Both the position numbers and the translations under genes were made by a program. Positions 1-64,000 of a stretch of 64,000 nt of DNA are shown here, in pieces. Under the pieces are notes generated by a model. That model searched no databases. It was given only the letters and a program-made list of their open reading frames with translations, and was not told the DNA's origin. Within the stretch, counting starts at the first letter, position 1; every line of letters starts with the position of its first letter. The stretch is from Luteolibacter ambystomatis. GTDB lineage: Bacteria; Verrucomicrobiota; Verrucomicrobiia; Verrucomicrobiales; Akkermansiaceae. The stretch is taken from assembly GCF_018137965.1 (NCBI RefSeq), contig NZ_CP073100.1, positions 1,054,001 through 1,118,000 on the forward strand, read 5' to 3'.

Positions 1-563
1 TTGTTCATCGGCTCGCGCACCTGGAGGATGCGGCGGTCGTTGGTGGTGTTCTTGTGGACGTAGGTTTCGTCCCAGCAGTTGAGCGCGGGCAGCCCTTTCA
101 TGAGCGGGTCGTTCGGCTCGATGGTCTTCGGCGAGAACACCCCGGTCTCGTGGCTGGCGAATTGTCCGCCGACGAGGGAGAACCAGTCCTGCGAGGGATG
201 GAAGCAACCGACCGCGGAATGCAGCGCCACCAGTGCGCCACCATTCTCGACCCACGGACGGATCGCGGGTGGCACCGGTACTTCCTCATGGTTCGCATAG
301 ACGATGAGGACGTCGTATTGGTTGAGCTTCGCGGTGGTGATCTGTTTCAGATCCTCCACGAAGGTGAGGTTGAAGCCCCTCGGTCCATAAACCTGCTTCA
401 ACACGCGGTAGCAGCCGATCGGCTTGTGATGACCATCATCCCCGAGGAAGAGAATCTCCAGCCGCCTGCCATCCTGTGGAGCGGCGTGGGCCACGGGAAT
501 GAGCCCGGCCATCGCGGGCAGGAGCAGTGCCAGAAGGAACCGGAACAAAGGGCGGAGATTCAT
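1..563 (-). CDS. ThuA-like domain protein (C-terminus cut by window edge)
   Basis: The reading frame starts at the ATG complementary to 561-563 and runs off the left edge, so only about 187 N-terminal residues are visible. The first ~27 residues form a signal peptide (hydrophobic core followed by VAHA), so the protein is predicted to be exported. The mature part begins LEILFLGDDGHHKP, then has DVLIVYANHEE, ENGGALVALHSAVGCF and GGQFASHE. These match the ThuA / trehalose-utilisation flavodoxin-like fold common in Planctomycetes and Verrucomicrobia, where such domains often precede propeller or cytochrome domains. Whether this one is a fusion cannot be seen. ThuA itself has been linked to sugar metabolism, but the function of secreted homologues is unknown. 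The downstream minus-strand neighbour lies outside the window; the AraC gene upstream of its start is on the same strand. Confidence 0.8.
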   Translation of the reverse strand, partial: MNLRPLFRFLLALLLPAMAGLIPVAHAAPQDGRRLEILFLGDDGHHKPIGCYRVLKQVYGPRGFNLTFVEDLKQITTAKLNQYDVLIVYANHEEVPVPPAIRPWVENGGALVALHSAVGCFHPSQDWFSLVGGQFASHETGVFSPKTIEPNDPLMKGLPALNCWDETYVHKNTTNDRRILQVREPMN

Positions 564-710
564 GAAGATCGTTGGGCGATACGAATTGGAAAAGCCTCTA
601 TAAACGATCCAGCGTGCTTCTCATACATCAGGCAGGACTCCCGATAGTCCTATGTGGGTTTTACGAGCCCGAAAGGCTTTCATACATGCCTCTTTGGGGG
701 CAAGGAGGCT

Positions 711-1571
711 TCACCTCCGGTGCTCGGACGGTCGCCAGCCCACCCACTTCTTGAAGGTGTTCGAGAACGTATTCGGGTTCTGGTAGCCGACCTCCCGGGT
801 GATGGACTCCACTTTCATGTCGGTGGTGGAGAGCAGGTCACGGGCGCGCTGCATGCGCAGGAAGGTGACATGCTGCATCGGGCTGCGGCCGAGTTCCTCC
901 TGGCACAGGCGGCGCAGGTGTTCGCGGCAGACACAGGCGCGCGCGGCGAGTTCGTCCACCGTCCAGTTGTGCGCCAGAGATTCCTCGACCTGCCGCCACA
1001 GTTTCCACAGCCGCGGGTCGGCCTGGTGCGGCTGGGCGAAGTGGAGGACATGGGAATGGATCAGTTCCACCCACAGATGCACATGCGCGGGCGACTGGCC
1101 GCCCTGGCATTCCGCGTGCAGGCCTTGGATAGCCCGGTAGAGAGGCCATGGATCGTAGGCGCCGAGCACAGGGGAAGTGGAGGAAACGATGGGGTTCGAT
1201 TCACGGGACTCGTGATAGCGCACCCAGCAGATCTTCCATGGTTCGCGGCCGGTGTATTTCATCTGGTTGGTGACGAAAGGCGGCAGCAGGCAGGCCTGTC
1301 CGGCCTCGATCCGCCGCCACTGGCCGTCCGCCTTCACCTCGCCCTCGCCGCCGATGCAGGCCATGAGGAAGGTGCCGGACTGGTCGGGACGGGCCAATTC
1401 AAAGGGGCCGCTGGCCTCCCACACGCCGACGTGGGCGATGTGGTGCTTGTCCAAGGCCGGGCAAACCGGCGCGTCGTTCAGCCAGGTGCGGTGATCCGAT
1501 TCATCCGCACGGACCACGTGCATGCGGGTGGGGACGCTGCCGGTCAATGGGTATGGGTTTGCGGCGGACAT
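711..1571 (-). CDS. AraC-family transcriptional regulator with N-terminal cupin-type sensor
   Basis: The protein has 286 residues. The last ~95 residues form a double helix-turn-helix AraC domain: the first recognition region is WTVDELAARACVCREHLRR, the second is VESITREVGYQNPNTFSNTFKKW, followed by the usual GWRPSEHR end. The N-terminal ~170 residues look like an AraC_binding cupin (GEVKADGQWRRIEAGQACLLPPF), which senses a small, often sugar-like, ligand in this family. The ATG at 1569-1571 is the natural start because the divergent PEP-hydrolase gene begins less than 100 bases away. Divergent placement suggests it controls that gene and perhaps itself; the ThuA gene lies downstream on the same strand after a ~150-base gap. 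The ligand is unknown. Confidence 0.9.
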   Translation of the reverse strand: MSAANPYPLTGSVPTRMHVVRADESDHRTWLNDAPVCPALDKHHIAHVGVWEASGPFELARPDQSGTFLMACIGGEGEVKADGQWRRIEAGQACLLPPFVTNQMKYTGREPWKICWVRYHESRESNPIVSSTSPVLGAYDPWPLYRAIQGLHAECQGGQSPAHVHLWVELIHSHVLHFAQPHQADPRLWKLWRQVEESLAHNWTVDELAARACVCREHLRRLCQEELGRSPMQHVTFLRMQRARDLLSTTDMKVESITREVGYQNPNTFSNTFKKWVGWRPSEHRR

Positions 1572-1580
1572 GGGTTGATC

Positions 1581-1615
1581 GAATAGACGAACGTGCCAGA
1601 CCTATTCTTGCACGT
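1581..1615. promoter_or_regulatory. Interlocked dyads in the AraC / PEP-hydrolase divergent promoter region
   Basis: Two perfect 6-base inverted repeats interlock here: GAATAG (1581-1586) with CTATTC (1602-1607), and ACGTGC (1591-1596) with GCACGT (1610-1615). They lie between two divergent genes, where an AraC-type regulator would bind. The repeats are seen directly; the operator role is inferred. AraC operators are more often direct repeats, which weakens the case. Confidence 0.35.
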
Positions 1616-1664
1616 GATTCCATCCCGAGTCAAAGGTGCTTTCCAGATAGAACTACTTCACGCC

Positions 1665-2546
1665 ATGCCAAACCCCTGGACCGGAATCGGAAACCCTTAC
1701 ACGCGCGAGGAAGTGCGCGAGCGCCTCACCAAGACTCTTGATGCCGGCAAGGCGATCATCGCCGCCGGTGCGGGGACGGGTATCAGTGCGAAATTTATCG
1801 AAAAGGGCGGCGCGGACCTCATCATCGTCTATAACAGCGGTCGTTTCCGCATGATGGGCCACGGCTCCACCGCGGGCATGATGGCCTACGGTGATGCCAA
1901 TGCGATCGCCATGGAGATCGGTGAATACGAGGTGCTGCCGGTGGTCGAGGAGATCCCGGTGATCTGCGGCGTGCATGCCACCGATCCCCGCCGCCGCATG
2001 TGGCACTGGCTTGGCAAGGTGAAGGACATGGGCTTCAGTGGAGTGAACAATTTCCCCACCCACTGCATCGTGGACGGACACTTCCGCCGCGTGTTGGAGG
2101 AGACGGGCATGAGCTCGAAGAAGGAGGTGGAAATGGTCGCTCTCGCGCGGCGCATGGATCTCTTCAGCATCGTGTATGTGGACTCTCCGGAAGAAGCCGC
2201 GGCGATGGCCCGGGCCGGTGCGGACTCCATCATCGCGCACGTCGGCACCACGGTCGGTGGTTCCATCGGTGTGACCGGTGCGGTGATGTCGTGGGACAAC
2301 ACGCTCAAGCGCACGCAGGCGATCATCGAGGCGGCGCGTGCGGAGCGGGATGACATTTTCTTCCTCTGCCACGGCGGCCCGATCAACACGCCCGACGATG
2401 CCGCGCGCGTGCTGGAAGCCACCGATTGCGTGGGTTTCGTCGGTGCCAGTTCGCTGGAGCGCATGGGGGTGGAGGAATCGCTCACCAACCTGACGCGGGA
2501 TTTCAAGAAGATCGCGGTGCCCGCCGCCGCGAGATTCAACGGCTGA
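1665..2546 (+). CDS. Phosphoenolpyruvate hydrolase family TIM-barrel protein
   Basis: The protein has 293 residues from the ATG at 1665. An in-frame ATG at 1593 would add 24 residues (MPDLFLHVIPSRVKG...) that lie in the regulatory gap and do not resemble the family, so the later start is preferred. Visible motifs are GAGTGISAKFIEKGGADLIIVYNSGR, MMAYGDANA, GVHATDPRR, NFPTHCIVDGHFR, AGADSIIAHVGTTVGGSIG and CHGGPINTPDDAARVL. These fit the PEP_hydrolase / TIM-barrel signal-transduction family (PF09370), often found beside UPF0261 (Tm-1-like) or sugar-metabolism genes. The biochemical reaction of family members is poorly established; the name comes from an enolase/isocitrate-lyase superfamily relation. 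It is followed after 20 bases by a cupin gene and is probably co-transcribed with it under the divergent AraC regulator. Confidence 0.85.
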   Translation: MPNPWTGIGNPYTREEVRERLTKTLDAGKAIIAAGAGTGISAKFIEKGGADLIIVYNSGRFRMMGHGSTAGMMAYGDANAIAMEIGEYEVLPVVEEIPVICGVHATDPRRRMWHWLGKVKDMGFSGVNNFPTHCIVDGHFRRVLEETGMSSKKEVEMVALARRMDLFSIVYVDSPEEAAAMARAGADSIIAHVGTTVGGSIGVTGAVMSWDNTLKRTQAIIEAARAERDDIFFLCHGGPINTPDDAARVLEATDCVGFVGASSLERMGVEESLTNLTRDFKKIAVPAAARFNG

Positions 2547-2566
2547 GTCGCGTAACGATCCGAATC

Positions 2567-3013
2567 ATGGAACCCAGCCAACGCCGGTTCGTCCAGAACC
2601 ACGAAGCCCTTTGCGAAACCAATGCGTGGACGCACAACGAATGGTTGTGCCGTCCGGACGTGGTGGCGGCGGAGAAGCTGCTGATGGTGCGCGCGACGAT
2701 GCCGCCGCACCATTGCCATCCCTTCCACGTCCATCCGCACCGCGAGGAGATCATCCATGTGGTTTCCGGTCGCGCGGAACAATGGGTGGGGGAGGAGTCC
2801 CGCATCCTCGGACCGGGCGAGATCGCGCACATTCCGCCGGGGATTCCGCATGGGACCTTCAATCCGTTCGATGAGACGCTGGTCTTCAACGCGATCCTGT
2901 CACCGGCCGTTCTGCCGGACGATCTGGCTGCGGATGAAGACCCACGCGAAGTCGCGGCGGAAGCGCCATGGAATACGATGCGCGATGGACGTCCGGAATG
3001 CCGGGTGCTTTGA
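2567..3013 (+). CDS. Single-domain cupin protein
   Basis: The protein has 148 residues from the ATG at 2567, 20 bases after the PEP-hydrolase stop. It carries a classical cupin_2 barrel: motif 1 is HCHPFHVHPHREEIIHVVSGRAE (several His and Glu metal ligands) and motif 2 is PGEIAHIPPGIPHGTFNP. The His/Glu set is complete, so it could bind a divalent metal. Small stand-alone cupins act as isomerases, dioxygenases or sugar-binding proteins, and the substrate cannot be told. The last ~30 residues (DDLAADEDPREVAAEAPW) are acidic and lie outside the barrel. Position suggests it works with the PEP-hydrolase-family protein in one pathway. A hairpin with a short T-run follows the stop. Confidence 0.85.
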   Translation: MEPSQRRFVQNHEALCETNAWTHNEWLCRPDVVAAEKLLMVRATMPPHHCHPFHVHPHREEIIHVVSGRAEQWVGEESRILGPGEIAHIPPGIPHGTFNPFDETLVFNAILSPAVLPDDLAADEDPREVAAEAPWNTMRDGRPECRVL

Positions 3014-3025
3014 AGATCCAATGAT

Positions 3026-3136
3026 GAGGTGGCGCGAGGCTCCTTCCTCGCTGATCCGGTGGATGATTCGCGACGATCATCCACCCCGTTTTAGAGCAAC
3101 GGCATGAGTCGTGAGGCGGGAGTCTCGCGCCACCTC
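3026..3136. repeat. Inverted repeat GAGGTGGCGCGAG... flanking the cupin terminator
   Basis: GAGGTGGCGCGAGGCTCC at 3026-3043 is mirrored by GGAGTCTCGCGCCACCTC at 3119-3136 with one mismatch over 18 bases. The ~75-base interior contains the 10-bp hairpin at 3058-3085. Together with the adjacent element at 3147-3351 it fills the gap between the cupin and pit genes. No coding potential was seen here. Confidence 0.6.
3058..3093 (+). terminator. Probable terminator after the cupin gene
   Basis: A perfect 10-bp stem (GGTGGATGAT at 3058-3067 with ATCATCCACC at 3076-3085) with an 8-base loop is followed by CCGTTTTA. It sits 45 bases after the cupin stop. The T-run is short, so termination may be partial. 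The hairpin also lies inside a larger inverted repeat (3026-3136). Confidence 0.5.
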
Positions 3137-3146
3137 GGGAAGTCTT

Positions 3147-3351
3147 GTAGCCGGAGTCGTGAGACTTGCCTCCGGCCATGCCAGTGAGCGGCTTCGCCGG
3201 GATTGGATTCAGTCGCTACCGCTCCTGCCGCATTCGGGCTGGGTGAACTTGCCCTCATTCCGATGCTCCGCTTTGGGTGGGTCGGGAGCGGACTGGACGT
3301 GCAAGCGACTCCGCATGTTCGCACAACCTGAAGTCTTACGACTCCAGCTAC
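3147..3351. repeat. MITE-like element, copy A (21-bp terminal inverted repeats)
   Basis: The left end (3147-3167, GTAGCCGGAGTCGTGAGACT + T) and right end (3331-3351) are inverted copies matching at 19 of 21 bases. The ~163-base interior has no credible ORF. The same 21-bp ends bound another element at 7235-7402 with an unrelated interior. The right end stops 7 bases from the pit stop codon. Two intergenic copies with shared ends and no coding capacity suggest a non-autonomous mobile or REP-like family. Confidence 0.65.
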
Positions 3352-3358
3352 GCAGAAA

Positions 3359-4813
3359 TCATCCTGCGATCTTCAGCCACAGCCACATCACCCCGTAGGC
3401 GACGCCACCGGCGGCAGGAAGCGTGAGCACCCATGCGCCGAGGATCTTCTTCACGATGCCGCCGTCGATGGCGCTGAAGCGCTTCGTTGCTCCCACGCCC
3501 ATGATGGCGGTGGTGATGGCATGGGTGGTGGAAACGGTCATGCCCATCTGGCCGGTTACGGCGAGCAGGGTGGCCGCGGTGGTTTCCGCGGCGAAGCCGT
3601 GGACTGGTTGCAGCTTCACCATCTTGTGACCCATGGTCTTGATGATGCGCCAGCCACCGGAGGCGGTGCCCGCGGCCATGATGAGCGCGCAGATGATTTT
3701 GATCCATGCGGGCACGTCCGGGGAAAGATCACGGACCTTGCCAGCGGCGGCGGCGAGCGGGTCCTTGCCGTCTTTGGAGGCCTTCGTCATTTCTCCTTCG
3801 AGAGTCTTGAGCCAATCGGTCGGCTTGCCTGCGACCATCGGGCCGAGGATCGGCACCTTCGGCATGAAGCGGGCGGCCTCCTTTTCAAGAGCCTGTTGGT
3901 GCGCCTGCTTCGCGCTCGTCCGCTCGCGTTCAGCGGCGGCGGCATCGCCATCCGCCTGATAGGCGATCGCGGCCAGCGCGTGGAAGGACTCCTTGAATTC
4001 GCCGGTCTGGAGCTTGTCCGCCTCGGTTGCGAGGATGGCGGCGACCTGGGGATCTTTCGAGCCCTTGAGGATCGCCTGGATCTGATGCTCGGCCACGGGG
4101 GACTTGTCCATTTTGAGGAAACCCATCCACGACGGCAGGTGCTCGAACGAACCCGCCGTGGTGGCGGTGACGAGCGCCAGCGTGATGATGCCCATCGTCT
4201 TCTGCGCATCGGCGAGGCCGTGGGCGAAACCCATGTAGCTGGCGCTGAAAATCTGGGCGCGTCCGAAGAAACGGTTCACCCACATCGGTTTCGCGTTTCG
4301 GAGGAGCGCGTAGAGGATCGTCATCACGATGAAGCCGCCGACCAGGCCGACCACCGGCGAGGTGAGCATCGGCCAGATCACCTTGTGAAGCACGCCCTCG
4401 GAGACGACCTTGCCGTCCTTGATCTTTTCGGCGGACCAGATGATTGCCTTCCAGTTGCCCTGTGAATTGGCGAGCGTGGCACCGCAGAGGCCTCCGACTA
4501 GCGCGTGGGTGGAACTGGAGGGCAGACCCAGCCACCAGGTGAGGAGATTCCATGAAATGCCGCCCACCAGCGCGCAAATGATGGTGCCGGTGGTGACGAA
4601 CTTGGCATCCACCAGACCGGACGACACGGTCTTCGCCACCGCATGGCCGATCAGCGCGCCGAAGAGGTTGGTGAACGCCGCGAGCATGATCGCCTGCCGC
4701 GGGGTGAGGACCTTGGTCGAGACGACCGTCGCGATGGAGTTCGCGGTATCGTGGAAACCATTGATGAACTCGAAGGCCAAAGCCACGAGGATCACGACGA
4801 TGATCAGCGTCAT
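3359..4813 (-). CDS. pit: PiT-family inorganic phosphate transporter
   Basis: The protein has 484 residues from the ATG at 4811-4813. An upstream ATG at 4867 would overlap the preceding gene by 44 bases and add a non-conserved polar tail, so the inner start is chosen. Two PiT signature halves are present: FEFINGFHDTANSIATVV near the N-terminus and PVHGFAAETTAATLLAVTGQ in the C-terminal half, with LPSSSTHALVGGLCGA and VSTTHAITTAIMGVGA as further conserved loops. Multiple hydrophobic segments surround a long hydrophilic central region (about residues 230-370), typical of bacterial PiT proteins with a cytoplasmic loop. It should import phosphate or metal-phosphate driven by H+ or Na+. The DUF47 gene lies 10 bases upstream on the same strand, a classic pit pairing. 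Confidence 0.92.
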   Translation of the reverse strand: MTLIIVVILVALAFEFINGFHDTANSIATVVSTKVLTPRQAIMLAAFTNLFGALIGHAVAKTVSSGLVDAKFVTTGTIICALVGGISWNLLTWWLGLPSSSTHALVGGLCGATLANSQGNWKAIIWSAEKIKDGKVVSEGVLHKVIWPMLTSPVVGLVGGFIVMTILYALLRNAKPMWVNRFFGRAQIFSASYMGFAHGLADAQKTMGIITLALVTATTAGSFEHLPSWMGFLKMDKSPVAEHQIQAILKGSKDPQVAAILATEADKLQTGEFKESFHALAAIAYQADGDAAAAERERTSAKQAHQQALEKEAARFMPKVPILGPMVAGKPTDWLKTLEGEMTKASKDGKDPLAAAAGKVRDLSPDVPAWIKIICALIMAAGTASGGWRIIKTMGHKMVKLQPVHGFAAETTAATLLAVTGQMGMTVSTTHAITTAIMGVGATKRFSAIDGGIVKKILGAWVLTLPAAGGVAYGVMWLWLKIAG

Positions 4814-4823
4814 GGCGGGCGCG

Positions 4824-5450
4824 TCAGGAGTTTTTGTAAGCGATCTGCTTGGCGATGTTGCCGACATCGCGGCAGCGGTCGAAGACCTTCTCCAGCAGGT
4901 CGTAGAGATTGGAGACGATCACCACGAGGAGGGTGTCGTGCTTGCCGCTGTAGAGGTCCTTCAGGCACTCCAGCATGAGCTTGTCGGCATCCCCTTCGAT
5001 CGTCTGCATGCGGTCGTTGAGCTCCTTCATGCGGACGATGTCCATGCCCCTGCGCAGCGCGTGGATCATCTCGATCACCAGGCCGGTGGCTTCATCCAGC
5101 ATTTCCGCGTGGCGGTGGAAATCGACGGAAGCAGCCTTGTCCGGACAGATCAGATAGCGCTCCACGAATTTCTCGACGGTCTTCGGGATCTTGTAGAGGG
5201 CGGTGGAGAGGGCCTCGATGTCCTCGCGCTCCAGGGCCGTCACGAAGGTTTTCACCAGCAGATCGCTGATTTCCTGGGTGATGGCCTTGTCCTTTTTGCG
5301 CATGCCGCCGAATTCATCGAGCGAGGGGGCGGGCTGGAGGCGCAGGATGCGGGTCAGACCGCCGATGCTCTGCTGGGCCTGCTCGGCGCTGGCGGTGAGC
5401 AGGTCGAAGAAACGGTCTTCTTTGCCGAAAAGGCGTTGGATGGAAATCAT
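4824..5450 (-). CDS. DUF47 / PhoU-like Pit accessory protein
   Basis: The protein has 208 residues from ATG 5448-5450 (MISIQRLFGKEDRFFDLL). A longer frame from 5498 would place a perfect CRP-type palindrome inside the coding region and lacks family similarity. It is all-helical, with EDRFFDLLTASAEQAQQS at the start and HAEMLDEATGLVIEMIHAL and ANKLMLECLKDLYSG-like segments (DADKLMLECLKDLYSG) later, as in the DUF47 (PhoU_div) family. DUF47 proteins sit directly upstream of pit in many bacteria and are thought to regulate Pit activity. The gap to pit is 10 bases, so the two form an operon. It diverges from pstB-phoU across a 182-base gap. Confidence 0.88.
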   Translation of the reverse strand: MISIQRLFGKEDRFFDLLTASAEQAQQSIGGLTRILRLQPAPSLDEFGGMRKKDKAITQEISDLLVKTFVTALEREDIEALSTALYKIPKTVEKFVERYLICPDKAASVDFHRHAEMLDEATGLVIEMIHALRRGMDIVRMKELNDRMQTIEGDADKLMLECLKDLYSGKHDTLLVVIVSNLYDLLEKVFDRCRDVGNIAKQIAYKNS

Positions 5451-5465
5451 GGGACGGGCGGCGAT

Positions 5466-5483
5466 TGTGACGAAATGGTCACA
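5466..5483. promoter_or_regulatory. Perfect CRP/FNR-type palindrome
   Basis: TGTGAC-GAAATG-GTCACA at 5466-5483 is an exact match to the TGTGA-N6-TCACA consensus of CRP. It lies 16 bases upstream of the DUF47-pit start and ~150 bases upstream of divergent pstB. The palindrome is seen directly; binding by a Crp/Fnr-family protein is inferred. So close to the start codon, it would more likely repress DUF47-pit than activate it. A second feature of this gap is a direct repeat GGAGGTCCGG at 5569-5578 and 5589-5598, spaced by 20 bases. Confidence 0.45.
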
Positions 5484-5632
5484 CGTGGCAAGCCGCACAA
5501 AGAGGAAAGTCTGGCAGATTACCGCCGCCAGCCACCGAGTTATGCCATTCGGGCCTCCCTTTACAACAGGAGGTCCGGCTGCTAACCGGGAGGTCCGGTC
5601 CGGATGCGTTCACCATTCATCCCTGATCGATC

Positions 5633-6526
5633 ATGATTCTCACCATGCCAGAAGCCCAGAAAACGACGCCGGTTTCGCCCACCGCGCCGGCCCAGACCCC
5701 GGCAGCCGCCGTGCCGGTCGCCCAGCCGTCCGCCGTCACTCCGGCTGCGAAGCCGGACGCCGGACCCACCGTCCCTGCCATTCAGGTCAAGGGGGTGGAT
5801 TTCTCCTACGGCTCCAACAAGGTGCTGAAGGATGTCACGATCGACATCCCCACCAACGAGGTCGTGGCCTTCATCGGCCCTTCCGGCTGCGGCAAGACGA
5901 CCCTCCTGCGCTGCTTCAACCGCATGAACGACCTCGTCCCCGGTGCCCGGGTGACCCGGGGCTCGATCATCATCGAGGGCGCGAACATCGCCGATCCCTG
6001 CATCGACCCGGTGCAACTCCGCCGCCACGTCGGCATGGTGTTCCAGAAGTCGAACCCCTTTCCGCAGAGCATCTACGACAACGTGGCCTACGGTCCCCGG
6101 ACCCTGGGCGAGAAGAACAAGAAGAAGCTCGATGAGATCGTGGAGAAATCCCTCCACCGCGCCGCGCTCTGGGACGAGGTGAAGGACCGCCTCGATGACA
6201 TCGCCACCGGTTTGTCCGGCGGCCAGCAGCAGCGCCTGTGCATCGCCCGTACGATGGCGGTGGACCCGGAAATCATTCTCATGGACGAGCCTTGCTCCGC
6301 GCTCGACCCCATCGCCACCGCGCACGTCGAGGATCTGATCCTTGAACTCAAGGAGCACTACACGATCGTGATCGTGACCCACAACATGCAGCAGGCGACC
6401 CGCGTCTCGGACCGCACCGCCTTTTTCTACCTCGGCGAGCTCATTGAATACGGTGATACGCGCCAAATGTTCGAGAACCCTTCCATAAAGCGCACCGAGG
6501 ACTATATTTCCGGCCGGTTCGGTTGA
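5633..6526 (+). CDS. pstB: Phosphate ABC transporter ATP-binding protein PstB
   Basis: The protein has 297 residues. Walker A ([19 protein letters not shown]) is near residue 83, the Q-loop region is [21 protein letters not shown], the ABC signature LSGGQQQR is near 194, and Walker B is [12 protein letters not shown] with a downstream switch His in VTHNMQQA. The NRMND and [16 protein letters not shown] blocks are specific to PstB. Residues 5-45 are an unusual Pro/Ala-rich extension ([20 protein letters not shown]) before the conserved core; an ATG at 5645 is an alternative start. PstB normally energises the PstSCA permease, but no pstS, pstC or pstA lies in this window, only phoU 12 bases downstream. 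They may be encoded elsewhere. Confidence 0.95.
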
Positions 6527-6538
6527 TACCTTCCCCAC

Positions 6539-7225
6539 ATGCAACAGCACATTCTCAAGGACTTTGATCACGCCATGACCACCCTCCGCGGGGAGGTGCT
6601 GACCATGGCCGGACTCGCCCGGTTGAACCTCGAACGCGCCATCCAGGCGTTGCTTGACCGAAATGTCGAGCTCGCGAACGCCGTCATCGCCGATGACAAC
6701 GAGGTGGACGAACTGGAGCGCCGCGTGGACCAGCTCGGCATGGACGTGCTCGTGCGCTTCCATCCGGTTGCCAGCGACCTGCGGCTGGTAGTGACCGCGA
6801 TGAAGATCTCGATGAACCTGGAGCGCATCTCCGATCACGCGGTGAGCATTTCCAAGCGCGCCCGCAAGCTGGCCGTGGGTCCGGAACTGCCGGACATCAA
6901 CCTGATCGAGCCGCTCTACACGCTGGCCGACCACCTGCTGCGTGACGCGATCTCCTCCTTCAGCGATCGCAATGCGAAGCTCGGCGAGTCCCTGCATGCC
7001 CGCGACAAGGAGCTGGACCGCCTGCACCGCGATGCCACGGCGACCTTCGGCTCCCGGATCGAGGAAACCGGCCGCAGCGAGGAATATCTGCACCTGATCC
7101 TGATCGTCCGCTCGCTGGAGCGGGTGGGGGACATGGCCGCGAACATCGGCGAGAACGCCGTGTTTCTGGATGTCGCCAAGGACATCCGCCACGAAGCCGG
7201 CCGCAAGGTCGCGGACGTGGGGTGA
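6539..7225 (+). CDS. phoU: Phosphate signalling protein PhoU
   Basis: The protein has 228 residues, about the usual PhoU length. It is made of two similar three-helix bundles with the PhoU motifs DDNEVDELERRVDQLGMDVLVRFHPVASDLR and NLERISDHAVSISKRA in the first half and SLERVGDMAANIGENAVFL in the second. The acidic ERxxDxxxN clusters bind metals in known structures. PhoU links the Pst transporter to the PhoR/PhoB sensor kinase system and restrains phosphate uptake. The gene follows pstB by 12 bases and is clearly co-transcribed. The transcript runs into the repeat element at 7235. Confidence 0.93.
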   Translation: MQQHILKDFDHAMTTLRGEVLTMAGLARLNLERAIQALLDRNVELANAVIADDNEVDELERRVDQLGMDVLVRFHPVASDLRLVVTAMKISMNLERISDHAVSISKRARKLAVGPELPDINLIEPLYTLADHLLRDAISSFSDRNAKLGESLHARDKELDRLHRDATATFGSRIEETGRSEEYLHLILIVRSLERVGDMAANIGENAVFLDVAKDIRHEAGRKVADVG

Positions 7226-7234
7226 GGTTTCCTT

Positions 7235-7402
7235 GTAGCTGGAGTCGTGAGACTTCAGACGGGGAAGATGCCATTTGATGCCGGAGGTTGCAGCTTGTCT
7301 GTGACCTCCGCATTGAATCGCCGCGGGGGGATGGGAAGAGAGAAGGGGGCCGCAGGGTGGAGGGTGGATTCACCCAGCCCGAAGTCTCACGACTCCGGCT
7401 AC
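7235..7402. repeat. MITE-like element, copy B (21-bp terminal inverted repeats)
   Basis: The left end (7235-7255) and right end (7382-7402) are inverted repeats matching at 20 of 21 bases and carry the same sequence as the ends of the element at 3147-3351. The 126-base interior differs from that copy. It lies between convergent phoU and the small membrane protein gene. The right end overlaps the stop codon of that gene: the TAG at 7399-7401 is part of the repeat end. No ORF was seen in it. Confidence 0.65.
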
Positions 7403-7833
7403 TTGACTGCGACGCACCGCCGCATCGCGAGGCTGTTCCAGACGGAGCCGCCGACGATCAGCAGGATGCCGCCGTTCAGCGCCCAACTCGTGGCGGGAGC
7501 GTAGCGGCGGACGAGAAACACCGTGGCGGCACCGGCCACGCTGATGAGCAGCGGGCCGTAGCCGACCTTGTTCGCCTGCTTTCCCAAGGAGATCAGGTGG
7601 AAACCAAGCATCGCCACCAACACCGGAAGCAGGGCCTCCATATACGGTGAGCCCGCAAGGCCCGCCAATCCCAGCGCGCTGCAATAGGCAGCCCAGCACA
7701 TCGGGCACTTCGGAAAGAAAGCCACGAGAATACTCAACACCAGCGTCCCAGCAGTGCGTGCGGACGATCGTGCGGCTGCCGGTACGGCGGTTTTTTCCAC
7801 CGCCGTGGTGGATTCGCAGGGACAAACCGGCAT
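7399..7833 (-). CDS. Small multi-pass membrane protein with CPMCW motif
   Basis: The protein has 144 residues from ATG 7831-7833, 14 bases after the DJ-1/PfpI stop. I do not recognise a named family with certainty. It starts MPVCPCES, has four probable membrane segments (TLVLSILVAFF; LLPVLVAMLGFHLISL; YGPLLISVAGAATVFLV; GGILLIVGGSVW) and the motif FFPKCPMCWAAYCSALG after the first. The paired Cys residues recall MerC-like metal transport proteins, and the neighbours are copper oxidases, so a metal-handling role is possible but unproven. The stop codon TAG lies inside the terminal repeat of the element at 7235-7402, so the insertion may have altered the C-terminus. Confidence 0.7.
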   Translation of the reverse strand: MPVCPCESTTAVEKTAVPAAARSSARTAGTLVLSILVAFFPKCPMCWAAYCSALGLAGLAGSPYMEALLPVLVAMLGFHLISLGKQANKVGYGPLLISVAGAATVFLVRRYAPATSWALNGGILLIVGGSVWNSLAMRRCVAVK

Positions 7834-7847
7834 GGAGCGGGATCCTC

Positions 7848-8570
7848 TCAGGCTTGGTTCCTGCCTCCGGACAGATAGGCGGCGACGACCTGTTCCAACG
7901 TCGCCGCACCTTCGCCGAACTGTTGGAAAAACGAGGCGAGGATATCCGGCGGAGCCGTCAGCGGTGAACCGGCGTTGTATGGCGGATCGGGCGCATACTG
8001 GTTCAGCAACTGTGCGTGCATCGCATCCGTGCTGCTGGAGATCGCGGCGATCACCGCGAGCGAGGCATCGAGGCCGGAACTGATGCCGCCACCGGTGATG
8101 CGGTTGCGGTCGATCCAATAGCGCGGGTATCCCGAGGCCAGCCGGACTCCGGAAAACAGCGTGAGAGATTGCTGGAACTGCCAGTGCGTGGTGGCGGTGT
8201 AGCCGTCCAGCAGGCCGGCGGCCGCGAGCAGGATGGCACCGGTGCATACGGAGCAGATGTAGCCCGCCTTCGGGCCTTCACGTTTCAGCCAGGCGAGTGT
8301 TTCCGATGATGCGGAAATCTGTTCGTTGAAACCGGAACCGAAGCCACCGGGCACCCAGGTGGCATCGGTGCCGGACAAGGTGGGAAGCGCGAGGTCGGCC
8401 TGGAGTTCGACCCCTTGCAGGCTCTTCATGAGGCCGGGTTCGGCTGCGGCAAGCACCGGGGTGATGCTGGTGGCACCGGCCACGCTGCTGAACATCGCGA
8501 GCGGTCCGCAGACATCGAGGATGTCGAAGTCCGGATACAGCGGGATGACAATGCGGTTGATCTTCGCCAT
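7848..8570 (-). CDS. DJ-1/PfpI family protein (isonitrile hydratase/GlxA-like)
   Basis: The protein has 240 residues from ATG 8568-8570 (MAKINRIVIPLYPDFDILDVCGPL); an in-frame ATG 13 codons upstream lacks family similarity. The class I amidotransferase-like fold is clear: TWVPGGFGSGF, then the nucleophile elbow SVCTGAILLAAAGLLDG with Cys109, and TTHWQ. The GGGISSGLDASLAVIAA block is typical of the isonitrile hydratase/GlxA group. No AraC domain follows, so it is an enzyme-like member and not a GlxA regulator. Members include isonitrile hydratases, glyoxalases and chaperones, and the substrate is open. It is downstream of tyrosinase (63-base gap) and probably in the same operon. Confidence 0.88.
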   Translation of the reverse strand: MAKINRIVIPLYPDFDILDVCGPLAMFSSVAGATSITPVLAAAEPGLMKSLQGVELQADLALPTLSGTDATWVPGGFGSGFNEQISASSETLAWLKREGPKAGYICSVCTGAILLAAAGLLDGYTATTHWQFQQSLTLFSGVRLASGYPRYWIDRNRITGGGISSGLDASLAVIAAISSSTDAMHAQLLNQYAPDPPYNAGSPLTAPPDILASFFQQFGEGAATLEQVVAAYLSGGRNQA

Positions 8571-8633
8571 GAGGTTGTTTCGGTGGGGAAGGAAGGGCAC
8601 TCCGCGCAAAGGAGGCGGAGTGCCCCGGCTGGT

Positions 8634-10175
8634 TCATTCGTTGCTCAACAAAAGCCGCACTTCGACGGATGGATTGCCCATCAGCTTGTTCGGGAAACGA
8701 TCGCCGACGAAACTCTTGTCCACCGGCTCGACCCAGACGCCGAGCTTGCCACCGGTGACTTCCTCCAGCGGCAGCTCGAAGTCGAAGTGAACCACCGCGT
8801 TCTCCACGCAGTTCTCGCACTTCTCGGCTTCGTTCGGCTGGAAGAACGCCTTCGAGGCGATGGTCTTGCCGTCCTTCTGAAGATGCACCGAGAAACTGCC
8901 CGGGATCTTCAATCGGTTCAGGCCGAGCACGCGCACGTCGACGAGGTTCGGCTTCACTTCGAATTTCTGCGAGGCGAGGGCGCTGCGCAGGGTCTTGGTT
9001 TGGAAAACGGATTCCACGAGCGGCTGGGTCTTGGGTTCTTCGTAGTCCACGTCAAGGCTCGTCACCGAGTTGATGATCGAGAGCGTGGTGAGGTTGAGCG
9101 GATCGGTGGAGAAGGGAGCCAGTTTTTCCAGAATCGGCACGGTAAAGATCTGGTAGCTGAGCGGGTCCTTGGCCTTGTCGATGGTGCTGAGCAGGCCGTT
9201 GAGATCGGTGGCCTGCATGCTCTTCTGCCATTTCCAGAACAGACGGTCCCAGTTGCAGTGGAAGAAGAAGAAAATCGGATCGAACGCGGCGACGTTCTGG
9301 TCGGCCATGGTATTTCCGATGGAAACGTGGCCGCCATCGTGTGCGGCGATGATGGTGTTGTAAGGAGCGCCGGCGAAATAGCCGTGGAAGTCCTCCCAGT
9401 CGGTCTTGGTCAGCGCGCGGTTGATGTCATCGGTCACCTCGTACTGGATGAGATTCGCGGCGATGGTCGCGTCATCGAAGCGCTCGGTGACGTAACCTTT
9501 TTTGTAACTTCCACCGATGTCCTGTGGCAGCGTGTATTTGTCGAATGGCGGTTGGTTGAGCACATCCGGCAGCGGGGTGGTGATGTCCCAGTAGGGCAGC
9601 GTGACATTCTCGCAGCCGGGGATCGAGCGCATGGCATTCTCGAAGCCGAGCAGGTAGGCGCGGTGCCACGGGTTGTAGCCGGGCGCGTGGTGCTGGCAGA
9701 AGAAGCGCGGCGGCGAGCCGGTGCCGGGCAGCCAGTGGATGCCCGCCTGCAGGAAGAAGCCGTTCGGATCGGTGGGGTCCTTTGCGATCATGCCCGCGAA
9801 GGCTTTCTTCACCAGCGCGAGTTCGTCCGTGGAGAGCGTGGTGATGTCCTTGCGGATGCGCGAGGCTTTCGTCTCGACGCCTTCGGTGAGCAGGCGGAAG
9901 CCGCCGACGGTAGGGGCGTTGGTTCCCTTCGGACAATCGTTGGTCATCCAGTTCAGGAAGGTCTCCACCCAGGCGGACGGCCATGGGTTGTTCGGCGGCA
10001 TGCTGCCGCTGGCGACTTGGCCGTAGATGATACTCGAGTTGTCCTTGACCACATCGTAGATGGAAAGGTCGAGGCCTTGGCTGCGCATGTGGTCGATATC
10101 TTCCTGGGTGAAGAGGTGGCGGATATCGGAATACCAGGTGGGATTGGCGATGGGAGCGGATGGATTGGTTGGCAT
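8634..10175 (-). CDS. Tyrosinase-family type 3 copper oxidase
   Basis: The protein has 513 residues from ATG 10173-10175. Both copper sites are complete: CuA by His147 (GIHWLPG), His162 (FFCQHHAP) and His171 (PWHRAYLLGFE), and CuB by His279 and His283 (AAHDGGHVSIG) and His306 (DPIFFFFHCNWDRLFWKW). Cys160 lies two residues before His162, the C-x-H spacing that forms a thioether link in fungal tyrosinases. No signal or Tat peptide is seen, so it may be cytoplasmic or need a partner for export. After residue ~400 a beta-rich C-terminal domain (SFSVHLQKDG...) resembles the polyphenol-oxidase tail domain. It should oxidise mono- or diphenols to quinones. It lies downstream of a multicopper oxidase gene, separated by the repeat at 10214-10389. 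Confidence 0.92.
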   Translation of the reverse strand: MPTNPSAPIANPTWYSDIRHLFTQEDIDHMRSQGLDLSIYDVVKDNSSIIYGQVASGSMPPNNPWPSAWVETFLNWMTNDCPKGTNAPTVGGFRLLTEGVETKASRIRKDITTLSTDELALVKKAFAGMIAKDPTDPNGFFLQAGIHWLPGTGSPPRFFCQHHAPGYNPWHRAYLLGFENAMRSIPGCENVTLPYWDITTPLPDVLNQPPFDKYTLPQDIGGSYKKGYVTERFDDATIAANLIQYEVTDDINRALTKTDWEDFHGYFAGAPYNTIIAAHDGGHVSIGNTMADQNVAAFDPIFFFFHCNWDRLFWKWQKSMQATDLNGLLSTIDKAKDPLSYQIFTVPILEKLAPFSTDPLNLTTLSIINSVTSLDVDYEEPKTQPLVESVFQTKTLRSALASQKFEVKPNLVDVRVLGLNRLKIPGSFSVHLQKDGKTIASKAFFQPNEAEKCENCVENAVVHFDFELPLEEVTGGKLGVWVEPVDKSFVGDRFPNKLMGNPSVEVRLLLSNE

Positions 10176-10213
10176 GACGGGCTGTTGGAATAAGAGGAGG
10201 TGTGGTGTCTCTG

Positions 10214-10389
10214 ATATGGAGTGCGGCGAGCTATCGCCGCTTTGGGTGCTGGAGAGAATCGACGGGAGTTGAGCGGAACGATGGAATGGATGTCTGAACC
10301 AGCGGTGAGGCCGGTTCGCGAGCGCAGCTATTCCTCCCGGCGATGGCCCGCCTCCGCTCAAAGCGGCGATGGCTCGCCGCACTCCATAT
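10214..10389. repeat. MITE-like element with 30-bp terminal inverted repeats
   Basis: The left arm at 10214-10243 begins ATATGGAGTGCGGCGAGC and the right arm at 10360-10389 is its inverted copy; 29 of 30 bases pair. The interior is ~116 bases without an ORF. It sits between the multicopper oxidase stop (10400) and the tyrosinase start (10175). The ends differ from those of the 3.1 and 7.2 kb elements, so this is a second family. As RNA it would fold into a long hairpin between two genes of a possible operon. Confidence 0.65.
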
Positions 10390-10399
10390 TCAAATAGTC

Positions 10400-12751
10400 T
10401 TACTCCGGTTCTTCCACCGAGGCGGTGGCCTTGGTGTCGGTGTCGGCCTTGGCGGGCATCTGCTCGAGCAGTCCGGCGATGTTCATGTAGGGGCTGGCCC
10501 CGGTGGTGCCCCACGCGACCTTGCCCTTTTCATCGATCACGAAGGTGCCGTGCGCGATCTCCGAGCCACGGGTGCAACCGTAGGCGGCGAATGCCTTGCC
10601 ATCCGGATCGGCGAGGATCGGGAAGGGCGCGGGCGAACCTTCCAACGCGGTCTTCAACGAGGTGGCATCGTCGGAGGTGATTCCGACCACGCCCACGCCC
10701 TTCGCTTTGAACTGCTCGTAGAGCGCGGTGAACTCCGCCACCTGGCGCGAGCAATGTGAGCAGCCGTGGCCTTTGAAGAGGAACACCACGTGGCGCTGCC
10801 CGGCGAAGTCGCTCTCGTTGTAAACCTTGCCCGCACCATCCGGCCGGCTGAACGCCGGGGCGCTCACACCGGTCTTCAATCCCGGCGCGTTGTTGGAGGC
10901 GACGGGTGCCTTCGGGTCCTTGATGTCCACGAGCTGCATCATGCCTTGGTCCTCGTGATCGAGGATGTGGCAGTGCTGCACGAAGGTGCCGATGAAGTCG
11001 GTGTACTTGGTGCGGAACTTCACGGTCCCGTTGTTAGGCACCCAGATGGTGTCACGCCACACCGGGCCGCCGGTGAGCTGTTCCACCTGCTTGCTCTTCG
11101 GATCGTTCGGATTCTCCGGTCCCATGATCGACGTGACCTCGAAGGGATTCACGTGGATGTGGAACGGATGGCCGGTGTTGATGCCACCGCCGTTGCGGAC
11201 TTCCACGGTCCATTCGTCGGTATTGCCCAGCGAGAGTTCCTTGGCCTCGTCCATGTTGAACGACTTGCCATCGATGGTGAAGACCACGCCGCCGGTCGCG
11301 GGTAGGATGCCGTAGGTGGCGGTCTGGGGTGCATCGATCTTCGCATTCACCAGCGTGGGCAGGCGGAACTTCGCCATCTCGCCATCGGTCGGCAGTTTCA
11401 TGCTGACCGGCGTGCCCTCGACCACGATGCGGGCGATGTACTTGAGAGGCTCGCCCTGGCCATCGATGCCGCTGGCGGTGGCCTGGTCCACGAGCACGTA
11501 TTCGCCGGGTTTGTCCGGAGCCTTCACCAGCACGTCGGAACGGTAGCCGGGCAGGAGCTGGATGACGTCCTTCTGCACCGACTTGCCGAGCGCGAGTCCA
11601 TCCACGGCGATCTCGTTGAAGGGGATGCCCTTGCTGCCATCGATATTCGTGATCTGGAGGTCGATCTGTTCACGTTGGCCGCTGTCCACCACACGCCAGC
11701 GCTCCACCTGGCCGGGGGCCATTCGGATCACGGGAAGCTGCACGCCGTTCACGGTGGTGTAGCGGCCGAGGGTTTCCCAATCGCCGGGGCCGAAGATGTA
11801 GCCGGCGAGCTTTTCCTCGATGATGCCTTCCGGGAAATTGAAGGTCACGGTGCCACCATTGCCATCATCCAGCGTGTTCTTGTAGATGTAGGGGATCTGG
11901 TTGAGCACCATCACGCGTTCCTTCGCGGCCTTCACCGCCGGGACTTCGTCGAGATCGCCCTCGATGATGAGCGCGCCGGACATACCGCTGGCGACATTGC
12001 CCGCCGTGGAGCCGTGGCGATGGGCGTGATACCAGTAGGTGCCGCAGGTGTGATCCTTCGGGATCACGATCTCATAGTCCTGCGTGGCACCGGGTCCGAT
12101 CTCGATCAGGACGTTGTCGCTGATGCCGTTCGGCGAGACATGGAGGCCGTGGGTGTGGAGGTTGGTGGTGTTGAAATCGTGAAGCGTGTTCATCGAGTCC
12201 TTCTGCCACGGCTGCGTGGGAAGGTTGTTCTTCACCGTGATGCGCAGCGTGTCGCCGGGCTTGGCGCGCAGGGTGGGGCCGACGAGATGGCCGTTGTAGG
12301 AGCGGAGATAGACCGGATCGCTGCCGATGAAGTTCTTCGCATAGGTGGCCACCAGTTCGGCGGTGAGCACGCCGTTGTGGGAGCGCAGTTCCTCGGGATC
12401 GGTATAGCCATTGAGCGTCTGGCGGGCGACGGAGGCGCGCTGCGGGGAGGGCAGGTTCGCTTCCAGCTCGAGCTTCTCCAGTTGCGGGAGGCTCAGATCG
12501 TTGGAAAACTTCGGCGTGGCCTTGAGGGGGCCGGGCGTTTCGGTGGCCTGCGTCCGGGCGAGGCGCTGCCATTTGTTGGCGAGCTGCTTCCACGCCTTGT
12601 CCACGTCGGCGCGCTCCTTCACGAAGTTACGTCCGGCATCGGCGTCGTCCTTGGGCGGGTTGTTGTCCTGGGCGCTGGCGGACCACACCGGCAGCAGGAC
12701 GGCGGCGAGGATGAGGTGGTCCCGGAGACGGGGAAGGGGTGTGCGATACAT
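10400..12751 (-). CDS. Multicopper oxidase fused to a C-terminal AhpC/TSA-type redoxin domain
   Basis: The protein has 783 residues. A signal peptide covers residues 1-28 (ILAAVLLPVWSASAQ). Three cupredoxin domains follow. The copper ligands are visible: THGLH (His199/201/204 region), YWYHAHRHG (His242/244/246), HPFHIHV (His528/531/533), and the type 1/3 block HCHILDHEDQGMM (His593, Cys594, His595, His599, Met604/605). From about residue 625 a thioredoxin-fold redoxin begins (SAPAFSRPDGAGKVYNESDFAG, FLFKGHGCSHCSRQ with Cys664 and Cys667, then TFVIDEKGKVAWG). The N-terminal half resembles laccase/CueO-type enzymes that oxidise phenols or Cu(I) with O2. The fused domain may handle peroxide or keep Cys/Cu reduced. 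It is the first gene of a minus-strand set with tyrosinase and DJ-1. Confidence 0.92.
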   Translation of the reverse strand: MYRTPLPRLRDHLILAAVLLPVWSASAQDNNPPKDDADAGRNFVKERADVDKAWKQLANKWQRLARTQATETPGPLKATPKFSNDLSLPQLEKLELEANLPSPQRASVARQTLNGYTDPEELRSHNGVLTAELVATYAKNFIGSDPVYLRSYNGHLVGPTLRAKPGDTLRITVKNNLPTQPWQKDSMNTLHDFNTTNLHTHGLHVSPNGISDNVLIEIGPGATQDYEIVIPKDHTCGTYWYHAHRHGSTAGNVASGMSGALIIEGDLDEVPAVKAAKERVMVLNQIPYIYKNTLDDGNGGTVTFNFPEGIIEEKLAGYIFGPGDWETLGRYTTVNGVQLPVIRMAPGQVERWRVVDSGQREQIDLQITNIDGSKGIPFNEIAVDGLALGKSVQKDVIQLLPGYRSDVLVKAPDKPGEYVLVDQATASGIDGQGEPLKYIARIVVEGTPVSMKLPTDGEMAKFRLPTLVNAKIDAPQTATYGILPATGGVVFTIDGKSFNMDEAKELSLGNTDEWTVEVRNGGGINTGHPFHIHVNPFEVTSIMGPENPNDPKSKQVEQLTGGPVWRDTIWVPNNGTVKFRTKYTDFIGTFVQHCHILDHEDQGMMQLVDIKDPKAPVASNNAPGLKTGVSAPAFSRPDGAGKVYNESDFAGQRHVVFLFKGHGCSHCSRQVAEFTALYEQFKAKGVGVVGITSDDATSLKTALEGSPAPFPILADPDGKAFAAYGCTRGSEIAHGTFVIDEKGKVAWGTTGASPYMNIAGLLEQMPAKADTDTKATASVEEPE

Positions 12752-13073
12752 GGATTCAGTGGTTGGGGATGGATGAGGAGATCAACGGAAGACGAACCGG
12801 ATGGCCGGTCGGGAAAAATGGGATCCGATATGGCCGATTTTGATGTGTCGTTGAGAATGTGGCCGATTTTGATGATATGTTTTAAGTCGTCTATCGGAGG
12901 TGATTGGATCTTGTGGTGCGAATAGTTTGGGATGCTTGTTTTGTCGATATAAAATGAGGTATTGGCTTTGGATTGATGTGTTATGGGTGATGCAAGTGAT
13001 TGATGGTGACGATTTGTTAGATTGTCTGTAAAGTTATGTCCGATTTTGGGTCCTTTCTCCGGAGGCAGGGCGT
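12752..13073. other. AT-rich intergenic region with repeated TGGCCGATTTTGATG
   Basis: This ~320-base gap upstream of the multicopper oxidase is clearly richer in A/T than its surroundings. TGGCCGATTTTGATG occurs at 12831-12845 and again at 12860-12874 (29-base spacing), a variant (TGTCCGATTTTGGG) lies near 13036, and TGGCCGATTTTATG at 13471-13484. It should contain the multicopper oxidase promoter. I see no convincing gene; a minus-strand open frame across it has a composition unlike the neighbouring proteins. The repeats may be regulator sites or a remnant of foreign DNA. Confidence 0.5.
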
Positions 13074-13325
13074 ATGGAGCCGCTCGCCGCATCCGCACCT
13101 GTTTCCGCCCGTTCCAGGCCGACAAGCACCGGTGCCTCTCTTGAAGACCGGTTCGCCAACCTGATGAAAGCCGGGGGATCAGCCGCCGCTCTTGCCGCCG
13201 CGAAGGCCCTGACCGGCAAGGAATGCGAGAATGCGATCTCCTTCCTTTTCAGCTACGGCACGAACAAGGATCCGGAATTCGTCGCCCGGGAACTGGCTGA
13301 TTCCGGGTTCCCGACGGTTTGCTGA
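13074..13325 (+). CDS. Small hypothetical protein
   Basis: An 83-residue frame (MEPLAASAPVSARSRP...) starts 8 bases after a good ribosome-binding sequence, GGAGG, at ~13061. The N-terminal 20 residues are Ser/Ala/Pro-rich; the rest could form short helices (SLEDRFANLMKAGGSAAALAAAKALTG, CENAISFLFSYG) and ends in FPTVC. No domain is recognised. It lies between an AT-rich stretch and a candidate small RNA, and its base composition returns to the GC-rich norm of the window. The RBS and composition favour a real gene, but short length leaves doubt. Confidence 0.45.
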   Translation: MEPLAASAPVSARSRPTSTGASLEDRFANLMKAGGSAAALAAAKALTGKECENAISFLFSYGTNKDPEFVARELADSGFPTVC

Positions 13326-13464
13326 ACCTGTCGGGGGCATCCGGGCGAATGAATGGCAAAATCAGGATTCCAAGAGCTCGTTGGAGGAGACCGGATTTGG
13401 GTTCGGAAACCAACAAATCGGAGGGTGTTACCCAAAATAAATCCAATATTTCTCCTAACAAGGG

Positions 13465-13619
13465 TTGATGTGGCCGATTTTATGCCTATGGTGTAGGTCA
13501 AGTCACCGGGATCCCCGACCGATGACCATCCTCCCCGAAAAAGGAAGGCCTGTCTGTTCCAGACCTTTCATTTGATCGGCGGGGTCCGGCTTCCCCCCGG
13601 ACCCCGCCGATTTTTTCTT
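13465..13619 (+). ncRNA. Candidate small RNA (or 17-codon leader) with own promoter and terminator
   Basis: A sigma70-like promoter is visible: TTGATG (13465-13470), 16 bases, TATGGT (13487-13492), giving a start near 13500. The transcript would end at the strong terminator 13576-13619, so it would be ~120 bases. An internal hairpin (AAGGCCTG with CCAGACCTT, one mismatch) lies just before the terminator. It also contains a 17-codon frame (ATG 13522, stop 13573-13575) that ends exactly where the terminator stem begins. No protein gene follows on the plus strand (HNH is convergent), so a free-standing sRNA fits better than an attenuator. Function unknown. Confidence 0.4.
13576..13619 (+). terminator. 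Strong rho-independent terminator
   Basis: A perfect 14-bp GC-rich stem (TCGGCGGGGTCCGG with CCGGACCCCGCCGA, 13576-13589 and 13597-13610), a 7-base loop and a TTTTTTCTTT tail. It belongs to the transcript starting near 13500 and could also stop readthrough from the small gene at 13074-13325. Confidence 0.85.
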
Positions 13620-13726
13620 TGGGAGCCGGGCCGATGCCGGAGTGGCGGCTGGCTGCGCCGTTAGGCGAAAGGCCGCCTTACGGGAGGACCGGACTCCAAG
13701 CTACAGTGTGTGCGGTAGTTTGTGCC

Positions 13727-14338
13727 TCACGCGGAAAGGCGGATCGCGCCGGATTCCGGATCGAGAAAGTGCGCCCAGCTGGCATCGCCGAAGCCGTTTT
13801 CCCGCAGGCCGAAGAGCGGCTTCCAGCGCGGAGCCACCGGCTTGTTCAGCGGATGCATGTCCGCCTCATGGGGGAGCTTGTTCGCCTTCCGCGTGTTGCA
13901 GCGGATGCAGGAGGTCACGATGTTCTCCCAAGTGGTGCGTCCGCCTTTCTGACGCGGGATGACGTGGTCGAGGTTGAGCTGGACCTCCGGCAGCGAGCGG
14001 GCGCAGTACTGACAGGTGAACTGGTCCCTCAGGAACACGTTCCGGCGGGTGAATTTCACCTCCAGCCGCGGTATTTTCTCATACAATCCCAGCACGAGGA
14101 TCGCCGGGACCTGCATGGCCAGTCTCACGGTATGGATCAATTCGGTGCTGGTGGAGCGGGCGGAATATTCGATCCAAGAGTCCAGATCGTGGGTCTGGAA
14201 CTTCTCATCCCCGTCCGTCTGGACGACGCGGGCATGCCCCACGCAGAGCAAGTGGAGGGCCCTGCGGACGCTACAAGTCTGGACCGGCTGCCAGAACCGG
14301 TTCAGCACCAACACGGGATGGTCGAGGAGCGAATTCAT
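13727..14338 (-). CDS. HNH endonuclease family protein
   Basis: The protein has 203 residues from ATG 14336-14338, preceded by GGAAAGGA as ribosome-binding site. A much longer open frame continues upstream on this strand but is antisense to the heme-protein gene and is rejected. A short N-terminal region (PVLVLNRFWQPVQTCSVRRAL) is typical of the bacterial group of stand-alone HNH proteins. The HNH core has a zinc finger CxxC (Cys109, Cys112), LDHV (Asp124, His125), WENIV (Asn139) and CIRC (Cys144, Cys147), followed by KANKLPHEADM. It should cut or nick DNA in a metal-dependent way; its role in these bacteria is not known. No restriction-modification partner is adjacent. Confidence 0.9.
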   Translation of the reverse strand: MNSLLDHPVLVLNRFWQPVQTCSVRRALHLLCVGHARVVQTDGDEKFQTHDLDSWIEYSARSTSTELIHTVRLAMQVPAILVLGLYEKIPRLEVKFTRRNVFLRDQFTCQYCARSLPEVQLNLDHVIPRQKGGRTTWENIVTSCIRCNTRKANKLPHEADMHPLNKPVAPRWKPLFGLRENGFGDASWAHFLDPESGAIRLSA

Positions 14339-14479
14339 GCATCCTTTCCGAACAATCGCCCGGAAGCTAACAAAGTCATCCGGCTCGGCAACTGAAAAGG
14401 GCGCGGGATGGGCACGGATCAAAATAGCGCATTTCGCAACACTCCGCCTGCGGTTTGTTGGTTGAAATAGGGTCCCGAA

Positions 14480-17400
14480 ATGCCCGTAATCACGCCCCAT
14501 ATGCATTGCTGCTTGACGCGTTCGCTGGTTTGCCTGGCCCTTCTGACTCCCATCGCGATGGCGGAGGAAGCGGATTCCCTGGGTCCCGTGCAGGGGGATT
14601 CCACCCTGACCGCCCCGCCCGGGGTGACCTACCACCTCGCGGGGGACGCGAAGACGAACCGCATCCTGTCCCCGACCGCGATCGCCTTCGATGAGGCGGG
14701 CGCGCTCTATGTGGCGGAGACCCACCGCTTCCGTTTCGGCGTGGAGGACAACCGCGAGCACCTCTACTGGTATCTGGACGACATCGCTTCCCAGACCAAT
14801 GCCGACCGCTTGGCAATGCACGAGAAGTGGAAGGGCAAGAAGTCGATCAAGGAGATGACGGAGAAGTCCGAGGAGATCCGCAAACTGGAGGATCTGGATC
14901 ACGACGGCGTTTATGAAAAGGCGGGCACTTACGCGGACAAGTTCAATGACGTGCTCGATGGCACCGCCGCGGGCGTGATGGCCTATGAGGGCACGGTTTA
15001 CTTCGCCTGCATCCCGAAGGTGTGGGCGCTGCGCGATACCAAGGGCACCGGCACGGCGGATGTGCGGGATGTGATCCAGGACGGCTTCGGCGTGCGCGTT
15101 TCCTTCTCCGGCCATGACATGAACGGCTTCGCGCTGGGGCCGGACGGCCGCATCTACGGTACCGTGGGCGACCGTGGTTTCCACGTCGAAACGAAGGAGG
15201 GCCGCAAGTATCCCTCGCCGGACCGTGGCGCGATTTTCCGCTTCGATCCGGACGGCTCGAATTTCGAGGTGATCCATACCGGCCTGCGCAATCCGAAGGA
15301 GATCGCCTTCGACGAGCGCGGCAATCCGATCTCCGTGGACAACAATTCCGACCAGGGCGACAAGGCACGCGTCGTCTATATCGTGGAAGGTGCGGATTCC
15401 GGTTGGACGATGGAGCACCAGGCGCTGCATTCGTTCCACCGCCAGATCGGGCTGGAGAATCATCCGGACAACCGCTGGATGGTGGAGAAGATGTGGGAGC
15501 CGCAGAACGACGCGCAACCGGCCTATATCATCCCGCCGGTGGCGAATCTCACCAATGGTCCCAGCGGTCTCGCCTACTATCCCGGTACCGGCTATCTCCA
15601 GAGCGAGGAGGGACGTTTCCTGATCTGCGATTACAAGGCCTCGGCTCCGACCTCCGGCATCTGGTCGTTCAAGGTGGAGCCGTCCGGCGCGGGCATGAAG
15701 ATGACCAACGCACGCAAGGCGGTGTGGGGCGTGACGGCGACGGATGTGGAATACTCGTGGGATGGCAAGCTCTACGTGGCGGACTTCAAGGGCGGCTGGA
15801 CCGCGCATGACGATGGCCGGGTGTTGTATCTCGATGCGGGCAAGGACACCGCCAAGGCCAAGGAGGCGGGGGAAACCGCGAAGCTGATCAAGGAAGGCTT
15901 CGACCAGCGTTCGTCCGCGGACCTCGCCGCGCTGCTGCATCACCCGGACATGCGGGTGCGGTTGCGCGCACAGTACGCGCTTTCCCGGAAGCCGGACGCG
16001 CTCGCGCAATTCAAGAAGGCGACCGCTTCCAGCGATCAGATCGAACGTCTGCACGGTGTGTGGGGGCTCGGTATTCTCGCCCGCCTCGGTGGTGGTGCTC
16101 TGCATCCCACCGGCAAGGCTCCCGCTCCGAACGCTGAGCTGCGCAAGGCCGCCTCGACCGAACTTGCGGCGCTGCTCAAGCACGCCGATCCGGAAGTAAA
16201 GGCGCAGGCGGTGAAGGCGCTGGAGGAAGGTTCTCTGGATGGGACGAAGCTGCCGCTCGGCGATCTGGTGGTGGATGCCTCGCCGCGTGTGCGGATGTTC
16301 GCCGCCATTGCCGCGGGCAAGCTCCATGCCACGCAGGTGATTCAGCAGGTGTTGAAGCTGCTGGAGGAAAACGCGGACAAGGACCCGTATCTCCGCCACG
16401 CCGGTGCGTATGCCCTTCAACTGCTGGCGAAGAATCCGGCGGAGCTGGCCGCGCTCAAGTCGAATGCCAGCCCGCACGTGCGCCTCGCAGCGGTAGTCGC
16501 GCTGCGCCGGATGAAGGACCCCGCGGTGGCGGCCTTCCTGAAGGATGCCGACCAGGCGGTTGTGGAAGAAGCGATCCGCGCGATTCACGATGAAGGCATT
16601 GAGCCGGCACGTCCGGCGGTGGCCGCCTTGCTCGATGATGCCACGCTTGCCGAGCGCAAGCCCTTCATGCAGCGCCGCCTCATTCACAGCGCTTTCCGCG
16701 TGGGTGGCGTGGAGAATGCGAAGCGGCTTCTGACCGTGGCCTCCACGCCTGCCCTGCCGGAAGCGGTCCGCCGCGAGGCTCTGCGCCTGATTTCCGTGTG
16801 GCCGGAGCCGCCGCTTGTCGATCAATCGCTCGGTCGCATCGCGCCGTTGCCGAAGCGGAACCTTGATGAGATCCGCCCGCTGCTGTCCAGCTCCATGCCC
16901 GCGCTGATGAAGGTGGAGGACACGCTGGATGACGCGTTCGATCTGGTGCTGAAGTTCAAGTTCTCCGTCGAGGGGCTCGATGATGCCGCCCTGCGTGCGA
17001 TCACGCTGAAGGATGGCATCCCCGGCACCGCTCGTGCCGGAGCGCTCGCACTCTATGCCGCCCGCAAGCCCGCCGATCTTTCCGAACACCTGGCGAAGTT
17101 GATGGGGCAGGGGAATGACAGCCTCGCGCTGGAGGCGATGAAGTTGCTGGTGGCACAGTTTCCGAAGGAAGCGGTGAAGCCGTTGCTCGCCGCCACCATT
17201 GCCAAGAGCGGTCCGCGCGCGCAGGCGGCGTGGAAAAATCTCGCGGGCGTGCAGGACCCGGAAGTGGCGAAGGCGATCATTGATCAGATCGGCACGCTGC
17301 GTCAGAACGGCGGTGTTTCACCATCGGCTCTGGAACTGCTGGCCGCCGCACGGGGTCGTTCCGAGCCGGAGGTGAAGAAGACGCTCGCGGACTACGAGGC

Positions 17401-17947
17401 GGAGTTGAAGGCGAAGGAAGCCACCGATCCGCTGGCTCCATGGATGGCCTCGCTGGAAGGCGGAAATGCCGGGCGCGGCGCGTCCTTGTTCCAGTCCCAT
17501 CCGGTTGCGGAGTGCCTGCGCTGCCACCGCGCGGAGGTGAATGGCGACCACGGCGGTGAAGCCGGTCCGAACCTCGCGGGCGTGGCCTCGCGCGGAGACC
17601 GTATGTATCTGCTCCAGTCGCTCATCGTGCCGTCCGCGAAGGTGGTGGCGGGATACGGCATTGTCAGCATGACCTTTGCGAATGGCGAAAGCTTCGGCGG
17701 GACCTTGCTCGCGGAGACTCCGGATTACGTAGACATCGATGCGAATGGCAAGCGCTGGCGCGTGAACCGCAAGGACATCAGGGAGCTCACGCCCGCCGTA
17801 TCCGCGATGCCGCCGATGAACCTGCTGATGAAGCCGGACGAGATCCGTGACATCGTGGCATGGCTGGCCACCTTGCAGAAGGGCGAGAAGCCGGCGAAGC
17901 CGCTGCCCGCGCCGCCGGTGCTCGATCCGGCGACGCTGAAGCATTGA
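14480..17947 (+). CDS. PVC-type heme-binding protein: beta-propeller, HEAT repeats, cytochrome c
   Basis: The protein has 1155 residues. A signal peptide occupies about residues 1-28 (CLTRSLVCLALLTPIAMA); ATG 14501 is an alternative start. Residues ~45-450 form an NHL/sorbosone-dehydrogenase-like propeller (PTAIAFDEAGALYVAET, FALGPDGRIYGTVGDRG, GLRNPKEIAFDERGNPISVDN). Residues ~470-960 are HEAT-like repeats (VRLRAQYALS, VRMFAAIAAGKL, VRLAAVVALRRM). The C-terminal ~150 residues are a cytochrome c with CLRCH (Cys1012, Cys1015, His1016), GPNLAGVASRG and ALL-type tail DEIRDIVAWLATLQKG. This architecture is a hallmark of Planctomycetes and Verrucomicrobia and is thought to be periplasmic and act in oxidation of sugars or other substrates. 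It stands alone here, followed by tRNA-Leu. Confidence 0.9.
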   Translation: MPVITPHMHCCLTRSLVCLALLTPIAMAEEADSLGPVQGDSTLTAPPGVTYHLAGDAKTNRILSPTAIAFDEAGALYVAETHRFRFGVEDNREHLYWYLDDIASQTNADRLAMHEKWKGKKSIKEMTEKSEEIRKLEDLDHDGVYEKAGTYADKFNDVLDGTAAGVMAYEGTVYFACIPKVWALRDTKGTGTADVRDVIQDGFGVRVSFSGHDMNGFALGPDGRIYGTVGDRGFHVETKEGRKYPSPDRGAIFRFDPDGSNFEVIHTGLRNPKEIAFDERGNPISVDNNSDQGDKARVVYIVEGADSGWTMEHQALHSFHRQIGLENHPDNRWMVEKMWEPQNDAQPAYIIPPVANLTNGPSGLAYYPGTGYLQSEEGRFLICDYKASAPTSGIWSFKVEPSGAGMKMTNARKAVWGVTATDVEYSWDGKLYVADFKGGWTAHDDGRVLYLDAGKDTAKAKEAGETAKLIKEGFDQRSSADLAALLHHPDMRVRLRAQYALSRKPDALAQFKKATASSDQIERLHGVWGLGILARLGGGALHPTGKAPAPNAELRKAASTELAALLKHADPEVKAQAVKALEEGSLDGTKLPLGDLVVDASPRVRMFAAIAAGKLHATQVIQQVLKLLEENADKDPYLRHAGAYALQLLAKNPAELAALKSNASPHVRLAAVVALRRMKDPAVAAFLKDADQAVVEEAIRAIHDEGIEPARPAVAALLDDATLAERKPFMQRRLIHSAFRVGGVENAKRLLTVASTPALPEAVRREALRLISVWPEPPLVDQSLGRIAPLPKRNLDEIRPLLSSSMPALMKVEDTLDDAFDLVLKFKFSVEGLDDAALRAITLKDGIPGTARAGALALYAARKPADLSEHLAKLMGQGNDSLALEAMKLLVAQFPKEAVKPLLAATIAKSGPRAQAAWKNLAGVQDPEVAKAIIDQIGTLRQNGGVSPSALELLAAARGRSEPEVKKTLADYEAELKAKEATDPLAPWMASLEGGNAGRGASLFQSHPVAECLRCHRAEVNGDHGGEAGPNLAGVASRGDRMYLLQSLIVPSAKVVAGYGIVSMTFANGESFGGTLLAETPDYVDIDANGKRWRVNRKDIRELTPAVSAMPPMNLLMKPDEIRDIVAWLATLQKGEKPAKPLPAPPVLDPATLKH

Positions 17948-18037
17948 TCCGCGGGTAGCGGGCGGCGTTTGCGATTTCTTGATTCTTCCGCTTGCGCCGG
18001 GCGGGATGTCCCACCAACATCCCGCCCGCAACGTAAC

Positions 18038-18117
18038 GGCGGCTTGGCGGAATTGGTAGACGCGCTCGACTCAAAATCGAGTTCTTCGGAGTGTGGGTTC
18101 GAGTCCCACAGCCGCTA
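18038..18117 (+). tRNA. tRNA-Leu (anticodon CAA)
   Basis: A cloverleaf can be drawn: acceptor GGCGGCT (18038-18044) with AGCCGCT (18110-18116; first pair G-U), D-arm with GGTAGA, anticodon stem CTCGA/TCGAG around loop CTCAAAA (anticodon CAA at 18072-18074), short class II variable arm, T-arm GTGGG-TTCGAGT-CCCAC, discriminator A at 18117. CCA is not encoded. It reads UUG codons. It follows the heme protein gene by ~90 bases. Confidence 0.92.
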
Positions 18118-18180
18118 CGTTCTTCACTGGATGGTGAAGTGATGCCGGAGGATTTGGAGTTGAGATCCGGCTTTGGTTTT

Positions 18181-18397
18181 CAGGGCCAAAGGCCCGTCCC
18201 ATAGCAGCCCAGGCCGCAAGGCCAGGGTATGTGCATGCAGGGGGAATCGAGGGCTGAAAGCCCGATCCATGTTGGGAGGACTGCGATGTTCTCACCTGCG
18301 TCCGAAGAATGGATCAGGCCTTCAGCCCTCCAATGAAGAACAAACCATTCCCTGGGCCTTGCAGCCCAGGCTGGTATGAGACGGGCCGTTGGCCCTC
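18181..18397. repeat. Nested long inverted repeat element (REP/MITE-like)
   Basis: The outer arms are 47 bases: 18181-18227 (CAGGGCCAAAGGCCCGTC...) and 18351-18397, inverted copies with a few mismatches. Inside lies a second pair of 21 bases: 18250-18270 (AGGGCTGAAAGCCCGATCC...) with 18309-18329, matching at 19 of 21. Short local palindromes (GGGCTGAAAGCCC, GGGCCAAAGGCCC) add further structure. There is no ORF of note. It fills the 330-base gap between tRNA-Leu and the convergent acyltransferase gene. Similar 'GGGCTGAAAGCCC' intergenic repeats are common in Planctomycetes/Verrucomicrobia genomes. Confidence 0.65.
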
Positions 18398-18445
18398 AAG
18401 ATTCGTTCGACAAGCGCGTCTATCGAGATCGAGTGATGCTTTCCT

Positions 18446-19567
18446 TCAACGCGCGAAACGGGCGAGCTGCTTGCGGATGGGCATGTCCACAAAGCGCATG
18501 ACGAGATAACCGGCCGCGATCGAGGAGAGATAGACTCCGATCCCCGCAAGGGTCTTCATGCCCGGGGTTGGCTGGGTGTTGTTGAGCCAGGCGTAGAAAA
18601 CGTAGTGGATCGGATAGTGGGCGAGGTAGAGTGGATAGGAGAGTTCGCCGAGGAAATCGCAGGCTTTTTCGCCGGAGCGGGTGACGGGCTGGCTGCCCGC
18701 GCCGATGAGCACGATGACCGGCATCAGGAGGATGATGACGAAGCATTCGTAGAGGCCGTTCACCCATGGCATGGCATCCGGACCGATGCGTGGCATCGGC
18801 AGGGCGATGAGGAGGGCGAGCGAGGTGAGGATCATCGCGTGCTTCACGTGGATCGTCCTGCCGAGGCGGAAGAGGAAGAGTCCGGTGATGAAGGGGAACA
18901 GCACGCGGACCATGCCCTTCCACACATGCTCTCCGGTGAACATCCATCCGAATCCGATGGTGCCGATCTTGCTGGTGACGATGACGTACGTCAGCAGGCC
19001 GGCGAACACGAAGGACAGCACGCCGAGCACGCGGCGGCTGAACCTGCGGAGAAAAAGCGCGTAGGCGATGTTCGCGACGTATTCATAAAACAACGACCAT
19101 GCCGGACCATTGAGAGGATACGCTTCGCCCACTCCACGCACATCCATGGACTTGACCGATGGAATCAGGAGAGCGCCCAGGAGGGTGGAGAGGAGGAGCA
19201 TTCCGAAGGAGGTGCGGTCGACCAGCGGGAACAAGCCGCACGCGCCGAAGTAGAAGAAGATCGCGCCGAGGATCGATCCGACGATGACCATCGGATGCAG
19301 GCGGATGAGGCGGCGCTTGAAAAACGAACCGGGTGACATGGTGCTCCAGCGGTCATCGTACGCGTAGCCCATCACATAGCCGGAGAGCATGAAGAAGAAG
19401 TCCACCGCGAGATAGCCGTGGTTCACGCTGTTCACCGCATCCGAATCGAAGATATGGTAGGCGATCACGATCAAGGCGGCCACACCGCGCAGGCCATCAA
19501 GGATCGGCAATCGGGTTTTGGAGGTTTTACCGGTGGCGGGCAGGCTTGGAGCGGCGTGTGAGGTCAT
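18446..19567 (-). CDS. Acyltransferase 3 family membrane protein (OafA/NodX-like)
   Basis: The protein has 373 residues. It begins with the family hallmark RLPILDGLRGVAALIVIAYHIF, including the His thought to be catalytic, then LAVDFFFMLSGYVMGYAY and RLIRLHPMV, which are also conserved (FFxLSGF and R-x-x-R-I-x-P-type motifs). About ten hydrophobic segments follow up to the basic C-terminus PIRKQLARFAR. Members sit in the inner membrane and O-acetylate or O-acylate sugars of lipopolysaccharide, peptidoglycan or exported glycans. No SGNH domain is fused. The gene is single, flanked by inverted-repeat elements on both sides, so its substrate cannot be guessed from context. Confidence 0.9.
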   Translation of the reverse strand: MTSHAAPSLPATGKTSKTRLPILDGLRGVAALIVIAYHIFDSDAVNSVNHGYLAVDFFFMLSGYVMGYAYDDRWSTMSPGSFFKRRLIRLHPMVIVGSILGAIFFYFGACGLFPLVDRTSFGMLLLSTLLGALLIPSVKSMDVRGVGEAYPLNGPAWSLFYEYVANIAYALFLRRFSRRVLGVLSFVFAGLLTYVIVTSKIGTIGFGWMFTGEHVWKGMVRVLFPFITGLFLFRLGRTIHVKHAMILTSLALLIALPMPRIGPDAMPWVNGLYECFVIILLMPVIVLIGAGSQPVTRSGEKACDFLGELSYPLYLAHYPIHYVFYAWLNNTQPTPGMKTLAGIGVYLSSIAAGYLVMRFVDMPIRKQLARFAR

Positions 19568-19675
19568 GAAGGAACAGGCGGTAAAACGCGAGGAAGGCGG
19601 GAAGTTTTGCGGACTCTGCGTGAAAATAGTGGCCGGGCAAGGTCGCGGATGGATAGGGCCCTGCGGAAATCTGCG

Positions 19676-19828
19676 TACGTAGTTCCTCCTTCAGGAGGGC
19701 GGGGGATGGATCGGTTTCATATGAGGGCGGCCAGCCGTGTGCAGAAATACTCTTCGGGATTGACCAGGTTTTACCTCCGCGTGATGGAGGCGATGTTCCA
19801 GACGCCCTCCTGAAGGAGGAGCTACGTA
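19676..19828. repeat. Inverted-repeat element with 26-bp arms
   Basis: TACGTAGTTCCTCCTTCAGG... at 19676-19701 is mirrored by ...CCTGAAGGAGGAGCTACGTA at 19803-19828; 25 of 26 bases pair. Interior ~101 bases without an ORF. It lies in the 373-base gap between the divergent acyltransferase and lpxI-like genes; the remaining gap sequence shows nothing else I can name. Each arm itself holds the palindrome CCTCCTTCAGGAGG. The ends differ from the other elements in the window. Confidence 0.6.
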
Positions 19829-19940
19829 AGAAGAGGTGGAAAAGTCCCTTGCAGGAGCGGGCATTCATGGGGGACTCTCGTGCGGACTGCGGCGTGGTTT
19901 TGAAAAGCGAGGCCCCGGCAGCCATTCATTTCCCACAGGC

Positions 19941-20759
19941 ATGTCCTCCACCCGCACCATTGGCATCATCGCTGGCAACGGCGTGTATCCCGCCACCTTT
20001 GTCGAAGCCGCCCGCCGCAAGTCTCCGGGCGTGCGCCTGGTGGTCGCGGCCTTTGAGAACGAAACCAATCCCGAGCTCCAGAAGTCCGTGGATGCGTGGG
20101 AGTGGCTGCGCGTGGGCCAGCTCGGCAAGCTGATCAAGCATTTCAAGCGCGAGGGTGCCACGGAGGCGATCATGGTTGGCCAGATCGCGCCGAAGAATCT
20201 CTTCGACCTGCGTCCGGATTTACGGACGCTGCTGGTACTGGCGCGTGTGAAGGAGCGGAATGCGGAGACGTTGTTCGGAGCCATTGCGGATGAATTGGCG
20301 AAGGATTGTATCACCCTGCTTCCGGCCACTACTTTCCTGGAGGATCTCCTGCCCGGACCGGGGCATGTCTGCGGACCCGCGCTGAAGAAGCGCCAGCTTG
20401 AGGATGCCGCGTTCGGTTTCCGCATGGCGAAGGAAAGCAGCCGTCTCGACATCGGACAGACCGTGGTGGTGCGCCATGGTACGGTGCTTGCCGTGGAAGC
20501 CTTCGAGGGGACCAATGCCTGCATCCGCCGCGGTGGCGAACTGGGGCGGGGGAAGGACGTGCTGCTCGCGAAGGTCTCGAAGCCGGATCAGGATTTCCGT
20601 TTTGATGTGCCGGTCGTGGGGCCGCAGACGATCGAGACCTGTGTCGCCGCGGGCGTGAAGGCGATCGTGATCGAGGCGGATAAGACGCTGTTGCTGGAAC
20701 GGGCGACCGTCGAGCGCCTGTGCAAGGAGCACGAGGTGTCGGTACACGCGATGGCGTGA
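19941..20759 (+). CDS. lpxI: LpxI-like UDP-2,3-diacylglucosamine pyrophosphatase
   Basis: The protein has 272 residues from ATG 19941 (MSSTRTIGIIAGNGVYP); the open frame extends 35 codons upstream but that part overlaps the repeat and is not conserved. Motifs fit LpxI (former DUF1009): IGIIAGNGVYPATFVEAAR at the N-terminus, VGQLGKLIKHFKREGATEAIMVGQI, AFGFRMAKESSRLDIGQTVVVRHGTVLAVEAFEGTNACIRRGG and the C-terminal ETCVAAGVKAIVIEADKTLLLE. LpxI cleaves UDP-2,3-diacylglucosamine to lipid X in lipid A synthesis, replacing LpxH in alphaproteobacteria and others. In Verrucomicrobia LpxI-like genes often sit near other lpx genes; none is present here. The FtsB-like gene follows after 66 bases with its own putative promoter. 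Confidence 0.85.
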   Translation: MSSTRTIGIIAGNGVYPATFVEAARRKSPGVRLVVAAFENETNPELQKSVDAWEWLRVGQLGKLIKHFKREGATEAIMVGQIAPKNLFDLRPDLRTLLVLARVKERNAETLFGAIADELAKDCITLLPATTFLEDLLPGPGHVCGPALKKRQLEDAAFGFRMAKESSRLDIGQTVVVRHGTVLAVEAFEGTNACIRRGGELGRGKDVLLAKVSKPDQDFRFDVPVVGPQTIETCVAAGVKAIVIEADKTLLLERATVERLCKEHEVSVHAMA

Positions 20760-20778
20760 ACGGGCCAAATCCTTGAGG

Positions 20779-20798
20779 TTCCTTGACATTTCAAGGAA
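20779..20798. promoter_or_regulatory. Palindrome over a -35-like hexamer before the FtsB-like gene
   Basis: TTCCTTGA-CATT-TCAAGGAA is a perfect 8-bp dyad. It contains TTGACA (20783-20788), an ideal -35 box; the matching -10 after 17 bases is only ACTAGT, a weak fit. A third CCTTGA copy lies just upstream at 20771-20776. A repressor site overlapping the promoter is inferred. Confidence 0.35.
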
Positions 20799-20825
20799 AT
20801 TGGGGACTAGTGGGGGCCAACCCCG

Positions 20826-21170
20826 ATGGCACGGAAACGCAAGACAATCGCACCGAAGGTCACGCGCCTTGAAGCGCGTACCCGGGCGATTGGCGTCGTG
20901 AACAAATTCCTCTTCTTCGGAATGTGTCTGGCGGTGGGCTTTGTGGTCGTGGCCGCTGCCATGCCACAGAAGCGCAAGCTGGAGGAGATCGAGGGGCGTG
21001 TGGAGGAGGCCCGCCGCCGTCAGGCCGCCGTTACGGCGGAGCGGGATGACGCGCTCGCGCTGTACCGCTCGTTGAAGGAGGATCGCGCGTGCCTGGAGCA
21101 GTATGCCCGGGACCGCCTCGACTACTATCGCGAAGGTGAGAAGGTCCTCCGGATCAAGCGCGCGCAGTAA
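20826..21170 (+). CDS. Septum formation initiator family protein (FtsB/DivIC-like)
   Basis: The protein has 114 residues. A basic cytoplasmic N-terminus of ~25 residues (MARKRKTIAPK) is followed by one membrane segment (FLFFGMCLAVGFVVVAAAM), then a coiled coil of ~60 residues (KLEEIEGRVEEARRRQAAVTAERDDALALYRSLKED) and the DivIC/FtsB-type end LEQYARDRLDYYREGEKVLRI. This layout is that of FtsB/DivIC, single-pass proteins that join FtsL and FtsQ/DivIB in the divisome. Sequence conservation in the family is low, so the assignment rests on architecture and the end motif. The following TPR gene starts 221 bases later; that gap holds a TTGACA hexamer at 21345-21350 but no clear -10. Confidence 0.82.
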   Translation: MARKRKTIAPKVTRLEARTRAIGVVNKFLFFGMCLAVGFVVVAAAMPQKRKLEEIEGRVEEARRRQAAVTAERDDALALYRSLKEDRACLEQYARDRLDYYREGEKVLRIKRAQ

Positions 21171-21391
21171 AAGCGAGGTTTAAGGGTTAAACGCGGATCG
21201 TGAGACGTCATTTCGTCTTTCGGCCATGCTTCGCGTGTGCTATGAATCCGCATATGGGCAGGATTGCCGACTTGCCATGGCGTTATCCGGTATGCAGCTT
21301 GGAAATCCCTTCGGGGGTCAAATGATTCCGGATTTCTCTTCCGCTTGACAATACGGACCGTCATGGAAGAACCCTCCCTGCCGTTTCTCAT

Positions 21392-24325
21392 ATGGCTACA
21401 AAAAAACCCAGCCACCTTCAGATCTCCGCTTTGTGTGCAGCCCTTGCCGTGATGGCTCCGGGCAGCATGCTTTTTGCCCAGACCCCCGCACCGAATCCCG
21501 CTCCAGGCACCGCACTGGACGTGAATCAGCTCAACACGCTCTACGACAAGGCGGCCAAGGCCCTGTCCGGCGAAAAGCCGAACTACGAGGAAGCGATTGC
21601 TGCGCTGGAAACCATCGTCAATTCCCAGATCGGCAAGAATCCGGGACCTGCGGCGGGGTTGATCGAGCAGCTTCGCTTCAACCTCGGCATCGCTTACATG
21701 TCCCTCGGCAAATACACCGAGGCGGAGAAGGCTTTCGCGGAGTGCTACAAGCAGTTTCCGAAGGGAGAATTCGCCAGCCGCTGCCAGCTCGGAATCGGTC
21801 GCGCCCGTATCGCGACCGGCACCGAGGTCAGCAGGGCTGCCGCTGTGGATCCTCTCAAGATCGCTGCTGCCGATCCGAAGTATCGCTCACAGGCCGGTCT
21901 CGCGCTTGCGCAGCTCTACACCGATCTCAACAAGAAGGATGAGGCGTTGAAGGTTTTCAGCAGCCTGATGGGTTCCGACATCCGCACGCCGGACCAGACC
22001 ATTGCAGCGGTGGAGGTGATCGGCCTTCTCGCGGATGCGGACAAGCTCGACGATCTCATCGCCTACCTGGACCGCCTGATCCGCCAGCCGGGTGTCCGCG
22101 ATACTCTGGCTTGGTACACCAACCAGGTGCTGGTCACCGCGGATGAACTGGCGGCCAAGGGCAAGTATGACGCCGCCCTCGTGATCTATCGCTCCGTGCT
22201 TCCGCGTGCGCAGATCCTCCAGATCCAACGTGACGCACTCGAGGTGATGCGCAAGGAGTCCACCCGCCTGCAGGCGCTGGCGACCGCCCAGGAAAAGCTG
22301 CCTCCCACCCAGCGCGGCAATACCGCCGAGGTGCTGGGCACGCTCAAGACCGCGATTGATACGACCGACAAGGCGCTCGCCGAAGTCGAGAAGTACACGG
22401 ACCTGGATGCCATGCTGCTGATGAAGCGCGGCCGCTGCCTCTTCTATCTCAAGCGCAGCGAGGAAGCGCTCGTTTGCTTCCGCACCATCCGCCTGAAATA
22501 CAAAACGGCCAAGGATATGAAGGCCGCCGCGTACGCGGAGATCGCCCAGCTTGCTGATCTGAAGCGCACCAGTGAGATCATCAAGCTGGTGAAGGAATAC
22601 CTCGCCAAGTTCCCGGACGCCGACAACGTCGAGGCCATGTTCGGCATCGCCGGACAGCAGATGATGGACGAGAGCGACTGGAAAGGAGCCTATGAGTGGT
22701 TCAAGGAAGCCGAGGAGAAGTTTCCGAATTCCAAGGAGCTCGAGCGCTACATTTTCTTCCAGGGTGCCTCGCTCATGAGCGATGGCCAGTTCTCTGAATC
22801 GGCGATGACGCACGCTCGCCAGCTTCAGAAGTTCCCGACCGGCACGCTGGCGGAAGACGCACAGTACCGCATCGCGATGTGCTACTTCCTCACAAACGAT
22901 TACAAGAACACCCTCAAGGCCTGCCAGGCCTACCTGGACAAGTTCCCGGGTGGCAAATACACCGGGGACATCCTCTATCGCCTCTGCTTCATTGATTTCC
23001 AGGGCAAGGAGGACAAGGCGGACGAGATCCTCCAGACCCTCGGCACCTATGTGGAGAATCACAAGGACGACGCGGCCGCTCCGTTCATGTACAATCTGAT
23101 CGGCGACGTCTGGACGCAGAAGAAGATCGGCGTGAAGGAAGCGCCGGACATGGCCCTCCAGTATTACCTGAAGGCTGTCGCCGCCGCTTCCGGCAAGGAC
23201 TACGCCCAGGACGCCCTGCGCTATGCGATGGGCCAGGCCAGCCAGCTTCTCCGGGACAAGAAGGACTTCAAGCAGCTCGGCGAACTCCACGGCGAGTTCA
23301 TCAAGAAATACCCGAACAGCCCGCTGGCCATGGAGTCGGTGGTGGAGCTGGTCGGCATCATGATGCGCAACAAGGAGCCGGAAAAGGCCGCCGAATACCT
23401 GGGTGAGGTGCTGAAATCCCGCATCGGTGATCCGGCCTCCGAGCAGGCGGAGATGCTCATTGATACCTTGCTGAAGGCCTTGATCCCGCGCATCCGCCAG
23501 CCGAAGCCGGAGGAGATCGATGCGATCGAGCAGAAGGTCGTTGATGAACTGAAGAAGATCATCGGCACGAACGAGAATCCGACCACCAACGCCCGCGTCT
23601 ATTACGCCCGCGCCAATGTCCGCTACAAGTTCAAGGACATCGCGAAGGGGGACCTTTACATCAATGGTATCGCCACCGGCAGCAAGCCGGAGGACCTGAG
23701 TCCGCAGCTTCTCTACGTCTGCGGCGGCGTGCTGCTCAAAATGGGTGAACTGGACAAGGCCGAGGAGATGTTCAAGCGCCTCCGTGACCGCTACCAGGCC
23801 TCCTTCTTTTCGGACGCCGGCCCAGTCGGTCTTGGCCAGGTCGCGCTCGCCCGCAAGCAGTATGAGGAGGCCCTGAAGCTCTTTGATGACGCGCTTTCGA
23901 ATCCCAACAGCAGCCGTCTTCTTGAGGCGATGGCTGGCAAGACCCAGGCTCTGATCGAACTCAAGAAACTGGATGATGCGGAGAAGCTCGGCCTTGATGT
24001 GATCAAGGACAAGGCTGCACCCAAACCTCTGGTCGCCTATCTCTACCTCGATCTCGCGCGTCTCGCTCGTATCCGGGCCGCCAATGCGGTCGGGCAGCCC
24101 AAGGAAGACGCCCTCAATACGGCGAACTTCCGCTACCAGCGCGTGATCACCGGCTACAAGATCGTGCCGGACGCCGTGGGGCAGGCTTACATCGGTTCCT
24201 ACGAGGTCACCAAGGAACGCGGCAACATCGAGGACGCGAACAAGCTGCTGGAAATGCTGCTTGCGGATCCGAAGCTGGAAAAAACCGAAAGCGCCAAGAA
24301 GGCCCGCCAGCTTCTCGGCAAGTAA
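21392..24325 (+). CDS. Large exported tetratricopeptide-repeat protein
   Basis: The protein has 977 residues with a signal peptide (about 1-29, ALCAALAVMAPGSMLFAQ) and then TPR-like helix pairs to the end. Examples are FNLGIAYMSLGKYTEAEKAFAECYKQFP, AMLLMKRGRCLFYLKRSEEALVCF, YRIAMCYFLTNDYKNTLKACQAYLDKFPGGKY and LGQVALARKQYEEALKLFDDAL. The spacing and the 'KFPxxxY' ends resemble the BamD/YbgF/CpoB type of outer-membrane-linked TPR. It is the first gene of a run with a second TPR-like exported protein, ExbB and two ExbD proteins, so it is probably the periplasmic partner of that energy-transducing complex. The exact job is unknown. Confidence 0.88.
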   Translation: MATKKPSHLQISALCAALAVMAPGSMLFAQTPAPNPAPGTALDVNQLNTLYDKAAKALSGEKPNYEEAIAALETIVNSQIGKNPGPAAGLIEQLRFNLGIAYMSLGKYTEAEKAFAECYKQFPKGEFASRCQLGIGRARIATGTEVSRAAAVDPLKIAAADPKYRSQAGLALAQLYTDLNKKDEALKVFSSLMGSDIRTPDQTIAAVEVIGLLADADKLDDLIAYLDRLIRQPGVRDTLAWYTNQVLVTADELAAKGKYDAALVIYRSVLPRAQILQIQRDALEVMRKESTRLQALATAQEKLPPTQRGNTAEVLGTLKTAIDTTDKALAEVEKYTDLDAMLLMKRGRCLFYLKRSEEALVCFRTIRLKYKTAKDMKAAAYAEIAQLADLKRTSEIIKLVKEYLAKFPDADNVEAMFGIAGQQMMDESDWKGAYEWFKEAEEKFPNSKELERYIFFQGASLMSDGQFSESAMTHARQLQKFPTGTLAEDAQYRIAMCYFLTNDYKNTLKACQAYLDKFPGGKYTGDILYRLCFIDFQGKEDKADEILQTLGTYVENHKDDAAAPFMYNLIGDVWTQKKIGVKEAPDMALQYYLKAVAAASGKDYAQDALRYAMGQASQLLRDKKDFKQLGELHGEFIKKYPNSPLAMESVVELVGIMMRNKEPEKAAEYLGEVLKSRIGDPASEQAEMLIDTLLKALIPRIRQPKPEEIDAIEQKVVDELKKIIGTNENPTTNARVYYARANVRYKFKDIAKGDLYINGIATGSKPEDLSPQLLYVCGGVLLKMGELDKAEEMFKRLRDRYQASFFSDAGPVGLGQVALARKQYEEALKLFDDALSNPNSSRLLEAMAGKTQALIELKKLDDAEKLGLDVIKDKAAPKPLVAYLYLDLARLARIRAANAVGQPKEDALNTANFRYQRVITGYKIVPDAVGQAYIGSYEVTKERGNIEDANKLLEMLLADPKLEKTESAKKARQLLGK

Positions 24326-24354
24326 ACCACCCACCTTCCAGCCATTTCATTCCA

Positions 24355-25185
24355 ATGAAACGTTTTACTGCCGCTCTCGCGACCGTTGCTCTGGCCACCG
24401 TTGTGACCGCCCGCGCCGCGGAACCCGTCCGCATCATCTTCCAAGGCGGCCGCGCCATTCCGATCGAAGCCCTTGAACTCAAGGGGGCCAATTTTGTGGT
24501 GACCGCCGCTCAGGATGGCCTGACCGTGGGCCAGTCGGTCCCATCGAACACCGCCGACCATGTCTTCGGTGACAAGCCGGAGGGGATCAACAAGGGCATC
24601 GGTTTCCTTTTGACCGGTGAACCGGTCAAGGCGCTGGGTGCTCTCGAACCGATCGTCACGGCCCACAAGGTGACGGGCCCGGTCCCCGGAAATTTCTGGG
24701 TGGAGACCGCGCGGGCCGCCATCCTGGCCTATGCCGACATGGGCAATGCCGCCAAGGCCGAGGATCTCGCCAAGGCTCTTGCCGATGCGACTCCGGAATC
24801 CGGACCGGATCCGGTGCTCGGTCTGGCCCGGGCGTTGCTGATGTCCGCCTCCACCAAGCTGGATGCCCGCGTTGCCGCCTTTGACGAGTTCATCAACGAC
24901 AACTCGCCCACCGACATCGCGGCCTATGCTTCCTACTTCAAGGGGCAGTATCTCCAAAAGGGGAAGCAGGACGCGCGCGCGCTCGAGGCATGGAGCGTTG
25001 TCACCTGCCTCTATCCGACCGGTGGCAATATCCTCAATGGTGCGGCCGAGCTTGCGTCCTCGCAATACCTCTTCAACCACAAGCGCCGTGACGAGGCGGT
25101 CGTGCTCCTTGAAGCCGCCGCCCGCGACGCCCGCAATTCTCCCGTTGCCGATGAAGCGAAGAAGCGGCTGGAAAGCATGAAGTAA
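24355..25185 (+). CDS. Exported helical-repeat protein of the ExbB/ExbD operon
   Basis: The protein has 276 residues with a signal peptide (MKRFTAALATVALATVVTARA). I do not recognise a named family. After a ~70-residue beta-containing region (PVRIIFQGGRAIPIEALELKGANFVV, which recalls a small SH3/SmpA-like start) the rest is helical and TPR-like: FWVETARAAILAYADMGNAAKAEDLAKALAD, ALEAWSVVTCLYP, KRRDEAVVLLEAAARDARN. It lies 29 bases after the large TPR gene and 47 before exbB, so it is in the same operon. A periplasmic scaffold role is inferred. Confidence 0.8.
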   Translation: MKRFTAALATVALATVVTARAAEPVRIIFQGGRAIPIEALELKGANFVVTAAQDGLTVGQSVPSNTADHVFGDKPEGINKGIGFLLTGEPVKALGALEPIVTAHKVTGPVPGNFWVETARAAILAYADMGNAAKAEDLAKALADATPESGPDPVLGLARALLMSASTKLDARVAAFDEFINDNSPTDIAAYASYFKGQYLQKGKQDARALEAWSVVTCLYPTGGNILNGAAELASSQYLFNHKRRDEAVVLLEAAARDARNSPVADEAKKRLESMK

Positions 25186-25232
25186 ATTGATTTGACTCCT
25201 TCCAAGATCCTACCCTCACACGAACCCAAGTA

Positions 25233-26024
25233 ATGAAAAAGACCATCAAGGTTGTGGCGCTTGCCACTCTTCTCCTCAGCCCGTTCACGGCTTTCGCAGC
25301 CGAAGGTGGAGCCCCGGCCGCCCACGGTGGTGGCACCAACAAGAGCTTCATCGAGGTGCTCAAGGAGGGCGGCTGGTGCATGTATCCGATCGGCCTTTGC
25401 TCCGTGGCGACGGTCTGGCTCATCATCGACGTCTGGCTCCGCACGAACAAGCCGAAGCTTGTCCCCGAGGATGATCTCGCAGTGGCCCAGCAGAGCTTCC
25501 GCTCCGGTGACTACGTGGGTGCCTATCAGGCCATGAAGGCCAGCAACAGCCCCTTTGCCTCCGTCGTGCGTGCCGGTCTTTCCTCCGTGGGTTACGGCAA
25601 GGACGCCACGGAAGAGGCGATCGTCGCCGCCGTGGACAAGATCAACTCCACTCTCCAGACCCGCATCAACTATCTCTCCGTCATCGGTGTCTGCACCCCG
25701 ATGATCGGTCTGCTCGGCACGGTGTCCGGTATGCGCGGTGCCTTCGCCACCCTCGGTTCCTCCGGTATCGGTGACCCGAGCACCCTTTCCGCCCACATCG
25801 GTGAGGTGCTTATCGCCACGGCGTCCGGCCTCTTCATCGCCATTCCGGCGTTCATGGGCTTCTACTTCCTCAAGAACAAGCTCCAGTCCGGCATCCACGG
25901 TCTGGAAGAGGAAGCCGAGCGCCTGTTCCGCAATGCTCCCTATGAGTATCTCCAGAGCGCGGATGTGGGTCAGGAAGAAACCTTCGCCGCCCTGCCGAAC
26001 TGGATCGAAGCGCCCGCCGGTTGA
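25233..26024 (+). CDS. exbB: MotA/TolQ/ExbB proton channel family protein
   Basis: The protein has 263 residues with an N-terminal signal-like segment (VVALATLLLSPFTAFA) before the usual three membrane helices: CMYPIGLCSVATVWLIIDVWL, INYLSVIGVCTPMIGLLGTVSGMRGAF and HIGEVLIATASGLFIAIPAFMGFYFL. The TPMIGLLGTVSGMRGAF and ALxATAxGLxxAIP blocks are the ExbB/TolQ hallmarks. ExbB pentamers hold ExbD dimers and turn proton flow into mechanical work on a periplasmic partner. An extra N-terminal signal-like helix is often seen in the four-helix ExbB group. It is followed by exbD genes in the same operon. Confidence 0.92.
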   Translation: MKKTIKVVALATLLLSPFTAFAAEGGAPAAHGGGTNKSFIEVLKEGGWCMYPIGLCSVATVWLIIDVWLRTNKPKLVPEDDLAVAQQSFRSGDYVGAYQAMKASNSPFASVVRAGLSSVGYGKDATEEAIVAAVDKINSTLQTRINYLSVIGVCTPMIGLLGTVSGMRGAFATLGSSGIGDPSTLSAHIGEVLIATASGLFIAIPAFMGFYFLKNKLQSGIHGLEEEAERLFRNAPYEYLQSADVGQEETFAALPNWIEAPAG

Positions 26025-26068
26025 TCCGGATGGGAATCCTTTAAAACCCTTTTTAACGACACGATACC

Positions 26069-26497
26069 ATGGGCGGCGGCGGTGGAGGTGGAGACGGCGA
26101 ACCGGAGTTCCAGATCGCTCCGATGATCGATGTGTTGCTGGTGCTGCTCATTTTCTTCATGAGCATCACCTCGGCGCAGGTGTTGAAGGTGGACAAGAAG
26201 CTCACGCTTCCGGTCTCCCCGCATGCCAAGGCGCTGGATCCGGAGATGTCCAAGCATGACCTGCCGGTCAACGTGCGCTGGATCAACAACAAGGCCACTG
26301 TCGTCGTGGACGAGAAGGAATACGACGATCCCTCCGAACTGGTGACGTACATCCAGGCGAAGAAGACCGCGGACCCGAAACTGCGGGTTCTCGTCCGTGG
26401 TGACCGCTTCCTTCCGGCCGGTGAACTCCAGAAGGCCATGAACACCCTCGGTGAGGCGGGTATTGTCGATATCGCCTTTGCGGCGTCCAACAAGTAA
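26069..26497 (+). CDS. exbD: ExbD/TolR biopolymer transport protein (first copy)
   Basis: The protein has 142 residues, starting with an unusual seven-glycine run (MGGGGGGGDGEPEF). The hallmark FQIAPMIDVLLVLLIFFM carries the membrane Asp that relays protons. The periplasmic part (LPVNVRWINNKATVVVDEKEYDDPSELVTYIQ, LRVLVRGDRFLPAGELQKAMNTLGEAGIVDIAFA) has the TolR/ExbD fold. It starts 45 bases after exbB and is followed by a second exbD after 6 bases. Confidence 0.9.
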   Translation: MGGGGGGGDGEPEFQIAPMIDVLLVLLIFFMSITSAQVLKVDKKLTLPVSPHAKALDPEMSKHDLPVNVRWINNKATVVVDEKEYDDPSELVTYIQAKKTADPKLRVLVRGDRFLPAGELQKAMNTLGEAGIVDIAFAASNK

Positions 26498-26502
26498 CGG
26501 CG

Positions 26503-26952
26503 ATGAAGAAACGCAAACACAAGGCAAGCAGCGACTCGAACCTGGGCTTCCAGATCGCGCCGATGATCGACGTGGTCTTCGTCATCATGCTTTACTTCAT
26601 GGTGATGGCCGGTGCGGTGCAGAAGGAGAACTCCCATAACACCAAGCTGCCAGGTACCGAAGTGAGCACCGAGGGCGAGGACATTCCGGATGAGGTCTCG
26701 ATCAACATCGAGGAGGACGGCCAGGTGTCGCTCAATGACGAGCCGGTTGATTCCCCGGGCGAAGCACCGCTGCCGGATCTCCTGGGCAATCTCAACCAGC
26801 TCAAGCTGAGCAGCGATGCCGCCAAGGCGAAGATCCTCGTGACGATCTACGCGGCCGACCAAGCCCCTTACCAGCGCATCATCGACGTGCTGGACGTGCT
26901 CGGCCAGCTCAAGATCGAGAACGTGACCTTCCAGGCCGGCGCCGCTGAATAA
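26503..26952 (+). CDS. exbD: ExbD/TolR biopolymer transport protein (second copy)
   Basis: The protein has 149 residues, 6 bases after the first exbD. A basic N-terminus (MKKRKHKASSDSNL) is followed by GFQIAPMIDVVFVIMLYFMVMAG with the membrane Asp. The periplasmic part reads EVSINIEEDGQVSLNDEPVDSPGEAPLPDLLGNLNQL and AKILVTIYAADQAPYQRIIDVLDVLGQLKIENVTFQAG. It differs from copy one mainly in its periplasmic face, so the two could pair as a heterodimer. A terminator follows at 26976. Confidence 0.9.
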   Translation: MKKRKHKASSDSNLGFQIAPMIDVVFVIMLYFMVMAGAVQKENSHNTKLPGTEVSTEGEDIPDEVSINIEEDGQVSLNDEPVDSPGEAPLPDLLGNLNQLKLSSDAAKAKILVTIYAADQAPYQRIIDVLDVLGQLKIENVTFQAGAAE

Positions 26953-26975
26953 GCACTGGAACGTTTGAAATTTGG

Positions 26976-27010
26976 AAAGGGCTTCTCCGGATGCGGAGAA
27001 GCCCTTTTTT
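26976..27010 (+). terminator. Terminator ending the TPR-exbB-exbD-exbD operon
   Basis: A perfect 14-bp stem AAAGGGCTTCTCCG/CGGAGAAGCCCTTT with a GATG loop and a six-T tail, 24 bases after the second exbD stop. It separates the main operon from the third and fourth ExbD-type genes. Confidence 0.9.
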
Positions 27011-27083
27011 CATCGCCGGACGGATGCCGGACGATTAGGATGGAACGAATGGGGGAGATGTCCTCCGCCATTCATCTCCCATC

Positions 27084-27518
27084 ATGAAACACCATTCCAA
27101 ACGCCGTTCGGCGAACGAAGCTTCTCCCGGTTTCCAGATTGCGCCGATGATCGATGTGGTCTTCGTGATCATGTTGTTCTTCATGGTCATGGCCGGTGCG
27201 CTTCAGAAGGAAGTGCGCCAGTTCACGCGGCTGCCGATGGTAATCCCTGATCCGAAGGATGCTCCTCCGATCGAGCTCTCCATCCGCATAGACGGGGACG
27301 GGCAGGTGCTTCTCAATGACGATCCGGTGGATGGACCGGGCGAGGGGAGCCTTCCGCTCCTGGCGGATCAACTGCACCTGATCAAGACCGGCACGGAGGA
27401 TGTCTCGGTCGCCATCCAGGCGGAGGATGATGTCCGCTATCAGCGGATCATGGATGTGCTGGATGCCGTCGGGCTCGCCAATATCCGGAACGTCACCTTT
27501 GTTGCGGGAGCGGAATGA
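27084..27518 (+). CDS. exbD: ExbD/TolR biopolymer transport protein (third copy)
   Basis: The protein has 144 residues. It has GFQIAPMIDVVFVIMLFFMVMAGAL with the membrane Asp and a periplasmic part (ELSIRIDGDGQVLLNDDPVDGPGEGSLPLLADQL, YQRIMDVLDAVGLANIRNVTFVAGAE) very like that of the second copy, so it arose by duplication of that gene. It lies beyond a terminator, 74 bases after it, and is followed by an overlapping fourth member (4-base overlap). It may be an alternative subunit expressed under other conditions. Confidence 0.88.
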   Translation: MKHHSKRRSANEASPGFQIAPMIDVVFVIMLFFMVMAGALQKEVRQFTRLPMVIPDPKDAPPIELSIRIDGDGQVLLNDDPVDGPGEGSLPLLADQLHLIKTGTEDVSVAIQAEDDVRYQRIMDVLDAVGLANIRNVTFVAGAE

Positions 27519-27949
27519 GACGGCGCGTGCGAGGAACGAAGCAACTCCATGGGCCGGGCGCGGGATTGATGCTCGGTTTGTGTGGCATGGCCGCATGGCT
27601 CGGCGCGATGCAGTTTGTTGCCGGAACAGCTCCGGTCAATCCGCCTGTTTATGGCCATCTCATCAAGCTGCCCTGTTGCTGCTGTTCAGGGAGAACCGTG
27701 CCGGACCGCGTGGCTGAAATCGTGATCCATGCGGACGGGCGCGTGTTTTTGGACAAGATGGAGGCAGGTTCTCTGGACGATCCGTCCTTGCTGTTGCTTT
27801 CCGAAGGCCTGCGTGAGATCAGGACCCATGCTCGGAAACCACAAGCCTGGGTCATGATGGAAAACGGGGTGTACTATCAGCAGTTGATGGATGTCCTCGA
27901 TATTCTGGCGGTCGCGGAGATTCCGGACTACCAATTCTCGATGGAGTAG
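27515..27949 (+). CDS. Degenerate ExbD-like protein lacking the membrane Asp
   Basis: The protein has 144 residues and overlaps the third exbD stop by 4 bases (ATGA), so it is translationally coupled. Its second half aligns with the periplasmic part of the neighbouring ExbD (VAEIVIHADGRVFLDKMEAGSLDDPSLLLLSEGL and VYYQQLMDVLDILAVAEIPDYQFS). The N-terminal membrane helix (AGLMLGLCGMAAWLGAMQFVAG) has no Asp and no APMIDV motif. A unique KLPCCCCSGRT cluster of four Cys follows. Without the proton-relay Asp it cannot act as a normal ExbD. It may be a regulatory or assembly subunit, or a decaying paralogue. Confidence 0.75.
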   Translation: MRRRVRGTKQLHGPGAGLMLGLCGMAAWLGAMQFVAGTAPVNPPVYGHLIKLPCCCCSGRTVPDRVAEIVIHADGRVFLDKMEAGSLDDPSLLLLSEGLREIRTHARKPQAWVMMENGVYYQQLMDVLDILAVAEIPDYQFSME

Positions 27950-28000
27950 CATGCGGGCGCCGATCCTGTTTGCTTGGCATCGGACACGCTCCGGCATTCC

Positions 28001-28561
28001 ATGGCCCTCATGCGCGCCGACATCGAACGAATCCTGATCGACGAGGAGATCATCGAGAAACGCCTGGATCGGATGGCGGAGGAAATCGGGCGGGATTTCC
28101 CGCAGGGGAACCTGCTGGCCATCATCCTGCTCAAAGGTGCCTTGGTATTCGCCGCGGATCTGCTGCGCCGTGTACCACGCCAGCTCGAGTTGGAATGCCT
28201 GAATGTCTCCAGTTACCACGGCGGCCTGGAGAGTTCCGGCACCGTGAAGTTCCTCGACCGCTCCTTCCCGGAGGTGAGAGGACGGCACGTGCTGCTGCTT
28301 GATGACATCCTGGATACCGGCCGCACCCTCCATGCCGTCGCCGAGCGTCTCCGCGCGGAGGGCGCGCAGGCCGTGCATACCTGCGTGCTGTTGGCAAAGG
28401 ATCGTCCACGCGATCAGGAGGTGGCCGCGGATTACACCGGCTTTGTGATCGGGGATGAATTCGTGGTCGGCTATGGCCTCGACTACCGCGGCCGCTATCG
28501 GAATCTGCCTTACGTCGGGGTCCTCACCCGTGAGGCCATCGAGCGGGAACCAGGGGCGTGA
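28001..28561 (+). CDS. hpt: Hypoxanthine phosphoribosyltransferase
   Basis: The protein has 186 residues from ATG 28001; ATG 28010 (MRADIERILIDEEII) fits the family start equally well, and an upstream ATG at 27974 is less likely. The PRPP-binding loop is VLLLDDILDTGRTL, the flexible-loop region is LNVSSYHGG with GLESSGTVKFL, and LLKGALVFAADLLRR is the conserved block after the first helix. The C-terminal GFVIGDEFVVGYGLDYRGRYRNLPYVGVL is diagnostic of Hpt. It salvages hypoxanthine (and guanine) to IMP/GMP with PRPP in the cytoplasm. The gene stands alone between the ExbD-like gene and the giant protease gene. Confidence 0.93.
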   Translation: MALMRADIERILIDEEIIEKRLDRMAEEIGRDFPQGNLLAIILLKGALVFAADLLRRVPRQLELECLNVSSYHGGLESSGTVKFLDRSFPEVRGRHVLLLDDILDTGRTLHAVAERLRAEGAQAVHTCVLLAKDRPRDQEVAADYTGFVIGDEFVVGYGLDYRGRYRNLPYVGVLTREAIEREPGA

Positions 28562-28979
28562 TCCGGTGATCCCACCGGGGAAATGGTGGATGACGGGAGA
28601 GGTGACGTGTTTGCAAATTTCCGAAAAAAACAGGAGAATTCGCGAATCCGCCGGGCGCTGGAGTTTGGAATTCCTTGTAGTTGCAAGGAATTCCGGTGGA
28701 GGCCGAAAAAGTGCATCCAACTTTTTGATTGCATGACTCTTTTCAACTCTGTTAGGCGACGTGTTGATCGTTGGTTTCCTCTTTTTTGCAAAATCCGGAT
28801 TGCCGTTTTTCCGCGGCGGACCACCCAGCGGGCTCCAAAACCCAAACCCATTGAGCCCGGGTCCGGCCTGAAAAATTGCATCCACCGATGTTGCGGGCAA
28901 CTGGGGCGAACGGTCAGGTCCGCGATCAAGCCGTCGGTTTGGGGCGCGGGCCGCTATGCTCCAAAACCCATCAGAACCC
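28562..28979. other. Long 5' gap before the giant secreted protein gene, with hairpin and short repeats
   Basis: No gene is supported here. A perfect 11-bp hairpin lies at 28667-28694 (GGAATTCCTTG, loop TAGTTG, CAAGGAATTCC). GCTCCAAAACCCA occurs twice, at 28832-28844 and 28958-28970, the second copy just before the start codon region. AAAAAGTGCATCCAAC (near 28706) and AAAAATTGCATCCACC (near 28870) form another loose direct repeat. The region between ~28600 and 28800 is AT-richer than the flanks. It should contain the promoter of the 8.8-kb gene. Confidence 0.5.
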
Positions 28980-31900
28980 ATGAAAGCCAGTCGAACCCTT
29001 GCGGTTTGCTTGTGTCTTGCGTCCGCCGTCGTCACGACGGCCGTGTGGTGGCCGTCCGGTCGCCAGGATGCATCCTCATCCCGTTCCGCCGCGACGCGGA
29101 GCGACAAACGGGAAGCCGCGAAAGCGGATCTTCCATCCGGCACCATCGCCCCGCCTTCGCCCGACAGTGGCAAGGTCACCCCGGAGATGGCGGAGGAATT
29201 CGGTGCCTGGGCCCTGGCGAAACCAAGGCAGCCGGACATGCAGCCGATCGAGGCCTTCGCCGGCTGGATCGACCGCTGGAAAGCCGCTTCGCCCGAGGAA
29301 CGGAAGGCCCTGGTTGCGGAAGGAGCCCGGCTCGCAGCGGCCCGCCGTGAGGAGTTCAAGGCACTGATCGCCACCGATCCACGCCGCGCCTTGGAGGAGG
29401 CCGTGCCGCGCGTGGTGCGGCAGGAGCTGCCGAAGTCGATCGTGGACTCGCTGGAGACACCGGTTTCGACCAAGGGCGATTACAACGTTTACATGGGCCG
29501 CCCGGCTCCCGGGCTGGACGCTCCGCCGGACGCGCTCACGCTGCGCTATTTCGAGGCGGACGGTGTCAGCTACAAGGCGCGCGTGTTCGGCCAGATGAAC
29601 ACCGTGATGTCGAAGCCAGCCATTCCCCTTGGCGGGGTGTCGGTGGACCGCGAGTTTGCGGTGGCGGAGAGTCCGCTGCGCCAGCTCGAGGTCGGCGAGA
29701 TCGTTCCCGCCGGCACCACGGTGCAGTCCACCTGCCCGGTGTCCGGAAATACGACGACCGCCGTATCCAGCGGCGAGGCCGTCGCTTCGGACACGCCCAC
29801 GGTCGAGGTTGGCGGGGAATACATCACGCTGTGCAACGGCTCGCACGTCACGGTGCTGGATGATTCCTACCGCACGGCGATCCAGGCCAGCGGCCCGGGC
29901 GGTGCGACGTCGTTCGTGGCGGCGTATCCGGGTGCCTCGGCGAAATCCATCGGGGATTTCCATTGCCTCTACATCCGCGTCACCTATCCGGACCAGATGG
30001 TCGCTCCGAACACGGAGAGCACGGCATATGCGGACATGGCGAACAACGCCCGCTACTATCTGGAAAGTTCCTACGGGAAGATGACCCAGACCAGCGTGTT
30101 CACCCCGGTGATCGTGATGCCGCACACCATGCGCTGGTATCTCGACAAGGACGGCGAGGTGGACGGCCTGGGCCTGGTACACAGCGACGCGCGCGCCGAG
30201 GCGAAGAAACTCGGCTACGATTCCGCGCAGTTCACCTGCACCATCGTCCGCGTGAATGGCGGTCCGCGGCTCGGCGGGACCTCCTGGGGCGGCGGCAACA
30301 GCGTGTGGATCACCTGGAACGGCATGGACGTGCTCAATCACGAGTGCGGCCACTCGCTCGGCCGCAACCATGCGAACTACTGGAGCACCACCGATGGCAC
30401 CGCCTACGGTGATGGTAGTAATTCCGAATACGGAAACAGCTTCGACGTGATGGGCGGCGCCTACGGTTTCAGCGCCCACTACAACGCCTACAGCAAGCGC
30501 GCCCTCTCCTGGCTGCCGGACAGCTACGTGAACCTGCCGAAAGGCAATGGCGTCTATCGTATCTACGCCTACGACCAGCCGCGGCTGGAGGAGGGGAAAC
30601 GCTATGCCCTCGCCGTGGCGAAGGACAGCATCCGCAGCTACAACCTCGAGTTCCATCCCGCGCGCGGAGGTCTGCTCGCGGACACCGCTTTGGTGCTCTA
30701 CACCGGGATGGGCAGCAATGCCGGGCACCTGCTCGATACCACGCCCGGTTCTCCCGGAGGCAAGGGCGACGGCGGCATTGCCGTGGGCCGCACCTACTCG
30801 GACTTCGAGTCCGACCAGCACTTCACCGTGCTGTCGAAAAACGCCACCACGCCGCCTTCGCTGGATATCGCCTACAACCGGGGACCATTTCCCGGCAATC
30901 TTCCGCCGACCGTCACCCTCGCCACTTCCGGCACGACCATTTCCGTGGGTGGCAGCGTGACCTTCACCGCCACGGCATCCGATCCGAATGGCGATGCGCT
31001 CGCCTACCAGTGGGACTTCAGTGATGGAGTGGGCGGCACCAACAGCGCCAGCATCAGCCGCACTTTCAGCGCGGCGGCCCAGATCACCGCGTTGCTCACC
31101 GTATCCGACATGAAAGGCGGCACCGCCCGCCGTTCGGTGGTGGTGAATGTGGGCTCGCATGGCAAGCAGTCCGTCACCGGCACCGTCACCGATGGAGTCA
31201 ATCCGCTGGCGGGAGTGCTCATCACCGGCAATGGCAAGTACTGCTACACCGATGCGGACGGCACCTACACCCTGGCCGGAGTGGCCACCGGTGCACAGAC
31301 GCTGGCCGCGAGCCTGCCGGGCTACACCTTCACGCCCTCCACCGCGAATCCTTATACGGTGGTCGCGGGAACGAACACCGTGGACTGGACCGCGACGGCT
31401 TCCACCTTTGTCACGCTCACGAAAGTGGCGGATGCGACCGAGGGCGGATCGAGCGGCACCTTCCGCTTCACCCGCACCGGCAGCACCGCCGCGGATCTGG
31501 TGGTGCGCGTTTCGCCGGCCGGTGGCACGGCGGTGAAAACCACCGACTACACCTTCTCGCCGGATTACGTGGCGGACGGTTCCTACAAGTCCTTCACCAT
31601 CCCCGCGGGCTCGGCCACGCTGGATGTCACGGTGGCCGCGGTCAATGACACCTCCGCCGAGGGACCGGAAACCATCACGCTGCAGCTCGCCTCGAACGGC
31701 AACTACATCTCGGGCACCGGCAATTCCGTGGTGATGACCGTGGTGGACAATGACACCACGCTGCCGCAGGTCGCCGTGACAGCGCCTGATCCGTATGCAA
31801 CGGAGGACTCCAGCGGCACGGATACCGGCACGTTCACTTTCACCCGCACCGGTGCCACCACCTCCGCGCTGAACCTCACCGTGGCGTGGAGCGGGGGAGC

Positions 31901-34900
31901 CACCAATGGCACCGACTACACCACGCTGTCCACGACCGTCACGATTCCCTCCGGGCAGAGCTCGGTGAATGTCACGGTGTCTCCGACCAATGACAGCGCG
32001 ATCGAAGGACCGGAGACCGTGGTTGCCACCATCAGTGCCAATGCGGCGTACGTGCTGGATACCTCGGCCACCACGTCCACGGTGACGATCACCGATGATG
32101 ACGTGCCGGTGGTCACCGTGACCGTCCCCGATGCGGATGCTTCGGAAAACGGACCGGACTCCGGGATGTTCCTTATCACCCGCACCGGCAGCACTGCTGC
32201 GGATCTGAAGGTTTACTACGGCCTTTCCGGCAGCGCCCTGCAGGGTGTGGACTACGCCCCGCTTTCGGGCGAGGTGGTGATTCCGGCGGGCTCGTCCACT
32301 GCGGCGGTGATCGTCAATCCCTACAACGATGCGCACGGGGAGCAGGCGGAGACCGTCACGCTCGCTGTGACCACCTTCGATAATGACTACAGCGTTGGTA
32401 CCGATTTCCAGGGCACCGTCACCATCACGGATAACAACGATCCGACGCTCATCACCGTACGTTCCAATGGAGCGGGAACCGAAGGTGGCTCGAACACCTC
32501 GGTGATTTTCCGTGCGATTGGCAGCGGCACCGGCAATGTCACGGTGAACTACACCGTCTCGGGCACCGCCACCGCGGGCAGCGATTACACCGCGCTTTCA
32601 GGTTCGGTATCCGTTCCCGCCAATGGCGCGAACGAAGTCAGCGTGCCCATCAGCATCATTGACGATGGCAGTGCCGAGCCGACCGAGACCGTGGTTGTCA
32701 CGATCACTCCGAACGCCGCCTACACGGTTTACAACGAAAGCTCCGCCACGGCGCTGATCCGCGACAATGACAGCGGCGGCGAGCGGGTGATGGTTTCGAA
32801 CTACAATACCTCCGCCGCCGAGGGTGGGAGCACGGGGACGTTCTACTTCTCCCGCGCCGGCACCACCGGTGATCTCACGGTGAACTACACGCTCTCCGGC
32901 ACCGCCACCAATGGCACCGACTACTCCAGCCTCTCCGGTAGTGTGGTCATCCCGGATGGCGAGCAGGGTGTGAACGTGGTGGTGACCCCCACCGACGACG
33001 CCACCGCGGAAGGCACGGAAACGGTGATCGCCACCGTGGCCTCCGGCACCGGTTACAGCGTGGATGTTCCGGCCTCGGCCACCATCGAGATCGCGGACAA
33101 CGATACCTCATCCGTCACGGTTGGCTTCCAAACGGCGACGATGCAGACCAGCGAACAACCCGGCGGACTGGGGGAATACCGGGACATTCCGGTGGTGCTC
33201 TCCGCTTCCTCCGCCAGCGCCATCACGGTGAGCTACATCGCCAGTGGTGGCACCGCTTCCGGGGATGACGTCGATTGGTCTTTCGCCGATGCGGCGAATG
33301 GCAATGCGTTCCTGCCGACCGGCACCCTGACCTTCGCGCCGGGCGTTACCACACAGAACATTCGCATCCGCGTGAAGAACGATGGTGTGACGGAAATTCC
33401 GGAAACCGCGGTCATCGAGCTGCGCGCTCCCAATGCCGCCTCTCTGGCTGCGAACCTCAACAAGATGACCGTGCTCATCTACGATGACACGGCTCCACCA
33501 GTCGTCCTTGAGCAACGTTGGTCCGGTAGCACCGCCTATAACACGAATACCTGGACCGCGGTGCCTTCCTACAGCGGCTTCCTCTACAGCTTCACGCCCG
33601 CGCAGAACGTGGCGGACAGCTATTCGCGCCGTCTCACCGGGCAGATTGTCGCTCCGGCCACCGGCACCTACAACTTCTGGATCGCCTCCGATGATGGCAG
33701 CCGCCTCTACCTGAGCACGGATTCCACCGCGGCGAACAAGGTCCAGATCGCCTCGCTGTCCAGCTACACCTCCTACCAGAACTGGGATGCGAATGCCTCG
33801 CAGAAGTCGGCGAACATCACGCTGACGGCGGGCCAGAGCTATTACATGGAGGTGCAGCACTTGGAAGGCAGCGGCAGCGACCATGTCTCGGTGGCATGGC
33901 AGGGGCCGTCCTTCAGCCGCACGCCGATCACGTTCACGCTGCCGGATACCGCGCCGCGGACCGTGCGTCTCGCGCTTGCGTCCAGCACCTGCTTGGAAAC
34001 CGATGGCTCGGAGCCGATGCTCTTTGCATCGCTCGACCGACCCGCGGGATCCACCGCTGTGACGGTGAACTATGCGTCCTCCGGAACCGCCACCAATGGC
34101 AGCGATTACTCGCTCACCGCGGGCACGCTGACGTTCAATGCAGGCGAGCAGACCAAGGCGATTCCGCTGACCTTGCTCACCGATGCGGTGAACGAAGCGC
34201 CTGAAACCATCGTGGTCACCTTGTCGAGTCCTTCGGGCGCGACCTTGGCCACACCGTCCTCGCACACGATCACCTTGATCGATGCGAATGCTCCGGTCGT
34301 GACCGCGGCTTCATTCAATGCGAACGCCGCGCAACCCGCTTCAACGGTGATTGGCACCGTTACCGCGACTCCGGCGTCCGGCCGCAGCATCGCGAGCTGG
34401 TCGATCCAGTCCGGCAATACCGGCAGCGTGTTCGCAATCAATTCCAGCGGTCAGGTGAGCCTCGCGGCTCCGGGATCGTTGACGGTTCCGGGCACGGCCT
34501 ACACGCTGGTGGTCCGCGCCACCGACAACCTCGGCGCGGCGTCCGATGGCATGGTGACCGTCACCGTGCAACCGGGCAATGGCACGTGGACGAACCTGTC
34601 CGGTGGCTCCTGGACGACCTCGGGCAACTGGAGCGGCGGCCTCATTGCCAATGGCACGGGTGGCACGGCGGACTTCAGTACGCTGAACCTCACTGCGGAT
34701 GCGACGGTCACTCTGGATGGCGCACGGACCCTCGGCAATCTGACGTTCAACGACACGACGGCCAGCAACAACTGGGCGCTCAATGCCGGGTCTGGTGGAG
34801 TCCTGACGCTGGATGTCACCAGCGGCACGCCAACCATCACGGTGAGCAACCAGACCGCCACGCTTGGTGTGGTGCTGGCAGGTTCCGAAGGCTGGGCCAA

Positions 34901-37733
34901 AGCGGGAGCAGGCAAGCTCACGCTCACCGGCACCAATACGGTGACCGGCGGCGTGAATCTGAACGGCTCCGGTCTCGTCACCATCGGCGGCAGCAATGCG
35001 GCCAATACGTGGACCGTTCCCAACGGCCAGTACACGGCGGGCGTGCTGCTCAACAGCAATACCGCGATTGCTTCCGGCTCGACATTGAATACCTCGTCCA
35101 ATACCAGCTTCCCGTCGGGCCTCGGTGTGGCGAACGGCGTGACGGTTGGCGGCGGCTCGACCATCAACTTCAATGGTGCGAGCGGTCGTGCGACCTACAA
35201 CCTCGGCACCAATTCGGTGTTGGCGGCGAATACGGTGAACGATGGCACCAATCCGCTGCAGATCGTGGTGGGCAGTGGTTCGCTGATCACCGGCAATATC
35301 GATCTGGATGGCGGCCAGTTGAACATCCGCAACGACTTCACGGCCATGACCGGCGTGACGAAGAACAACACCGGAGTGTTCACCATCTCCGGAAACATCA
35401 GCGGTACCAACGCGTCCGGCATCAACACACCGAACACGTTCACCGGTACCTATGTGCTCACCGGTGCGAACGGCTTCACCGGCACCACGACGGTGTCGGG
35501 CTACACGCTGTCGTTCAACTCGGTGAAGAACGTCGGCGGAGGGGCGAGCGCGCTCGGAGCTCCCGCCACCGTGGCGGCGGGCACGATCGGCATTGGCAAC
35601 TCCACCACCGGCGGCACGATCGTCTATACCGGCAGCGGCAACACCTCGGACCGTGTGATCAATCTGGCGGGTACGACCGGCGGTGCGATCATCGATCAAT
35701 CCGGCTCCGGTCTGCTGAAGTTCACCGGCGGCGTGACCGCCACCGGTGCGGGTGTGAAGACGCTCACGCTGCGCGGTTCCACCGCCGGGGCGGGCGAGAT
35801 CGGTGGTGTGATCGCGAACAGCACCAGCACCACCGCGGTGACGAAGACCGGCACGGGTGCATGGACGCTCTCCGGTGCGAACACCTACACCGGTAATACG
35901 ACCGTTTCAGCGGGTACATTGTTTGTTACCGGCAGTGTGAGCGGGACGACGAGTGTCGCCAGCACCGCGACCCTCGGTGGTACGGGCACCCACAATGGCG
36001 CGGTTTCGGTGGCGTCCGGCGGGACGCTTGCTCCGGGTGTCGGCGGCACCGGCACCTTGACGGTGAACAGCACGCTGTCCCTCGCGGGTAGCGCGGCGAT
36101 GGAGGTGTCCAAATCCGGTGCCACACTGGCCAATGACAAGGTGACGGGCGTGAGCACGCTGACCTGTGGCGGCACGCTGACTGTCACGAGCGTGGGGCCT
36201 GACGCGTTGGCGGCGGGCAATACGTTCCAACTCTTCAGCGCCACCGCGTATTCGGGAACGTTCACCACCGTGACCCTGCCGGCACTGACCGGCGGTCTGG
36301 TGTGGAACACCTCGAAACTGTATGTGACCGGCACCATCTCGGTGAACACGCCGCCGGTCTTCACCAGTGATCCGATCAACGGTGGCAGTGTCGCTCAATC
36401 GGATGCTTACACGGGGACGCTCGCCAGCGTGGCAAGTGATCCGGATGCGGGGGATGTGCTCACCTTCACCAAGGTCAGCGGCCCGGCCTGGCTCAGTGTG
36501 GCCTCAAACGGCGCGCTCAGCGGAACGCCCGCGGGAGGTGACGTGGGAACCAACGCCTTCTCGGTGAAGGTGACGGATGCTCTCGGCACCTATGGAACGG
36601 CGACGCTGAACATCACCGTGACCTCGTTGCTTCCGGGATACACGGCGGCAGACATCGGAACGACGGGCATCACCGGCAGCAGCAGCTACTCCGGCGGCGT
36701 CCACACGATCTCGGGTGGCGGCGCGGATATATGGGGTACGGCGGATGCTTTCCAGTTCGCCTACCGTTCCTACACCGGGGACTTCGACATCCGCGCGCGG
36801 GTGACCTCGCAGACCGCCACCCACACGTCATGCAAGGCGGGGGTGATGATCCGCGACAGCCTCGCGGCGAATGCGGTCAACGCGATGATGGAGATCACAC
36901 CGTCCAATGACGTGGTGTTCCAGTATCGCGCGACCGCCGGTGGCAGCAGCTCGTCCATCCACGGTCCGGCTACGAACACCGCGCCGAACAACTGGGTGCG
37001 TCTGGTCCGCATAGGCACGTCCTTCACGGCCTTCTACTCGGTGGATGGCACGGCATGGACTCCGATCGGCACAACCACACTCACCATGGGCAGCACGGTC
37101 TATACCGGTCTGGCGGTGAGCAGTCACGTCAGCGGCACGCTCAGCACGGCGACCTTCGACAACTACGCGACCACGGCGGTGGATCTGCCGAGTCCGTGGG
37201 TGACGGCGGACATCGGTACCACCGGCCTCACGGGTAGCGCGTTCCGCTTGAATGGTGTGTTCCAGAATACCGGTGCGGGAGTGATCGGCAGCACGGCCGA
37301 CGGCCTTCGCTTCACCTATCAGGCTCTCACCGCGGATGGTGACATCACGGTGCGCGTGCCCGCGTTTGCGAACAGCGGCTCGTCCTCGCGCCTCGGCGTG
37401 ATGATCCGTGATACGTTGTCCGCGGACTCCCGCCATGTGTTCCTGGGCACGGATGCTTCTGGGGCCTTCACCTGGTCACGTCGCACGGCGACGGGAGGCA
37501 GCATCTCGACCTCGAACAGCGGCACGGCCACCGCGCCGAACGTATGGGTGCGTCTGGTCCGCGGCGGCGATGACATCACCGCATATTCGAGCACCGATGG
37601 AAGCACCTGGACCAACATCGGCACGGTGACGATGACCTTGTCCACCAACTGCTACATCGGCCTCGCCAGTGGCAGTGGCACGACCACCACGCTGACGACT
37701 GCATCGTTCGACAACATCACGGTCAATCCGTAA
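28980..37733 (+). CDS. Giant secreted multidomain protein with M11-like metalloprotease, Calx-beta, PA14 and beta-strand repeats
   Basis: The protein has 2917 residues from ATG 28980 (signal peptide MKASRTLAVCLCLASAVVTTA; ATG 28956 is an alternative). A metzincin zinc site, HECGHSLGRNH (His454, Glu455, His458, His464), with a Met-turn FDVMGG (Met491) indicates a gametolysin-like protease domain at ~340-600. Then come a PKD domain (~641-725), a carboxypeptidase-regulatory-like beta domain (~729-800), six Calx-beta repeats (~807-1505), a PA14 domain (~1508-1646), a seventh Calx-beta (~1658-1770), a cadherin-like domain, autotransporter-associated beta-strand repeats (~1866-2453; e.g. KTGTGAWTLSGANTYTGNTT), an Ig-like domain (~2457-2548) and two similar C-terminal lectin-like modules (~2553-2733 and 2737-2917). 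It probably binds and degrades surface glycans or proteins outside the cell. No autotransporter barrel or PEP-CTERM tail is present. Confidence 0.9.
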   Translation: MKASRTLAVCLCLASAVVTTAVWWPSGRQDASSSRSAATRSDKREAAKADLPSGTIAPPSPDSGKVTPEMAEEFGAWALAKPRQPDMQPIEAFAGWIDRWKAASPEERKALVAEGARLAAARREEFKALIATDPRRALEEAVPRVVRQELPKSIVDSLETPVSTKGDYNVYMGRPAPGLDAPPDALTLRYFEADGVSYKARVFGQMNTVMSKPAIPLGGVSVDREFAVAESPLRQLEVGEIVPAGTTVQSTCPVSGNTTTAVSSGEAVASDTPTVEVGGEYITLCNGSHVTVLDDSYRTAIQASGPGGATSFVAAYPGASAKSIGDFHCLYIRVTYPDQMVAPNTESTAYADMANNARYYLESSYGKMTQTSVFTPVIVMPHTMRWYLDKDGEVDGLGLVHSDARAEAKKLGYDSAQFTCTIVRVNGGPRLGGTSWGGGNSVWITWNGMDVLNHECGHSLGRNHANYWSTTDGTAYGDGSNSEYGNSFDVMGGAYGFSAHYNAYSKRALSWLPDSYVNLPKGNGVYRIYAYDQPRLEEGKRYALAVAKDSIRSYNLEFHPARGGLLADTALVLYTGMGSNAGHLLDTTPGSPGGKGDGGIAVGRTYSDFESDQHFTVLSKNATTPPSLDIAYNRGPFPGNLPPTVTLATSGTTISVGGSVTFTATASDPNGDALAYQWDFSDGVGGTNSASISRTFSAAAQITALLTVSDMKGGTARRSVVVNVGSHGKQSVTGTVTDGVNPLAGVLITGNGKYCYTDADGTYTLAGVATGAQTLAASLPGYTFTPSTANPYTVVAGTNTVDWTATASTFVTLTKVADATEGGSSGTFRFTRTGSTAADLVVRVSPAGGTAVKTTDYTFSPDYVADGSYKSFTIPAGSATLDVTVAAVNDTSAEGPETITLQLASNGNYISGTGNSVVMTVVDNDTTLPQVAVTAPDPYATEDSSGTDTGTFTFTRTGATTSALNLTVAWSGGATNGTDYTTLSTTVTIPSGQSSVNVTVSPTNDSAIEGPETVVATISANAAYVLDTSATTSTVTITDDDVPVVTVTVPDADASENGPDSGMFLITRTGSTAADLKVYYGLSGSALQGVDYAPLSGEVVIPAGSSTAAVIVNPYNDAHGEQAETVTLAVTTFDNDYSVGTDFQGTVTITDNNDPTLITVRSNGAGTEGGSNTSVIFRAIGSGTGNVTVNYTVSGTATAGSDYTALSGSVSVPANGANEVSVPISIIDDGSAEPTETVVVTITPNAAYTVYNESSATALIRDNDSGGERVMVSNYNTSAAEGGSTGTFYFSRAGTTGDLTVNYTLSGTATNGTDYSSLSGSVVIPDGEQGVNVVVTPTDDATAEGTETVIATVASGTGYSVDVPASATIEIADNDTSSVTVGFQTATMQTSEQPGGLGEYRDIPVVLSASSASAITVSYIASGGTASGDDVDWSFADAANGNAFLPTGTLTFAPGVTTQNIRIRVKNDGVTEIPETAVIELRAPNAASLAANLNKMTVLIYDDTAPPVVLEQRWSGSTAYNTNTWTAVPSYSGFLYSFTPAQNVADSYSRRLTGQIVAPATGTYNFWIASDDGSRLYLSTDSTAANKVQIASLSSYTSYQNWDANASQKSANITLTAGQSYYMEVQHLEGSGSDHVSVAWQGPSFSRTPITFTLPDTAPRTVRLALASSTCLETDGSEPMLFASLDRPAGSTAVTVNYASSGTATNGSDYSLTAGTLTFNAGEQTKAIPLTLLTDAVNEAPETIVVTLSSPSGATLATPSSHTITLIDANAPVVTAASFNANAAQPASTVIGTVTATPASGRSIASWSIQSGNTGSVFAINSSGQVSLAAPGSLTVPGTAYTLVVRATDNLGAASDGMVTVTVQPGNGTWTNLSGGSWTTSGNWSGGLIANGTGGTADFSTLNLTADATVTLDGARTLGNLTFNDTTASNNWALNAGSGGVLTLDVTSGTPTITVSNQTATLGVVLAGSEGWAKAGAGKLTLTGTNTVTGGVNLNGSGLVTIGGSNAANTWTVPNGQYTAGVLLNSNTAIASGSTLNTSSNTSFPSGLGVANGVTVGGGSTINFNGASGRATYNLGTNSVLAANTVNDGTNPLQIVVGSGSLITGNIDLDGGQLNIRNDFTAMTGVTKNNTGVFTISGNISGTNASGINTPNTFTGTYVLTGANGFTGTTTVSGYTLSFNSVKNVGGGASALGAPATVAAGTIGIGNSTTGGTIVYTGSGNTSDRVINLAGTTGGAIIDQSGSGLLKFTGGVTATGAGVKTLTLRGSTAGAGEIGGVIANSTSTTAVTKTGTGAWTLSGANTYTGNTTVSAGTLFVTGSVSGTTSVASTATLGGTGTHNGAVSVASGGTLAPGVGGTGTLTVNSTLSLAGSAAMEVSKSGATLANDKVTGVSTLTCGGTLTVTSVGPDALAAGNTFQLFSATAYSGTFTTVTLPALTGGLVWNTSKLYVTGTISVNTPPVFTSDPINGGSVAQSDAYTGTLASVASDPDAGDVLTFTKVSGPAWLSVASNGALSGTPAGGDVGTNAFSVKVTDALGTYGTATLNITVTSLLPGYTAADIGTTGITGSSSYSGGVHTISGGGADIWGTADAFQFAYRSYTGDFDIRARVTSQTATHTSCKAGVMIRDSLAANAVNAMMEITPSNDVVFQYRATAGGSSSSIHGPATNTAPNNWVRLVRIGTSFTAFYSVDGTAWTPIGTTTLTMGSTVYTGLAVSSHVSGTLSTATFDNYATTAVDLPSPWVTADIGTTGLTGSAFRLNGVFQNTGAGVIGSTADGLRFTYQALTADGDITVRVPAFANSGSSSRLGVMIRDTLSADSRHVFLGTDASGAFTWSRRTATGGSISTSNSGTATAPNVWVRLVRGGDDITAYSSTDGSTWTNIGTVTMTLSTNCYIGLASGSGTTTTLTTASFDNITVNP

Positions 37734-37751
37734 GAGTACGACCGCATTCAC

Positions 37752-37786
37752 AAGCGCCCCTTCCGTCAACGGGAGGGGCGCTTTTT
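37752..37786. terminator. Bidirectional terminator between the giant gene and DUF2071 gene
   Basis: A 10-bp stem AAGCGCCCCT/AGGGGCGCTT (37752-37761, 37774-37783) with a TTTTT tail on the plus strand, 19 bases after the giant gene stop. It overlaps the end of the convergent minus-strand gene, whose stop is at 37766-37768. Confidence 0.85.
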
Positions 37787-38521
37787 CATGAGAGGGAAGA
37801 TCCTTACGTCCATGGTTTCCGCTCCCAGAATGGACGCGGGTGGAGTTTCCGGCAGGTCGAGTCCATCCAGCCGTGCCGGCTCGACGGACCACTCGTCGCA
37901 ATCGACCGGGGCAAGCCGGTAGGGAGGATGATGGACACGGCCGGTGAAGAGGGAACCATCCGCCGTGACGGAGTAGAGCAGATAGCGCTCGGCGAGGAAG
38001 AACTCCAGCGTGTCCGGGTCCGCCGGGCTGCCAGTATGGCAAATCTCGTAGTTGAATACGGCGTCTTGAGCGCCGTCGGTTTCACGCTGGCAATGGTAGC
38101 GGACGCGTCCGTTGCTTTCCTCCGCCGACATGAGCGCGTGTTGATAGGGGAGGTGGAAGAAGCGGCGCGCGACCTCGACCGCAAGCGGCTGGTTGCAATC
38201 GAGCGAGAAGAACCAGATGCCTGGCGTGCCATCGTCGTCATGGACGTAGGTGCGTATGTTCAGTTCCAGAAACCATGAGACGCCGGGCACAGGAGGCAGG
38301 GCCACGGGGCGGATGCGCTCCATGTAGAAGGGCACGATGCCGAGCCAAGCCACGCCATCATGTGTGTCCACATGCAATCCCGGCGGGAGCTTGGATTGGA
38401 GCGTTTCGGCCGGCACCGGCCAGTGGAGGAAGAGCAGCCGGGACCAGCGCTGCCGCATCACCGCGCGTCCTGGCGGCGGCTCACGGACGGCGAGACGATC
38501 GGATAGCAGCGGCGTACGCAC
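37766..38521 (-). CDS. DUF2071 (YqjF-like) protein
   Basis: The protein has ~251 residues if a GTG start at 38519-38521 is used; this keeps RLAVREPPPGRAVMRQRWSRLLFLHWPV, which resembles the usual N-terminus of the family. An internal ATG at 38458 would drop it. Motifs are LPPGLHVDTHDGVAWLGIVPFYMERIRP, FLELNIRTYVHDDDGTPGIWFFSLDCNQPLAVEVARRFFHLPY and the C-terminal VHHPPYRLAPV. The family is widespread, adopts a two-domain acetoacetate-decarboxylase-like fold and has no known biochemical function. A short palindrome (GCCACGG...CCGTGGC, 38527-38549) lies before it. It is 58 bases downstream of the isomerase gene on the same strand. Confidence 0.85.
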   Translation of the reverse strand: MRTPLLSDRLAVREPPPGRAVMRQRWSRLLFLHWPVPAETLQSKLPPGLHVDTHDGVAWLGIVPFYMERIRPVALPPVPGVSWFLELNIRTYVHDDDGTPGIWFFSLDCNQPLAVEVARRFFHLPYQHALMSAEESNGRVRYHCQRETDGAQDAVFNYEICHTGSPADPDTLEFFLAERYLLYSVTADGSLFTGRVHHPPYRLAPVDCDEWSVEPARLDGLDLPETPPASILGAETMDVRIFPLMKKRPSR

Positions 38522-38579
38522 GGAAGCCACGGTAGCGATGACCGTGGCTCCTTGGGAAGATTGAAGAACGGGCCTAACC

Positions 38580-39464
38580 TCAGACCGCGGCACCGTAGCC
38601 GACGGACTCGAGCAGGGCTTCGAACTTGCGGCCATATTCCACGTAGGAATCGTAGCACTGCTGCCAATCGACCTGCGACTGGTCCTTCACGTGGAAGACG
38701 GTGGCGACGTGGGGTTCGATGGCGATGTAGCCGTCATAACCGCGCGCCTTGGCGTCGATGAGGATCTCACGGATCTTCGCCTCGCCTTCGCCGGGCATGG
38801 TATAGACCGGCTCCACGCCATCGGCCACCGGGTTGCGGCAGTCCTTGATGTGGATGTGGACGACGTGGTCGCGCACGGCTTTCCAAAAGGCGAGGGGATC
38901 CTGCCACGGATAAGGCTGGGCTTTCGATCGGTCGCGCTGGAACACCGGATTACCGGTGTCGAACACGAGCTTGAGGCCCGGAACTTCCTCGATCATGCGC
39001 AGGGTGTGCTTCGCGGAGAAGCCGCCCCAGTTCATGCAGTTCTCATGCGCGGCGATGAGGCCGACATCCGAGAAACGGGCGACCACTTCGCGCAGGCGGT
39101 GGAAGCGTTCGGTCTCGTGCTGGTCTTCCCCCCACGGCTCCTGGGCGTAGGACATCACGCGCACGATTTCGGTGCCGAGGCGCTTCATGCGCGGAATCGC
39201 GCGCTCGATCTCGGCCAGCGTGATGTCGAAATTCCCGCCGATCTTTTTCGACCAGTTTCCAATCAGCGAGCCGAACTCCGGAACGCGGACGCCCGCTTCA
39301 TCGAGGCGGTCGGCCACACGGGCGAATTCGTCATCGGACAACTCGTGGATGTTGGCCGCTCCGATCATGCGCGCGGAGATGCAGGACCAGCCAAGCTCCT
39401 TGGTGGCCTTGATCTGTTTCTCCAGGTCGCGCGAGGCTTCGTCGGCAAATCCGGTCAGTTGCAT
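38580..39464 (-). CDS. Sugar phosphate isomerase/epimerase family protein (xylose-isomerase-like TIM barrel)
   Basis: The protein has 294 residues. It opens MQLTGFADEASRDLEKQIKATKELGW, typical of the AP_endonuc_2 family. Putative metal ligands sit in GLIAAHENCMNWGG (Glu), KLVFDTGNPVF (Asp), VVHIHIKDC (His) and GYIAIEPHV (Glu), the usual set for isomerase/epimerase members. It probably acts on a sugar, inositol or keto-sugar acid. The Gfo/Idh/MocA oxidoreductase gene lies 29 bases upstream on the same strand. This pair is a classical set for 3-keto-sugar or inositol-type catabolism, with an MFS transporter diverging from it. Confidence 0.9.
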   Translation of the reverse strand: MQLTGFADEASRDLEKQIKATKELGWSCISARMIGAANIHELSDDEFARVADRLDEAGVRVPEFGSLIGNWSKKIGGNFDITLAEIERAIPRMKRLGTEIVRVMSYAQEPWGEDQHETERFHRLREVVARFSDVGLIAAHENCMNWGGFSAKHTLRMIEEVPGLKLVFDTGNPVFQRDRSKAQPYPWQDPLAFWKAVRDHVVHIHIKDCRNPVADGVEPVYTMPGEGEAKIREILIDAKARGYDGYIAIEPHVATVFHVKDQSQVDWQQCYDSYVEYGRKFEALLESVGYGAAV

Positions 39465-39493
39465 GGGCGTTTTCTACAGGGAAGGAAAAGGGA

Positions 39494-40537
39494 TCAGAGG
39501 GTGATGCGCTTGCCGCCTTCGCGGGCGGATTGGTAGATGGCGCAGATCACGGCCACCGCCTTGCGGGCTTCTCCGGCATTCACGGTTGGCACGCGGCCTT
39601 CCTGGATGGCATTGACGGTTTCCTCGAAGTTGCGGATGTGTCCGGTGACATTGATCGCATTTGGATCATTGGCGCCCAGACCGGCCGCGGAAGTGGTCAT
39701 GAGATTTTCGCGGACGAAATCGTCTCCAGCACCAGTTTCGGCGAAATCCCAGATTTTGAAAGCCTCATCGGCGAGGAACACGGAACCCTTGGTGCCGCAG
39801 ACCTGCACTTCCGCCGGATGGCCGGTGGAGGACCAGCACGCGGTGGAACCTTCGATCACGCCGAGTGCGCCGCTTTCGAATTCCACCAGGGCGACGGCGG
39901 AATCCTCCACCTCGATGCGCTCGTGGGCGAGCAGTTCGGCGCGCGCGGTCACGGCCTTGATCGGACCGGCAATATAAATCAGGGCGTCGATGGTATGGAT
40001 CGACTGGTTCATCAGCGCGCCGCCGCCATCAAGGGCCCAGGTGCCGCGCCAGCCGGCGGAGTCATAGTACTCCTGGGTGCGCCACCATTTCACATAGCAG
40101 GAGGCGGAGGTGATCTTGCCAAAGCGGCCGTTTTCGGCGGCGGCCTTGAAGTGCTCCATCGCGGGATGGAAGCGGCGGTTCAGGACGGCGGCGAGGGTCA
40201 CGCCTTTCTCCTTCGCCAGATCCATCATCTGGTCGATGCGCTCGGGGGTGATTTCGAGCGGCTTCTCGCAGATCACGTGCTTGCCCGCCTTGAGAGAGGC
40301 AAGCGCGGGATCGAGGTGCGCGCCGGACGGGGTGCCGATGGTGACGATCTCCAATTCCGGATCCGCCAGGAATGCATCAATGTCACTGTAGGCTTTCGCG
40401 CCGAACTCGGAGGCCAGTTTTTCAGCGCCTTCCGCGCGCAGATCGAATACCGAGTGGAGCTCCCCACCCGTCATTTCCTGGATGGCTTTGGCGTGAAAGC
40501 GGCCGATCATGCCGGCACCGATGATTCCAAATTTCAT
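39494..40537 (-). CDS. Gfo/Idh/MocA family NAD(P)-dependent oxidoreductase
   Basis: The protein has 347 residues with the dinucleotide motif GIIGAGMIGRFHAKAIQEM at the N-terminus and the catalytic-lysine motif CEKPLEIT after ~90 residues. The C-terminal domain contains WKxQxxx-type GGALMNQSIHTIDALIYIAG, which is the family signature around the active-site His. It should oxidise or reduce a sugar, inositol or related polyol with NAD(P). No signal peptide is seen, unlike many Verrucomicrobial members. It is first in a unit with the isomerase downstream and diverges from the MFS transporter. Confidence 0.92.
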   Translation of the reverse strand: MKFGIIGAGMIGRFHAKAIQEMTGGELHSVFDLRAEGAEKLASEFGAKAYSDIDAFLADPELEIVTIGTPSGAHLDPALASLKAGKHVICEKPLEITPERIDQMMDLAKEKGVTLAAVLNRRFHPAMEHFKAAAENGRFGKITSASCYVKWWRTQEYYDSAGWRGTWALDGGGALMNQSIHTIDALIYIAGPIKAVTARAELLAHERIEVEDSAVALVEFESGALGVIEGSTACWSSTGHPAEVQVCGTKGSVFLADEAFKIWDFAETGAGDDFVRENLMTTSAAGLGANDPNAINVTGHIRNFEETVNAIQEGRVPTVNAGEARKAVAVICAIYQSAREGGKRITL

Positions 40538-40638
40538 GTAAGATTACTGCAGTGGGGAGGTAGGGATGCTAAGGAATTGCGTGCCAGTCGCAACCCTGTA
40601 TCGAGGAATCGAACAAAGGTTTTGGAGATTGGCGGCAG

Positions 40639-40656
40639 GCAACCGTTAAGGTTTGC
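40639..40656. promoter_or_regulatory. Imperfect palindrome between oxidoreductase and MFS genes
   Basis: GCAACCGTTAAGGTTTGC pairs at 7 of 9 positions around its centre, a LacI/GntR-like operator shape, and directly abuts TTGACG (40657-40662), a -35-like hexamer facing the MFS gene. No good -10 follows, so promoter placement is uncertain. No regulator gene is next to it. Confidence 0.3.
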
Positions 40657-40735
40657 TTGACGCAATTCTACCCCAGTTTCTTGCTTGCAACAAATGAAAT
40701 CGTCCGGTGAAGTCCGAACGTTAAGAAAATCATTC

Positions 40736-42115
40736 ATGACCACCTCTCATACGCATTCCCAGGACTCATCCCGCCCGTGGTGGTCTCAATTATCTGGTTA
40801 TCATTGGTTTGTGTTCGTGGTGGCGTCGCTGGCCTGGTTCTTCGACTGCCTCGACCAACGCCTGTTCTCCCTGGCCCGCATCCCGGCTTTGAAGGAACTG
40901 ATGCCCGGTACCTCGCAGAGTGGCATTCAGGCGATGGGGAAGGATGTGACGGCGCTCTTCCTCGTGGGATGGGGAATCGGAGGGATGGTCTTCGGTGCGT
41001 TGGGTGACCGTTATGGTCGTTCGCGGATGCTGACGGTCACGGTTCTCATCTACTCCCTGTTCACGGGCCTGAGCTTCTTCAGTCACTATTACTGGGACTT
41101 TGCCTTGTTCCGTTTCCTCACGGGCGTGGGCGTGGGCGGAGTGTTCGGCCTGGCCGTTGCCCTGATTGCGGAAACCGTGCCGGCGGGTGCGCGTGCGGGT
41201 GCGCTGGGTACCTTGCAGGTGCTTTCCACGGTGGGGAATATTTCCGCGAGCTTCATCAAGATGGGAATCGATTCGCTCGAAAAGGGAGGCTCCATCCCGC
41301 CGAATCACGGTTGGCGTTACCTGTTCCTTGTGGGTGCGGTGCCCGCGCTGCTGGTGATCTTCATCCAGAAGTATCTCAGGGAGCCGGAGCCATGGCTGAA
41401 GCTGAAGGCTGAAGGCCGCCTGCCCGCGGGCAGCATTTTCAGTCCCTATGTGGCTCTGCTGGGTGACAAGAAGTGGCGGAGCAATCTGATCATCGGCGCG
41501 GTGATCGCTTCGACCGGTGTGATCGGTCTGTGGGCGATCGGTGAATATGCCGTGGATCTGCAGGACGTGGTGTTCAAGCAGCACTTCCTGTCCCTCGGCG
41601 TGGATCCCGCGCAGGTTGCGGGGAAGGTGAGCGACGCGAAGAATCTGGCCTTTCTTCTGAACATGCTGGGTGGCGCGGTCGGCATGTCCGTCTTCACCTG
41701 GATGTGCGGCGTGCTTGGCCGCCGCAAATCATTTGTGATTGGCTTTTCCGCCGCGCTGGTAGTGACGGCGCTGGTGTACAAGAACGTGACCACTCCGACC
41801 CAGGCGATGTGGATGATGCCGCTGATGGGCGCGGTGCAGCTCGGGCCGCTCGCCGGATTTTCGATCTATCTGCCGGAACTGTTCCCGAGTCGTCTCCGCA
41901 GCACGGGGATTTCCTTCTGCTACAATCTGGGCCGCTTTGCCGCTGCGGCGGGCAGCCTGTTCTCGGCACGGTTGGCGACCGATGTGTTCGCCAAGTCGGG
42001 AGTTCCGGACAACCTGCGCTACTCGGCGATCACCATGTGCGCGATCTTCATTGTCGGCATCGTGGCGGTGATCTGGGCCCCGGAAACCAAAGGCCAGCCG
42101 CTGCCGGAAGACTGA
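40736..42115 (+). CDS. MFS transporter, probable sugar/sugar-acid permease
   Basis: The protein has 459 residues from ATG 40736; upstream in-frame ATGs at 40685 and 40694 add a polar stretch not typical of MFS. Twelve hydrophobic segments are visible. The loop 2-3 signature is GALGDRYGRSRM; the second-half copy is GVLGRRKS. WFFDCLDQRLFSLARIPALKEL in the first helix region is typical of the Verrucomicrobial and Planctomycetal sugar-associated MFS group. RLRSTGISFCYNLGRFAAAAG marks the ninth-to-tenth helix loop of sugar porters. It diverges from the oxidoreductase/isomerase pair, so it probably imports their substrate. A clear terminator follows. Confidence 0.9.
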   Translation: MTTSHTHSQDSSRPWWSQLSGYHWFVFVVASLAWFFDCLDQRLFSLARIPALKELMPGTSQSGIQAMGKDVTALFLVGWGIGGMVFGALGDRYGRSRMLTVTVLIYSLFTGLSFFSHYYWDFALFRFLTGVGVGGVFGLAVALIAETVPAGARAGALGTLQVLSTVGNISASFIKMGIDSLEKGGSIPPNHGWRYLFLVGAVPALLVIFIQKYLREPEPWLKLKAEGRLPAGSIFSPYVALLGDKKWRSNLIIGAVIASTGVIGLWAIGEYAVDLQDVVFKQHFLSLGVDPAQVAGKVSDAKNLAFLLNMLGGAVGMSVFTWMCGVLGRRKSFVIGFSAALVVTALVYKNVTTPTQAMWMMPLMGAVQLGPLAGFSIYLPELFPSRLRSTGISFCYNLGRFAAAAGSLFSARLATDVFAKSGVPDNLRYSAITMCAIFIVGIVAVIWAPETKGQPLPED

Positions 42116-42148
42116 CTCCGGTATTCTCCCCAAATTTTCTTCCACAGG

Positions 42149-42177
42149 ATGGCGGCCTTCGGGCCGCCATTCGTTTT
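42149..42177 (+). terminator. Terminator after the MFS gene
   Basis: A 9-bp stem ATGGCGGCC-TTCG-GGCCGCCAT with a stable TTCG tetraloop, followed by TCGTTTT, 33 bases after the MFS stop. Confidence 0.85.
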
Positions 42178-42219
42178 GATGATGGAGCGGATGAACCGGG
42201 GTGGTCTTCGATAGGATTC

Positions 42220-42256
42220 ACTACAAATGTAGTTGACTCCTCACTACGTTTGTGGT
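42220..42256. promoter_or_regulatory. BlaI/MecI-type operators upstream of the repressor gene
   Basis: ACTACAAATGTAGT (42220-42233) is a dyad with the TACA...TGTA core recognised by BlaI/MecI repressors. A second, weaker copy ACTACGTTTGTGGT is at 42243-42256. TTGACT (42233-42238), a -35-like box, lies between them. The start codon at 42274 follows closely. The gene downstream is itself a BlaI-type repressor, so autoregulation is strongly suggested. Confidence 0.7.
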
Positions 42257-42273
42257 GGAGTTCATGCACTTTC

Positions 42274-42657
42274 ATGAATCCTCCAAAAATAAGCGAATCG
42301 GAGTGGAGTGTGATGGAGCTGCTGTGGGAGCGCTCGCCGCTCACGGCCTCCGAGGTGGCGAGGGCTCTGCTGGAAACCACCGGCTGGGCGGAGAACACCG
42401 TCCGCACCCTGCTCACGCGCCTGTTGGAAAAAGGCGTGCTCAAGGTCAGCGCGGGCTCCCCGCGCCTTTTTTCTCCCGCCGTGTCCCGCACCGACTGTGT
42501 GCAGGCGGAAAGCTCTTCTTTCATGGCGCGCTTCTTCCAAGGCGCGACCCAACCGCTTCTGGTGCATTTCGCCCGCAATGCCCGCCTCTCTCCGGAAGAG
42601 ATCGCGGAACTGAAGCGGGTGCTCGACGAATCCATTGAATCCCAAAACCCCAACTGA
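42274..42657 (+). CDS. BlaI/MecI/CopY-family transcriptional repressor
   Basis: The protein has 127 residues from ATG 42274 (MNPPKISESEWSVMELLWERSP). The winged-helix core is complete: LTASEVARALLETTGWAENTVRTLLTRLLEKGVLKVS, then the wing PRLFSPAVSRTDC, and the C-terminal dimerisation helices ARFFQG and LSPEEIAELKRVLDES. In BlaI-type systems, a membrane M56 protease triggers cleavage of the repressor; the M56 gene starts 10 bases after this stop. Operator dyads precede the gene. The inducing signal is unlikely to be a beta-lactam because the sensor domain of the partner differs. Confidence 0.92.
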   Translation: MNPPKISESEWSVMELLWERSPLTASEVARALLETTGWAENTVRTLLTRLLEKGVLKVSAGSPRLFSPAVSRTDCVQAESSSFMARFFQGATQPLLVHFARNARLSPEEIAELKRVLDESIESQNPN

Positions 42658-42666
42658 TCTCTCATC

Positions 42667-44424
42667 ATGAATACGCTCGATGCCTTGTTCCAATGGCTGC
42701 TCGCAGCCAGCCTCCGCGCCTCGGTGGTGGCGGTGGTGGTGCTCAGCCTGCGCGGTCTGCTCCGTCCCTGGTTGTCCGCTTGGTGGCGGCATGCCTTATG
42801 GTTGCCGGTGGTGATGGTGCTGATACTGCCGGCGTTCCCGGTGCTGCCATGGAGTCCCTTCCCGGCGGAGAAGACGGCAGCTCCCGTTCCAACGGTGGTG
42901 GAGCCTGATTTCGCACCTGCTCCCGCCGTGCCTGAGACGCTTCCTGTCGCCGCATCGCCGGAGCAACCCCGGTTCACCACCATGAACCTGCTTGCGGTGG
43001 TGTGGCTCTGTGGTGCGGGCGCGTTCCTCATCGTGGGTGCCACCGGCTATCGGAAAAGCTTGAAGCGCGCGGAGTGGAATGGCGCCGAGCCGGAGCCGAA
43101 GCTGATCGTGACCATTCAGATGGCGGCGGCGAAAGTCGGCCTGAAGGGGTTGCCGCGCGTGCTGGTTTCACCGGAGGTGGAGAGCCCCGCGGTGACGGGC
43201 CTGCTGCGTCCGCTGCTGCTCCTGCCCGCAGGGTTTCCGCAGGGGCTCTCGGATAATGAAGCCCGCCTGATCCTGCTTCATGAGTTGACTCATTTGAAAC
43301 GCCGGGACCTTTCCGTCAATTGGCTGCTGTGCCTGCTCCAAGCAGTGCATTGGTTCAATCCGGTCATGTGGTTCTCGTTCTCGCGGCTGCGTGCCGATCG
43401 CGAGGCGGCCTGTGATGCGCAGGTGCTGGCCTTGGAGAAGGAGGACCTTCGTGCCGATTACGGCCACGCCTTGCTGAAGCTCCAGACCGCCACGCCACCG
43501 TTCGGCCATGGGCTTGCCTTCGTCGGATTCTTCAAACGCGGAATGGATCTGCACACCCGCATTCGTGAGATCTCGCGGTATCGCCGGGTGCATCCTGCAT
43601 GGAATGCAGCCGCTGCGGTGGTAGTGGGAGTATGCACCTTGTTCGGGATCACGAAAGCAGAGCCGCCCGCTCCTGCGCCGGCCGAAGGCAAAAGTGAAAC
43701 AACCGCCAAAAAGGATGCGGGTGCATTGCCGGTTCAGCAGGTGGTTGCCAACAGGCTGAGGGAGATCGTGATTCCGGAGGTGGATTTTGCAGACACCACG
43801 CTGGAGGAGGCGGTGGCGTATCTGCGGCTGGTGAGCACGGCGGATGACCCGGGAACTGGTACGCCGAAGGGCATCAATTTCGTGATACAGGTGAAGAACG
43901 GTGTCCAACTGCCCAGGATGAAATCCTTGCGGTTGAAAAACGTTCCGTTGGCGATCGCGCTCAAATACGTGTGCGATCAAACCCGCATGAGTTATCGGGT
44001 GGATGAGGCTGGCAGCGTGATCCTTGCGCCTCAGACCCTTGGCGATGGTGCGGCACCGCCAACGGCCGCCAGCTCTGGTCAAGCCTACCTCAACAACAAG
44101 CTGAAAGCCATCGTGATCCCCTCCATCCAATTCGAGGACACCACGCTGGAAGAGGCGATCAACCTTCTCCGCAAGCGCAGCGTTGAGCTCGATGTCAAGG
44201 AAACGGACCCTGCCAAAAAGGGCGTCAACTTTGTCATCCGCCAGCGCAAGGGTGAAGAGGCTCCGGGAGCAAACCCCGAGGAAGGTTCTCCGAAAATCAA
44301 GGGGCTCCGGCTTCAGAATGTTCCTCTGGGCACGGCGCTCAAATACATCGCCGATCAAACACGCATGACCTGCACGGTGGACGATTATGCCGTGACTCTG
44401 GTGCCGAGTGAGATGGCGAAATAG
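42667..44424 (+). CDS. M56 (BlaR1-type) membrane protease with two STN-like C-terminal repeats
   Basis: The protein has 585 residues. Four probable membrane helices surround an M56 zinc site HELTH (His205, Glu206, His209), with the downstream acidic motif REAACDAQVLALE providing the third ligand. RIREISRYRR and a fourth helix (WNAAAAVVVGVCTLFGITKA) follow. Instead of the ~250-residue penicillin-binding sensor of BlaR1, there are two copies of a ~100-residue domain (residues ~355-460 and ~475-580) with IVIPEVDFADTTLEEAVAYLR and IVIPSIQFEDTTLEEAINLLR and ends LKNVPLAIALKYVCDQTRMSYRVD and LQNVPLGTALKYIADQTRMTCTVD. These resemble the secretin/TonB short N-terminal (STN) fold. It is coupled to the BlaI gene and should sense an envelope signal. 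Confidence 0.88.
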   Translation: MNTLDALFQWLLAASLRASVVAVVVLSLRGLLRPWLSAWWRHALWLPVVMVLILPAFPVLPWSPFPAEKTAAPVPTVVEPDFAPAPAVPETLPVAASPEQPRFTTMNLLAVVWLCGAGAFLIVGATGYRKSLKRAEWNGAEPEPKLIVTIQMAAAKVGLKGLPRVLVSPEVESPAVTGLLRPLLLLPAGFPQGLSDNEARLILLHELTHLKRRDLSVNWLLCLLQAVHWFNPVMWFSFSRLRADREAACDAQVLALEKEDLRADYGHALLKLQTATPPFGHGLAFVGFFKRGMDLHTRIREISRYRRVHPAWNAAAAVVVGVCTLFGITKAEPPAPAPAEGKSETTAKKDAGALPVQQVVANRLREIVIPEVDFADTTLEEAVAYLRLVSTADDPGTGTPKGINFVIQVKNGVQLPRMKSLRLKNVPLAIALKYVCDQTRMSYRVDEAGSVILAPQTLGDGAAPPTAASSGQAYLNNKLKAIVIPSIQFEDTTLEEAINLLRKRSVELDVKETDPAKKGVNFVIRQRKGEEAPGANPEEGSPKIKGLRLQNVPLGTALKYIADQTRMTCTVDDYAVTLVPSEMAK

Positions 44425-44452
44425 GAATGGCCTGGGTTGTAGCTTGTTCCAT

Positions 44453-44487
44453 CGCCCGTTGCCGCTCACTCCGGCAGCGGGCGTTTT
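44453..44487. terminator. Bidirectional terminator after the M56 gene
   Basis: A 12-bp stem CGCCCGTTGCCG with CGGCAGCGGGCG (one G-T pair), loop CTCACTC, then TTTT. It lies 28 bases after the M56 stop and overlaps the C-terminal codons of the convergent membrane protein gene. Confidence 0.75.
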
Positions 44488-44957
44488 CGCAAGGCCCGCA
44501 TCTGAAGGAACGCGCCGATGAGAAACAGCAGGAACCAGACGCCGATGGCGGCCTGGAGTTCCGAGCCCTCGCGATCCGCGACCAAGGGATGATCAATGGG
44601 CAGGCGGGTGGTGGTTTCAACGGTGCCGGGGATGAGATGGAAGAGGAATGTCAGCGTGTAGGTGACGGTCTCCACATAGGGTGACACCTTGCCGAAGCTC
44701 CGCCGCTTCCCGGCTGCCGCTGCGATCGCCAGTGCGATCAAGGTCAGAACGCCCAGCACGTGCGGTTTTCCAAATCCGCCGTGCTGATAGATGCCGAAGC
44801 CGGTTGCCGCGGTGACGAAAGTCGTCCAGATATAGACCTTTCCGAGCAGCGTGCTTGGAACGATCCGGCCGGATCGGATGAAGGCGGCGATGCCCGCGAT
44901 CAGCGCGACGACGCCGATGGCGGTATGAGCGATGCCGAGTGGTGTGAGTGCGAGCAT
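44466..44957 (-). CDS. Multi-pass membrane protein of unknown function
   Basis: The protein has 163 residues from ATG 44955-44957. I do not recognise a named family. It has five likely membrane segments (IAHTAIGVVALIAGIAAFI, LGKVYIWTTFVTAATGFGIY, VLGVLTLIALAIAAAAG, VTYTLTFLFHLIPG, IGVWFLLFLIGAFLQM) and a short charged tail. YQHGGFGKPHVLG and FHLIPGTVETTTRLPIDHPL lie between helices and carry His residues that could bind a metal or heme. The hydrolase remnant lies 11 bases upstream on the same strand. An upstream in-frame region is not conserved-looking and is excluded. Confidence 0.75.
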   Translation of the reverse strand: MLALTPLGIAHTAIGVVALIAGIAAFIRSGRIVPSTLLGKVYIWTTFVTAATGFGIYQHGGFGKPHVLGVLTLIALAIAAAAGKRRSFGKVSPYVETVTYTLTFLFHLIPGTVETTTRLPIDHPLVADREGSELQAAIGVWFLLFLIGAFLQMRALRKRPLPE

Positions 44958-44968
44958 GGCGGCGGGAG

Positions 44969-45121
44969 TCAGGCTTGGATGAAAGCGAGCGGGTCGGCGT
45001 TGAGCTGATCCTTGTGGGTATCGGTGATGCCGTGCGGCGCACCGGGATAGACGATAGGCTGGCCTGAACCCCAGTCCTTGTAGTAGATCGATGTCTCGTC
45101 CTTGGTGGTGATGGTGCTCAT
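44969..45121 (-). pseudogene. Internally deleted alpha/beta hydrolase (chloroperoxidase/arylesterase family)
   Basis: A 50-codon frame starts at ATG 45119-45121. Its first 24 residues ([20 protein letters not shown]...) are the N-terminus of non-heme chloroperoxidase-type alpha/beta hydrolases. Its last 26 ([20 protein letters not shown]...) are the C-terminus of the same family and include the catalytic His of the PHG motif. The ~225 residues between them, with the nucleophile Ser and acid, are absent; the frame is kept across the junction near 45050. Full-length members have ~275 residues. It cannot be an active hydrolase. No ribosome-binding or codon oddity was seen. Confidence 0.85.
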
Positions 45122-45246
45122 GAGGGTGGGGCGGAATCATCCGCCGGTCTCATGAAGCAGCAACCGTCGTGCCGGAGACAGGTATTTCTGTTAGAGCATG
45201 TCTTCGGGTTTTTACCCAGATGTGCTGGCGGCAGGTGAAGGTTCCA

Positions 45247-46161
45247 TCACAGCAGGCGGATGCTTTGGAATTGCTTTTGCGCGGTGCGGCGGACGGTTTC
45301 GATAAACTCGCGCATGAAGGCCTGTGAAGCACCCTCGCGGGTGGTAGCGGCGTGAAGGCTGGCGCGGAGACCGTGTGTGCCGATGGGGCGCTCCGCGACA
45401 TAGTCGCGGTCGAGGTAGGCCTGCACGGCCCAGCGTGGCAGAGCGGCGATGCCGCGGCGGCTCTTTACAAGCTGGAGGATGGCGACGGTGAGCTCGGTGG
45501 TGCGGCGCTCCTTCGGCCCGATGCCCGCGGGTTCCAGCACCTGGCGGAAGAGATCCATGCGGTTGTCCGGGATCGGGTAGGTGATGAGCGTTTCGCGCTC
45601 GAAGTCGCGGGCGGTGAGGTGGCTCTTGCGCAGCAGGGGATGATCGTGCGCCAGGAGCGCGGGCATATCATACTCGAACAGCGGATGATGCTCGATGCCC
45701 CTGCGGCGCTTCGCGCTGGAAACGATGACGAGGTCGGCGCGGTTTTCATCGAGCAGGCCCACGGGATCGGCATGGAAGCCGGAGACGATGTCCATCTCCA
45801 CGCCCGGCCAACCCTCGCGCAGCGCATCCATGGCGGGCATCAGCCAGTCGAAGCACGAATGACACTCCACCGCGATGCGCAGGGTGCCGGCCACGCCTTG
45901 CTCGAAGCGCGAGAGATCGCGCTCCGCATCGGCGATCTGGCGCTGGACATCGTAGGCGAGGACCAGCAGGCGCTCGCCCGCACGGGTCCATTTCAACGGG
46001 CTGGTCTTCCGCTCGAACAGTTCAAGACCATAGTGTTCCTCCAGTGTGCGCACTTGGTGGGAAAGCGCGCTCTGGCTGAGTGAGACGCGTTGCCCGGCAC
46101 GGGTGAGATTGCCGGTTTCCGCGAGGGCGATGAGGGACTGGAGATGGCGGATTTCGAGCAT
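45247..46161 (-). CDS. metR: LysR-family regulator MetR
   Basis: The protein has 304 residues. The N-terminal winged helix is LQSLIALAETGNLTRAGQRVSLSQSALSHQVRTLEEHYGLELFERKTSPLKWTRAGERLL. The effector domain begins LRIAVECHSCFDWLMPAMDALREGWPGVEMDI, closely like Escherichia coli MetR (the ECHSC block is diagnostic), and continues GIAALPRWAVQAYLDRDYV. MetR uses homocysteine as co-inducer and activates metE. The metE gene starts 115 bases away on the other strand, the classical divergent arrangement, and dyads lie between them. Confidence 0.93.
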   Translation of the reverse strand: MLEIRHLQSLIALAETGNLTRAGQRVSLSQSALSHQVRTLEEHYGLELFERKTSPLKWTRAGERLLVLAYDVQRQIADAERDLSRFEQGVAGTLRIAVECHSCFDWLMPAMDALREGWPGVEMDIVSGFHADPVGLLDENRADLVIVSSAKRRRGIEHHPLFEYDMPALLAHDHPLLRKSHLTARDFERETLITYPIPDNRMDLFRQVLEPAGIGPKERRTTELTVAILQLVKSRRGIAALPRWAVQAYLDRDYVAERPIGTHGLRASLHAATTREGASQAFMREFIETVRRTAQKQFQSIRLL

Positions 46162-46208
46162 GGGAGAAGGGAAATGGTGGCCGGTGGCGGGGAGATGGGA
46201 TCATGAAA

Positions 46209-46246
46209 TGAATGGTGGATCAACATTCAGAACATGCGTTTTGTTC
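46209..46246. promoter_or_regulatory. Two dyads in the metR-metE divergent promoter
   Basis: TGAATG (46209-46214) pairs with CATTCA (46224-46229), and GAACA (46230-46234) with TGTTC (46242-46246). LysR-type sites usually have the T-N11-A shape, and MetR sites in enterics are TGAA-N5-TTCA; the first dyad carries TGAA/TTCA halves but with longer spacing. A MetR operator is a reasonable inference. Confidence 0.45.
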
Positions 46247-46276
46247 ATGATGGGGTGCGGACCATGATCCGCGGCG

Positions 46277-48580
46277 ATGAATGTGAATCTGACCACCCAT
46301 GTCGGCGGCTATCCGCGGATCGGCCGCAAGCGGGAACTGAAGCAGGCGCTTGAAGCTTTTTGGGCTGGGCGGCTCGATGCGGCCTCGCTGGATGAAGCGG
46401 CGCGCTCGCTGCGCCTGCGCCACTGGCAGGAACAGAAGGGCGCAGGCCTCGATTTCGTGGCGGTGAATGATTTCAGCCTCTATGACAACATGCTCGATCT
46501 GGCGTGCGTGCTCGGCGTGGTGCCGGAGCGCTTTGGCAAGGCCAATGAGCCGGTGACGCTGGACCGCTACTTCCGCCTCGCCCGTGGCCGCGCGCGCAAG
46601 GATGGCCGCCCGGATGTCGCGCCACTGGAACTGACGAAGTGGTTCGATACCAACTACCATTACCTCGTGCCGGAGCTGGCGCAGGATCAGGCGTTCCGCT
46701 TTGCGTGGGACAAGCCGGTGCGCGAACTGCGCGAGGCCATCGAAGCCGGGCATCGTGCGAAGGTGGTGCTCATCGGGCCGGTGACGTTCCTCGCATTGTC
46801 GAAGACACCGGAAGGCGATCCGTTGGATTTCCTCCGCAAGCTGCTGCCCGCGTATCGCACGTTGTTGGAGGCGCTCGCCCGTGCCGGTGCGGAGTGGATC
46901 GAGATTGCCGAGCCGATCCTCGCTTCGCGCAAGGATGGAAAGATTCTCACCGCTCTCCAACAGGCGTGGAATGAGACGGATGGCATTGCGTCCGTGAAGG
47001 GGCTGAAGTTCCTGCTGTCCGTGGCCTATGGGCCGATCGGCTCGGCATTGGAGACCGTGGCCGCATTGCCGGTGGATGGCTTGCATGTGGATGCGACGCG
47101 CGGTCAGGGGGATCTGCCATGGTTGCTGAAGAACTGGCCGGTGGATCGCGTGCTGTCGCTCGGTGTGGTCGATGGCCGCTCGATCTGGCGTACGAATCCG
47201 GAAACGTGGCGCGCGGTGGTGACGACCTTCCGCGAGCAGCGTCCGCAGGAGAACTTGTGGCTCGGTGGCTCGTGCTCGCTGTTGCATCTCCCGCATGATC
47301 TGGGCGAGGAAACCACGCTGGATACCGCGCTGCGTTCTTGGCTATCTTTTGCGAAGGAGAAGCTGGCGGAGCTGGTGATCGTCGCCGCGGGCGAGGCACC
47401 CGTGGATGCGCTGGCGGCGGCGCGCGCTGCGATCACTTCGCGAAAGCAGCATCCCGGAGTTCACAACACCGTGCTGCGCAATACCGTGGCGGCGCTGGAT
47501 GACAAGGCGATACGTCGTGACACGCCGGTGGCGGAGCGCGTGACACTGCAACGCGAACGTCTCGGCCTGCCATTGTTCCCGACGACCACCATCGGCTCTT
47601 TCCCACAGACGGCGGAGATCCGCGCATTGCGTGCGCGCCTCCGCAAGGGTATCGACGATGAGACCGCCTATCAATCCGGCCTCGATGCCGCATTGCGCGA
47701 GGTGATCCGCAATCAGGAGAAGCTCGGTTTGGACGTGCTGGTACACGGCGAGTTCGAGCGTACGGACATGGTGGAGTTTTTCGGGGAGAAATTGGAAGGC
47801 GTGGCCGTGACCGCGAATGGCTGGGTGCAGAGCTACGGCTCGCGCTGCGTGAAGCCGCCGGTGATCTGGGGCGAAGTGACCCGCCCGGAGCCGATGACCG
47901 TTGAGGCTTCAAGGCACGCGCAATCGCTCACCGGCAAGCCGATGAAGGGCATGCTCACCGGACCGATCACGATCCTTCAGTGGAGTTTCGTGCGCGATGA
48001 TCTTTCCCGTTCCGCGGTGGCGGCGCAGCTAGCACTGGCGGTGAGGGCGGAGGTAGCCGATCTGGAAGCCGCGGGCATCCGCGTGATCCAGGTGGACGAG
48101 CCGGGTTTGCGCGAAGGCTTCCCACTGGATGAGTCCGAGCGCGCGGCCTATCTCGATTGGGCGGTACGGGCCTTCCGCATTGCGACCAGCGGTGTGCGGG
48201 ACGAAACGCAGATCCACACGCACATGTGCTATGCGGAGTTCACGGACGTGGCCGGTGCCATCGCGGCGCTCGATGCGGACGTGATCACGCTGGAGGCCTC
48301 ACGCAGCAGGATGAAGGCGCTGGGCGCGGTGATCGAAGGCGGCATACTGTCCGAGGTCGGCCCGGGTGTGTGGGACATCCACTCGCCGCGCGTGCCGGAG
48401 GTGGCGGAGATTTCCGATCTGCTGGTCCGCGCGCTGCGGGTGATCCCGGCGGACCGCCTGTGGGTGAATCCGGATTGCGGGCTCAAGACCCGTGGCTGGG
48501 AGGAAACCCGGGCTTCGCTGAAAAACCTCGTCGCGGCGGCGAAGGCGCTGCGTGAGGAATACGCGGCGGTGGAGATTTAA
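46277..48580 (+). CDS. metE: Cobalamin-independent methionine synthase MetE
   Basis: The protein has 767 residues, about the usual length. The N-terminal barrel opens [25 protein letters not shown]; the linker and C-terminal barrel read [25 protein letters not shown] and [23 protein letters not shown]. Zinc ligands are His649 and Cys651 (HMCYAEF) and Cys734 (NPDCGLKTR), with the conserved Glu in between. It transfers a methyl group from 5-methyltetrahydrofolate (polyglutamate) to homocysteine in the cytoplasm. The start ATG is at 46277. Divergent metR should activate it under homocysteine control. No B12 or SAM riboswitch was recognised in the 5' region. Confidence 0.96.
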
Positions 48581-48592
48581 GCAGCATACTGA

Positions 48593-48633
48593 AACCACGG
48601 ATTGCACGGACTCAATTCGTTCAATCCGTGGTT
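48593..48633. repeat. Hairpin of the CCACGGATTGCACGGA intergenic repeat type
   Basis: AACCACGGATTG (48593-48604) pairs perfectly with CAATCCGTGGTT (48622-48633) around a 17-base loop, just after metE. Sequences like CCACGGATTGCACGGATT are scattered in intergenic DNA of many bacteria. It could act as a metE terminator, though no T-run follows directly (a T-rich stretch lies ~25 bases later). Confidence 0.5.
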
Positions 48634-48714
48634 CATCTCTTCATGCGAAAGGTGGGGATTTTATTTTTTGGCTTGGCAGTTGGAAACCTCCGTTGCGGCG
48701 GATAAGACCTCCGC

Positions 48715-50265
48715 GTGGACGCTTGGTCGATTTCGGTAGAAACAGTGCGCGCCGCCCTTGCTGCGGGCGTGCGTGAGTTCGTGGTGTGCGCCGGGGCGCG
48801 GAATGCGGCCCTGCTGGAGGTGCTGGCCCGTGCTGAATCCCAAGGCCGGGTGAAGGTCTGGCGGCACTTCGAGGAGCGCAGTGCGGGATTCTTCGCGCTG
48901 GGGCGTACGCTGGACATTGATGCGCCTTGCGCGGTGGTGACGACCAGTGGCACGGCCGCGGCGGAGCTGCTGCCCGCGATGATCGAGGCGCACTATCAAT
49001 CGCGTCCGCTGGTGGCGGTCACGGCGGATCGTCCGGCGAGATTCCGTGGCACCGGCGCTCCACAGGCGATCGAGCAGCCGGGTATCTTCGGACCGCACGC
49101 GGTTTCGTCCTACGAGGAATGGACCGGCCTCGGGCCGCTGCACCTCAATGTGGAACTGGAGGAAGAGTTCAAGCCGGGGGAGGTGAAGTTCCCGGAACCG
49201 GCGGAATTCGTGGCCAAGGAGAAGAGTCCATTGGTGGGGGAACTGGCACGGTGGCTGCGCGAGGATGCCTATCGCGGGCTGGTGGTGATGATCGGAGGTC
49301 TGGAGCCGTCCGATCACGAGGAGGTGTTCCATTTTTGCAGCGACCTCGGCGTGCCGGTGGTGGTGGAGGGCACGAGCGGTTTGCGTGAGGCTTTGCAGGC
49401 ACTGGCGCTGCCAAATGCGGACCGGACCCTCAAGGCTCGTCCGCCGGGCAAGGTTCTGCGACTGGGCGATGTGCCGAGCGGACGCTTCTGGCGGGATCTC
49501 GAGGATCTGCCGAAAACGGAAGTTTGGTCGGTATGCCGCGGTGGATTCACCGGTCTGGCGCGGGAATCGAAGGTGGTCCGTGGTGGCGTGGCCCGGGTGT
49601 TGCGTGCGATCGGCCAGGTCGATGAAATCGGGGATGCTCTCGATTACCTGGTGGACCGCTCGCGGCAGAAGGCGCGGATCGACGAACTGCTGGAGGCGCA
49701 TCCCGACAGCGAACCCGCGATGGTGCGGACGCTTTCATTGTACGCCTCTTATGGTAGTTCCGTGTATCTCGGGAACAGCCTGCCGGTGCGGGAGTGGAAT
49801 CTTTTCGCGCAATGGGACAGGCCGGTTTCGGACGTAAGGGCGAACCGCGGGGCGAATGGCATCGATGGCCAGGCGAGCACGTGGCTCGGTTGGACGGCGG
49901 GCCGGACCGGCGCGTGGGCGATGCTCGGGGATCTCACCGCCCTCTACGATCTGGCGGCACCGTTCGTGCTCGAGCAATTGGAAACCAAGGGCCGAGTGCT
50001 CGCGGTGATCAACAACCACGGCGGCCGGATTTTCGAACGCCTGCCGCGTCTTGCAGACATGAGTCCGCGGGCGGCGGAGTGTTTCACCAATCCGCAGGCG
50101 GCGGATCTTTCCGGTTGGGCGAAGCTGTGGGGGATGCGCCACGTCCGGATCACCACCGCGGACGACTTCGATGATCTGGAGCAGGGAGATGAAACCGTGT
50201 TGCTGGAAGTGCTGCCGGACGCGGGCCAGACCCGGGCGTTCTGGGCGGCGTGGGACCGGATGTAG
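48715..50265 (+). CDS. menD: SEPHCHC synthase MenD (menaquinone synthesis)
   Basis: The protein has 516 residues from a GTG at 48715-48717; no ATG lies near. The ThDP-enzyme motifs fit MenD: VVCAGARNAALLEVLA, RHFEERSAGFFALG (with the catalytic Glu), VTTSGTAAAELLPAMIEAHYQSRPLVAVTADRPARFRGTGAPQAIEQ and, near the C-terminus, GWTAGRTGAWAMLGDLTALYDLAAPF and VINNHGGRIFERLP. MenD joins isochorismate and 2-oxoglutarate-derived succinic semialdehyde. At 516 residues it is a little shorter than typical (550-570). No other men gene is near, so it is a lone member. The upstream neighbour is metE; both lie on the plus strand with a 134-base gap. Confidence 0.92.
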   Translation: MDAWSISVETVRAALAAGVREFVVCAGARNAALLEVLARAESQGRVKVWRHFEERSAGFFALGRTLDIDAPCAVVTTSGTAAAELLPAMIEAHYQSRPLVAVTADRPARFRGTGAPQAIEQPGIFGPHAVSSYEEWTGLGPLHLNVELEEEFKPGEVKFPEPAEFVAKEKSPLVGELARWLREDAYRGLVVMIGGLEPSDHEEVFHFCSDLGVPVVVEGTSGLREALQALALPNADRTLKARPPGKVLRLGDVPSGRFWRDLEDLPKTEVWSVCRGGFTGLARESKVVRGGVARVLRAIGQVDEIGDALDYLVDRSRQKARIDELLEAHPDSEPAMVRTLSLYASYGSSVYLGNSLPVREWNLFAQWDRPVSDVRANRGANGIDGQASTWLGWTAGRTGAWAMLGDLTALYDLAAPFVLEQLETKGRVLAVINNHGGRIFERLPRLADMSPRAAECFTNPQAADLSGWAKLWGMRHVRITTADDFDDLEQGDETVLLEVLPDAGQTRAFWAAWDRM

Positions 50266-50290
50266 GAGCGCCCGATATCCGGTCCCTTTC

Positions 50291-50650
50291 TCAGCGGCGG
50301 ACGCAGACGCGGCGGGATGGCACTGCCGGAAGCGACAGGGCGATCAACGCGCAGATTGCGGCGACAAGCATGGGCACCAGCGAGAGCGGACTGTTGGCCA
50401 GATCACGGCCGAAATAGAAGTACGCCTGATGCTGCGGAGTGCAGAACAGGAAATTCGGGACCGTCAAAAACAGCGCGACCAGAATGGCCGGGATCGCCCC
50501 GGCGATCATGAATGCGGCGGTGCGCTTGGACACCTGGCCGGTGACGAGCATCAGCGGACCGGTCCAAAGGGTGGACTTCAAGAAGTTGAGCACTTTCCGC
50601 CACTGATGCCGGCTGGAGCGGCGGCGGAGGTTGGGATGATCAAGGGACAT
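50291..50650 (-). CDS. Small membrane protein of unknown function
   Basis: The protein has 119 residues from ATG 50648-50650. A basic cytoplasmic start (PNLRRRSSRHQWRKVLNFLKS) is followed by about three hydrophobic segments (TLWTGPLMLVTGQV, AAFMIAGAIPAILVALFLTV, LVPMLVAAICALIALSLPAV) and a basic tail RRVCVRR. No family is recognised. It stands alone between convergent menD and the divergent pseudokinase gene; its promoter must lie in the 245-base gap at 50651-50895. Confidence 0.65.
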   Translation of the reverse strand: MSLDHPNLRRRSSRHQWRKVLNFLKSTLWTGPLMLVTGQVSKRTAAFMIAGAIPAILVALFLTVPNFLFCTPQHQAYFYFGRDLANSPLSLVPMLVAAICALIALSLPAVPSRRVCVRR

Positions 50651-50895
50651 ATCGGGTGATCGGGAACGGTCCATCCGTTACACGTGATCGCGTAGTATGC
50701 CAAGAAAGTTAGAAGGTTTGGGCCTCCAAACGTTCAAAAAAGATCAAAAAGTTTTTGGTAGGTTCCAAATCGTGCGAAATGCACCTGTTGGAGACAGGTT
50801 TCCATTGGTGTTCCAAGGTTCCCGGAAGGTGATCATTCCCAAAAGGAACGGTTCGGAGTTGGCGACGGGGCAGGTCTGGATTACAAAAAAACTCC

Positions 50896-53433
50896 ATGCA
50901 AGCACCGCGGATCGATGGGCTTAGAGTTACGGACCTGACTGGTGCCGGCCCATGCGGAAATGTGTACGCCGCTCATGATGAGTCGGATGTCAAGCTGGCG
51001 GTGAAGGTGTTTCACGGCATGGCAATCAACCGTGCGCTGCTTCAAAAAACGACGGCACGTCTGGAAGCGGCAGGCTGGCCGTCCGGGGTGATGCAGGTGG
51101 TTTCGGCGGATCTCGAATCACGTCCGGCGCTGATCGTGATGCCGTGGATGGCGGATCCGGCGGAGGACGGGCATGGCGTACCCCGTACCCTGCAGAACCG
51201 TCTGGCGGATTTCCCCGGCGAGCGATCCTGGCCGATGGTGCTGGATCTGGCGCGGGCGCTGGCGGTCTTCCACAACGTCCAGGTGGCGCACGGCAACCTG
51301 AAGCCGAGCAATGTGTTTTTCGATGACGAGGAGAAGCTGTCGATCGCGGATTGGTCGCTGGGAAACATGCCCGGTGTGACCCACGCGGACTATTCGGATG
51401 CCTATCTCTATCAATCTCCCGAGCAACTCCGCGATCCGGATGGGTATCTGGATGAGAAGGGCTACCGCTGGGATGTGTTTGCCTTCGGAGTGCTGGCGTA
51501 CCGCCTCATCACCGGCGCGTTTCCGCGTTGCAACGAAACCTTCCTGCAGGTGGCTCCGCCGCCGGGCGATATCCGCCGTGATTCCGCGATCCATGCCGAC
51601 CTTCACAAGATCGCACGCAAGCTGGAGGCGGATGCAAATGTGACGTGGCCGGACGAGGCTGCGAATCCGGTGGAAGCGGGCTACCGCGAGTGGATCGTGC
51701 GCTGTCTGGCGCTGGATGCGGCACAGCGTCCGGCGACGCTGGCGGAGGTGGTGCGAGGATTCGAGCGGGTGGAGGAGCAGGTGGCCACGGAGACGCATCG
51801 CGATCAGTTGCTCGATCAACGCCGCCGCGCGGATCATCGCGCCTGGCGCGCGTTGTTCGCGATGGGCACGGCTGCGGCGCTGGCATTGGTGCTCGGAGGA
51901 TTGTGGCAGATCTCGCTGGCGCTGCTGCGCAAGGAGAAGGCCGCCCATACCGAGGACGTGCGGGAATTGAAGGCCAAGACGGACAGCGCGGTGACCGCGC
52001 GTGACCAGGCGGTGAAAGGAGAGTCGGAAGCCAAGCAGACGCTCGAACATGAACGCGATGTGGCATTGGCGAGGCTGGAGGCTTCGCGTGCGATTGGGGA
52101 TCATTTGTTCGAGTGGGCGATGGAGAAGGGGCACCGCAGCCTGCCGCCGCTGGATGGCCGGGAGCTGCGGCTGCTGCGCCTGGAGCGTTATTTTGATGAT
52201 TTCCTCAAGCGGACGGCTGATGTGACCTCGCTGGATGACGAGCGTGCGCGTGTGAAGCTGGAGCTGGCGGAGGTTTCGCTGGCCGCCGGGGATGCGAATG
52301 CGGCGCAGACGCGCTTGGGCGATGCCTTGGAGGCGTGGAAGAACCGGCCCACGGATGCGGCGTGGAAGCTGCGGATCGGCACGGACCGGCTGTTGCTTGC
52401 GCTGCTGCGGCAGGCGAAGGATGATCCGGGCACTGCGGCGGCGTTTGTGGAGGCACGGCAGATCCTTGGGTCCGTCCCCCAGGGCGAGGTGGATGCGGAC
52501 CGCTTGCAACAGTTGATGGCGGTGCTGGACTTCCATGAGGCACAGTTGCTCGCGCAGGGCGGGAAGGGGGACGCGAAGGCGCTGGAGCAGCTCATGCGCG
52601 CGACGCAGACCTTGAACCGCTTGGTCGATCAGCGGCCGGATGTGGCGGTGCTGCGCTCGGAGCTGGCGAGCTGCTATCTTTCTTCCGCGACCATTCTCGA
52701 TGGCATGGGCAGCCTGGGGGATGCGCGCGAGGTGAGGAATCTTGCGGCGGCGGAACTGATCAAACTGCTCAAGGAGAAGCCCGGCGATCCGAAGCTGCGG
52801 CTGGAACTGGCGGGTTGTTATGGCGCGATGGCGGAGGCGGCGGTGCTTTCCGGAGACGTGGCTTCCGCCGACAGCCTCTCGAAGCAGGCGACGGGATTGC
52901 TGGAGGCATTGCTGCGTGAGCAGCCGGACAATACAGAAGCTTTGTCCCGTCTCGGCGCGCAGCGGTGGATTCGTGCGGGACTGTTGCGGGACAGCGGCAA
53001 GACCGATGAGGCGATGAACATGGTGGACGATGGCATCCGCATGCTGGAAGGCGCGCGTGCGTCCGATGCGGCCAATGGCACGGTGGCCTACCGGCTGGCG
53101 CTGCTGTGGTGGCAGAAGGGCCGCATGGTGGGGGCTGCGGGCAAGACCGATGACGAACTCTTCCTCATCACCAAGGCCCGTGATGCGCTCAATGGGCTGA
53201 TGGAGCGTACGGAATACGGTCTCATCCGCGGCGACCAGCTCAAGAAATCGGTGGCGTATCTGTTAGGTGATCTTGGTCATGCACAGCAGCTTGCGGGCAA
53301 GAACGACGAGGCGAAAAAGACATTCGCGCAGGCGGTGATCGCGTGGGAAACGCTGGTCAAGGCCCAGCCCCGCAGTGAGGAAGCGGAGGAGGCGTTGTCG
53401 TGGTGCAGGCAGCGGTTGAAAGAGATGCCGTGA
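50896..53433 (+). CDS. Membrane-anchored Ser/Thr pseudokinase with TPR-like C-terminal domain
   Basis: The protein has 845 residues. Residues ~5-295 have a protein kinase fold: glycine loop GAGPCGNVYAA, LAVKVF with the ATP-binding Lys37, then VAHGNLKPSNVFF in place of HRDLKPxN, so the catalytic Asp is replaced by Asn134, and DWS (152-154) in place of DFG. The APE motif is kept as SPEQ. The loss of the catalytic Asp suggests a pseudokinase that binds nucleotide or partners. A membrane helix at ~315-337 (FAMGTAAALALVLGGLWQISLALL), a coiled coil (~340-390) and TPR-like helices to the end (AEVSLAAGDANAAQTRLGDALEAW, LLRDSGKTDEAMNMVDDGIRML) follow. The helical part should be periplasmic. No phosphatase or kinase partner is near. 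Confidence 0.88.
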   Translation: MQAPRIDGLRVTDLTGAGPCGNVYAAHDESDVKLAVKVFHGMAINRALLQKTTARLEAAGWPSGVMQVVSADLESRPALIVMPWMADPAEDGHGVPRTLQNRLADFPGERSWPMVLDLARALAVFHNVQVAHGNLKPSNVFFDDEEKLSIADWSLGNMPGVTHADYSDAYLYQSPEQLRDPDGYLDEKGYRWDVFAFGVLAYRLITGAFPRCNETFLQVAPPPGDIRRDSAIHADLHKIARKLEADANVTWPDEAANPVEAGYREWIVRCLALDAAQRPATLAEVVRGFERVEEQVATETHRDQLLDQRRRADHRAWRALFAMGTAAALALVLGGLWQISLALLRKEKAAHTEDVRELKAKTDSAVTARDQAVKGESEAKQTLEHERDVALARLEASRAIGDHLFEWAMEKGHRSLPPLDGRELRLLRLERYFDDFLKRTADVTSLDDERARVKLELAEVSLAAGDANAAQTRLGDALEAWKNRPTDAAWKLRIGTDRLLLALLRQAKDDPGTAAAFVEARQILGSVPQGEVDADRLQQLMAVLDFHEAQLLAQGGKGDAKALEQLMRATQTLNRLVDQRPDVAVLRSELASCYLSSATILDGMGSLGDAREVRNLAAAELIKLLKEKPGDPKLRLELAGCYGAMAEAAVLSGDVASADSLSKQATGLLEALLREQPDNTEALSRLGAQRWIRAGLLRDSGKTDEAMNMVDDGIRMLEGARASDAANGTVAYRLALLWWQKGRMVGAAGKTDDELFLITKARDALNGLMERTEYGLIRGDQLKKSVAYLLGDLGHAQQLAGKNDEAKKTFAQAVIAWETLVKAQPRSEEAEEALSWCRQRLKEMP

Positions 53434-53436
53434 GGA

Positions 53437-54057
53437 TCAATGCGTGGCTCCGCCGGTGATGCGGATATCGCGCTTGTGGCGGATGGCGGCGGCAACGGCG
53501 AGGGTGATGCCTTCCAGCAAGGCATCCTGTGACAACGGCGAATTCCAAGGCGCGGGTACGTGGATGAAGCCACCACGCACGTCCGGAGTGGCGGCAAGTT
53601 CGTGCATGAGACTGTAGAAGACGTGATTGCAGACGAAGGTGCCGGCGGTGTGGGACACTTCGGCGGGAATGCCGTGTTCCGTTAGGACGGCGGTGATGGC
53701 TTTGACCGGCAGCGTGGACCAATAGGAAGAGGGGCCGCCGCGGACGACGGGCTTGTCCACCGGCTGGCGTCCGGCGTTGTCCGGGATGCGGGCGTCATCG
53801 AGGTTGATGGCGATGCGTTCCGGTGTGATGGCTTGCCGCCCGCTGGCGAGGCCGAGGCAGACGACCAGCGAGGGCATGTGGCGTTCGATCAGCTTGTGGA
53901 GTTGGCGGCGGGATTTCCCGAACTCGCAGGCGAGGATGGCGCTGGTGATTTGATGGCCTTCGATGATGGCTCCATCGAGCTGTGCCGCGATGGCCTGCGA
54001 GGGATTCCGGGCATCGCCGCCGAAGGGCTCGAAGCCGGTGAGGAGCACGGTTTTCAT
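53437..54057 (-). CDS. pcp: Pyroglutamyl-peptidase I
   Basis: The protein has 206 residues and starts KTVLLTGFEPFGGDARNPS, the family hallmark. The catalytic triad is complete and in the usual places: Glu80 (TPERIAINL), Cys143 (SHTAGTFVCNHVFY) and His166 (GGFIHVP). It removes N-terminal pyroglutamate from peptides in the cytoplasm. It lies 7 bases after DUF979 and is the last gene of the pyroglutamate operon. It converges with the pseudokinase gene (3 bases between stops). Confidence 0.95.
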   Translation of the reverse strand: MKTVLLTGFEPFGGDARNPSQAIAAQLDGAIIEGHQITSAILACEFGKSRRQLHKLIERHMPSLVVCLGLASGRQAITPERIAINLDDARIPDNAGRQPVDKPVVRGGPSSYWSTLPVKAITAVLTEHGIPAEVSHTAGTFVCNHVFYSLMHELAATPDVRGGFIHVPAPWNSPLSQDALLEGITLAVAAAIRHKRDIRITGGATH

Positions 54058-54064
54058 CAGTCGG

Positions 54065-55027
54065 TCAGAAACGATATACGCAGAAATCGAGGATGAGAAT
54101 ATTTACGGCGAGGAGCGTGAGTCCGATGGGGGCCTGCGCCTTGATCACGGCGTGGGGATCGCGGAGTTCCAGCAGCATCGCCGGGACGAGATTGAAATTC
54201 GCGGCCATCGGGGTGAGCAGTGTGCCACAGTATCCACTGAGCATGCCGATGGCGGCCATGATCGCCGGATTGCCATGATGCTGCTGCACGATGATCGGCA
54301 GGCCGACACCGAGCGTGATCACGGGAAAGGCGGCGAAGGCATTGCCGAGGCAGATCGTGAACAAGGCCATGCCCACGCAATAGACCACGACCGCGACAAA
54401 CGGGTTGCCGGTGGGGAAGGTGTCCGTCACGAGCCGGGCGATCACCTCGCCCACGCCCGCCTTGGTGAAGATGCCGCCGAGCGCGGCGAGCAGTTGCGGC
54501 AGCAGCATCGCCCAGCCGATGGCGTGAAGCAAACGCCCACCCTCATGCAGCGACTCGCGGGGCTTCGCGCGGGTCATGCGCAGGGCGACGATGAGTGCGA
54601 GCAGGGAACCCAGACCGAGCGCCGCGAGCGTGGGTTGCTTGGGATCGAAGAGACGCACGCCGCCCAGCGGGATCTTGGAAAGAACCAGCGTGCTGACGAC
54701 GGCGGTGGCTGGGATGACCAATGCCGGGATGAAGATGCGGTTGCCGAGGCGGAGGGCTTCACTGGCGCGTTGTTCCGCGGGTACCGGAGTTTCCTTGGGA
54801 GCTGTGATTTGTCTGGTGGCGGCGAGGGCGACGAGACCGAGCATGATCCAACCGATCGCGAGGGGCGGGAGATGGCCGCCGAAGAGATAGATGGCCGCAA
54901 GCGCACCCCAGAACAACGCGGTTCCCACGCGCCGGAGATGCGCGCGATTTTTCACGGTGTTGATGGCGATGCAGGTCAGCAGGATGCCGGCGATGACATA
55001 GAGGGTTTGCAGCGAGACGAGGGTCAT
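54065..55027 (-). CDS. DUF979 membrane protein (probable pyroglutamate transporter component)
   Basis: The protein has 320 residues from ATG 55025-55027, overlapping the DUF969 stop by 4 bases. It has nine or ten membrane helices. Conserved blocks are IAINTVKNRAHLRRVGTALFWG, FTKAGVGEVIARLVTDTFPTGNPFVAVVVYCVGMALFTICLGNAFAAFPVITLGVGLP and MLSGYCGTLLTPMAANFNLVPAMLLELRDPH, as in DUF979. The family travels with DUF969 and with pcp in Firmicutes and others, and a transport role for pyroglutamate or related compounds is inferred from this context only. The FPVIT and TPMAANFN loops recall re-entrant loops of dicarboxylate/gluconate-type carriers. Confidence 0.9.
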   Translation of the reverse strand: MTLVSLQTLYVIAGILLTCIAINTVKNRAHLRRVGTALFWGALAAIYLFGGHLPPLAIGWIMLGLVALAATRQITAPKETPVPAEQRASEALRLGNRIFIPALVIPATAVVSTLVLSKIPLGGVRLFDPKQPTLAALGLGSLLALIVALRMTRAKPRESLHEGGRLLHAIGWAMLLPQLLAALGGIFTKAGVGEVIARLVTDTFPTGNPFVAVVVYCVGMALFTICLGNAFAAFPVITLGVGLPIIVQQHHGNPAIMAAIGMLSGYCGTLLTPMAANFNLVPAMLLELRDPHAVIKAQAPIGLTLLAVNILILDFCVYRF

Positions 55028-55719
55028 GCCTCCTCCTTCCCTTGAGTGGCGTTGGTTTCCCGCCGGATGCGGCGGTCGAGCACACGGGTGCGCCACGCCA
55101 TGATGAAGGATGCGGCGATGGCAGTGGGAATGCCCCATAGTGCCAGCGGCCACACGCCGACCTCGATGTGCTGGGCATCGAAGACGCCCTTCATGAGCAG
55201 CACCGCACCAACGGCGATGAAGACATCCTCCCCGAAAAAGTTGCCGATGTTTTCCGCCGCCGCGGCGTGGGCGCGGATGGTATCGCGGGTTTCATCCGGG
55301 AGAGGTCCGTGTTGCGCGTGAGCCGCGCCTTCCGCCATGGGTGCGATGATCGGGCGCACGGCTCCCGCATGGCCACCGATGTTCACCCCGAGGGCGATGC
55401 TGATCTGGCGAACCAGACTGTAGAGGAAGATCACTCGCCCGGCGGTGGCTCCACGGGCGCGGCGGATCAAGGTCTCCGCACGTTCGCGCAGGCCATGGCG
55501 CTCGAGCAGGCCGATGACCGGCGCGATCAGGATCACCGGCAGGGTCATGTAGCGGTTCTCGATGAAAAGCCTGCCGAAGAGTTCGAGCACTTCGTTGAAT
55601 GTCATGCCGGCTGCCAGTCCGGTGGCGATGCCCGCGGCCATCACCACCAGCAGCGTGTTCAGCCGCAGGGCGAAGCCAATGGCCACCACGGGGATGCCGA
55701 TGAGCTTGAGCCACATCAT
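55024..55719 (-). CDS. DUF969 membrane protein (probable partner of DUF979)
   Basis: The protein has 231 residues with about five membrane helices. Typical blocks are IPVVAIGFALRLNTLLVVMAAGIATGLAAGM, RYMTLPVILIAPVIGLLERHGLRERA, QISIALGVNIGGHAGAVRPIIAPMAEGAA and NIGNFFGEDVFIAVGAVLLMKGVF. It overlaps pxpA by 4 bases upstream and DUF979 by 4 bases downstream, so the three are translationally coupled. DUF969 and DUF979 together look like the two halves of one carrier. Confidence 0.9.
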   Translation of the reverse strand: MMWLKLIGIPVVAIGFALRLNTLLVVMAAGIATGLAAGMTFNEVLELFGRLFIENRYMTLPVILIAPVIGLLERHGLRERAETLIRRARGATAGRVIFLYSLVRQISIALGVNIGGHAGAVRPIIAPMAEGAAHAQHGPLPDETRDTIRAHAAAAENIGNFFGEDVFIAVGAVLLMKGVFDAQHIEVGVWPLALWGIPTAIAASFIMAWRTRVLDRRIRRETNATQGKEEA

Positions 55720-56423
55720 GGCGTGAAGCGCTTGATGGGGATGCCCGCTTCCTGGAGCGCATGCCGCAGCGCGTGGGCGAACGCGACGGCGTGGGCTCCA
55801 TCGCCATGCAGGCAGACGGTGTCGGCGATGCCTTGGCGGATGAGGCGGAGCGTTTGGGCGCAGGCTTCCGCAGTGTCCGTAATCAGGGCGTGGGGATGGG
55901 AACGCGGAACGAGATTACCGTCCGGCTGATAGCGGCGGTCGGCGAAGATTTCGCGTGCGGTGGAGAGTCCGCGTGCTTTTCCGGCGCGGATCAATTCGCT
56001 GCCAGCGAGGCCGTAGATTACCAATGTGGGATCGGCTTCATAAATGGCGTCCGCAATGGCCGATGCGATCATCGGATCGCGGGCGGCCTGATTGTAGAGG
56101 GCGCCGTGGGGTTTGACGTGAGTGAGTCTGGTTGTGGCTTGGACCGCGATGTTCTGAAGCATCCGGATTTGCCCGAGAACGAGCACGCGGAGATCGCTGG
56201 AAGAAAGCGTGAGTTCGGTTCTGCCGAAGTTTTCCCGATCCTCATAGCCGGGATGCGCGCCGATGGCGGTTCCATGCGCGAGAGCGAGATCGATGCATCG
56301 CTTCATCGTCGCTTCATCCCCCGCATGCGCTCCGCACGCGATGTTCGCGGACGTGACCAGTGGCATCAGCTCCGCATCGTGGGGCGCGCCTTCGCCCAGA
56401 TCGCAGTTGAGATCGATGTGCAT
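55716..56423 (-). CDS. pxpA: 5-oxoprolinase subunit A (LamB/YcsF family)
   Basis: The protein has 235 residues, opening MHIDLNCDLGEGAPHDAELM, the family hallmark with probable metal or catalytic residues. It continues TSANIACGAHAGDEATMKRCIDLALAHG, IGAHPGYEDRENFGR, HVKPHGALYNQAARDP and DTVCLHGDGAHAVAFAHALR, all conserved in PxpA. With PxpB and PxpC it hydrolyses 5-oxoproline to glutamate using ATP. It is 6 bases after pxpC and overlaps DUF969 by 4. Confidence 0.95.
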   Translation of the reverse strand: MHIDLNCDLGEGAPHDAELMPLVTSANIACGAHAGDEATMKRCIDLALAHGTAIGAHPGYEDRENFGRTELTLSSSDLRVLVLGQIRMLQNIAVQATTRLTHVKPHGALYNQAARDPMIASAIADAIYEADPTLVIYGLAGSELIRAGKARGLSTAREIFADRRYQPDGNLVPRSHPHALITDTAEACAQTLRLIRQGIADTVCLHGDGAHAVAFAHALRHALQEAGIPIKRFTP

Positions 56424-56429
56424 GGAGGA

Positions 56430-57416
56430 TCAGAGCCGGGGCGTGGATAGGTGGCCGATGGCAATGGCGAGATCACGCTCGCGTTCGATCAGCAGGGCAT
56501 GGGCCACCGCCTGCGGGATTTCGCGGAAGCGGACGGGTTCGCCGGGGCGGAGCTGGGCCAGCTTGCCGATATCGGCGGTGGCCACGGCACCGATCCGCGG
56601 ATAGCCGCCGAGGGTCTGGCGGTCCGCACCGAGCACGATCGGCTGGCCGGATGAAGGCACCTGGACCACGCCGTGCTGGACGGCGGACGAGATCATGTCG
56701 CGCGGTGCTTCAAGATCGAGGGGTGGACCTTCCAGCCGGACTCCCATGCGGTTGCTGTCCTTGCTGACGCCGTAGATGGCGCTGGTGAAACGCTCCTGTG
56801 CGGCGGGCGCGAACCATTCCCACTCCGGTCCGCGCACCACCCGAAGCATGCCCTGGCCATTGGGCTTGCCGAGGGATTCCGGAACGAGGCTCCATGCGGC
56901 ATCCCGGCCTGAGGTGCGGAGCTGGGTCATCATCGCCTGCGCCCATGCGGAAGGTTCACCGGTGGGGAGCTCGTCTCCGGCGGCGAGGGCGCGGCCTTCG
57001 TGGCCGCCGATGCGCGCGCCGGTATCGGTGGAACGGCTGCCCATCACCTCCGGGACCGTGATGCCACCGGATGCCGCGAGCCAGGCCATGGCTCCGCGCC
57101 GCGCGCCGGTGAAATCGATCACGCTTTCCGTCCGCACCAGCACCGGGCGGTTTTTGGACAGAGGGCGACCGTCCAGGGTGACGGCGAAATCCGCTCCGCA
57201 CCACGCGACCAACGTTTCACGGTCGAAGTGCAATCGCGGGCCGGCGAGCGCCATTTCGATCACGGCGGCACCGGGTTCATTGCCGGTGAGATGATTCGCC
57301 ACGCGGACGGCGAACGGGTCCGCCGCACCACCGGCCACCACGCCGAATTTCTGGAATCCCGTGCGGCCGAGATCCTGCACGGTGGAGAGCATGCCGGGGC
57401 GAAGTACGTGAATCAT
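56430..57416 (-). CDS. pxpC: 5-oxoprolinase subunit C (KipA-like, biotin-dependent carboxyltransferase family)
   Basis: The protein has 328 residues. Motifs are IHVLRPGMLSTVQDLGRTGFQKFGVVAGGAADPFAVRVANHLTGN, GAAVIEMALAGP, LVVRGPEW-type LRVVRGPEWEWF, SNRMGVRLEGPPL and GVVQVPSSGQPIVLGADRQTLGGYPRIGAV, which all fit the CT_A_B (KipA/PxpC) family. It forms a complex with PxpB and provides the carboxyphosphate/oxoproline reaction site. It overlaps pxpB by 4 bases. Despite the family name there is no biotin involved. Confidence 0.94.
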   Translation of the reverse strand: MIHVLRPGMLSTVQDLGRTGFQKFGVVAGGAADPFAVRVANHLTGNEPGAAVIEMALAGPRLHFDRETLVAWCGADFAVTLDGRPLSKNRPVLVRTESVIDFTGARRGAMAWLAASGGITVPEVMGSRSTDTGARIGGHEGRALAAGDELPTGEPSAWAQAMMTQLRTSGRDAAWSLVPESLGKPNGQGMLRVVRGPEWEWFAPAAQERFTSAIYGVSKDSNRMGVRLEGPPLDLEAPRDMISSAVQHGVVQVPSSGQPIVLGADRQTLGGYPRIGAVATADIGKLAQLRPGEPVRFREIPQAVAHALLIERERDLAIAIGHLSTPRL

Positions 57417-58126
57417 GGTAGTTCCTCCCGTGCTTCGAACTCCTTCGCCGGGATGGCGCGGAACTTCACGCGGTCGCCGGGTTGCAGCAGCACCGGCGGT
57501 TCATGGTCCGGGCGGAAGAGTTTCAAGGGCGTGCGGCCGATCACATGCCATCCGCCCGGAATGGCCTGCGGGTAGATGCACGACTGGCCGTTGGCGATGG
57601 CGATCGATCCGGCGGCGACGGAGAGCCGCGGCGCGGCGCGCCGTGGCAGCGAGAGCGAATCGGGCAGACCATGCAGATACGGAAAGCCGGGTGCGAAGCC
57701 GAGCTGGAGCACCAGATATTCCGCGGCGCTGTGGCGGGTGACCACATCGATCACCGAGAGTCCGGTGCGTCGTGCGACCTCCTCCAGGTCCGGGCCATGC
57801 TCGCCACCATAGCACACGGGGATCTCCACCACCCGGGAGGATGGAGCGGAGCTTTCCTTGGGCAGACCGGCGAGACGTTCCAGCGCCTCTCCACCAAGCC
57901 AGCCGGTGAGGTCATCCGCCGGAGCGCCGTGTTTCAAGAGTGCCAGCGGATCGTAGAAGAGCGTGATCGTGGTGGCGGCCGGCACCACCTCCATGACTCC
58001 GGGCAGGGCGGGGGATTGCAACCAGGCCACCACTTCATGAACACGATGCGGCGGCAGCGCGCCGACGGTTTCCGCCAGCTCGAGGATCAGGGCGCTGTCG
58101 CCCAGCGGAATGACGCGTGTCTCCAT
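57413..58126 (-). CDS. pxpB: 5-oxoprolinase subunit B (KipI-like)
   Basis: The protein has 237 residues from ATG 58124-58126 (METRVIPLGDSALILELAE); an upstream in-frame ATG adds a non-conserved stretch. The CT_C_D core is present: VMEVVPAATTITLFYDPLAL, VEIPVCYGGEHGPDLEEVARRTGLS, LVLQLGFAPGFPYLHGLPDSLSLPRRAAPRLSVAAGSIAIANGQSCIYPQAIPGGWHVIGRTP. The GFAPGFPYL block is diagnostic. It is the first gene of the operon, so the promoter should be in 58127-58272, shared with the divergent gene at 58273. I see no clear operator there. Confidence 0.94.
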   Translation of the reverse strand: METRVIPLGDSALILELAETVGALPPHRVHEVVAWLQSPALPGVMEVVPAATTITLFYDPLALLKHGAPADDLTGWLGGEALERLAGLPKESSAPSSRVVEIPVCYGGEHGPDLEEVARRTGLSVIDVVTRHSAAEYLVLQLGFAPGFPYLHGLPDSLSLPRRAAPRLSVAAGSIAIANGQSCIYPQAIPGGWHVIGRTPLKLFRPDHEPPVLLQPGDRVKFRAIPAKEFEAREELP

Positions 58127-58272
58127 GGAAGAGTGACCGGAAATTACGTAGCGCAAAATCGAAATCGAACAAGCAGCGAGAACGAAATGCGGAGGTGGGG
58201 GAGTGGATTGGGGATAAACGAAGGTGGGAATGGACCCATTGGCAGCCAAGGGGTTCCATCTTAGCTTCGTAA

Positions 58273-61200
58273 ATGGGCTTCTCCCTCCGTCGTCTCGTCC
58301 AAGTGGCTTTTGGTTCCTGTGTCCTTACTGGTGGCGTGTCCGCCACGCCTCTGACCGCGGGCATGAAGATCGGGATCGATTTCGGTCCCACGCTCACGGC
58401 GAACTGGAACAACATCGTGACGCTCAACCAGGGCGTGGCCGCAGGGTCGGTGACCAACCTCGGCGGAACGGTGGTGGATGGTGTTTCCATCGCCACTGCC
58501 AACGCCCAGTTCATCAACAACGATGGTACGGACAACTGGGTGGGGCTGGCGGTGAAGGGGGGCAATGTGCCGCCGGAATTCGTGGACAGCGTGGTCACGG
58601 ACATCGCGGGAAATTCCAGCCTTGGAGACGGCAGTCCGTACAAGATCACCCTCGGCGGCCTGGATCCGGCCTTGGTTTATACGGTGGTTGCCGTAGCCAC
58701 GGCCACCGGGTCGCCGACGGATACCTTCACGGTCAAAGGGGCGGCCACCTATGGTCCGTCCGCCATCGCGCGGGCGAGCGCCCGGACGGGTCTGTTTCAT
58801 ACGTTCACCAATGTCAGCCCGACCACAGCGGGTGGTCTTGTGATTGAGGTGATGGACAGCAGTGCCGGCTCGAATCCGATCGTGAATGGCATCCTGATCA
58901 CGGCCTCGGCTACCGGGAATCCGGACTCGGACGGCGACGGGCTTCCGGATGCGTGGGAACAGGAGCATTTCGGAATGCTTTCACAGGGCGCGGCAGGCGA
59001 CTATGATCAGGATGGCGACAGCAATCTCGCGGAGTATCAGAATGGAACGCTGCCGGAGGACATCGGCTCCCACTCGGCGGTGCTCCAGGCCTGGCAGATC
59101 GATTTCCAAGGCGGCACCGGTGGTGCGCTGGGCTCGGCGAACCCGGTGACGTCCACCTTCGACATCGGCTATGGCGCGAAGTGGAATGCCTTCGAGATCG
59201 CCGCCACCGATGGGAACGTGTTTGCCAATCCGCCCGCACACAACGCGGCGATCGATCCGCAGTTGCTGAAGCTCCATGATGCGAAGGACGCCACCACCAA
59301 GGTGGACATGAAGATCAGTGGAGGCGTGTCCGGGTTCAATGTTGGGCGTGTGCTCGATCTTGGCGGCATCAATGCGGCCTTCGGCGACCACTGGTTTTGG
59401 GGGGCGCAGGGACGCACGACCATGAACGTGGGATTCACATTCTCCCATCTGTTACCCGGAACGTATTCGCTCACCGCCTATGCGAATCCGGACCAGCACA
59501 ATCCACCGCGCGATTTCAGTCTCACGGTGGGTGGAACGACGGTGCCGATCAGTCCGACCTTCGGGACGACGTTCTATGCCAATGCCGGGACGTTTGCCGG
59601 AACGGTGCGCAACATCACCGTGGGGGCGGATGGCACGTTGACCGGTAATCTGGGGACGATCGGAGGTGATCCCAGCATCGCCGCGATGGTGCTGCGCCGC
59701 GTTTCCGCGCCTGCCACGGCGGTGGCTGGCAACGATGAGGCGGCGGTGGGTGCGGGGGGCAAGGTGAGGATCGCGGTGATAGAGAACGATGCCATCCATG
59801 AGCCGTTCGTCTCGATGGAGATCGTTGCGCCACCCGTCTCCGGCACCGCGTTGGTGAAGGCGGACCATTCGATCCTCTATGCGGCGGGTGCTGCCGCGGG
59901 AGCGGATTCGTTCACTTATCGTTTCACGGATGCGACGGGTGTTTCGAACACCGCGACGGTTTCGATTCAGGTGTCCGCAGGACGTGTGTCACCGGATTCG
60001 GTGACGCTGCCATTGGAGCCGCCGCAGGGGACTTATTCGCTGGAGGATGCGTTTGCGAACCGGGGTGCGTTCAATTTTGGCACGCCGACGTGGATGGCAT
60101 CCATCCAGGGCAACACGAAGCGTTTCTTCGTCTCCGAGCGGACCGGTGTGATATGGGAAATTCAAGACATGAGCGCGGCCACCGCCACGCGGCGCGTCTT
60201 CGTGGATCTCTCGGCGAAACTCGATCTTTATACCGAGATGGGTGTGAAGTCCTTTGCCTTCCATCCGCAGTTCGAATCCGGGAGCCCGTATGTGTACGTG
60301 ACCTACAACTACGAATCGCCATCTAGCGGCTCCACGGTGGGCTCGGTGCGCCTTTCACGATTCACTGTCATGAGCAATGGTACCGGTGTGGTGGATCCGG
60401 CGAGCGAACTGATCCTCTTCGAAGTGGACAGCCGCAGCCAGGATCACAACCTGGACAGCTGCAAGTTCGGGCCGGATGGCTATCTGTATGTGGGATCGGG
60501 GGATGAACGGCGTCCGGCGGAAAACTCGCAGACGATCACCAACATGTTCTGGAGTTCGGTGATCCGCATCGACGTGGATCGTCGTGCGGGGAATCTCGAG
60601 CCGAACGCCAGTACGAATCCTTCGCTGGTGATTCCCGCGGATGCAGGTGTGGCGCGCTACAAGATTCCCGCGGACAATCCGTATGCGGCTGCCTCAGGGA
60701 CTGTGAACTACCGGGGGACCTCGTATGCCGCGAATGCGGTGCGTTCGGAAATCTACATCACCGGAGTGCGGAATCCGTGGACCTTCAGCTTCGACACGGT
60801 CGATGGCGATCCGGTGCTGTGGTTGGGCGATGTGGGCAGCGATGGAAGCGACAGCCGCGAGGAGGTGAATATCTTCCGCAAGGGCGACAACGGCGGATGG
60901 AATTATCTGGAGGGCGACCGCTACAACAGCACTCCACCGGCGGGTGTGGTACTGCGCGCGCCGGAGTATTTCTATGCCCGCGGTTCGGGAGCCTATCAGG
61001 GCGCGTCGGTCATCGGGGGCATGATGGTGCATGGCGGCAACTACCCGACGCTCGATGGCAAGTATCTGTTCGGCGATTGGCTGAACGGCCACATTTGGAC
61101 CTTGGAACGCGGTGCGGCACCGGGCACGCCGACGGTCACGCGCATCGCGGGACTTTCCGGAGTGGTGGGTTTCACCACCGATCCCTCGAATGGCGACATT

Positions 61201-64000
61201 CTCGTCCTGAGCTGGAACAACCAGGGTGGCGCGTTGTTCGATCAAAGCGGACAGGTGGGGAAGGTGTTCCGCCTGAAATCGCAGATCGTTTCCGGCAGCA
61301 CTTTTCCGGGCACGCTTTCCGGAACCGGACTGTTCGCGGATCTCGCGGACATGACGCCGAATCCGGGGCTGCATTTCTACGAGCCGAACGTCACCTTCTG
61401 GTCCGACAACGCGAGGAAAAGCCGCTGGTTCGCGCTGCCGGGAACCACGGACAAGATGACGTGGTCCGCCGATGGCGCGTTCACATTCCCCACCGGGGCG
61501 CTGTGGGTGAAGCATTTCGAATTGGAAACCACCCGCGGCAATCCGGCGACGCGCAAGCGGCTTGAAACCCGCGTGATCGTCAAGAACGCCGGCGGTGTCT
61601 ATGGTATTTCCTACCGTTGGAATGAAGCCGGGACTGAAGCAACGTTGGTGGGCGATGGTGGGGATACCTTCGATGTGCAGGTCACCGATCCGGCCTTGCC
61701 TGCAGGGCAGCAGGCATCCACGCAGCGGTGGCAGATTCCCTCGCGGACCCAGTGCCTGACCTGCCACAATGCGGAATCGGGGCGCGTGCTCGGCTTCGAC
61801 AGCCGCCAGCTCAATCGCGATGATGTGCCTTTTGATGGAATCTCTGGCAACTATCTCCAGCGATTGTCCGATGCGGGCTATCTCCAGGGACTGGCCGTGC
61901 CTCCTGCCTCACTGCCCCGTCATCATGCCGCGAATGACACTTCGGTGGACATCGAGTCCCGCGTGCGATCCTACCTCGCGGTGAATTGTTCCTATTGCCA
62001 CGCCGACTCCGCCGGACTCGATCTGCGGGCTTCGGCGTCATTGGATGCCACCCATTTGTTGAACCGTCCGGACCAAGGGCAGATCACCATCACCGATCCC
62101 GCGGTGAAGCGGATCGTGCCGGGATCGACCGCGCATTCCAGCGTGTTGCAACGCATGATGGGCGCTCCGGGATTCAACCGGATGCCTCCGCTTGCTTCGT
62201 CGGTGGTGGACGCGGAGGGCGTGGCGCTGGTGTCCGATTGGATACTGAACACGGCGAACTCGGCGCCGGTGTTTTCGATCGCGGATGGCCAGGTGCTTGT
62301 TATCGCGGCGGATGCGTTGCCTGGCACGGTGGTTGCGGATCTTCATGCGGTGGACGCGGATGGGCGGGACAGCGTGACTCACGAAATCACGGGAGGAAAT
62401 CCGGGCGGCGTGTTCGCGATTGATCCGGTGACGGGTATCCTGTCGGTGGTCGGAGATGTTTCGTCGCTGGGGAGCGGCCTGGTGCAACTCACGATCACGG
62501 CCTCGGATCATTTCGCGGGCAATCCGAAGACGGCCACACTAACGGTATTGATCGATTCTTCCGGAGTGAACGATGCACCGCGGTTCACCAGTCCGCTCCA
62601 CTACTATCTTCCGACGACCTTGGCTGCGGGAGAACGAATCGGCCAGGTCACTGCCAGCGATCCGGAGCGTTCGCCGGTGACACTGGCTGTGACCGGAGGC
62701 ACGGCCGCCGGGCGCTTCCTGTTGGATCCGGCCATCGGAAAACTTACGCGCGGTACCGGTGCGCTTGCGGTGGGTGACGTGTGGACGCTGGAGGTAACGG
62801 CGACCGATGGCAACAATCCGCCTGCGGGCACGGCGGCAACGATCACCTTCCACATCACCGCTCCGGAAACCGTGTCGGATGTTCCGCCTGCAGGAGCGAC
62901 ATTCTGGAACATCGATTTCCAAGGCGACGGATCGAGCACGGCGGCAGGGCAAACCACCACCCCGGCCACCACCACGCGCGGTGGCATGACGTGGAATGCC
63001 TTTCAGGTGAAAGCCTATTCCGGTGATCCGAGCGCGATGTCGGTGAATCCATCGATGATGTTGCGCACGCATGATGGCACGCAGACACAGGTGGGCTTTC
63101 ACATCTTCACGGACAACGATCCGAACACGCCGATCGGCAGCGGTGTGTATGGTTACAGCGGTCGCACCGGAGCAGACAATCTGACCGGGGACTATCTTCT
63201 GCTGTTGAACTCAAGCAGCGCGAATGGACCGATCCTCCACCAGTGGGAGATCACCGGACTGACGCCGGGCTGGCAATACGACCTGTTGATTCAAGGCGGT
63301 TACGACAACTCGACCGCCCGTGGCATTGCCTTCACCGTGGACAAGGATGGCGATGGAGACCTCGCGGATGAAACGCCGGTGTATGTGCAGGCGAATGCGA
63401 ATGCCGTGACAAATTCCTGTGTCATCCGTTCCGTGGTGGCGGATGCGAATGGGCGCATTCTCGGACAGTCGTCGCGCACGCCGCCTGCAGGCCAGACGTG
63501 GGGTGAGAGCAACTGGGCGGGATTGCAGGTCCGTGCGGCAGGGGGCAGTCCGCCGGTCTTCACCGCCAGCGGGCCATTCAGCATCGTGGAGAATGCCGCG
63601 GCCGCATCCGTGGTCGGTGATTTGGCCGCCCGCGATCCGGAAGGGACCGCGGTATCGTTCACGATCAACAGCGGCAACGGCCAGGGTTTGTTCGCTCTCA
63701 ATGCCACCACCGGTCGTATCACCACCACCGGACCACTCGACTACGAAAACGGGCCGGTGCATGTGTTGGAAGTAGCGGCCACGGATGGTTCCGGCGCGTC
63801 GTCCTTTGACACGGTGGTGATTTATACGCTCAATCTTCCCGATACCAATGCGGACTTCGTGACCTCTTGGCTGACCGGAGTCGGCGGAGTTTTCGCGGGT
63901 CAGAGTTCCGAGGCGGTGATCGGCTTCAATGCGGACCCGGACCACGATGGAATTCCAAATGCATTCGAGCGTTTGTTCGGTACCAATCCTTCGGCGGCGG
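58273..64000 (+). CDS. Giant secreted protein with sorbosone-dehydrogenase-like propeller and two CxxCH heme sites (C-terminus cut by window edge)
   Basis: The frame runs from ATG 58273 past the right edge (over 1900 residues seen). The signal peptide is within residues 1-25 (LVQVAFGSCVLTGGVSA). Three copies of a beta-sandwich domain start IDFGPT (~33), IDFQGG (~275) and IDFQGD (~1546) with a WNAF motif. A Ca-binding DSDGDGLPDAWE motif is at ~220. Residues ~600-1005 form a PQQ/sorbosone dehydrogenase propeller (FFVSERTGVIWEI, GVRNPWTFSFDT, WNYLEGD, GKYLFGDWLNG). Then comes a region as in HNE_0200-type proteins (LWSDNARKSRWFALP-like: FWSDNARKSRWFALPGTT) with two heme motifs, CLTCH (1161-1165) and CSYCH (1239-1243). 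Cadherin-like repeats follow. It may oxidise sugars or alcohols at the cell surface. The last residues seen are again Ca-motif-like (DPDHDGIPNAFE). Confidence 0.85.
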   Translation, partial: MGFSLRRLVQVAFGSCVLTGGVSATPLTAGMKIGIDFGPTLTANWNNIVTLNQGVAAGSVTNLGGTVVDGVSIATANAQFINNDGTDNWVGLAVKGGNVPPEFVDSVVTDIAGNSSLGDGSPYKITLGGLDPALVYTVVAVATATGSPTDTFTVKGAATYGPSAIARASARTGLFHTFTNVSPTTAGGLVIEVMDSSAGSNPIVNGILITASATGNPDSDGDGLPDAWEQEHFGMLSQGAAGDYDQDGDSNLAEYQNGTLPEDIGSHSAVLQAWQIDFQGGTGGALGSANPVTSTFDIGYGAKWNAFEIAATDGNVFANPPAHNAAIDPQLLKLHDAKDATTKVDMKISGGVSGFNVGRVLDLGGINAAFGDHWFWGAQGRTTMNVGFTFSHLLPGTYSLTAYANPDQHNPPRDFSLTVGGTTVPISPTFGTTFYANAGTFAGTVRNITVGADGTLTGNLGTIGGDPSIAAMVLRRVSAPATAVAGNDEAAVGAGGKVRIAVIENDAIHEPFVSMEIVAPPVSGTALVKADHSILYAAGAAAGADSFTYRFTDATGVSNTATVSIQVSAGRVSPDSVTLPLEPPQGTYSLEDAFANRGAFNFGTPTWMASIQGNTKRFFVSERTGVIWEIQDMSAATATRRVFVDLSAKLDLYTEMGVKSFAFHPQFESGSPYVYVTYNYESPSSGSTVGSVRLSRFTVMSNGTGVVDPASELILFEVDSRSQDHNLDSCKFGPDGYLYVGSGDERRPAENSQTITNMFWSSVIRIDVDRRAGNLEPNASTNPSLVIPADAGVARYKIPADNPYAAASGTVNYRGTSYAANAVRSEIYITGVRNPWTFSFDTVDGDPVLWLGDVGSDGSDSREEVNIFRKGDNGGWNYLEGDRYNSTPPAGVVLRAPEYFYARGSGAYQGASVIGGMMVHGGNYPTLDGKYLFGDWLNGHIWTLERGAAPGTPTVTRIAGLSGVVGFTTDPSNGDILVLSWNNQGGALFDQSGQVGKVFRLKSQIVSGSTFPGTLSGTGLFADLADMTPNPGLHFYEPNVTFWSDNARKSRWFALPGTTDKMTWSADGAFTFPTGALWVKHFELETTRGNPATRKRLETRVIVKNAGGVYGISYRWNEAGTEATLVGDGGDTFDVQVTDPALPAGQQASTQRWQIPSRTQCLTCHNAESGRVLGFDSRQLNRDDVPFDGISGNYLQRLSDAGYLQGLAVPPASLPRHHAANDTSVDIESRVRSYLAVNCSYCHADSAGLDLRASASLDATHLLNRPDQGQITITDPAVKRIVPGSTAHSSVLQRMMGAPGFNRMPPLASSVVDAEGVALVSDWILNTANSAPVFSIADGQVLVIAADALPGTVVADLHAVDADGRDSVTHEITGGNPGGVFAIDPVTGILSVVGDVSSLGSGLVQLTITASDHFAGNPKTATLTVLIDSSGVNDAPRFTSPLHYYLPTTLAAGERIGQVTASDPERSPVTLAVTGGTAAGRFLLDPAIGKLTRGTGALAVGDVWTLEVTATDGNNPPAGTAATITFHITAPETVSDVPPAGATFWNIDFQGDGSSTAAGQTTTPATTTRGGMTWNAFQVKAYSGDPSAMSVNPSMMLRTHDGTQTQVGFHIFTDNDPNTPIGSGVYGYSGRTGADNLTGDYLLLLNSSSANGPILHQWEITGLTPGWQYDLLIQGGYDNSTARGIAFTVDKDGDGDLADETPVYVQANANAVTNSCVIRSVVADANGRILGQSSRTPPAGQTWGESNWAGLQVRAAGGSPPVFTASGPFSIVENAAAASVVGDLAARDPEGTAVSFTINSGNGQGLFALNATTGRITTTGPLDYENGPVHVLEVAATDGSGASSFDTVVIYTLNLPDTNADFVTSWLTGVGGVFAGQSSEAVIGFNADPDHDGIPNAFERLFGTNPSAA

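Follow-up and report, generated by a model that had tools for sequence, protein, structure and literature searches.

In Sinorhizobium meliloti GR4, a cluster of mcoA, a hypothetical gene and mepA is reported to direct copper-induced melanin formation and to afford modest protection against Myxococcus predation; deletion data are given for melanin and predation, with a contribution of the multicopper oxidase (MCO) to melanin (PMC7010606). Operons of LodA group ID are described as combining an MCO, a tyrosinase, a lodA-like gene, a small gene of 138-142 aa and a lodB-like gene (PMC4417212). In Marinomonas mediterranea, the tyrosinase PpoB1 is reported with PpoB2, a membrane protein of copper transfer, and a laccase, PpoA, is encoded in a different operon (PMC2855505). 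The Streptomyces MelC1 caddie, described as mediating copper loading, and the C-terminal lid of polyphenol oxidases are separate or fused domains associated with the active site (PMC11608171).

We analyzed a window of 64,000 nt from the genome of Luteolibacter ambystomatis (contig NZ_CP073100.1, positions 1,054,001 to 1,118,000). On the minus strand, it contains an MCO with a fused redoxin domain, a tyrosinase, a DJ-1/PfpI protein (PfpI) and a membrane protein with a CPxCW motif (Table 1). All four open reading frames were confirmed and, together with Pfam, agree with the gene assignments of an earlier sequence-only reading, as do the gaps of 63 nt (tyrosinase-PfpI) and 14 nt (PfpI-CPxCW). In contrast to M. 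mediterranea, MCO and tyrosinase are clustered here, as in S. meliloti, and the window has two of the three S. meliloti genes. Of these two clusters, that of the window alone has the redoxin fusion, PfpI and the CPxCW protein, and that of S. meliloti alone has a gene for a small WPN protein, the order on pRmeGR4b being MCO - WPN protein - tyrosinase. The two MCOs match at 37% over 549 residues, while the likeness of the tyrosinases is limited to the surroundings of the copper sites. The LodA group ID operons, as described, share with the block the pairing of MCO and tyrosinase, but lodA, lodB and the small gene are all missing from it. Thus, the claim of the sequence-only reading that no such system had been described does not hold for the MCO-tyrosinase core, which is already in print (PMC7010606; PMC4417212). 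PfpI is not mentioned in the main text of the LodA group ID paper, and among the matches listed, open-access titles and abstract openings contained no description of PfpI or CPxCW with MCO and tyrosinase; the PfpI-CPxCW pair was not found in this literature.

Table 1. Features of the copper-oxidase block (positions in the window).
Feature	Position	Strand	Basis or detail
MCO with C-terminal redoxin domain, 783 aa	10400..12751	-	Pfam and motifs
Redoxin (AhpC-TSA) domain of MCO	10511..10870	-	residues 628-747, CSHC at residue 664
Tyrosinase, 513 aa	8634..10175 (ATG 10175 to 8634)	-	Pfam Tyrosinase 1.4e-36
Tyrosinase C-terminal domain	8634..8975	-	residues 401-513, CENC at 453-456
DJ-1/PfpI superfamily protein, 240 aa	7848..8570 (ATG 8570 to 7848)	-	DJ-1_PfpI 1.2e-14
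CPxCW (CPMCW) membrane protein, 144 aa	7399..7833 (ATG 7833 to 7399)	-	open reading frame, motif
Dispersed inverted-repeat element, 176 nt	10214..10389	.	within the 224-nt MCO-tyrosinase gap
Four copies of AAAATCGGMCAYA	12829..13481	-	upstream of MCO; at 12829, 12858, 13035, 13469

The gap between the MCO and tyrosinase genes measures 224 nt; neither this gap nor the inverted-repeat element within it figured in the sequence-only reading. The element has 31-nt arms that are 97% complementary, and 11 paired copies, including that in the block, are present genome-wide. Subtraction of its 176 nt leaves 48 nt, and the corresponding gap in genome G019 is also 48 nt, suggesting by length arithmetic that the element was inserted later. 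Without it, MCO and tyrosinase are adjacent on one strand at 48-nt spacing and may form one operon, as in LodA group ID. Four of the 11 genomic copies of AAAATCGGMCAYA lie upstream of the MCO; no transposase was recognised by eye near the seven remaining sites, and an operator or a mobile-element remnant are candidate readings. Scans for sigma-70 promoters (1 site vs 1.2 expected) and terminators (7 vs 5.3 expected) were uninformative.

The MCO contains the Pfam domains Cu-oxidase_3, Cu-oxidase and Cu-oxidase_2 in addition to AhpC-TSA/Redoxin, and its copper ligand motifs are intact (HTHG at 199, WYHAHRHG at 240, HPFHIH at 528 and HCHILDHEDQGMM at 593), as expected of a three-domain multicopper oxidase/laccase. 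By eye, its N-terminus resembles a Sec signal peptide, unlike those of the tyrosinase and PfpI, on which none was seen. At loci L056 and L058, the CSHC redoxin is a separate gene 3' of the MCO. Were the MCO a CueO/CopA-like cuprous oxidase, the block might serve copper detoxification, with melanin as a mere copper sink and the CPxCW protein moving copper. Its partial scores of 106.9 bits (CueO) and 60 bits (CopA) point in this direction, as do the CusA/CzcA-type RND pump 5' of a tyrosinase-CPxCW pair in genome G492, a pump of this type adjoining the LodA-like gene of the window genome, and the copper induction reported for the S. meliloti pigment (PMC7010606). However, the NCBIfam cut-offs of 525 and 479 bits, respectively, are not reached, cuprous oxidation needs neither a tyrosinase nor PfpI, and the S. 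meliloti MCO is reported to contribute to melanin itself. We therefore regard detoxification as an unlikely main function.

The tyrosinase scored 127.3 bits against PF00264 (cut-off 22.6), placing it in the family. Its six copper-site histidines (147, 162, 171, 279, 283 and 306) are invariant in an alignment of 6 sequences and in another of 8, and Cys160-x-His162 is present. An AlphaFold model (five rows) was unusable (pLDDT 55, pTM 0.40). In its arrangement, the C-terminal domain may be likened to the MelC1 caddie or lid as described (PMC11608171). A second copy of this domain is encoded in Fulvivirga as a separate 119-aa gene without CxxC. In G928, G318, Rhizobium ruizarguesonis and S. meliloti GR4, the tyrosinase has no CxxC, and its match to that of the window is confined to the copper-site regions; consequently, the parts are the same in the strict sense only for MCO-redoxin, PfpI and CPxCW.

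The sequence-only reading had noted that the family of PfpI often repairs or removes reactive carbonyls. Such a role was not supported for PfpI, which scored far below the cut-offs of the DJ-1 glyoxalase III model TIGR01383 (22.3 vs 131 bits) and the PfpI deglycase model TIGR01382 (15.6 vs 139 bits). Its best relatives in the PDB are the ThiJ/PfpI protein 3ewn (1.3e-36) and the isocyanide hydratase InhA (6.7e-34), the latter being the closest family in the PDB for which an enzyme function is named. PfpI keeps the SVCTG motif (Cys109-Thr110) and Asp19, the sequence signature of isocyanide hydratases; we take D19, C109 and T110 to correspond to the catalytic residues of that enzyme. Thus, in sequence, PfpI resembles isocyanide hydratase more closely than carbonyl-repair DJ-1. 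It could then act as an isonitrile hydratase that helps to tailor a small metabolite, either phenolic or an isonitrile. However, the gene setting differs from that of InhA, no biosynthetic core gene was recognised by eye in positions 3000-18000, PfpI is missing from the G019 locus, and the Thr of Cys-Thr is kept in only 2 of the 7 module PfpIs, with Cys-Glu, Cys-Leu or Cys-Val in the other five. These points make metabolite tailoring very improbable. The PfpIs of the module were not shown to descend from one ancestor: five of them cluster (87/98), the two from Bacteroidota sit separately at the ends of long branches, and two changes on the tree are required to explain the module label.

The CPxCW protein has cysteines at positions 4 and 6 and the sequence K-C-P-M-C-W at 42-47. 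It matched no Pfam or NCBIfam family at E <= 0.1 (Pfam query without the first residue), and its model, of low confidence at pLDDT 65, shows five helices, with residues 1-28 scoring below 50; a fold search of the PDB with this model yielded nothing at E <= 0.001. There was no match to MerC (PF03203, cut-off 27.6 bits), and three of four CPxCW relatives scored 15.1-18.5 bits, under that cut-off. The protein is not the PpoB2 of M. mediterranea: PF09948 matched neither it nor, at E <= 0.001, anything in the window genome. Among 21 tyrosinase genomes, PpoB2 occurs in 2 and a strong CPxCW match in 6, with both together in none, by itself not significant (0.6 genomes expected). PfpI adjoins PpoB2 in two rhizobial loci; in R. 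leguminosarum the PfpI gene overlaps ppoB2 by 4 nt, and this PpoB2 has a further neighbour, a second, short gene of the tyrosinase family, which it may serve. All four strong CPxCW matches in Bacteroidota fall within the 16 tyrosinase genomes, a co-occurrence that is weaker than it appears because two of the four were used in building the profile and the remaining two share neighbours. In G559 and G764, the strong CPxCW genes lie away from module genes, and both genomes have a tyrosinase-LodA-WPN-LodB run. At the 10 of 21 weaker CPxCW places examined, there was no module neighbour at E <= 1e-5.

The module parts co-occur within the taxonomic order of the window, in Bacteroidota and in rhizobia. 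In the order, eight genomes have an MCO match at E <= 1e-30, and seven of these have a tyrosinase that is either fused or no more than a few kb away; the eighth match lies on a 4-kb contig. Genome G928 of the same order has, on one strand, MCO-redoxin, a small WPNGIDQ-type (WPN) protein, PfpI, a distant tyrosinase, LodA-like, LodB-like and CPxCW genes, a run of LodA group ID type, as described, joined by MCO-redoxin, PfpI and CPxCW. In G889, WPN, MCO and tyrosinase are fused in one chain of 1822 residues, adjoining a PfpI that is 73% identical to that of the window over 231 residues and is followed 3' by a decayed CPxCW remnant. The order in Fulvivirga is WPN-MCO-PfpI-tyrosinase-lid domain-KCSLC membrane gene, and that in G854 is PfpI-WPN-CPxCW-tyrosinase; the R. 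leguminosarum locus contains tyrosinase, MCO, WPN, PfpI and PpoB2. WPN had no match in the window genome (E <= 1) and is missing from the G019, G492, G318, G901 and G962 loci. The sequence-only reading had named the lack of a conserved neighbourhood as a refutation; this is contradicted by seven of eight order genomes and by the recurrence of parts in other phyla. Conservation is patchy: the tyrosinase is missing from all 13 other genomes listed for the genus, and several neighbours have tyrosinases remote from that of the window. A partner at E <= 1e-5 was missing at nine of the tyrosinase loci, seven of them among the 16 from Bacteroidota and two among the 5 from the phylum of the window; two of these nine are contigs of 4-5 kb. 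At 4 of the 12 plasmid loci read, the MCO lacked a tyrosinase.

Chance neighbours or a mobile-element jumble could also produce such a block. The tyrosinase is patchily distributed, being present in 2 of the 117 genomes of the family; what looks by eye like an integrase gene lies 3' of the Fulvivirga locus, transposases surround the rhizobial loci, and the block itself contains a repeat element. However, the grouping recurs in three phyla, with fusions, and none of 21 control loci (5-20 kb), retrieved for unrelated purposes, has the MCO/tyrosinase/WPN set. Chance is contradicted by the gene run of G928 and by the fused chain of G889, and we consider it barely conceivable.

Alternatively, the block could belong to a LodA-type amino-acid oxidase system, in which the quinones would combine with peroxide or aldehyde products into a mixture that is antimicrobial or cross-links, with LodA/LodB-like genes unlinked. 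The LodA-like and LodB-like genes inside the G928 run and the inclusion of MCO and tyrosinase in the group ID operons described (PMC4417212) argue for this. The window genome has a GoxA/GoxB-type (LodA/LodB-like) pair at 1617105-1620161, with scores below the NCBIfam cut-offs (375 vs 750 and 212 vs 400 bits). However, this pair is ~0.55 Mb from the block, G019, G854 and G475 had no LodA match with the query used, and LodA is absent from the 13.6-kb S. meliloti GR4 stretch. Such a system is quite unlikely.

Probably, the block represents a version with no LodA linked to it of a recurrent MCO-tyrosinase copper-oxidase module that converts phenols to a melanin-like pigment; gene set, recurrence, fusions and intact copper-ligand motifs all emerge from sequence comparison. 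The tyrosinase would oxidise phenols to o-quinones, and the MCO would also act on phenols or catechols. The products would polymerise to copper-binding, melanin-like material, by analogy with that reported for S. meliloti McoA/MepA (PMC7010606), which fits the quinones or polymers foreseen by the sequence-only reading. With less certainty, the redoxin domain may keep the exported copper site or its cysteine reduced; the CxxC C-terminal domain of the tyrosinase may serve as a lid that also assists copper loading; the CPxCW protein may deliver copper to the tyrosinase, replacing PpoB2; and PfpI may aid copper hand-over or clear a reactive product.

DJ-1 transfers copper to SOD1 in vitro, providing a model for PfpI as a copper carrier. 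We tentatively entertain, at rather long odds, that CPxCW proteins are an undescribed membrane family of copper delivery to tyrosinases replacing PpoB2 and that the coupled PfpI is a cytosolic copper carrier to the tyrosinase, both forming with the redoxin a copper-loading line that serves a pair of melanin-making oxidases. In the preferred reading of a pigment-forming module, the S. meliloti melanin cluster, the LodA group ID operons and the PpoB2 chaperones would become one module with interchangeable parts, and PfpI and CPxCW would be candidates for the copper supply of bacterial tyrosinases that have neither PpoB2 nor a caddie.

The reading frames of the window bear out the four minus-strand genes that the sequence-only reading had placed at 7399-12751, and its gaps of 63 and 14 nt among the last three genes were correct. 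The gap between the multicopper oxidase (MCO)-redoxin and tyrosinase genes is 224 nt. Pfam assigned three Cu-oxidase domains and AhpC-TSA/redoxin to the first gene, Tyrosinase to the second and DJ-1_PfpI to the third, and no family at E ≤ 0.1 to the CPMCW membrane protein (CPxCW family). Copper-ligand motifs are present in both oxidases, and their histidines are invariant in aligned relatives.

Features of the block and gene content of related loci (G, genomes, G000 being the window genome; L, loci fetched from genomes or plasmids; WPN, small WPNGIDQ-type protein; "by eye", named from sequence reading without family search)
Feature or locus	Position	Content
Window, MCO-redoxin	10400-12751	minus strand
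Window, tyrosinase	8634-10175	minus strand
Window, DJ-1/PfpI	7848-8570	minus strand
Window, CPMCW protein	7399-7833	minus strand
Window, dispersed inverted-repeat element	10214-10389	arms 10214-10244 and 10359-10389; inside MCO-tyrosinase gap
Window, four AAAATCGGMCAYA copies	12829-13481	upstream of MCO
Window, adjoining block	3359-7225	phosphate transport/PhoU/PstB-like genes (by eye), apparently unrelated
G928		one strand: MCO-redoxin, WPN, PfpI, tyrosinase, LodA-like, LodB-like flavoprotein, CPxCW
G889 fusion	L129 5090-10558	WPN, MCO, tyrosinase in one frame
G019		MCO-redoxin, tyrosinase (76% identical to window's), CPVCW protein; without PfpI
G854		PfpI, WPN, CPFCW, tyrosinase
G492		CusA/CzcA-type pump, HlyD-like protein (by eye), tyrosinase, CPMCW
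G318, G901, G962		MCO-redoxin, tyrosinase; no further parts
G962, MCO-redoxin	L128 9158-10919	match spread over two frames (frameshift or assembly error)
Fulvivirga		WPN, MCO, PfpI, tyrosinase, separate tyrosinase-lid domain, KCSLC membrane protein, then integrase-like gene (by eye)
R. leguminosarum		one strand: tyrosinase, MCO; other strand: WPN, PfpI, PpoB2, short second tyrosinase-family gene
R. ruizarguesonis		MCO, tyrosinase, LodA/GoxA, WPN, FAD protein; opposite strand: PfpI, damaged PpoB2
R. ruizarguesonis, ppoB2 and PfpI	L018 10950-11750	both seem damaged at 5' ends
S. meliloti GR4 pRmeGR4b		MCO, WPN, tyrosinase
Stand-alone frames resembling tyrosinase N-terminal ~80 residues	L022 9117-9452; L131 724-900	adjoin MCO (L022) and PfpI (L131)
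Weaker CPxCW relatives of G000 and G019	L098 9545-10671; L099 8987-10017	adjoin thioredoxin-like gene (DUF899-like, by eye)
Streptomyces plasmid	L135 1-3645	generic PfpI after heavy-metal P-type ATPase and PCu(A)C copper chaperone
G000:C1 1613552-1620161, 0.55 Mb from block	L105 3553-10162	CusA/CzcA-type RND pump, then GoxA-type quinoprotein and GoxB/LodB-like maturase

The half-site of the inverted-repeat element, GAGTGCGGCGAGCnATCGCCGC, occurs 23 times (≤2 mismatches) in the 5.32-Mb window genome, and 22 of these form 11 head-to-head pairs with 137-166 nt between half-site starts; the element resembles a REPIN/MITE. Because the gap without the 176-nt element is 48 nt, as is the MCO-tyrosinase gap of G019, the MCO and tyrosinase genes were probably spaced as in an operon until the element inserted (length arithmetic, not proof). 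Of 11 exact AAAATCGGMCAYA copies in the genome, four are clustered in a 653-nt stretch upstream of the MCO; the chance of this is about 7e-14 by a naive, post hoc estimate. A single copy also lies upstream of the G019 MCO (L006 6055). The copies may be either an operator or an old mobile-element end.

In genome samples that were drawn, not complete, tyrosinase matches at E ≤ 0.001 were found in 2/117 family genomes, 5/387 genomes of the window's phylum (three-row profile) and 16/395 Bacteroidota genomes (four-row profile); the MCO matched in 8 of 249 order genomes (E ≤ 1e-30). A single contig-database scan with the tyrosinase, which picks up close relatives only, returned one locus, in Fulvivirga marina (Bacteroidota; 55% identity in the best segment), and the best of 24 matching plasmid records was R. 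leguminosarum, with 40% identity across 98% of the query. Partners were counted with one query set (E ≤ 1e-5, one locus per genome), leaving out a second Fulvivirga tyrosinase without partners (L064). At least one other module part was present in 9/16 Bacteroidota tyrosinase loci, the tyrosinase copper chaperone PpoB2 (PF09948) being the sole one in two of the nine, and in three of five from the window's phylum. Tyrosinase was present in seven of the order's eight MCO loci, the eighth being a 4-kb contig. None of 21 control loci fetched for other reasons (sets of 10, 7 and 4; 5-20 kb, not a random draw) contained an MCO, tyrosinase or WPN at E ≤ 1e-5. The 12 plasmid loci read were selected from far more candidates (1016 records for the window MCO, 107 for WPN), and some of them depart from the pattern: four carry MCO without tyrosinase (L020, with WPN, L022, L024 and L025), and L008 has tyrosinase and WPN, and no MCO at E ≤ 1e-5.

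In G928, from the same order, the LodA-like gene matched LodA_N (6.1e-57) and LodA_C (2e-42), and the CPxCW protein shares 59% identity with its window counterpart across 114 residues. The G889 fusion occupies one frame of 1822 aa, and its redoxin region is weak (E 0.009, under the cut-off). After the fusion comes a PfpI that shares 73% identity with the window PfpI across 231 residues, and a decayed CPxCW remnant lies just 3' of this PfpI; the order is the same as in the window. By eye, the Ala-rich C-terminal part of the fusion appears repeat-like. In L056 and L058 a CSHC redoxin is a separate gene 3' of an MCO that lies near a tyrosinase, which supports reading the window MCO-redoxin fusion as functional. 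Likeness to the window tyrosinase is confined to the copper-site regions (23-54% across 24-285 residues) in the enzymes of G928, G318, R. ruizarguesonis and S. meliloti GR4, and a search of these four for CxxC found none; the window, G019, Fulvivirga, R. leguminosarum, G492 and G854 are the six loci with the CxxC type. This limited likeness counts against a strict "same parts" reading of the module. Further matches to the tyrosinase N-terminal part were seen in L053 and plasmid match H24.

A four-row CPxCW profile matched 7/395 Bacteroidota genomes at E ≤ 0.001, four of them strongly (E < 1e-40), and 16/387 genomes of the window's phylum, two strongly. All six strong genomes also have a tyrosinase match; the CPxCW gene lies directly beside it in four, the same four that built the profile. 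Cys4, Cys6 and FPKCPxCWA are invariant in six sequences, and three of four relatives gave weak MerC scores, below the MerC cut-off. The thioredoxin-like neighbours of the weaker relatives suggest another setting for the wider family. Two of the 21 tyrosinase genomes contain PpoB2, whose part in copper transfer to the tyrosinase PpoB1 is described in PMC2855505, and in both it adjoins the tyrosinase; none of the 21 combined it with a strong CPxCW. PfpI and ppoB2 overlap by 4 nt in R. leguminosarum, and 14 nt separate PfpI from CPxCW in the window. We infer from these arrangements that CPxCW may stand in for PpoB2. CPxCW is not itself PpoB2.

Among PDB chains the window PfpI comes closest to 3ewn, a ThiJ/PfpI protein (1.3e-36), and to isocyanide hydratase (6.7e-34); the cut-offs of the DJ-1 and PfpI subfamily models were not reached. 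Cys109 and Asp19 are invariant in all seven module PfpIs, and Thr110 is present in two. Relatives of the window PfpI are frequent outside the module too, with matches in 248 plasmid records, and no other module part (E ≤ 1e-5) lay near the four plasmid PfpI genes examined. Human DJ-1 is reported to transfer copper to SOD1 in vitro via Cys106 in PMC9405364, a fly study that itself found DJ-1 and SOD1 to act independently. A copper-carrying role for PfpI is only a lead.

Pigment in S. meliloti GR4 decreased when either mcoA or mepA was deleted. The double mutant formed no melanin and was more sensitive to predation by Myxococcus (p 0.044), which the authors call a not very noticeable effect (PMC7010606). 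LodA group ID operons, as described in PMC4417212, combine MCO and tyrosinase genes with a gene of 138-142 aa without known function; the 138-aa R. ruizarguesonis WPN gene, between LodA/GoxA and FAD genes, has the place and size of that small gene. An unlinked GoxA-type/GoxB-type pair that scores below the curated cut-offs also lies next to a CusA/CzcA-type pump in the window genome. Together, these data make the block best read as a copper-linked module that would oxidise phenols and probably form melanin, in a version that lacks WPN and a linked LodA/LodB.
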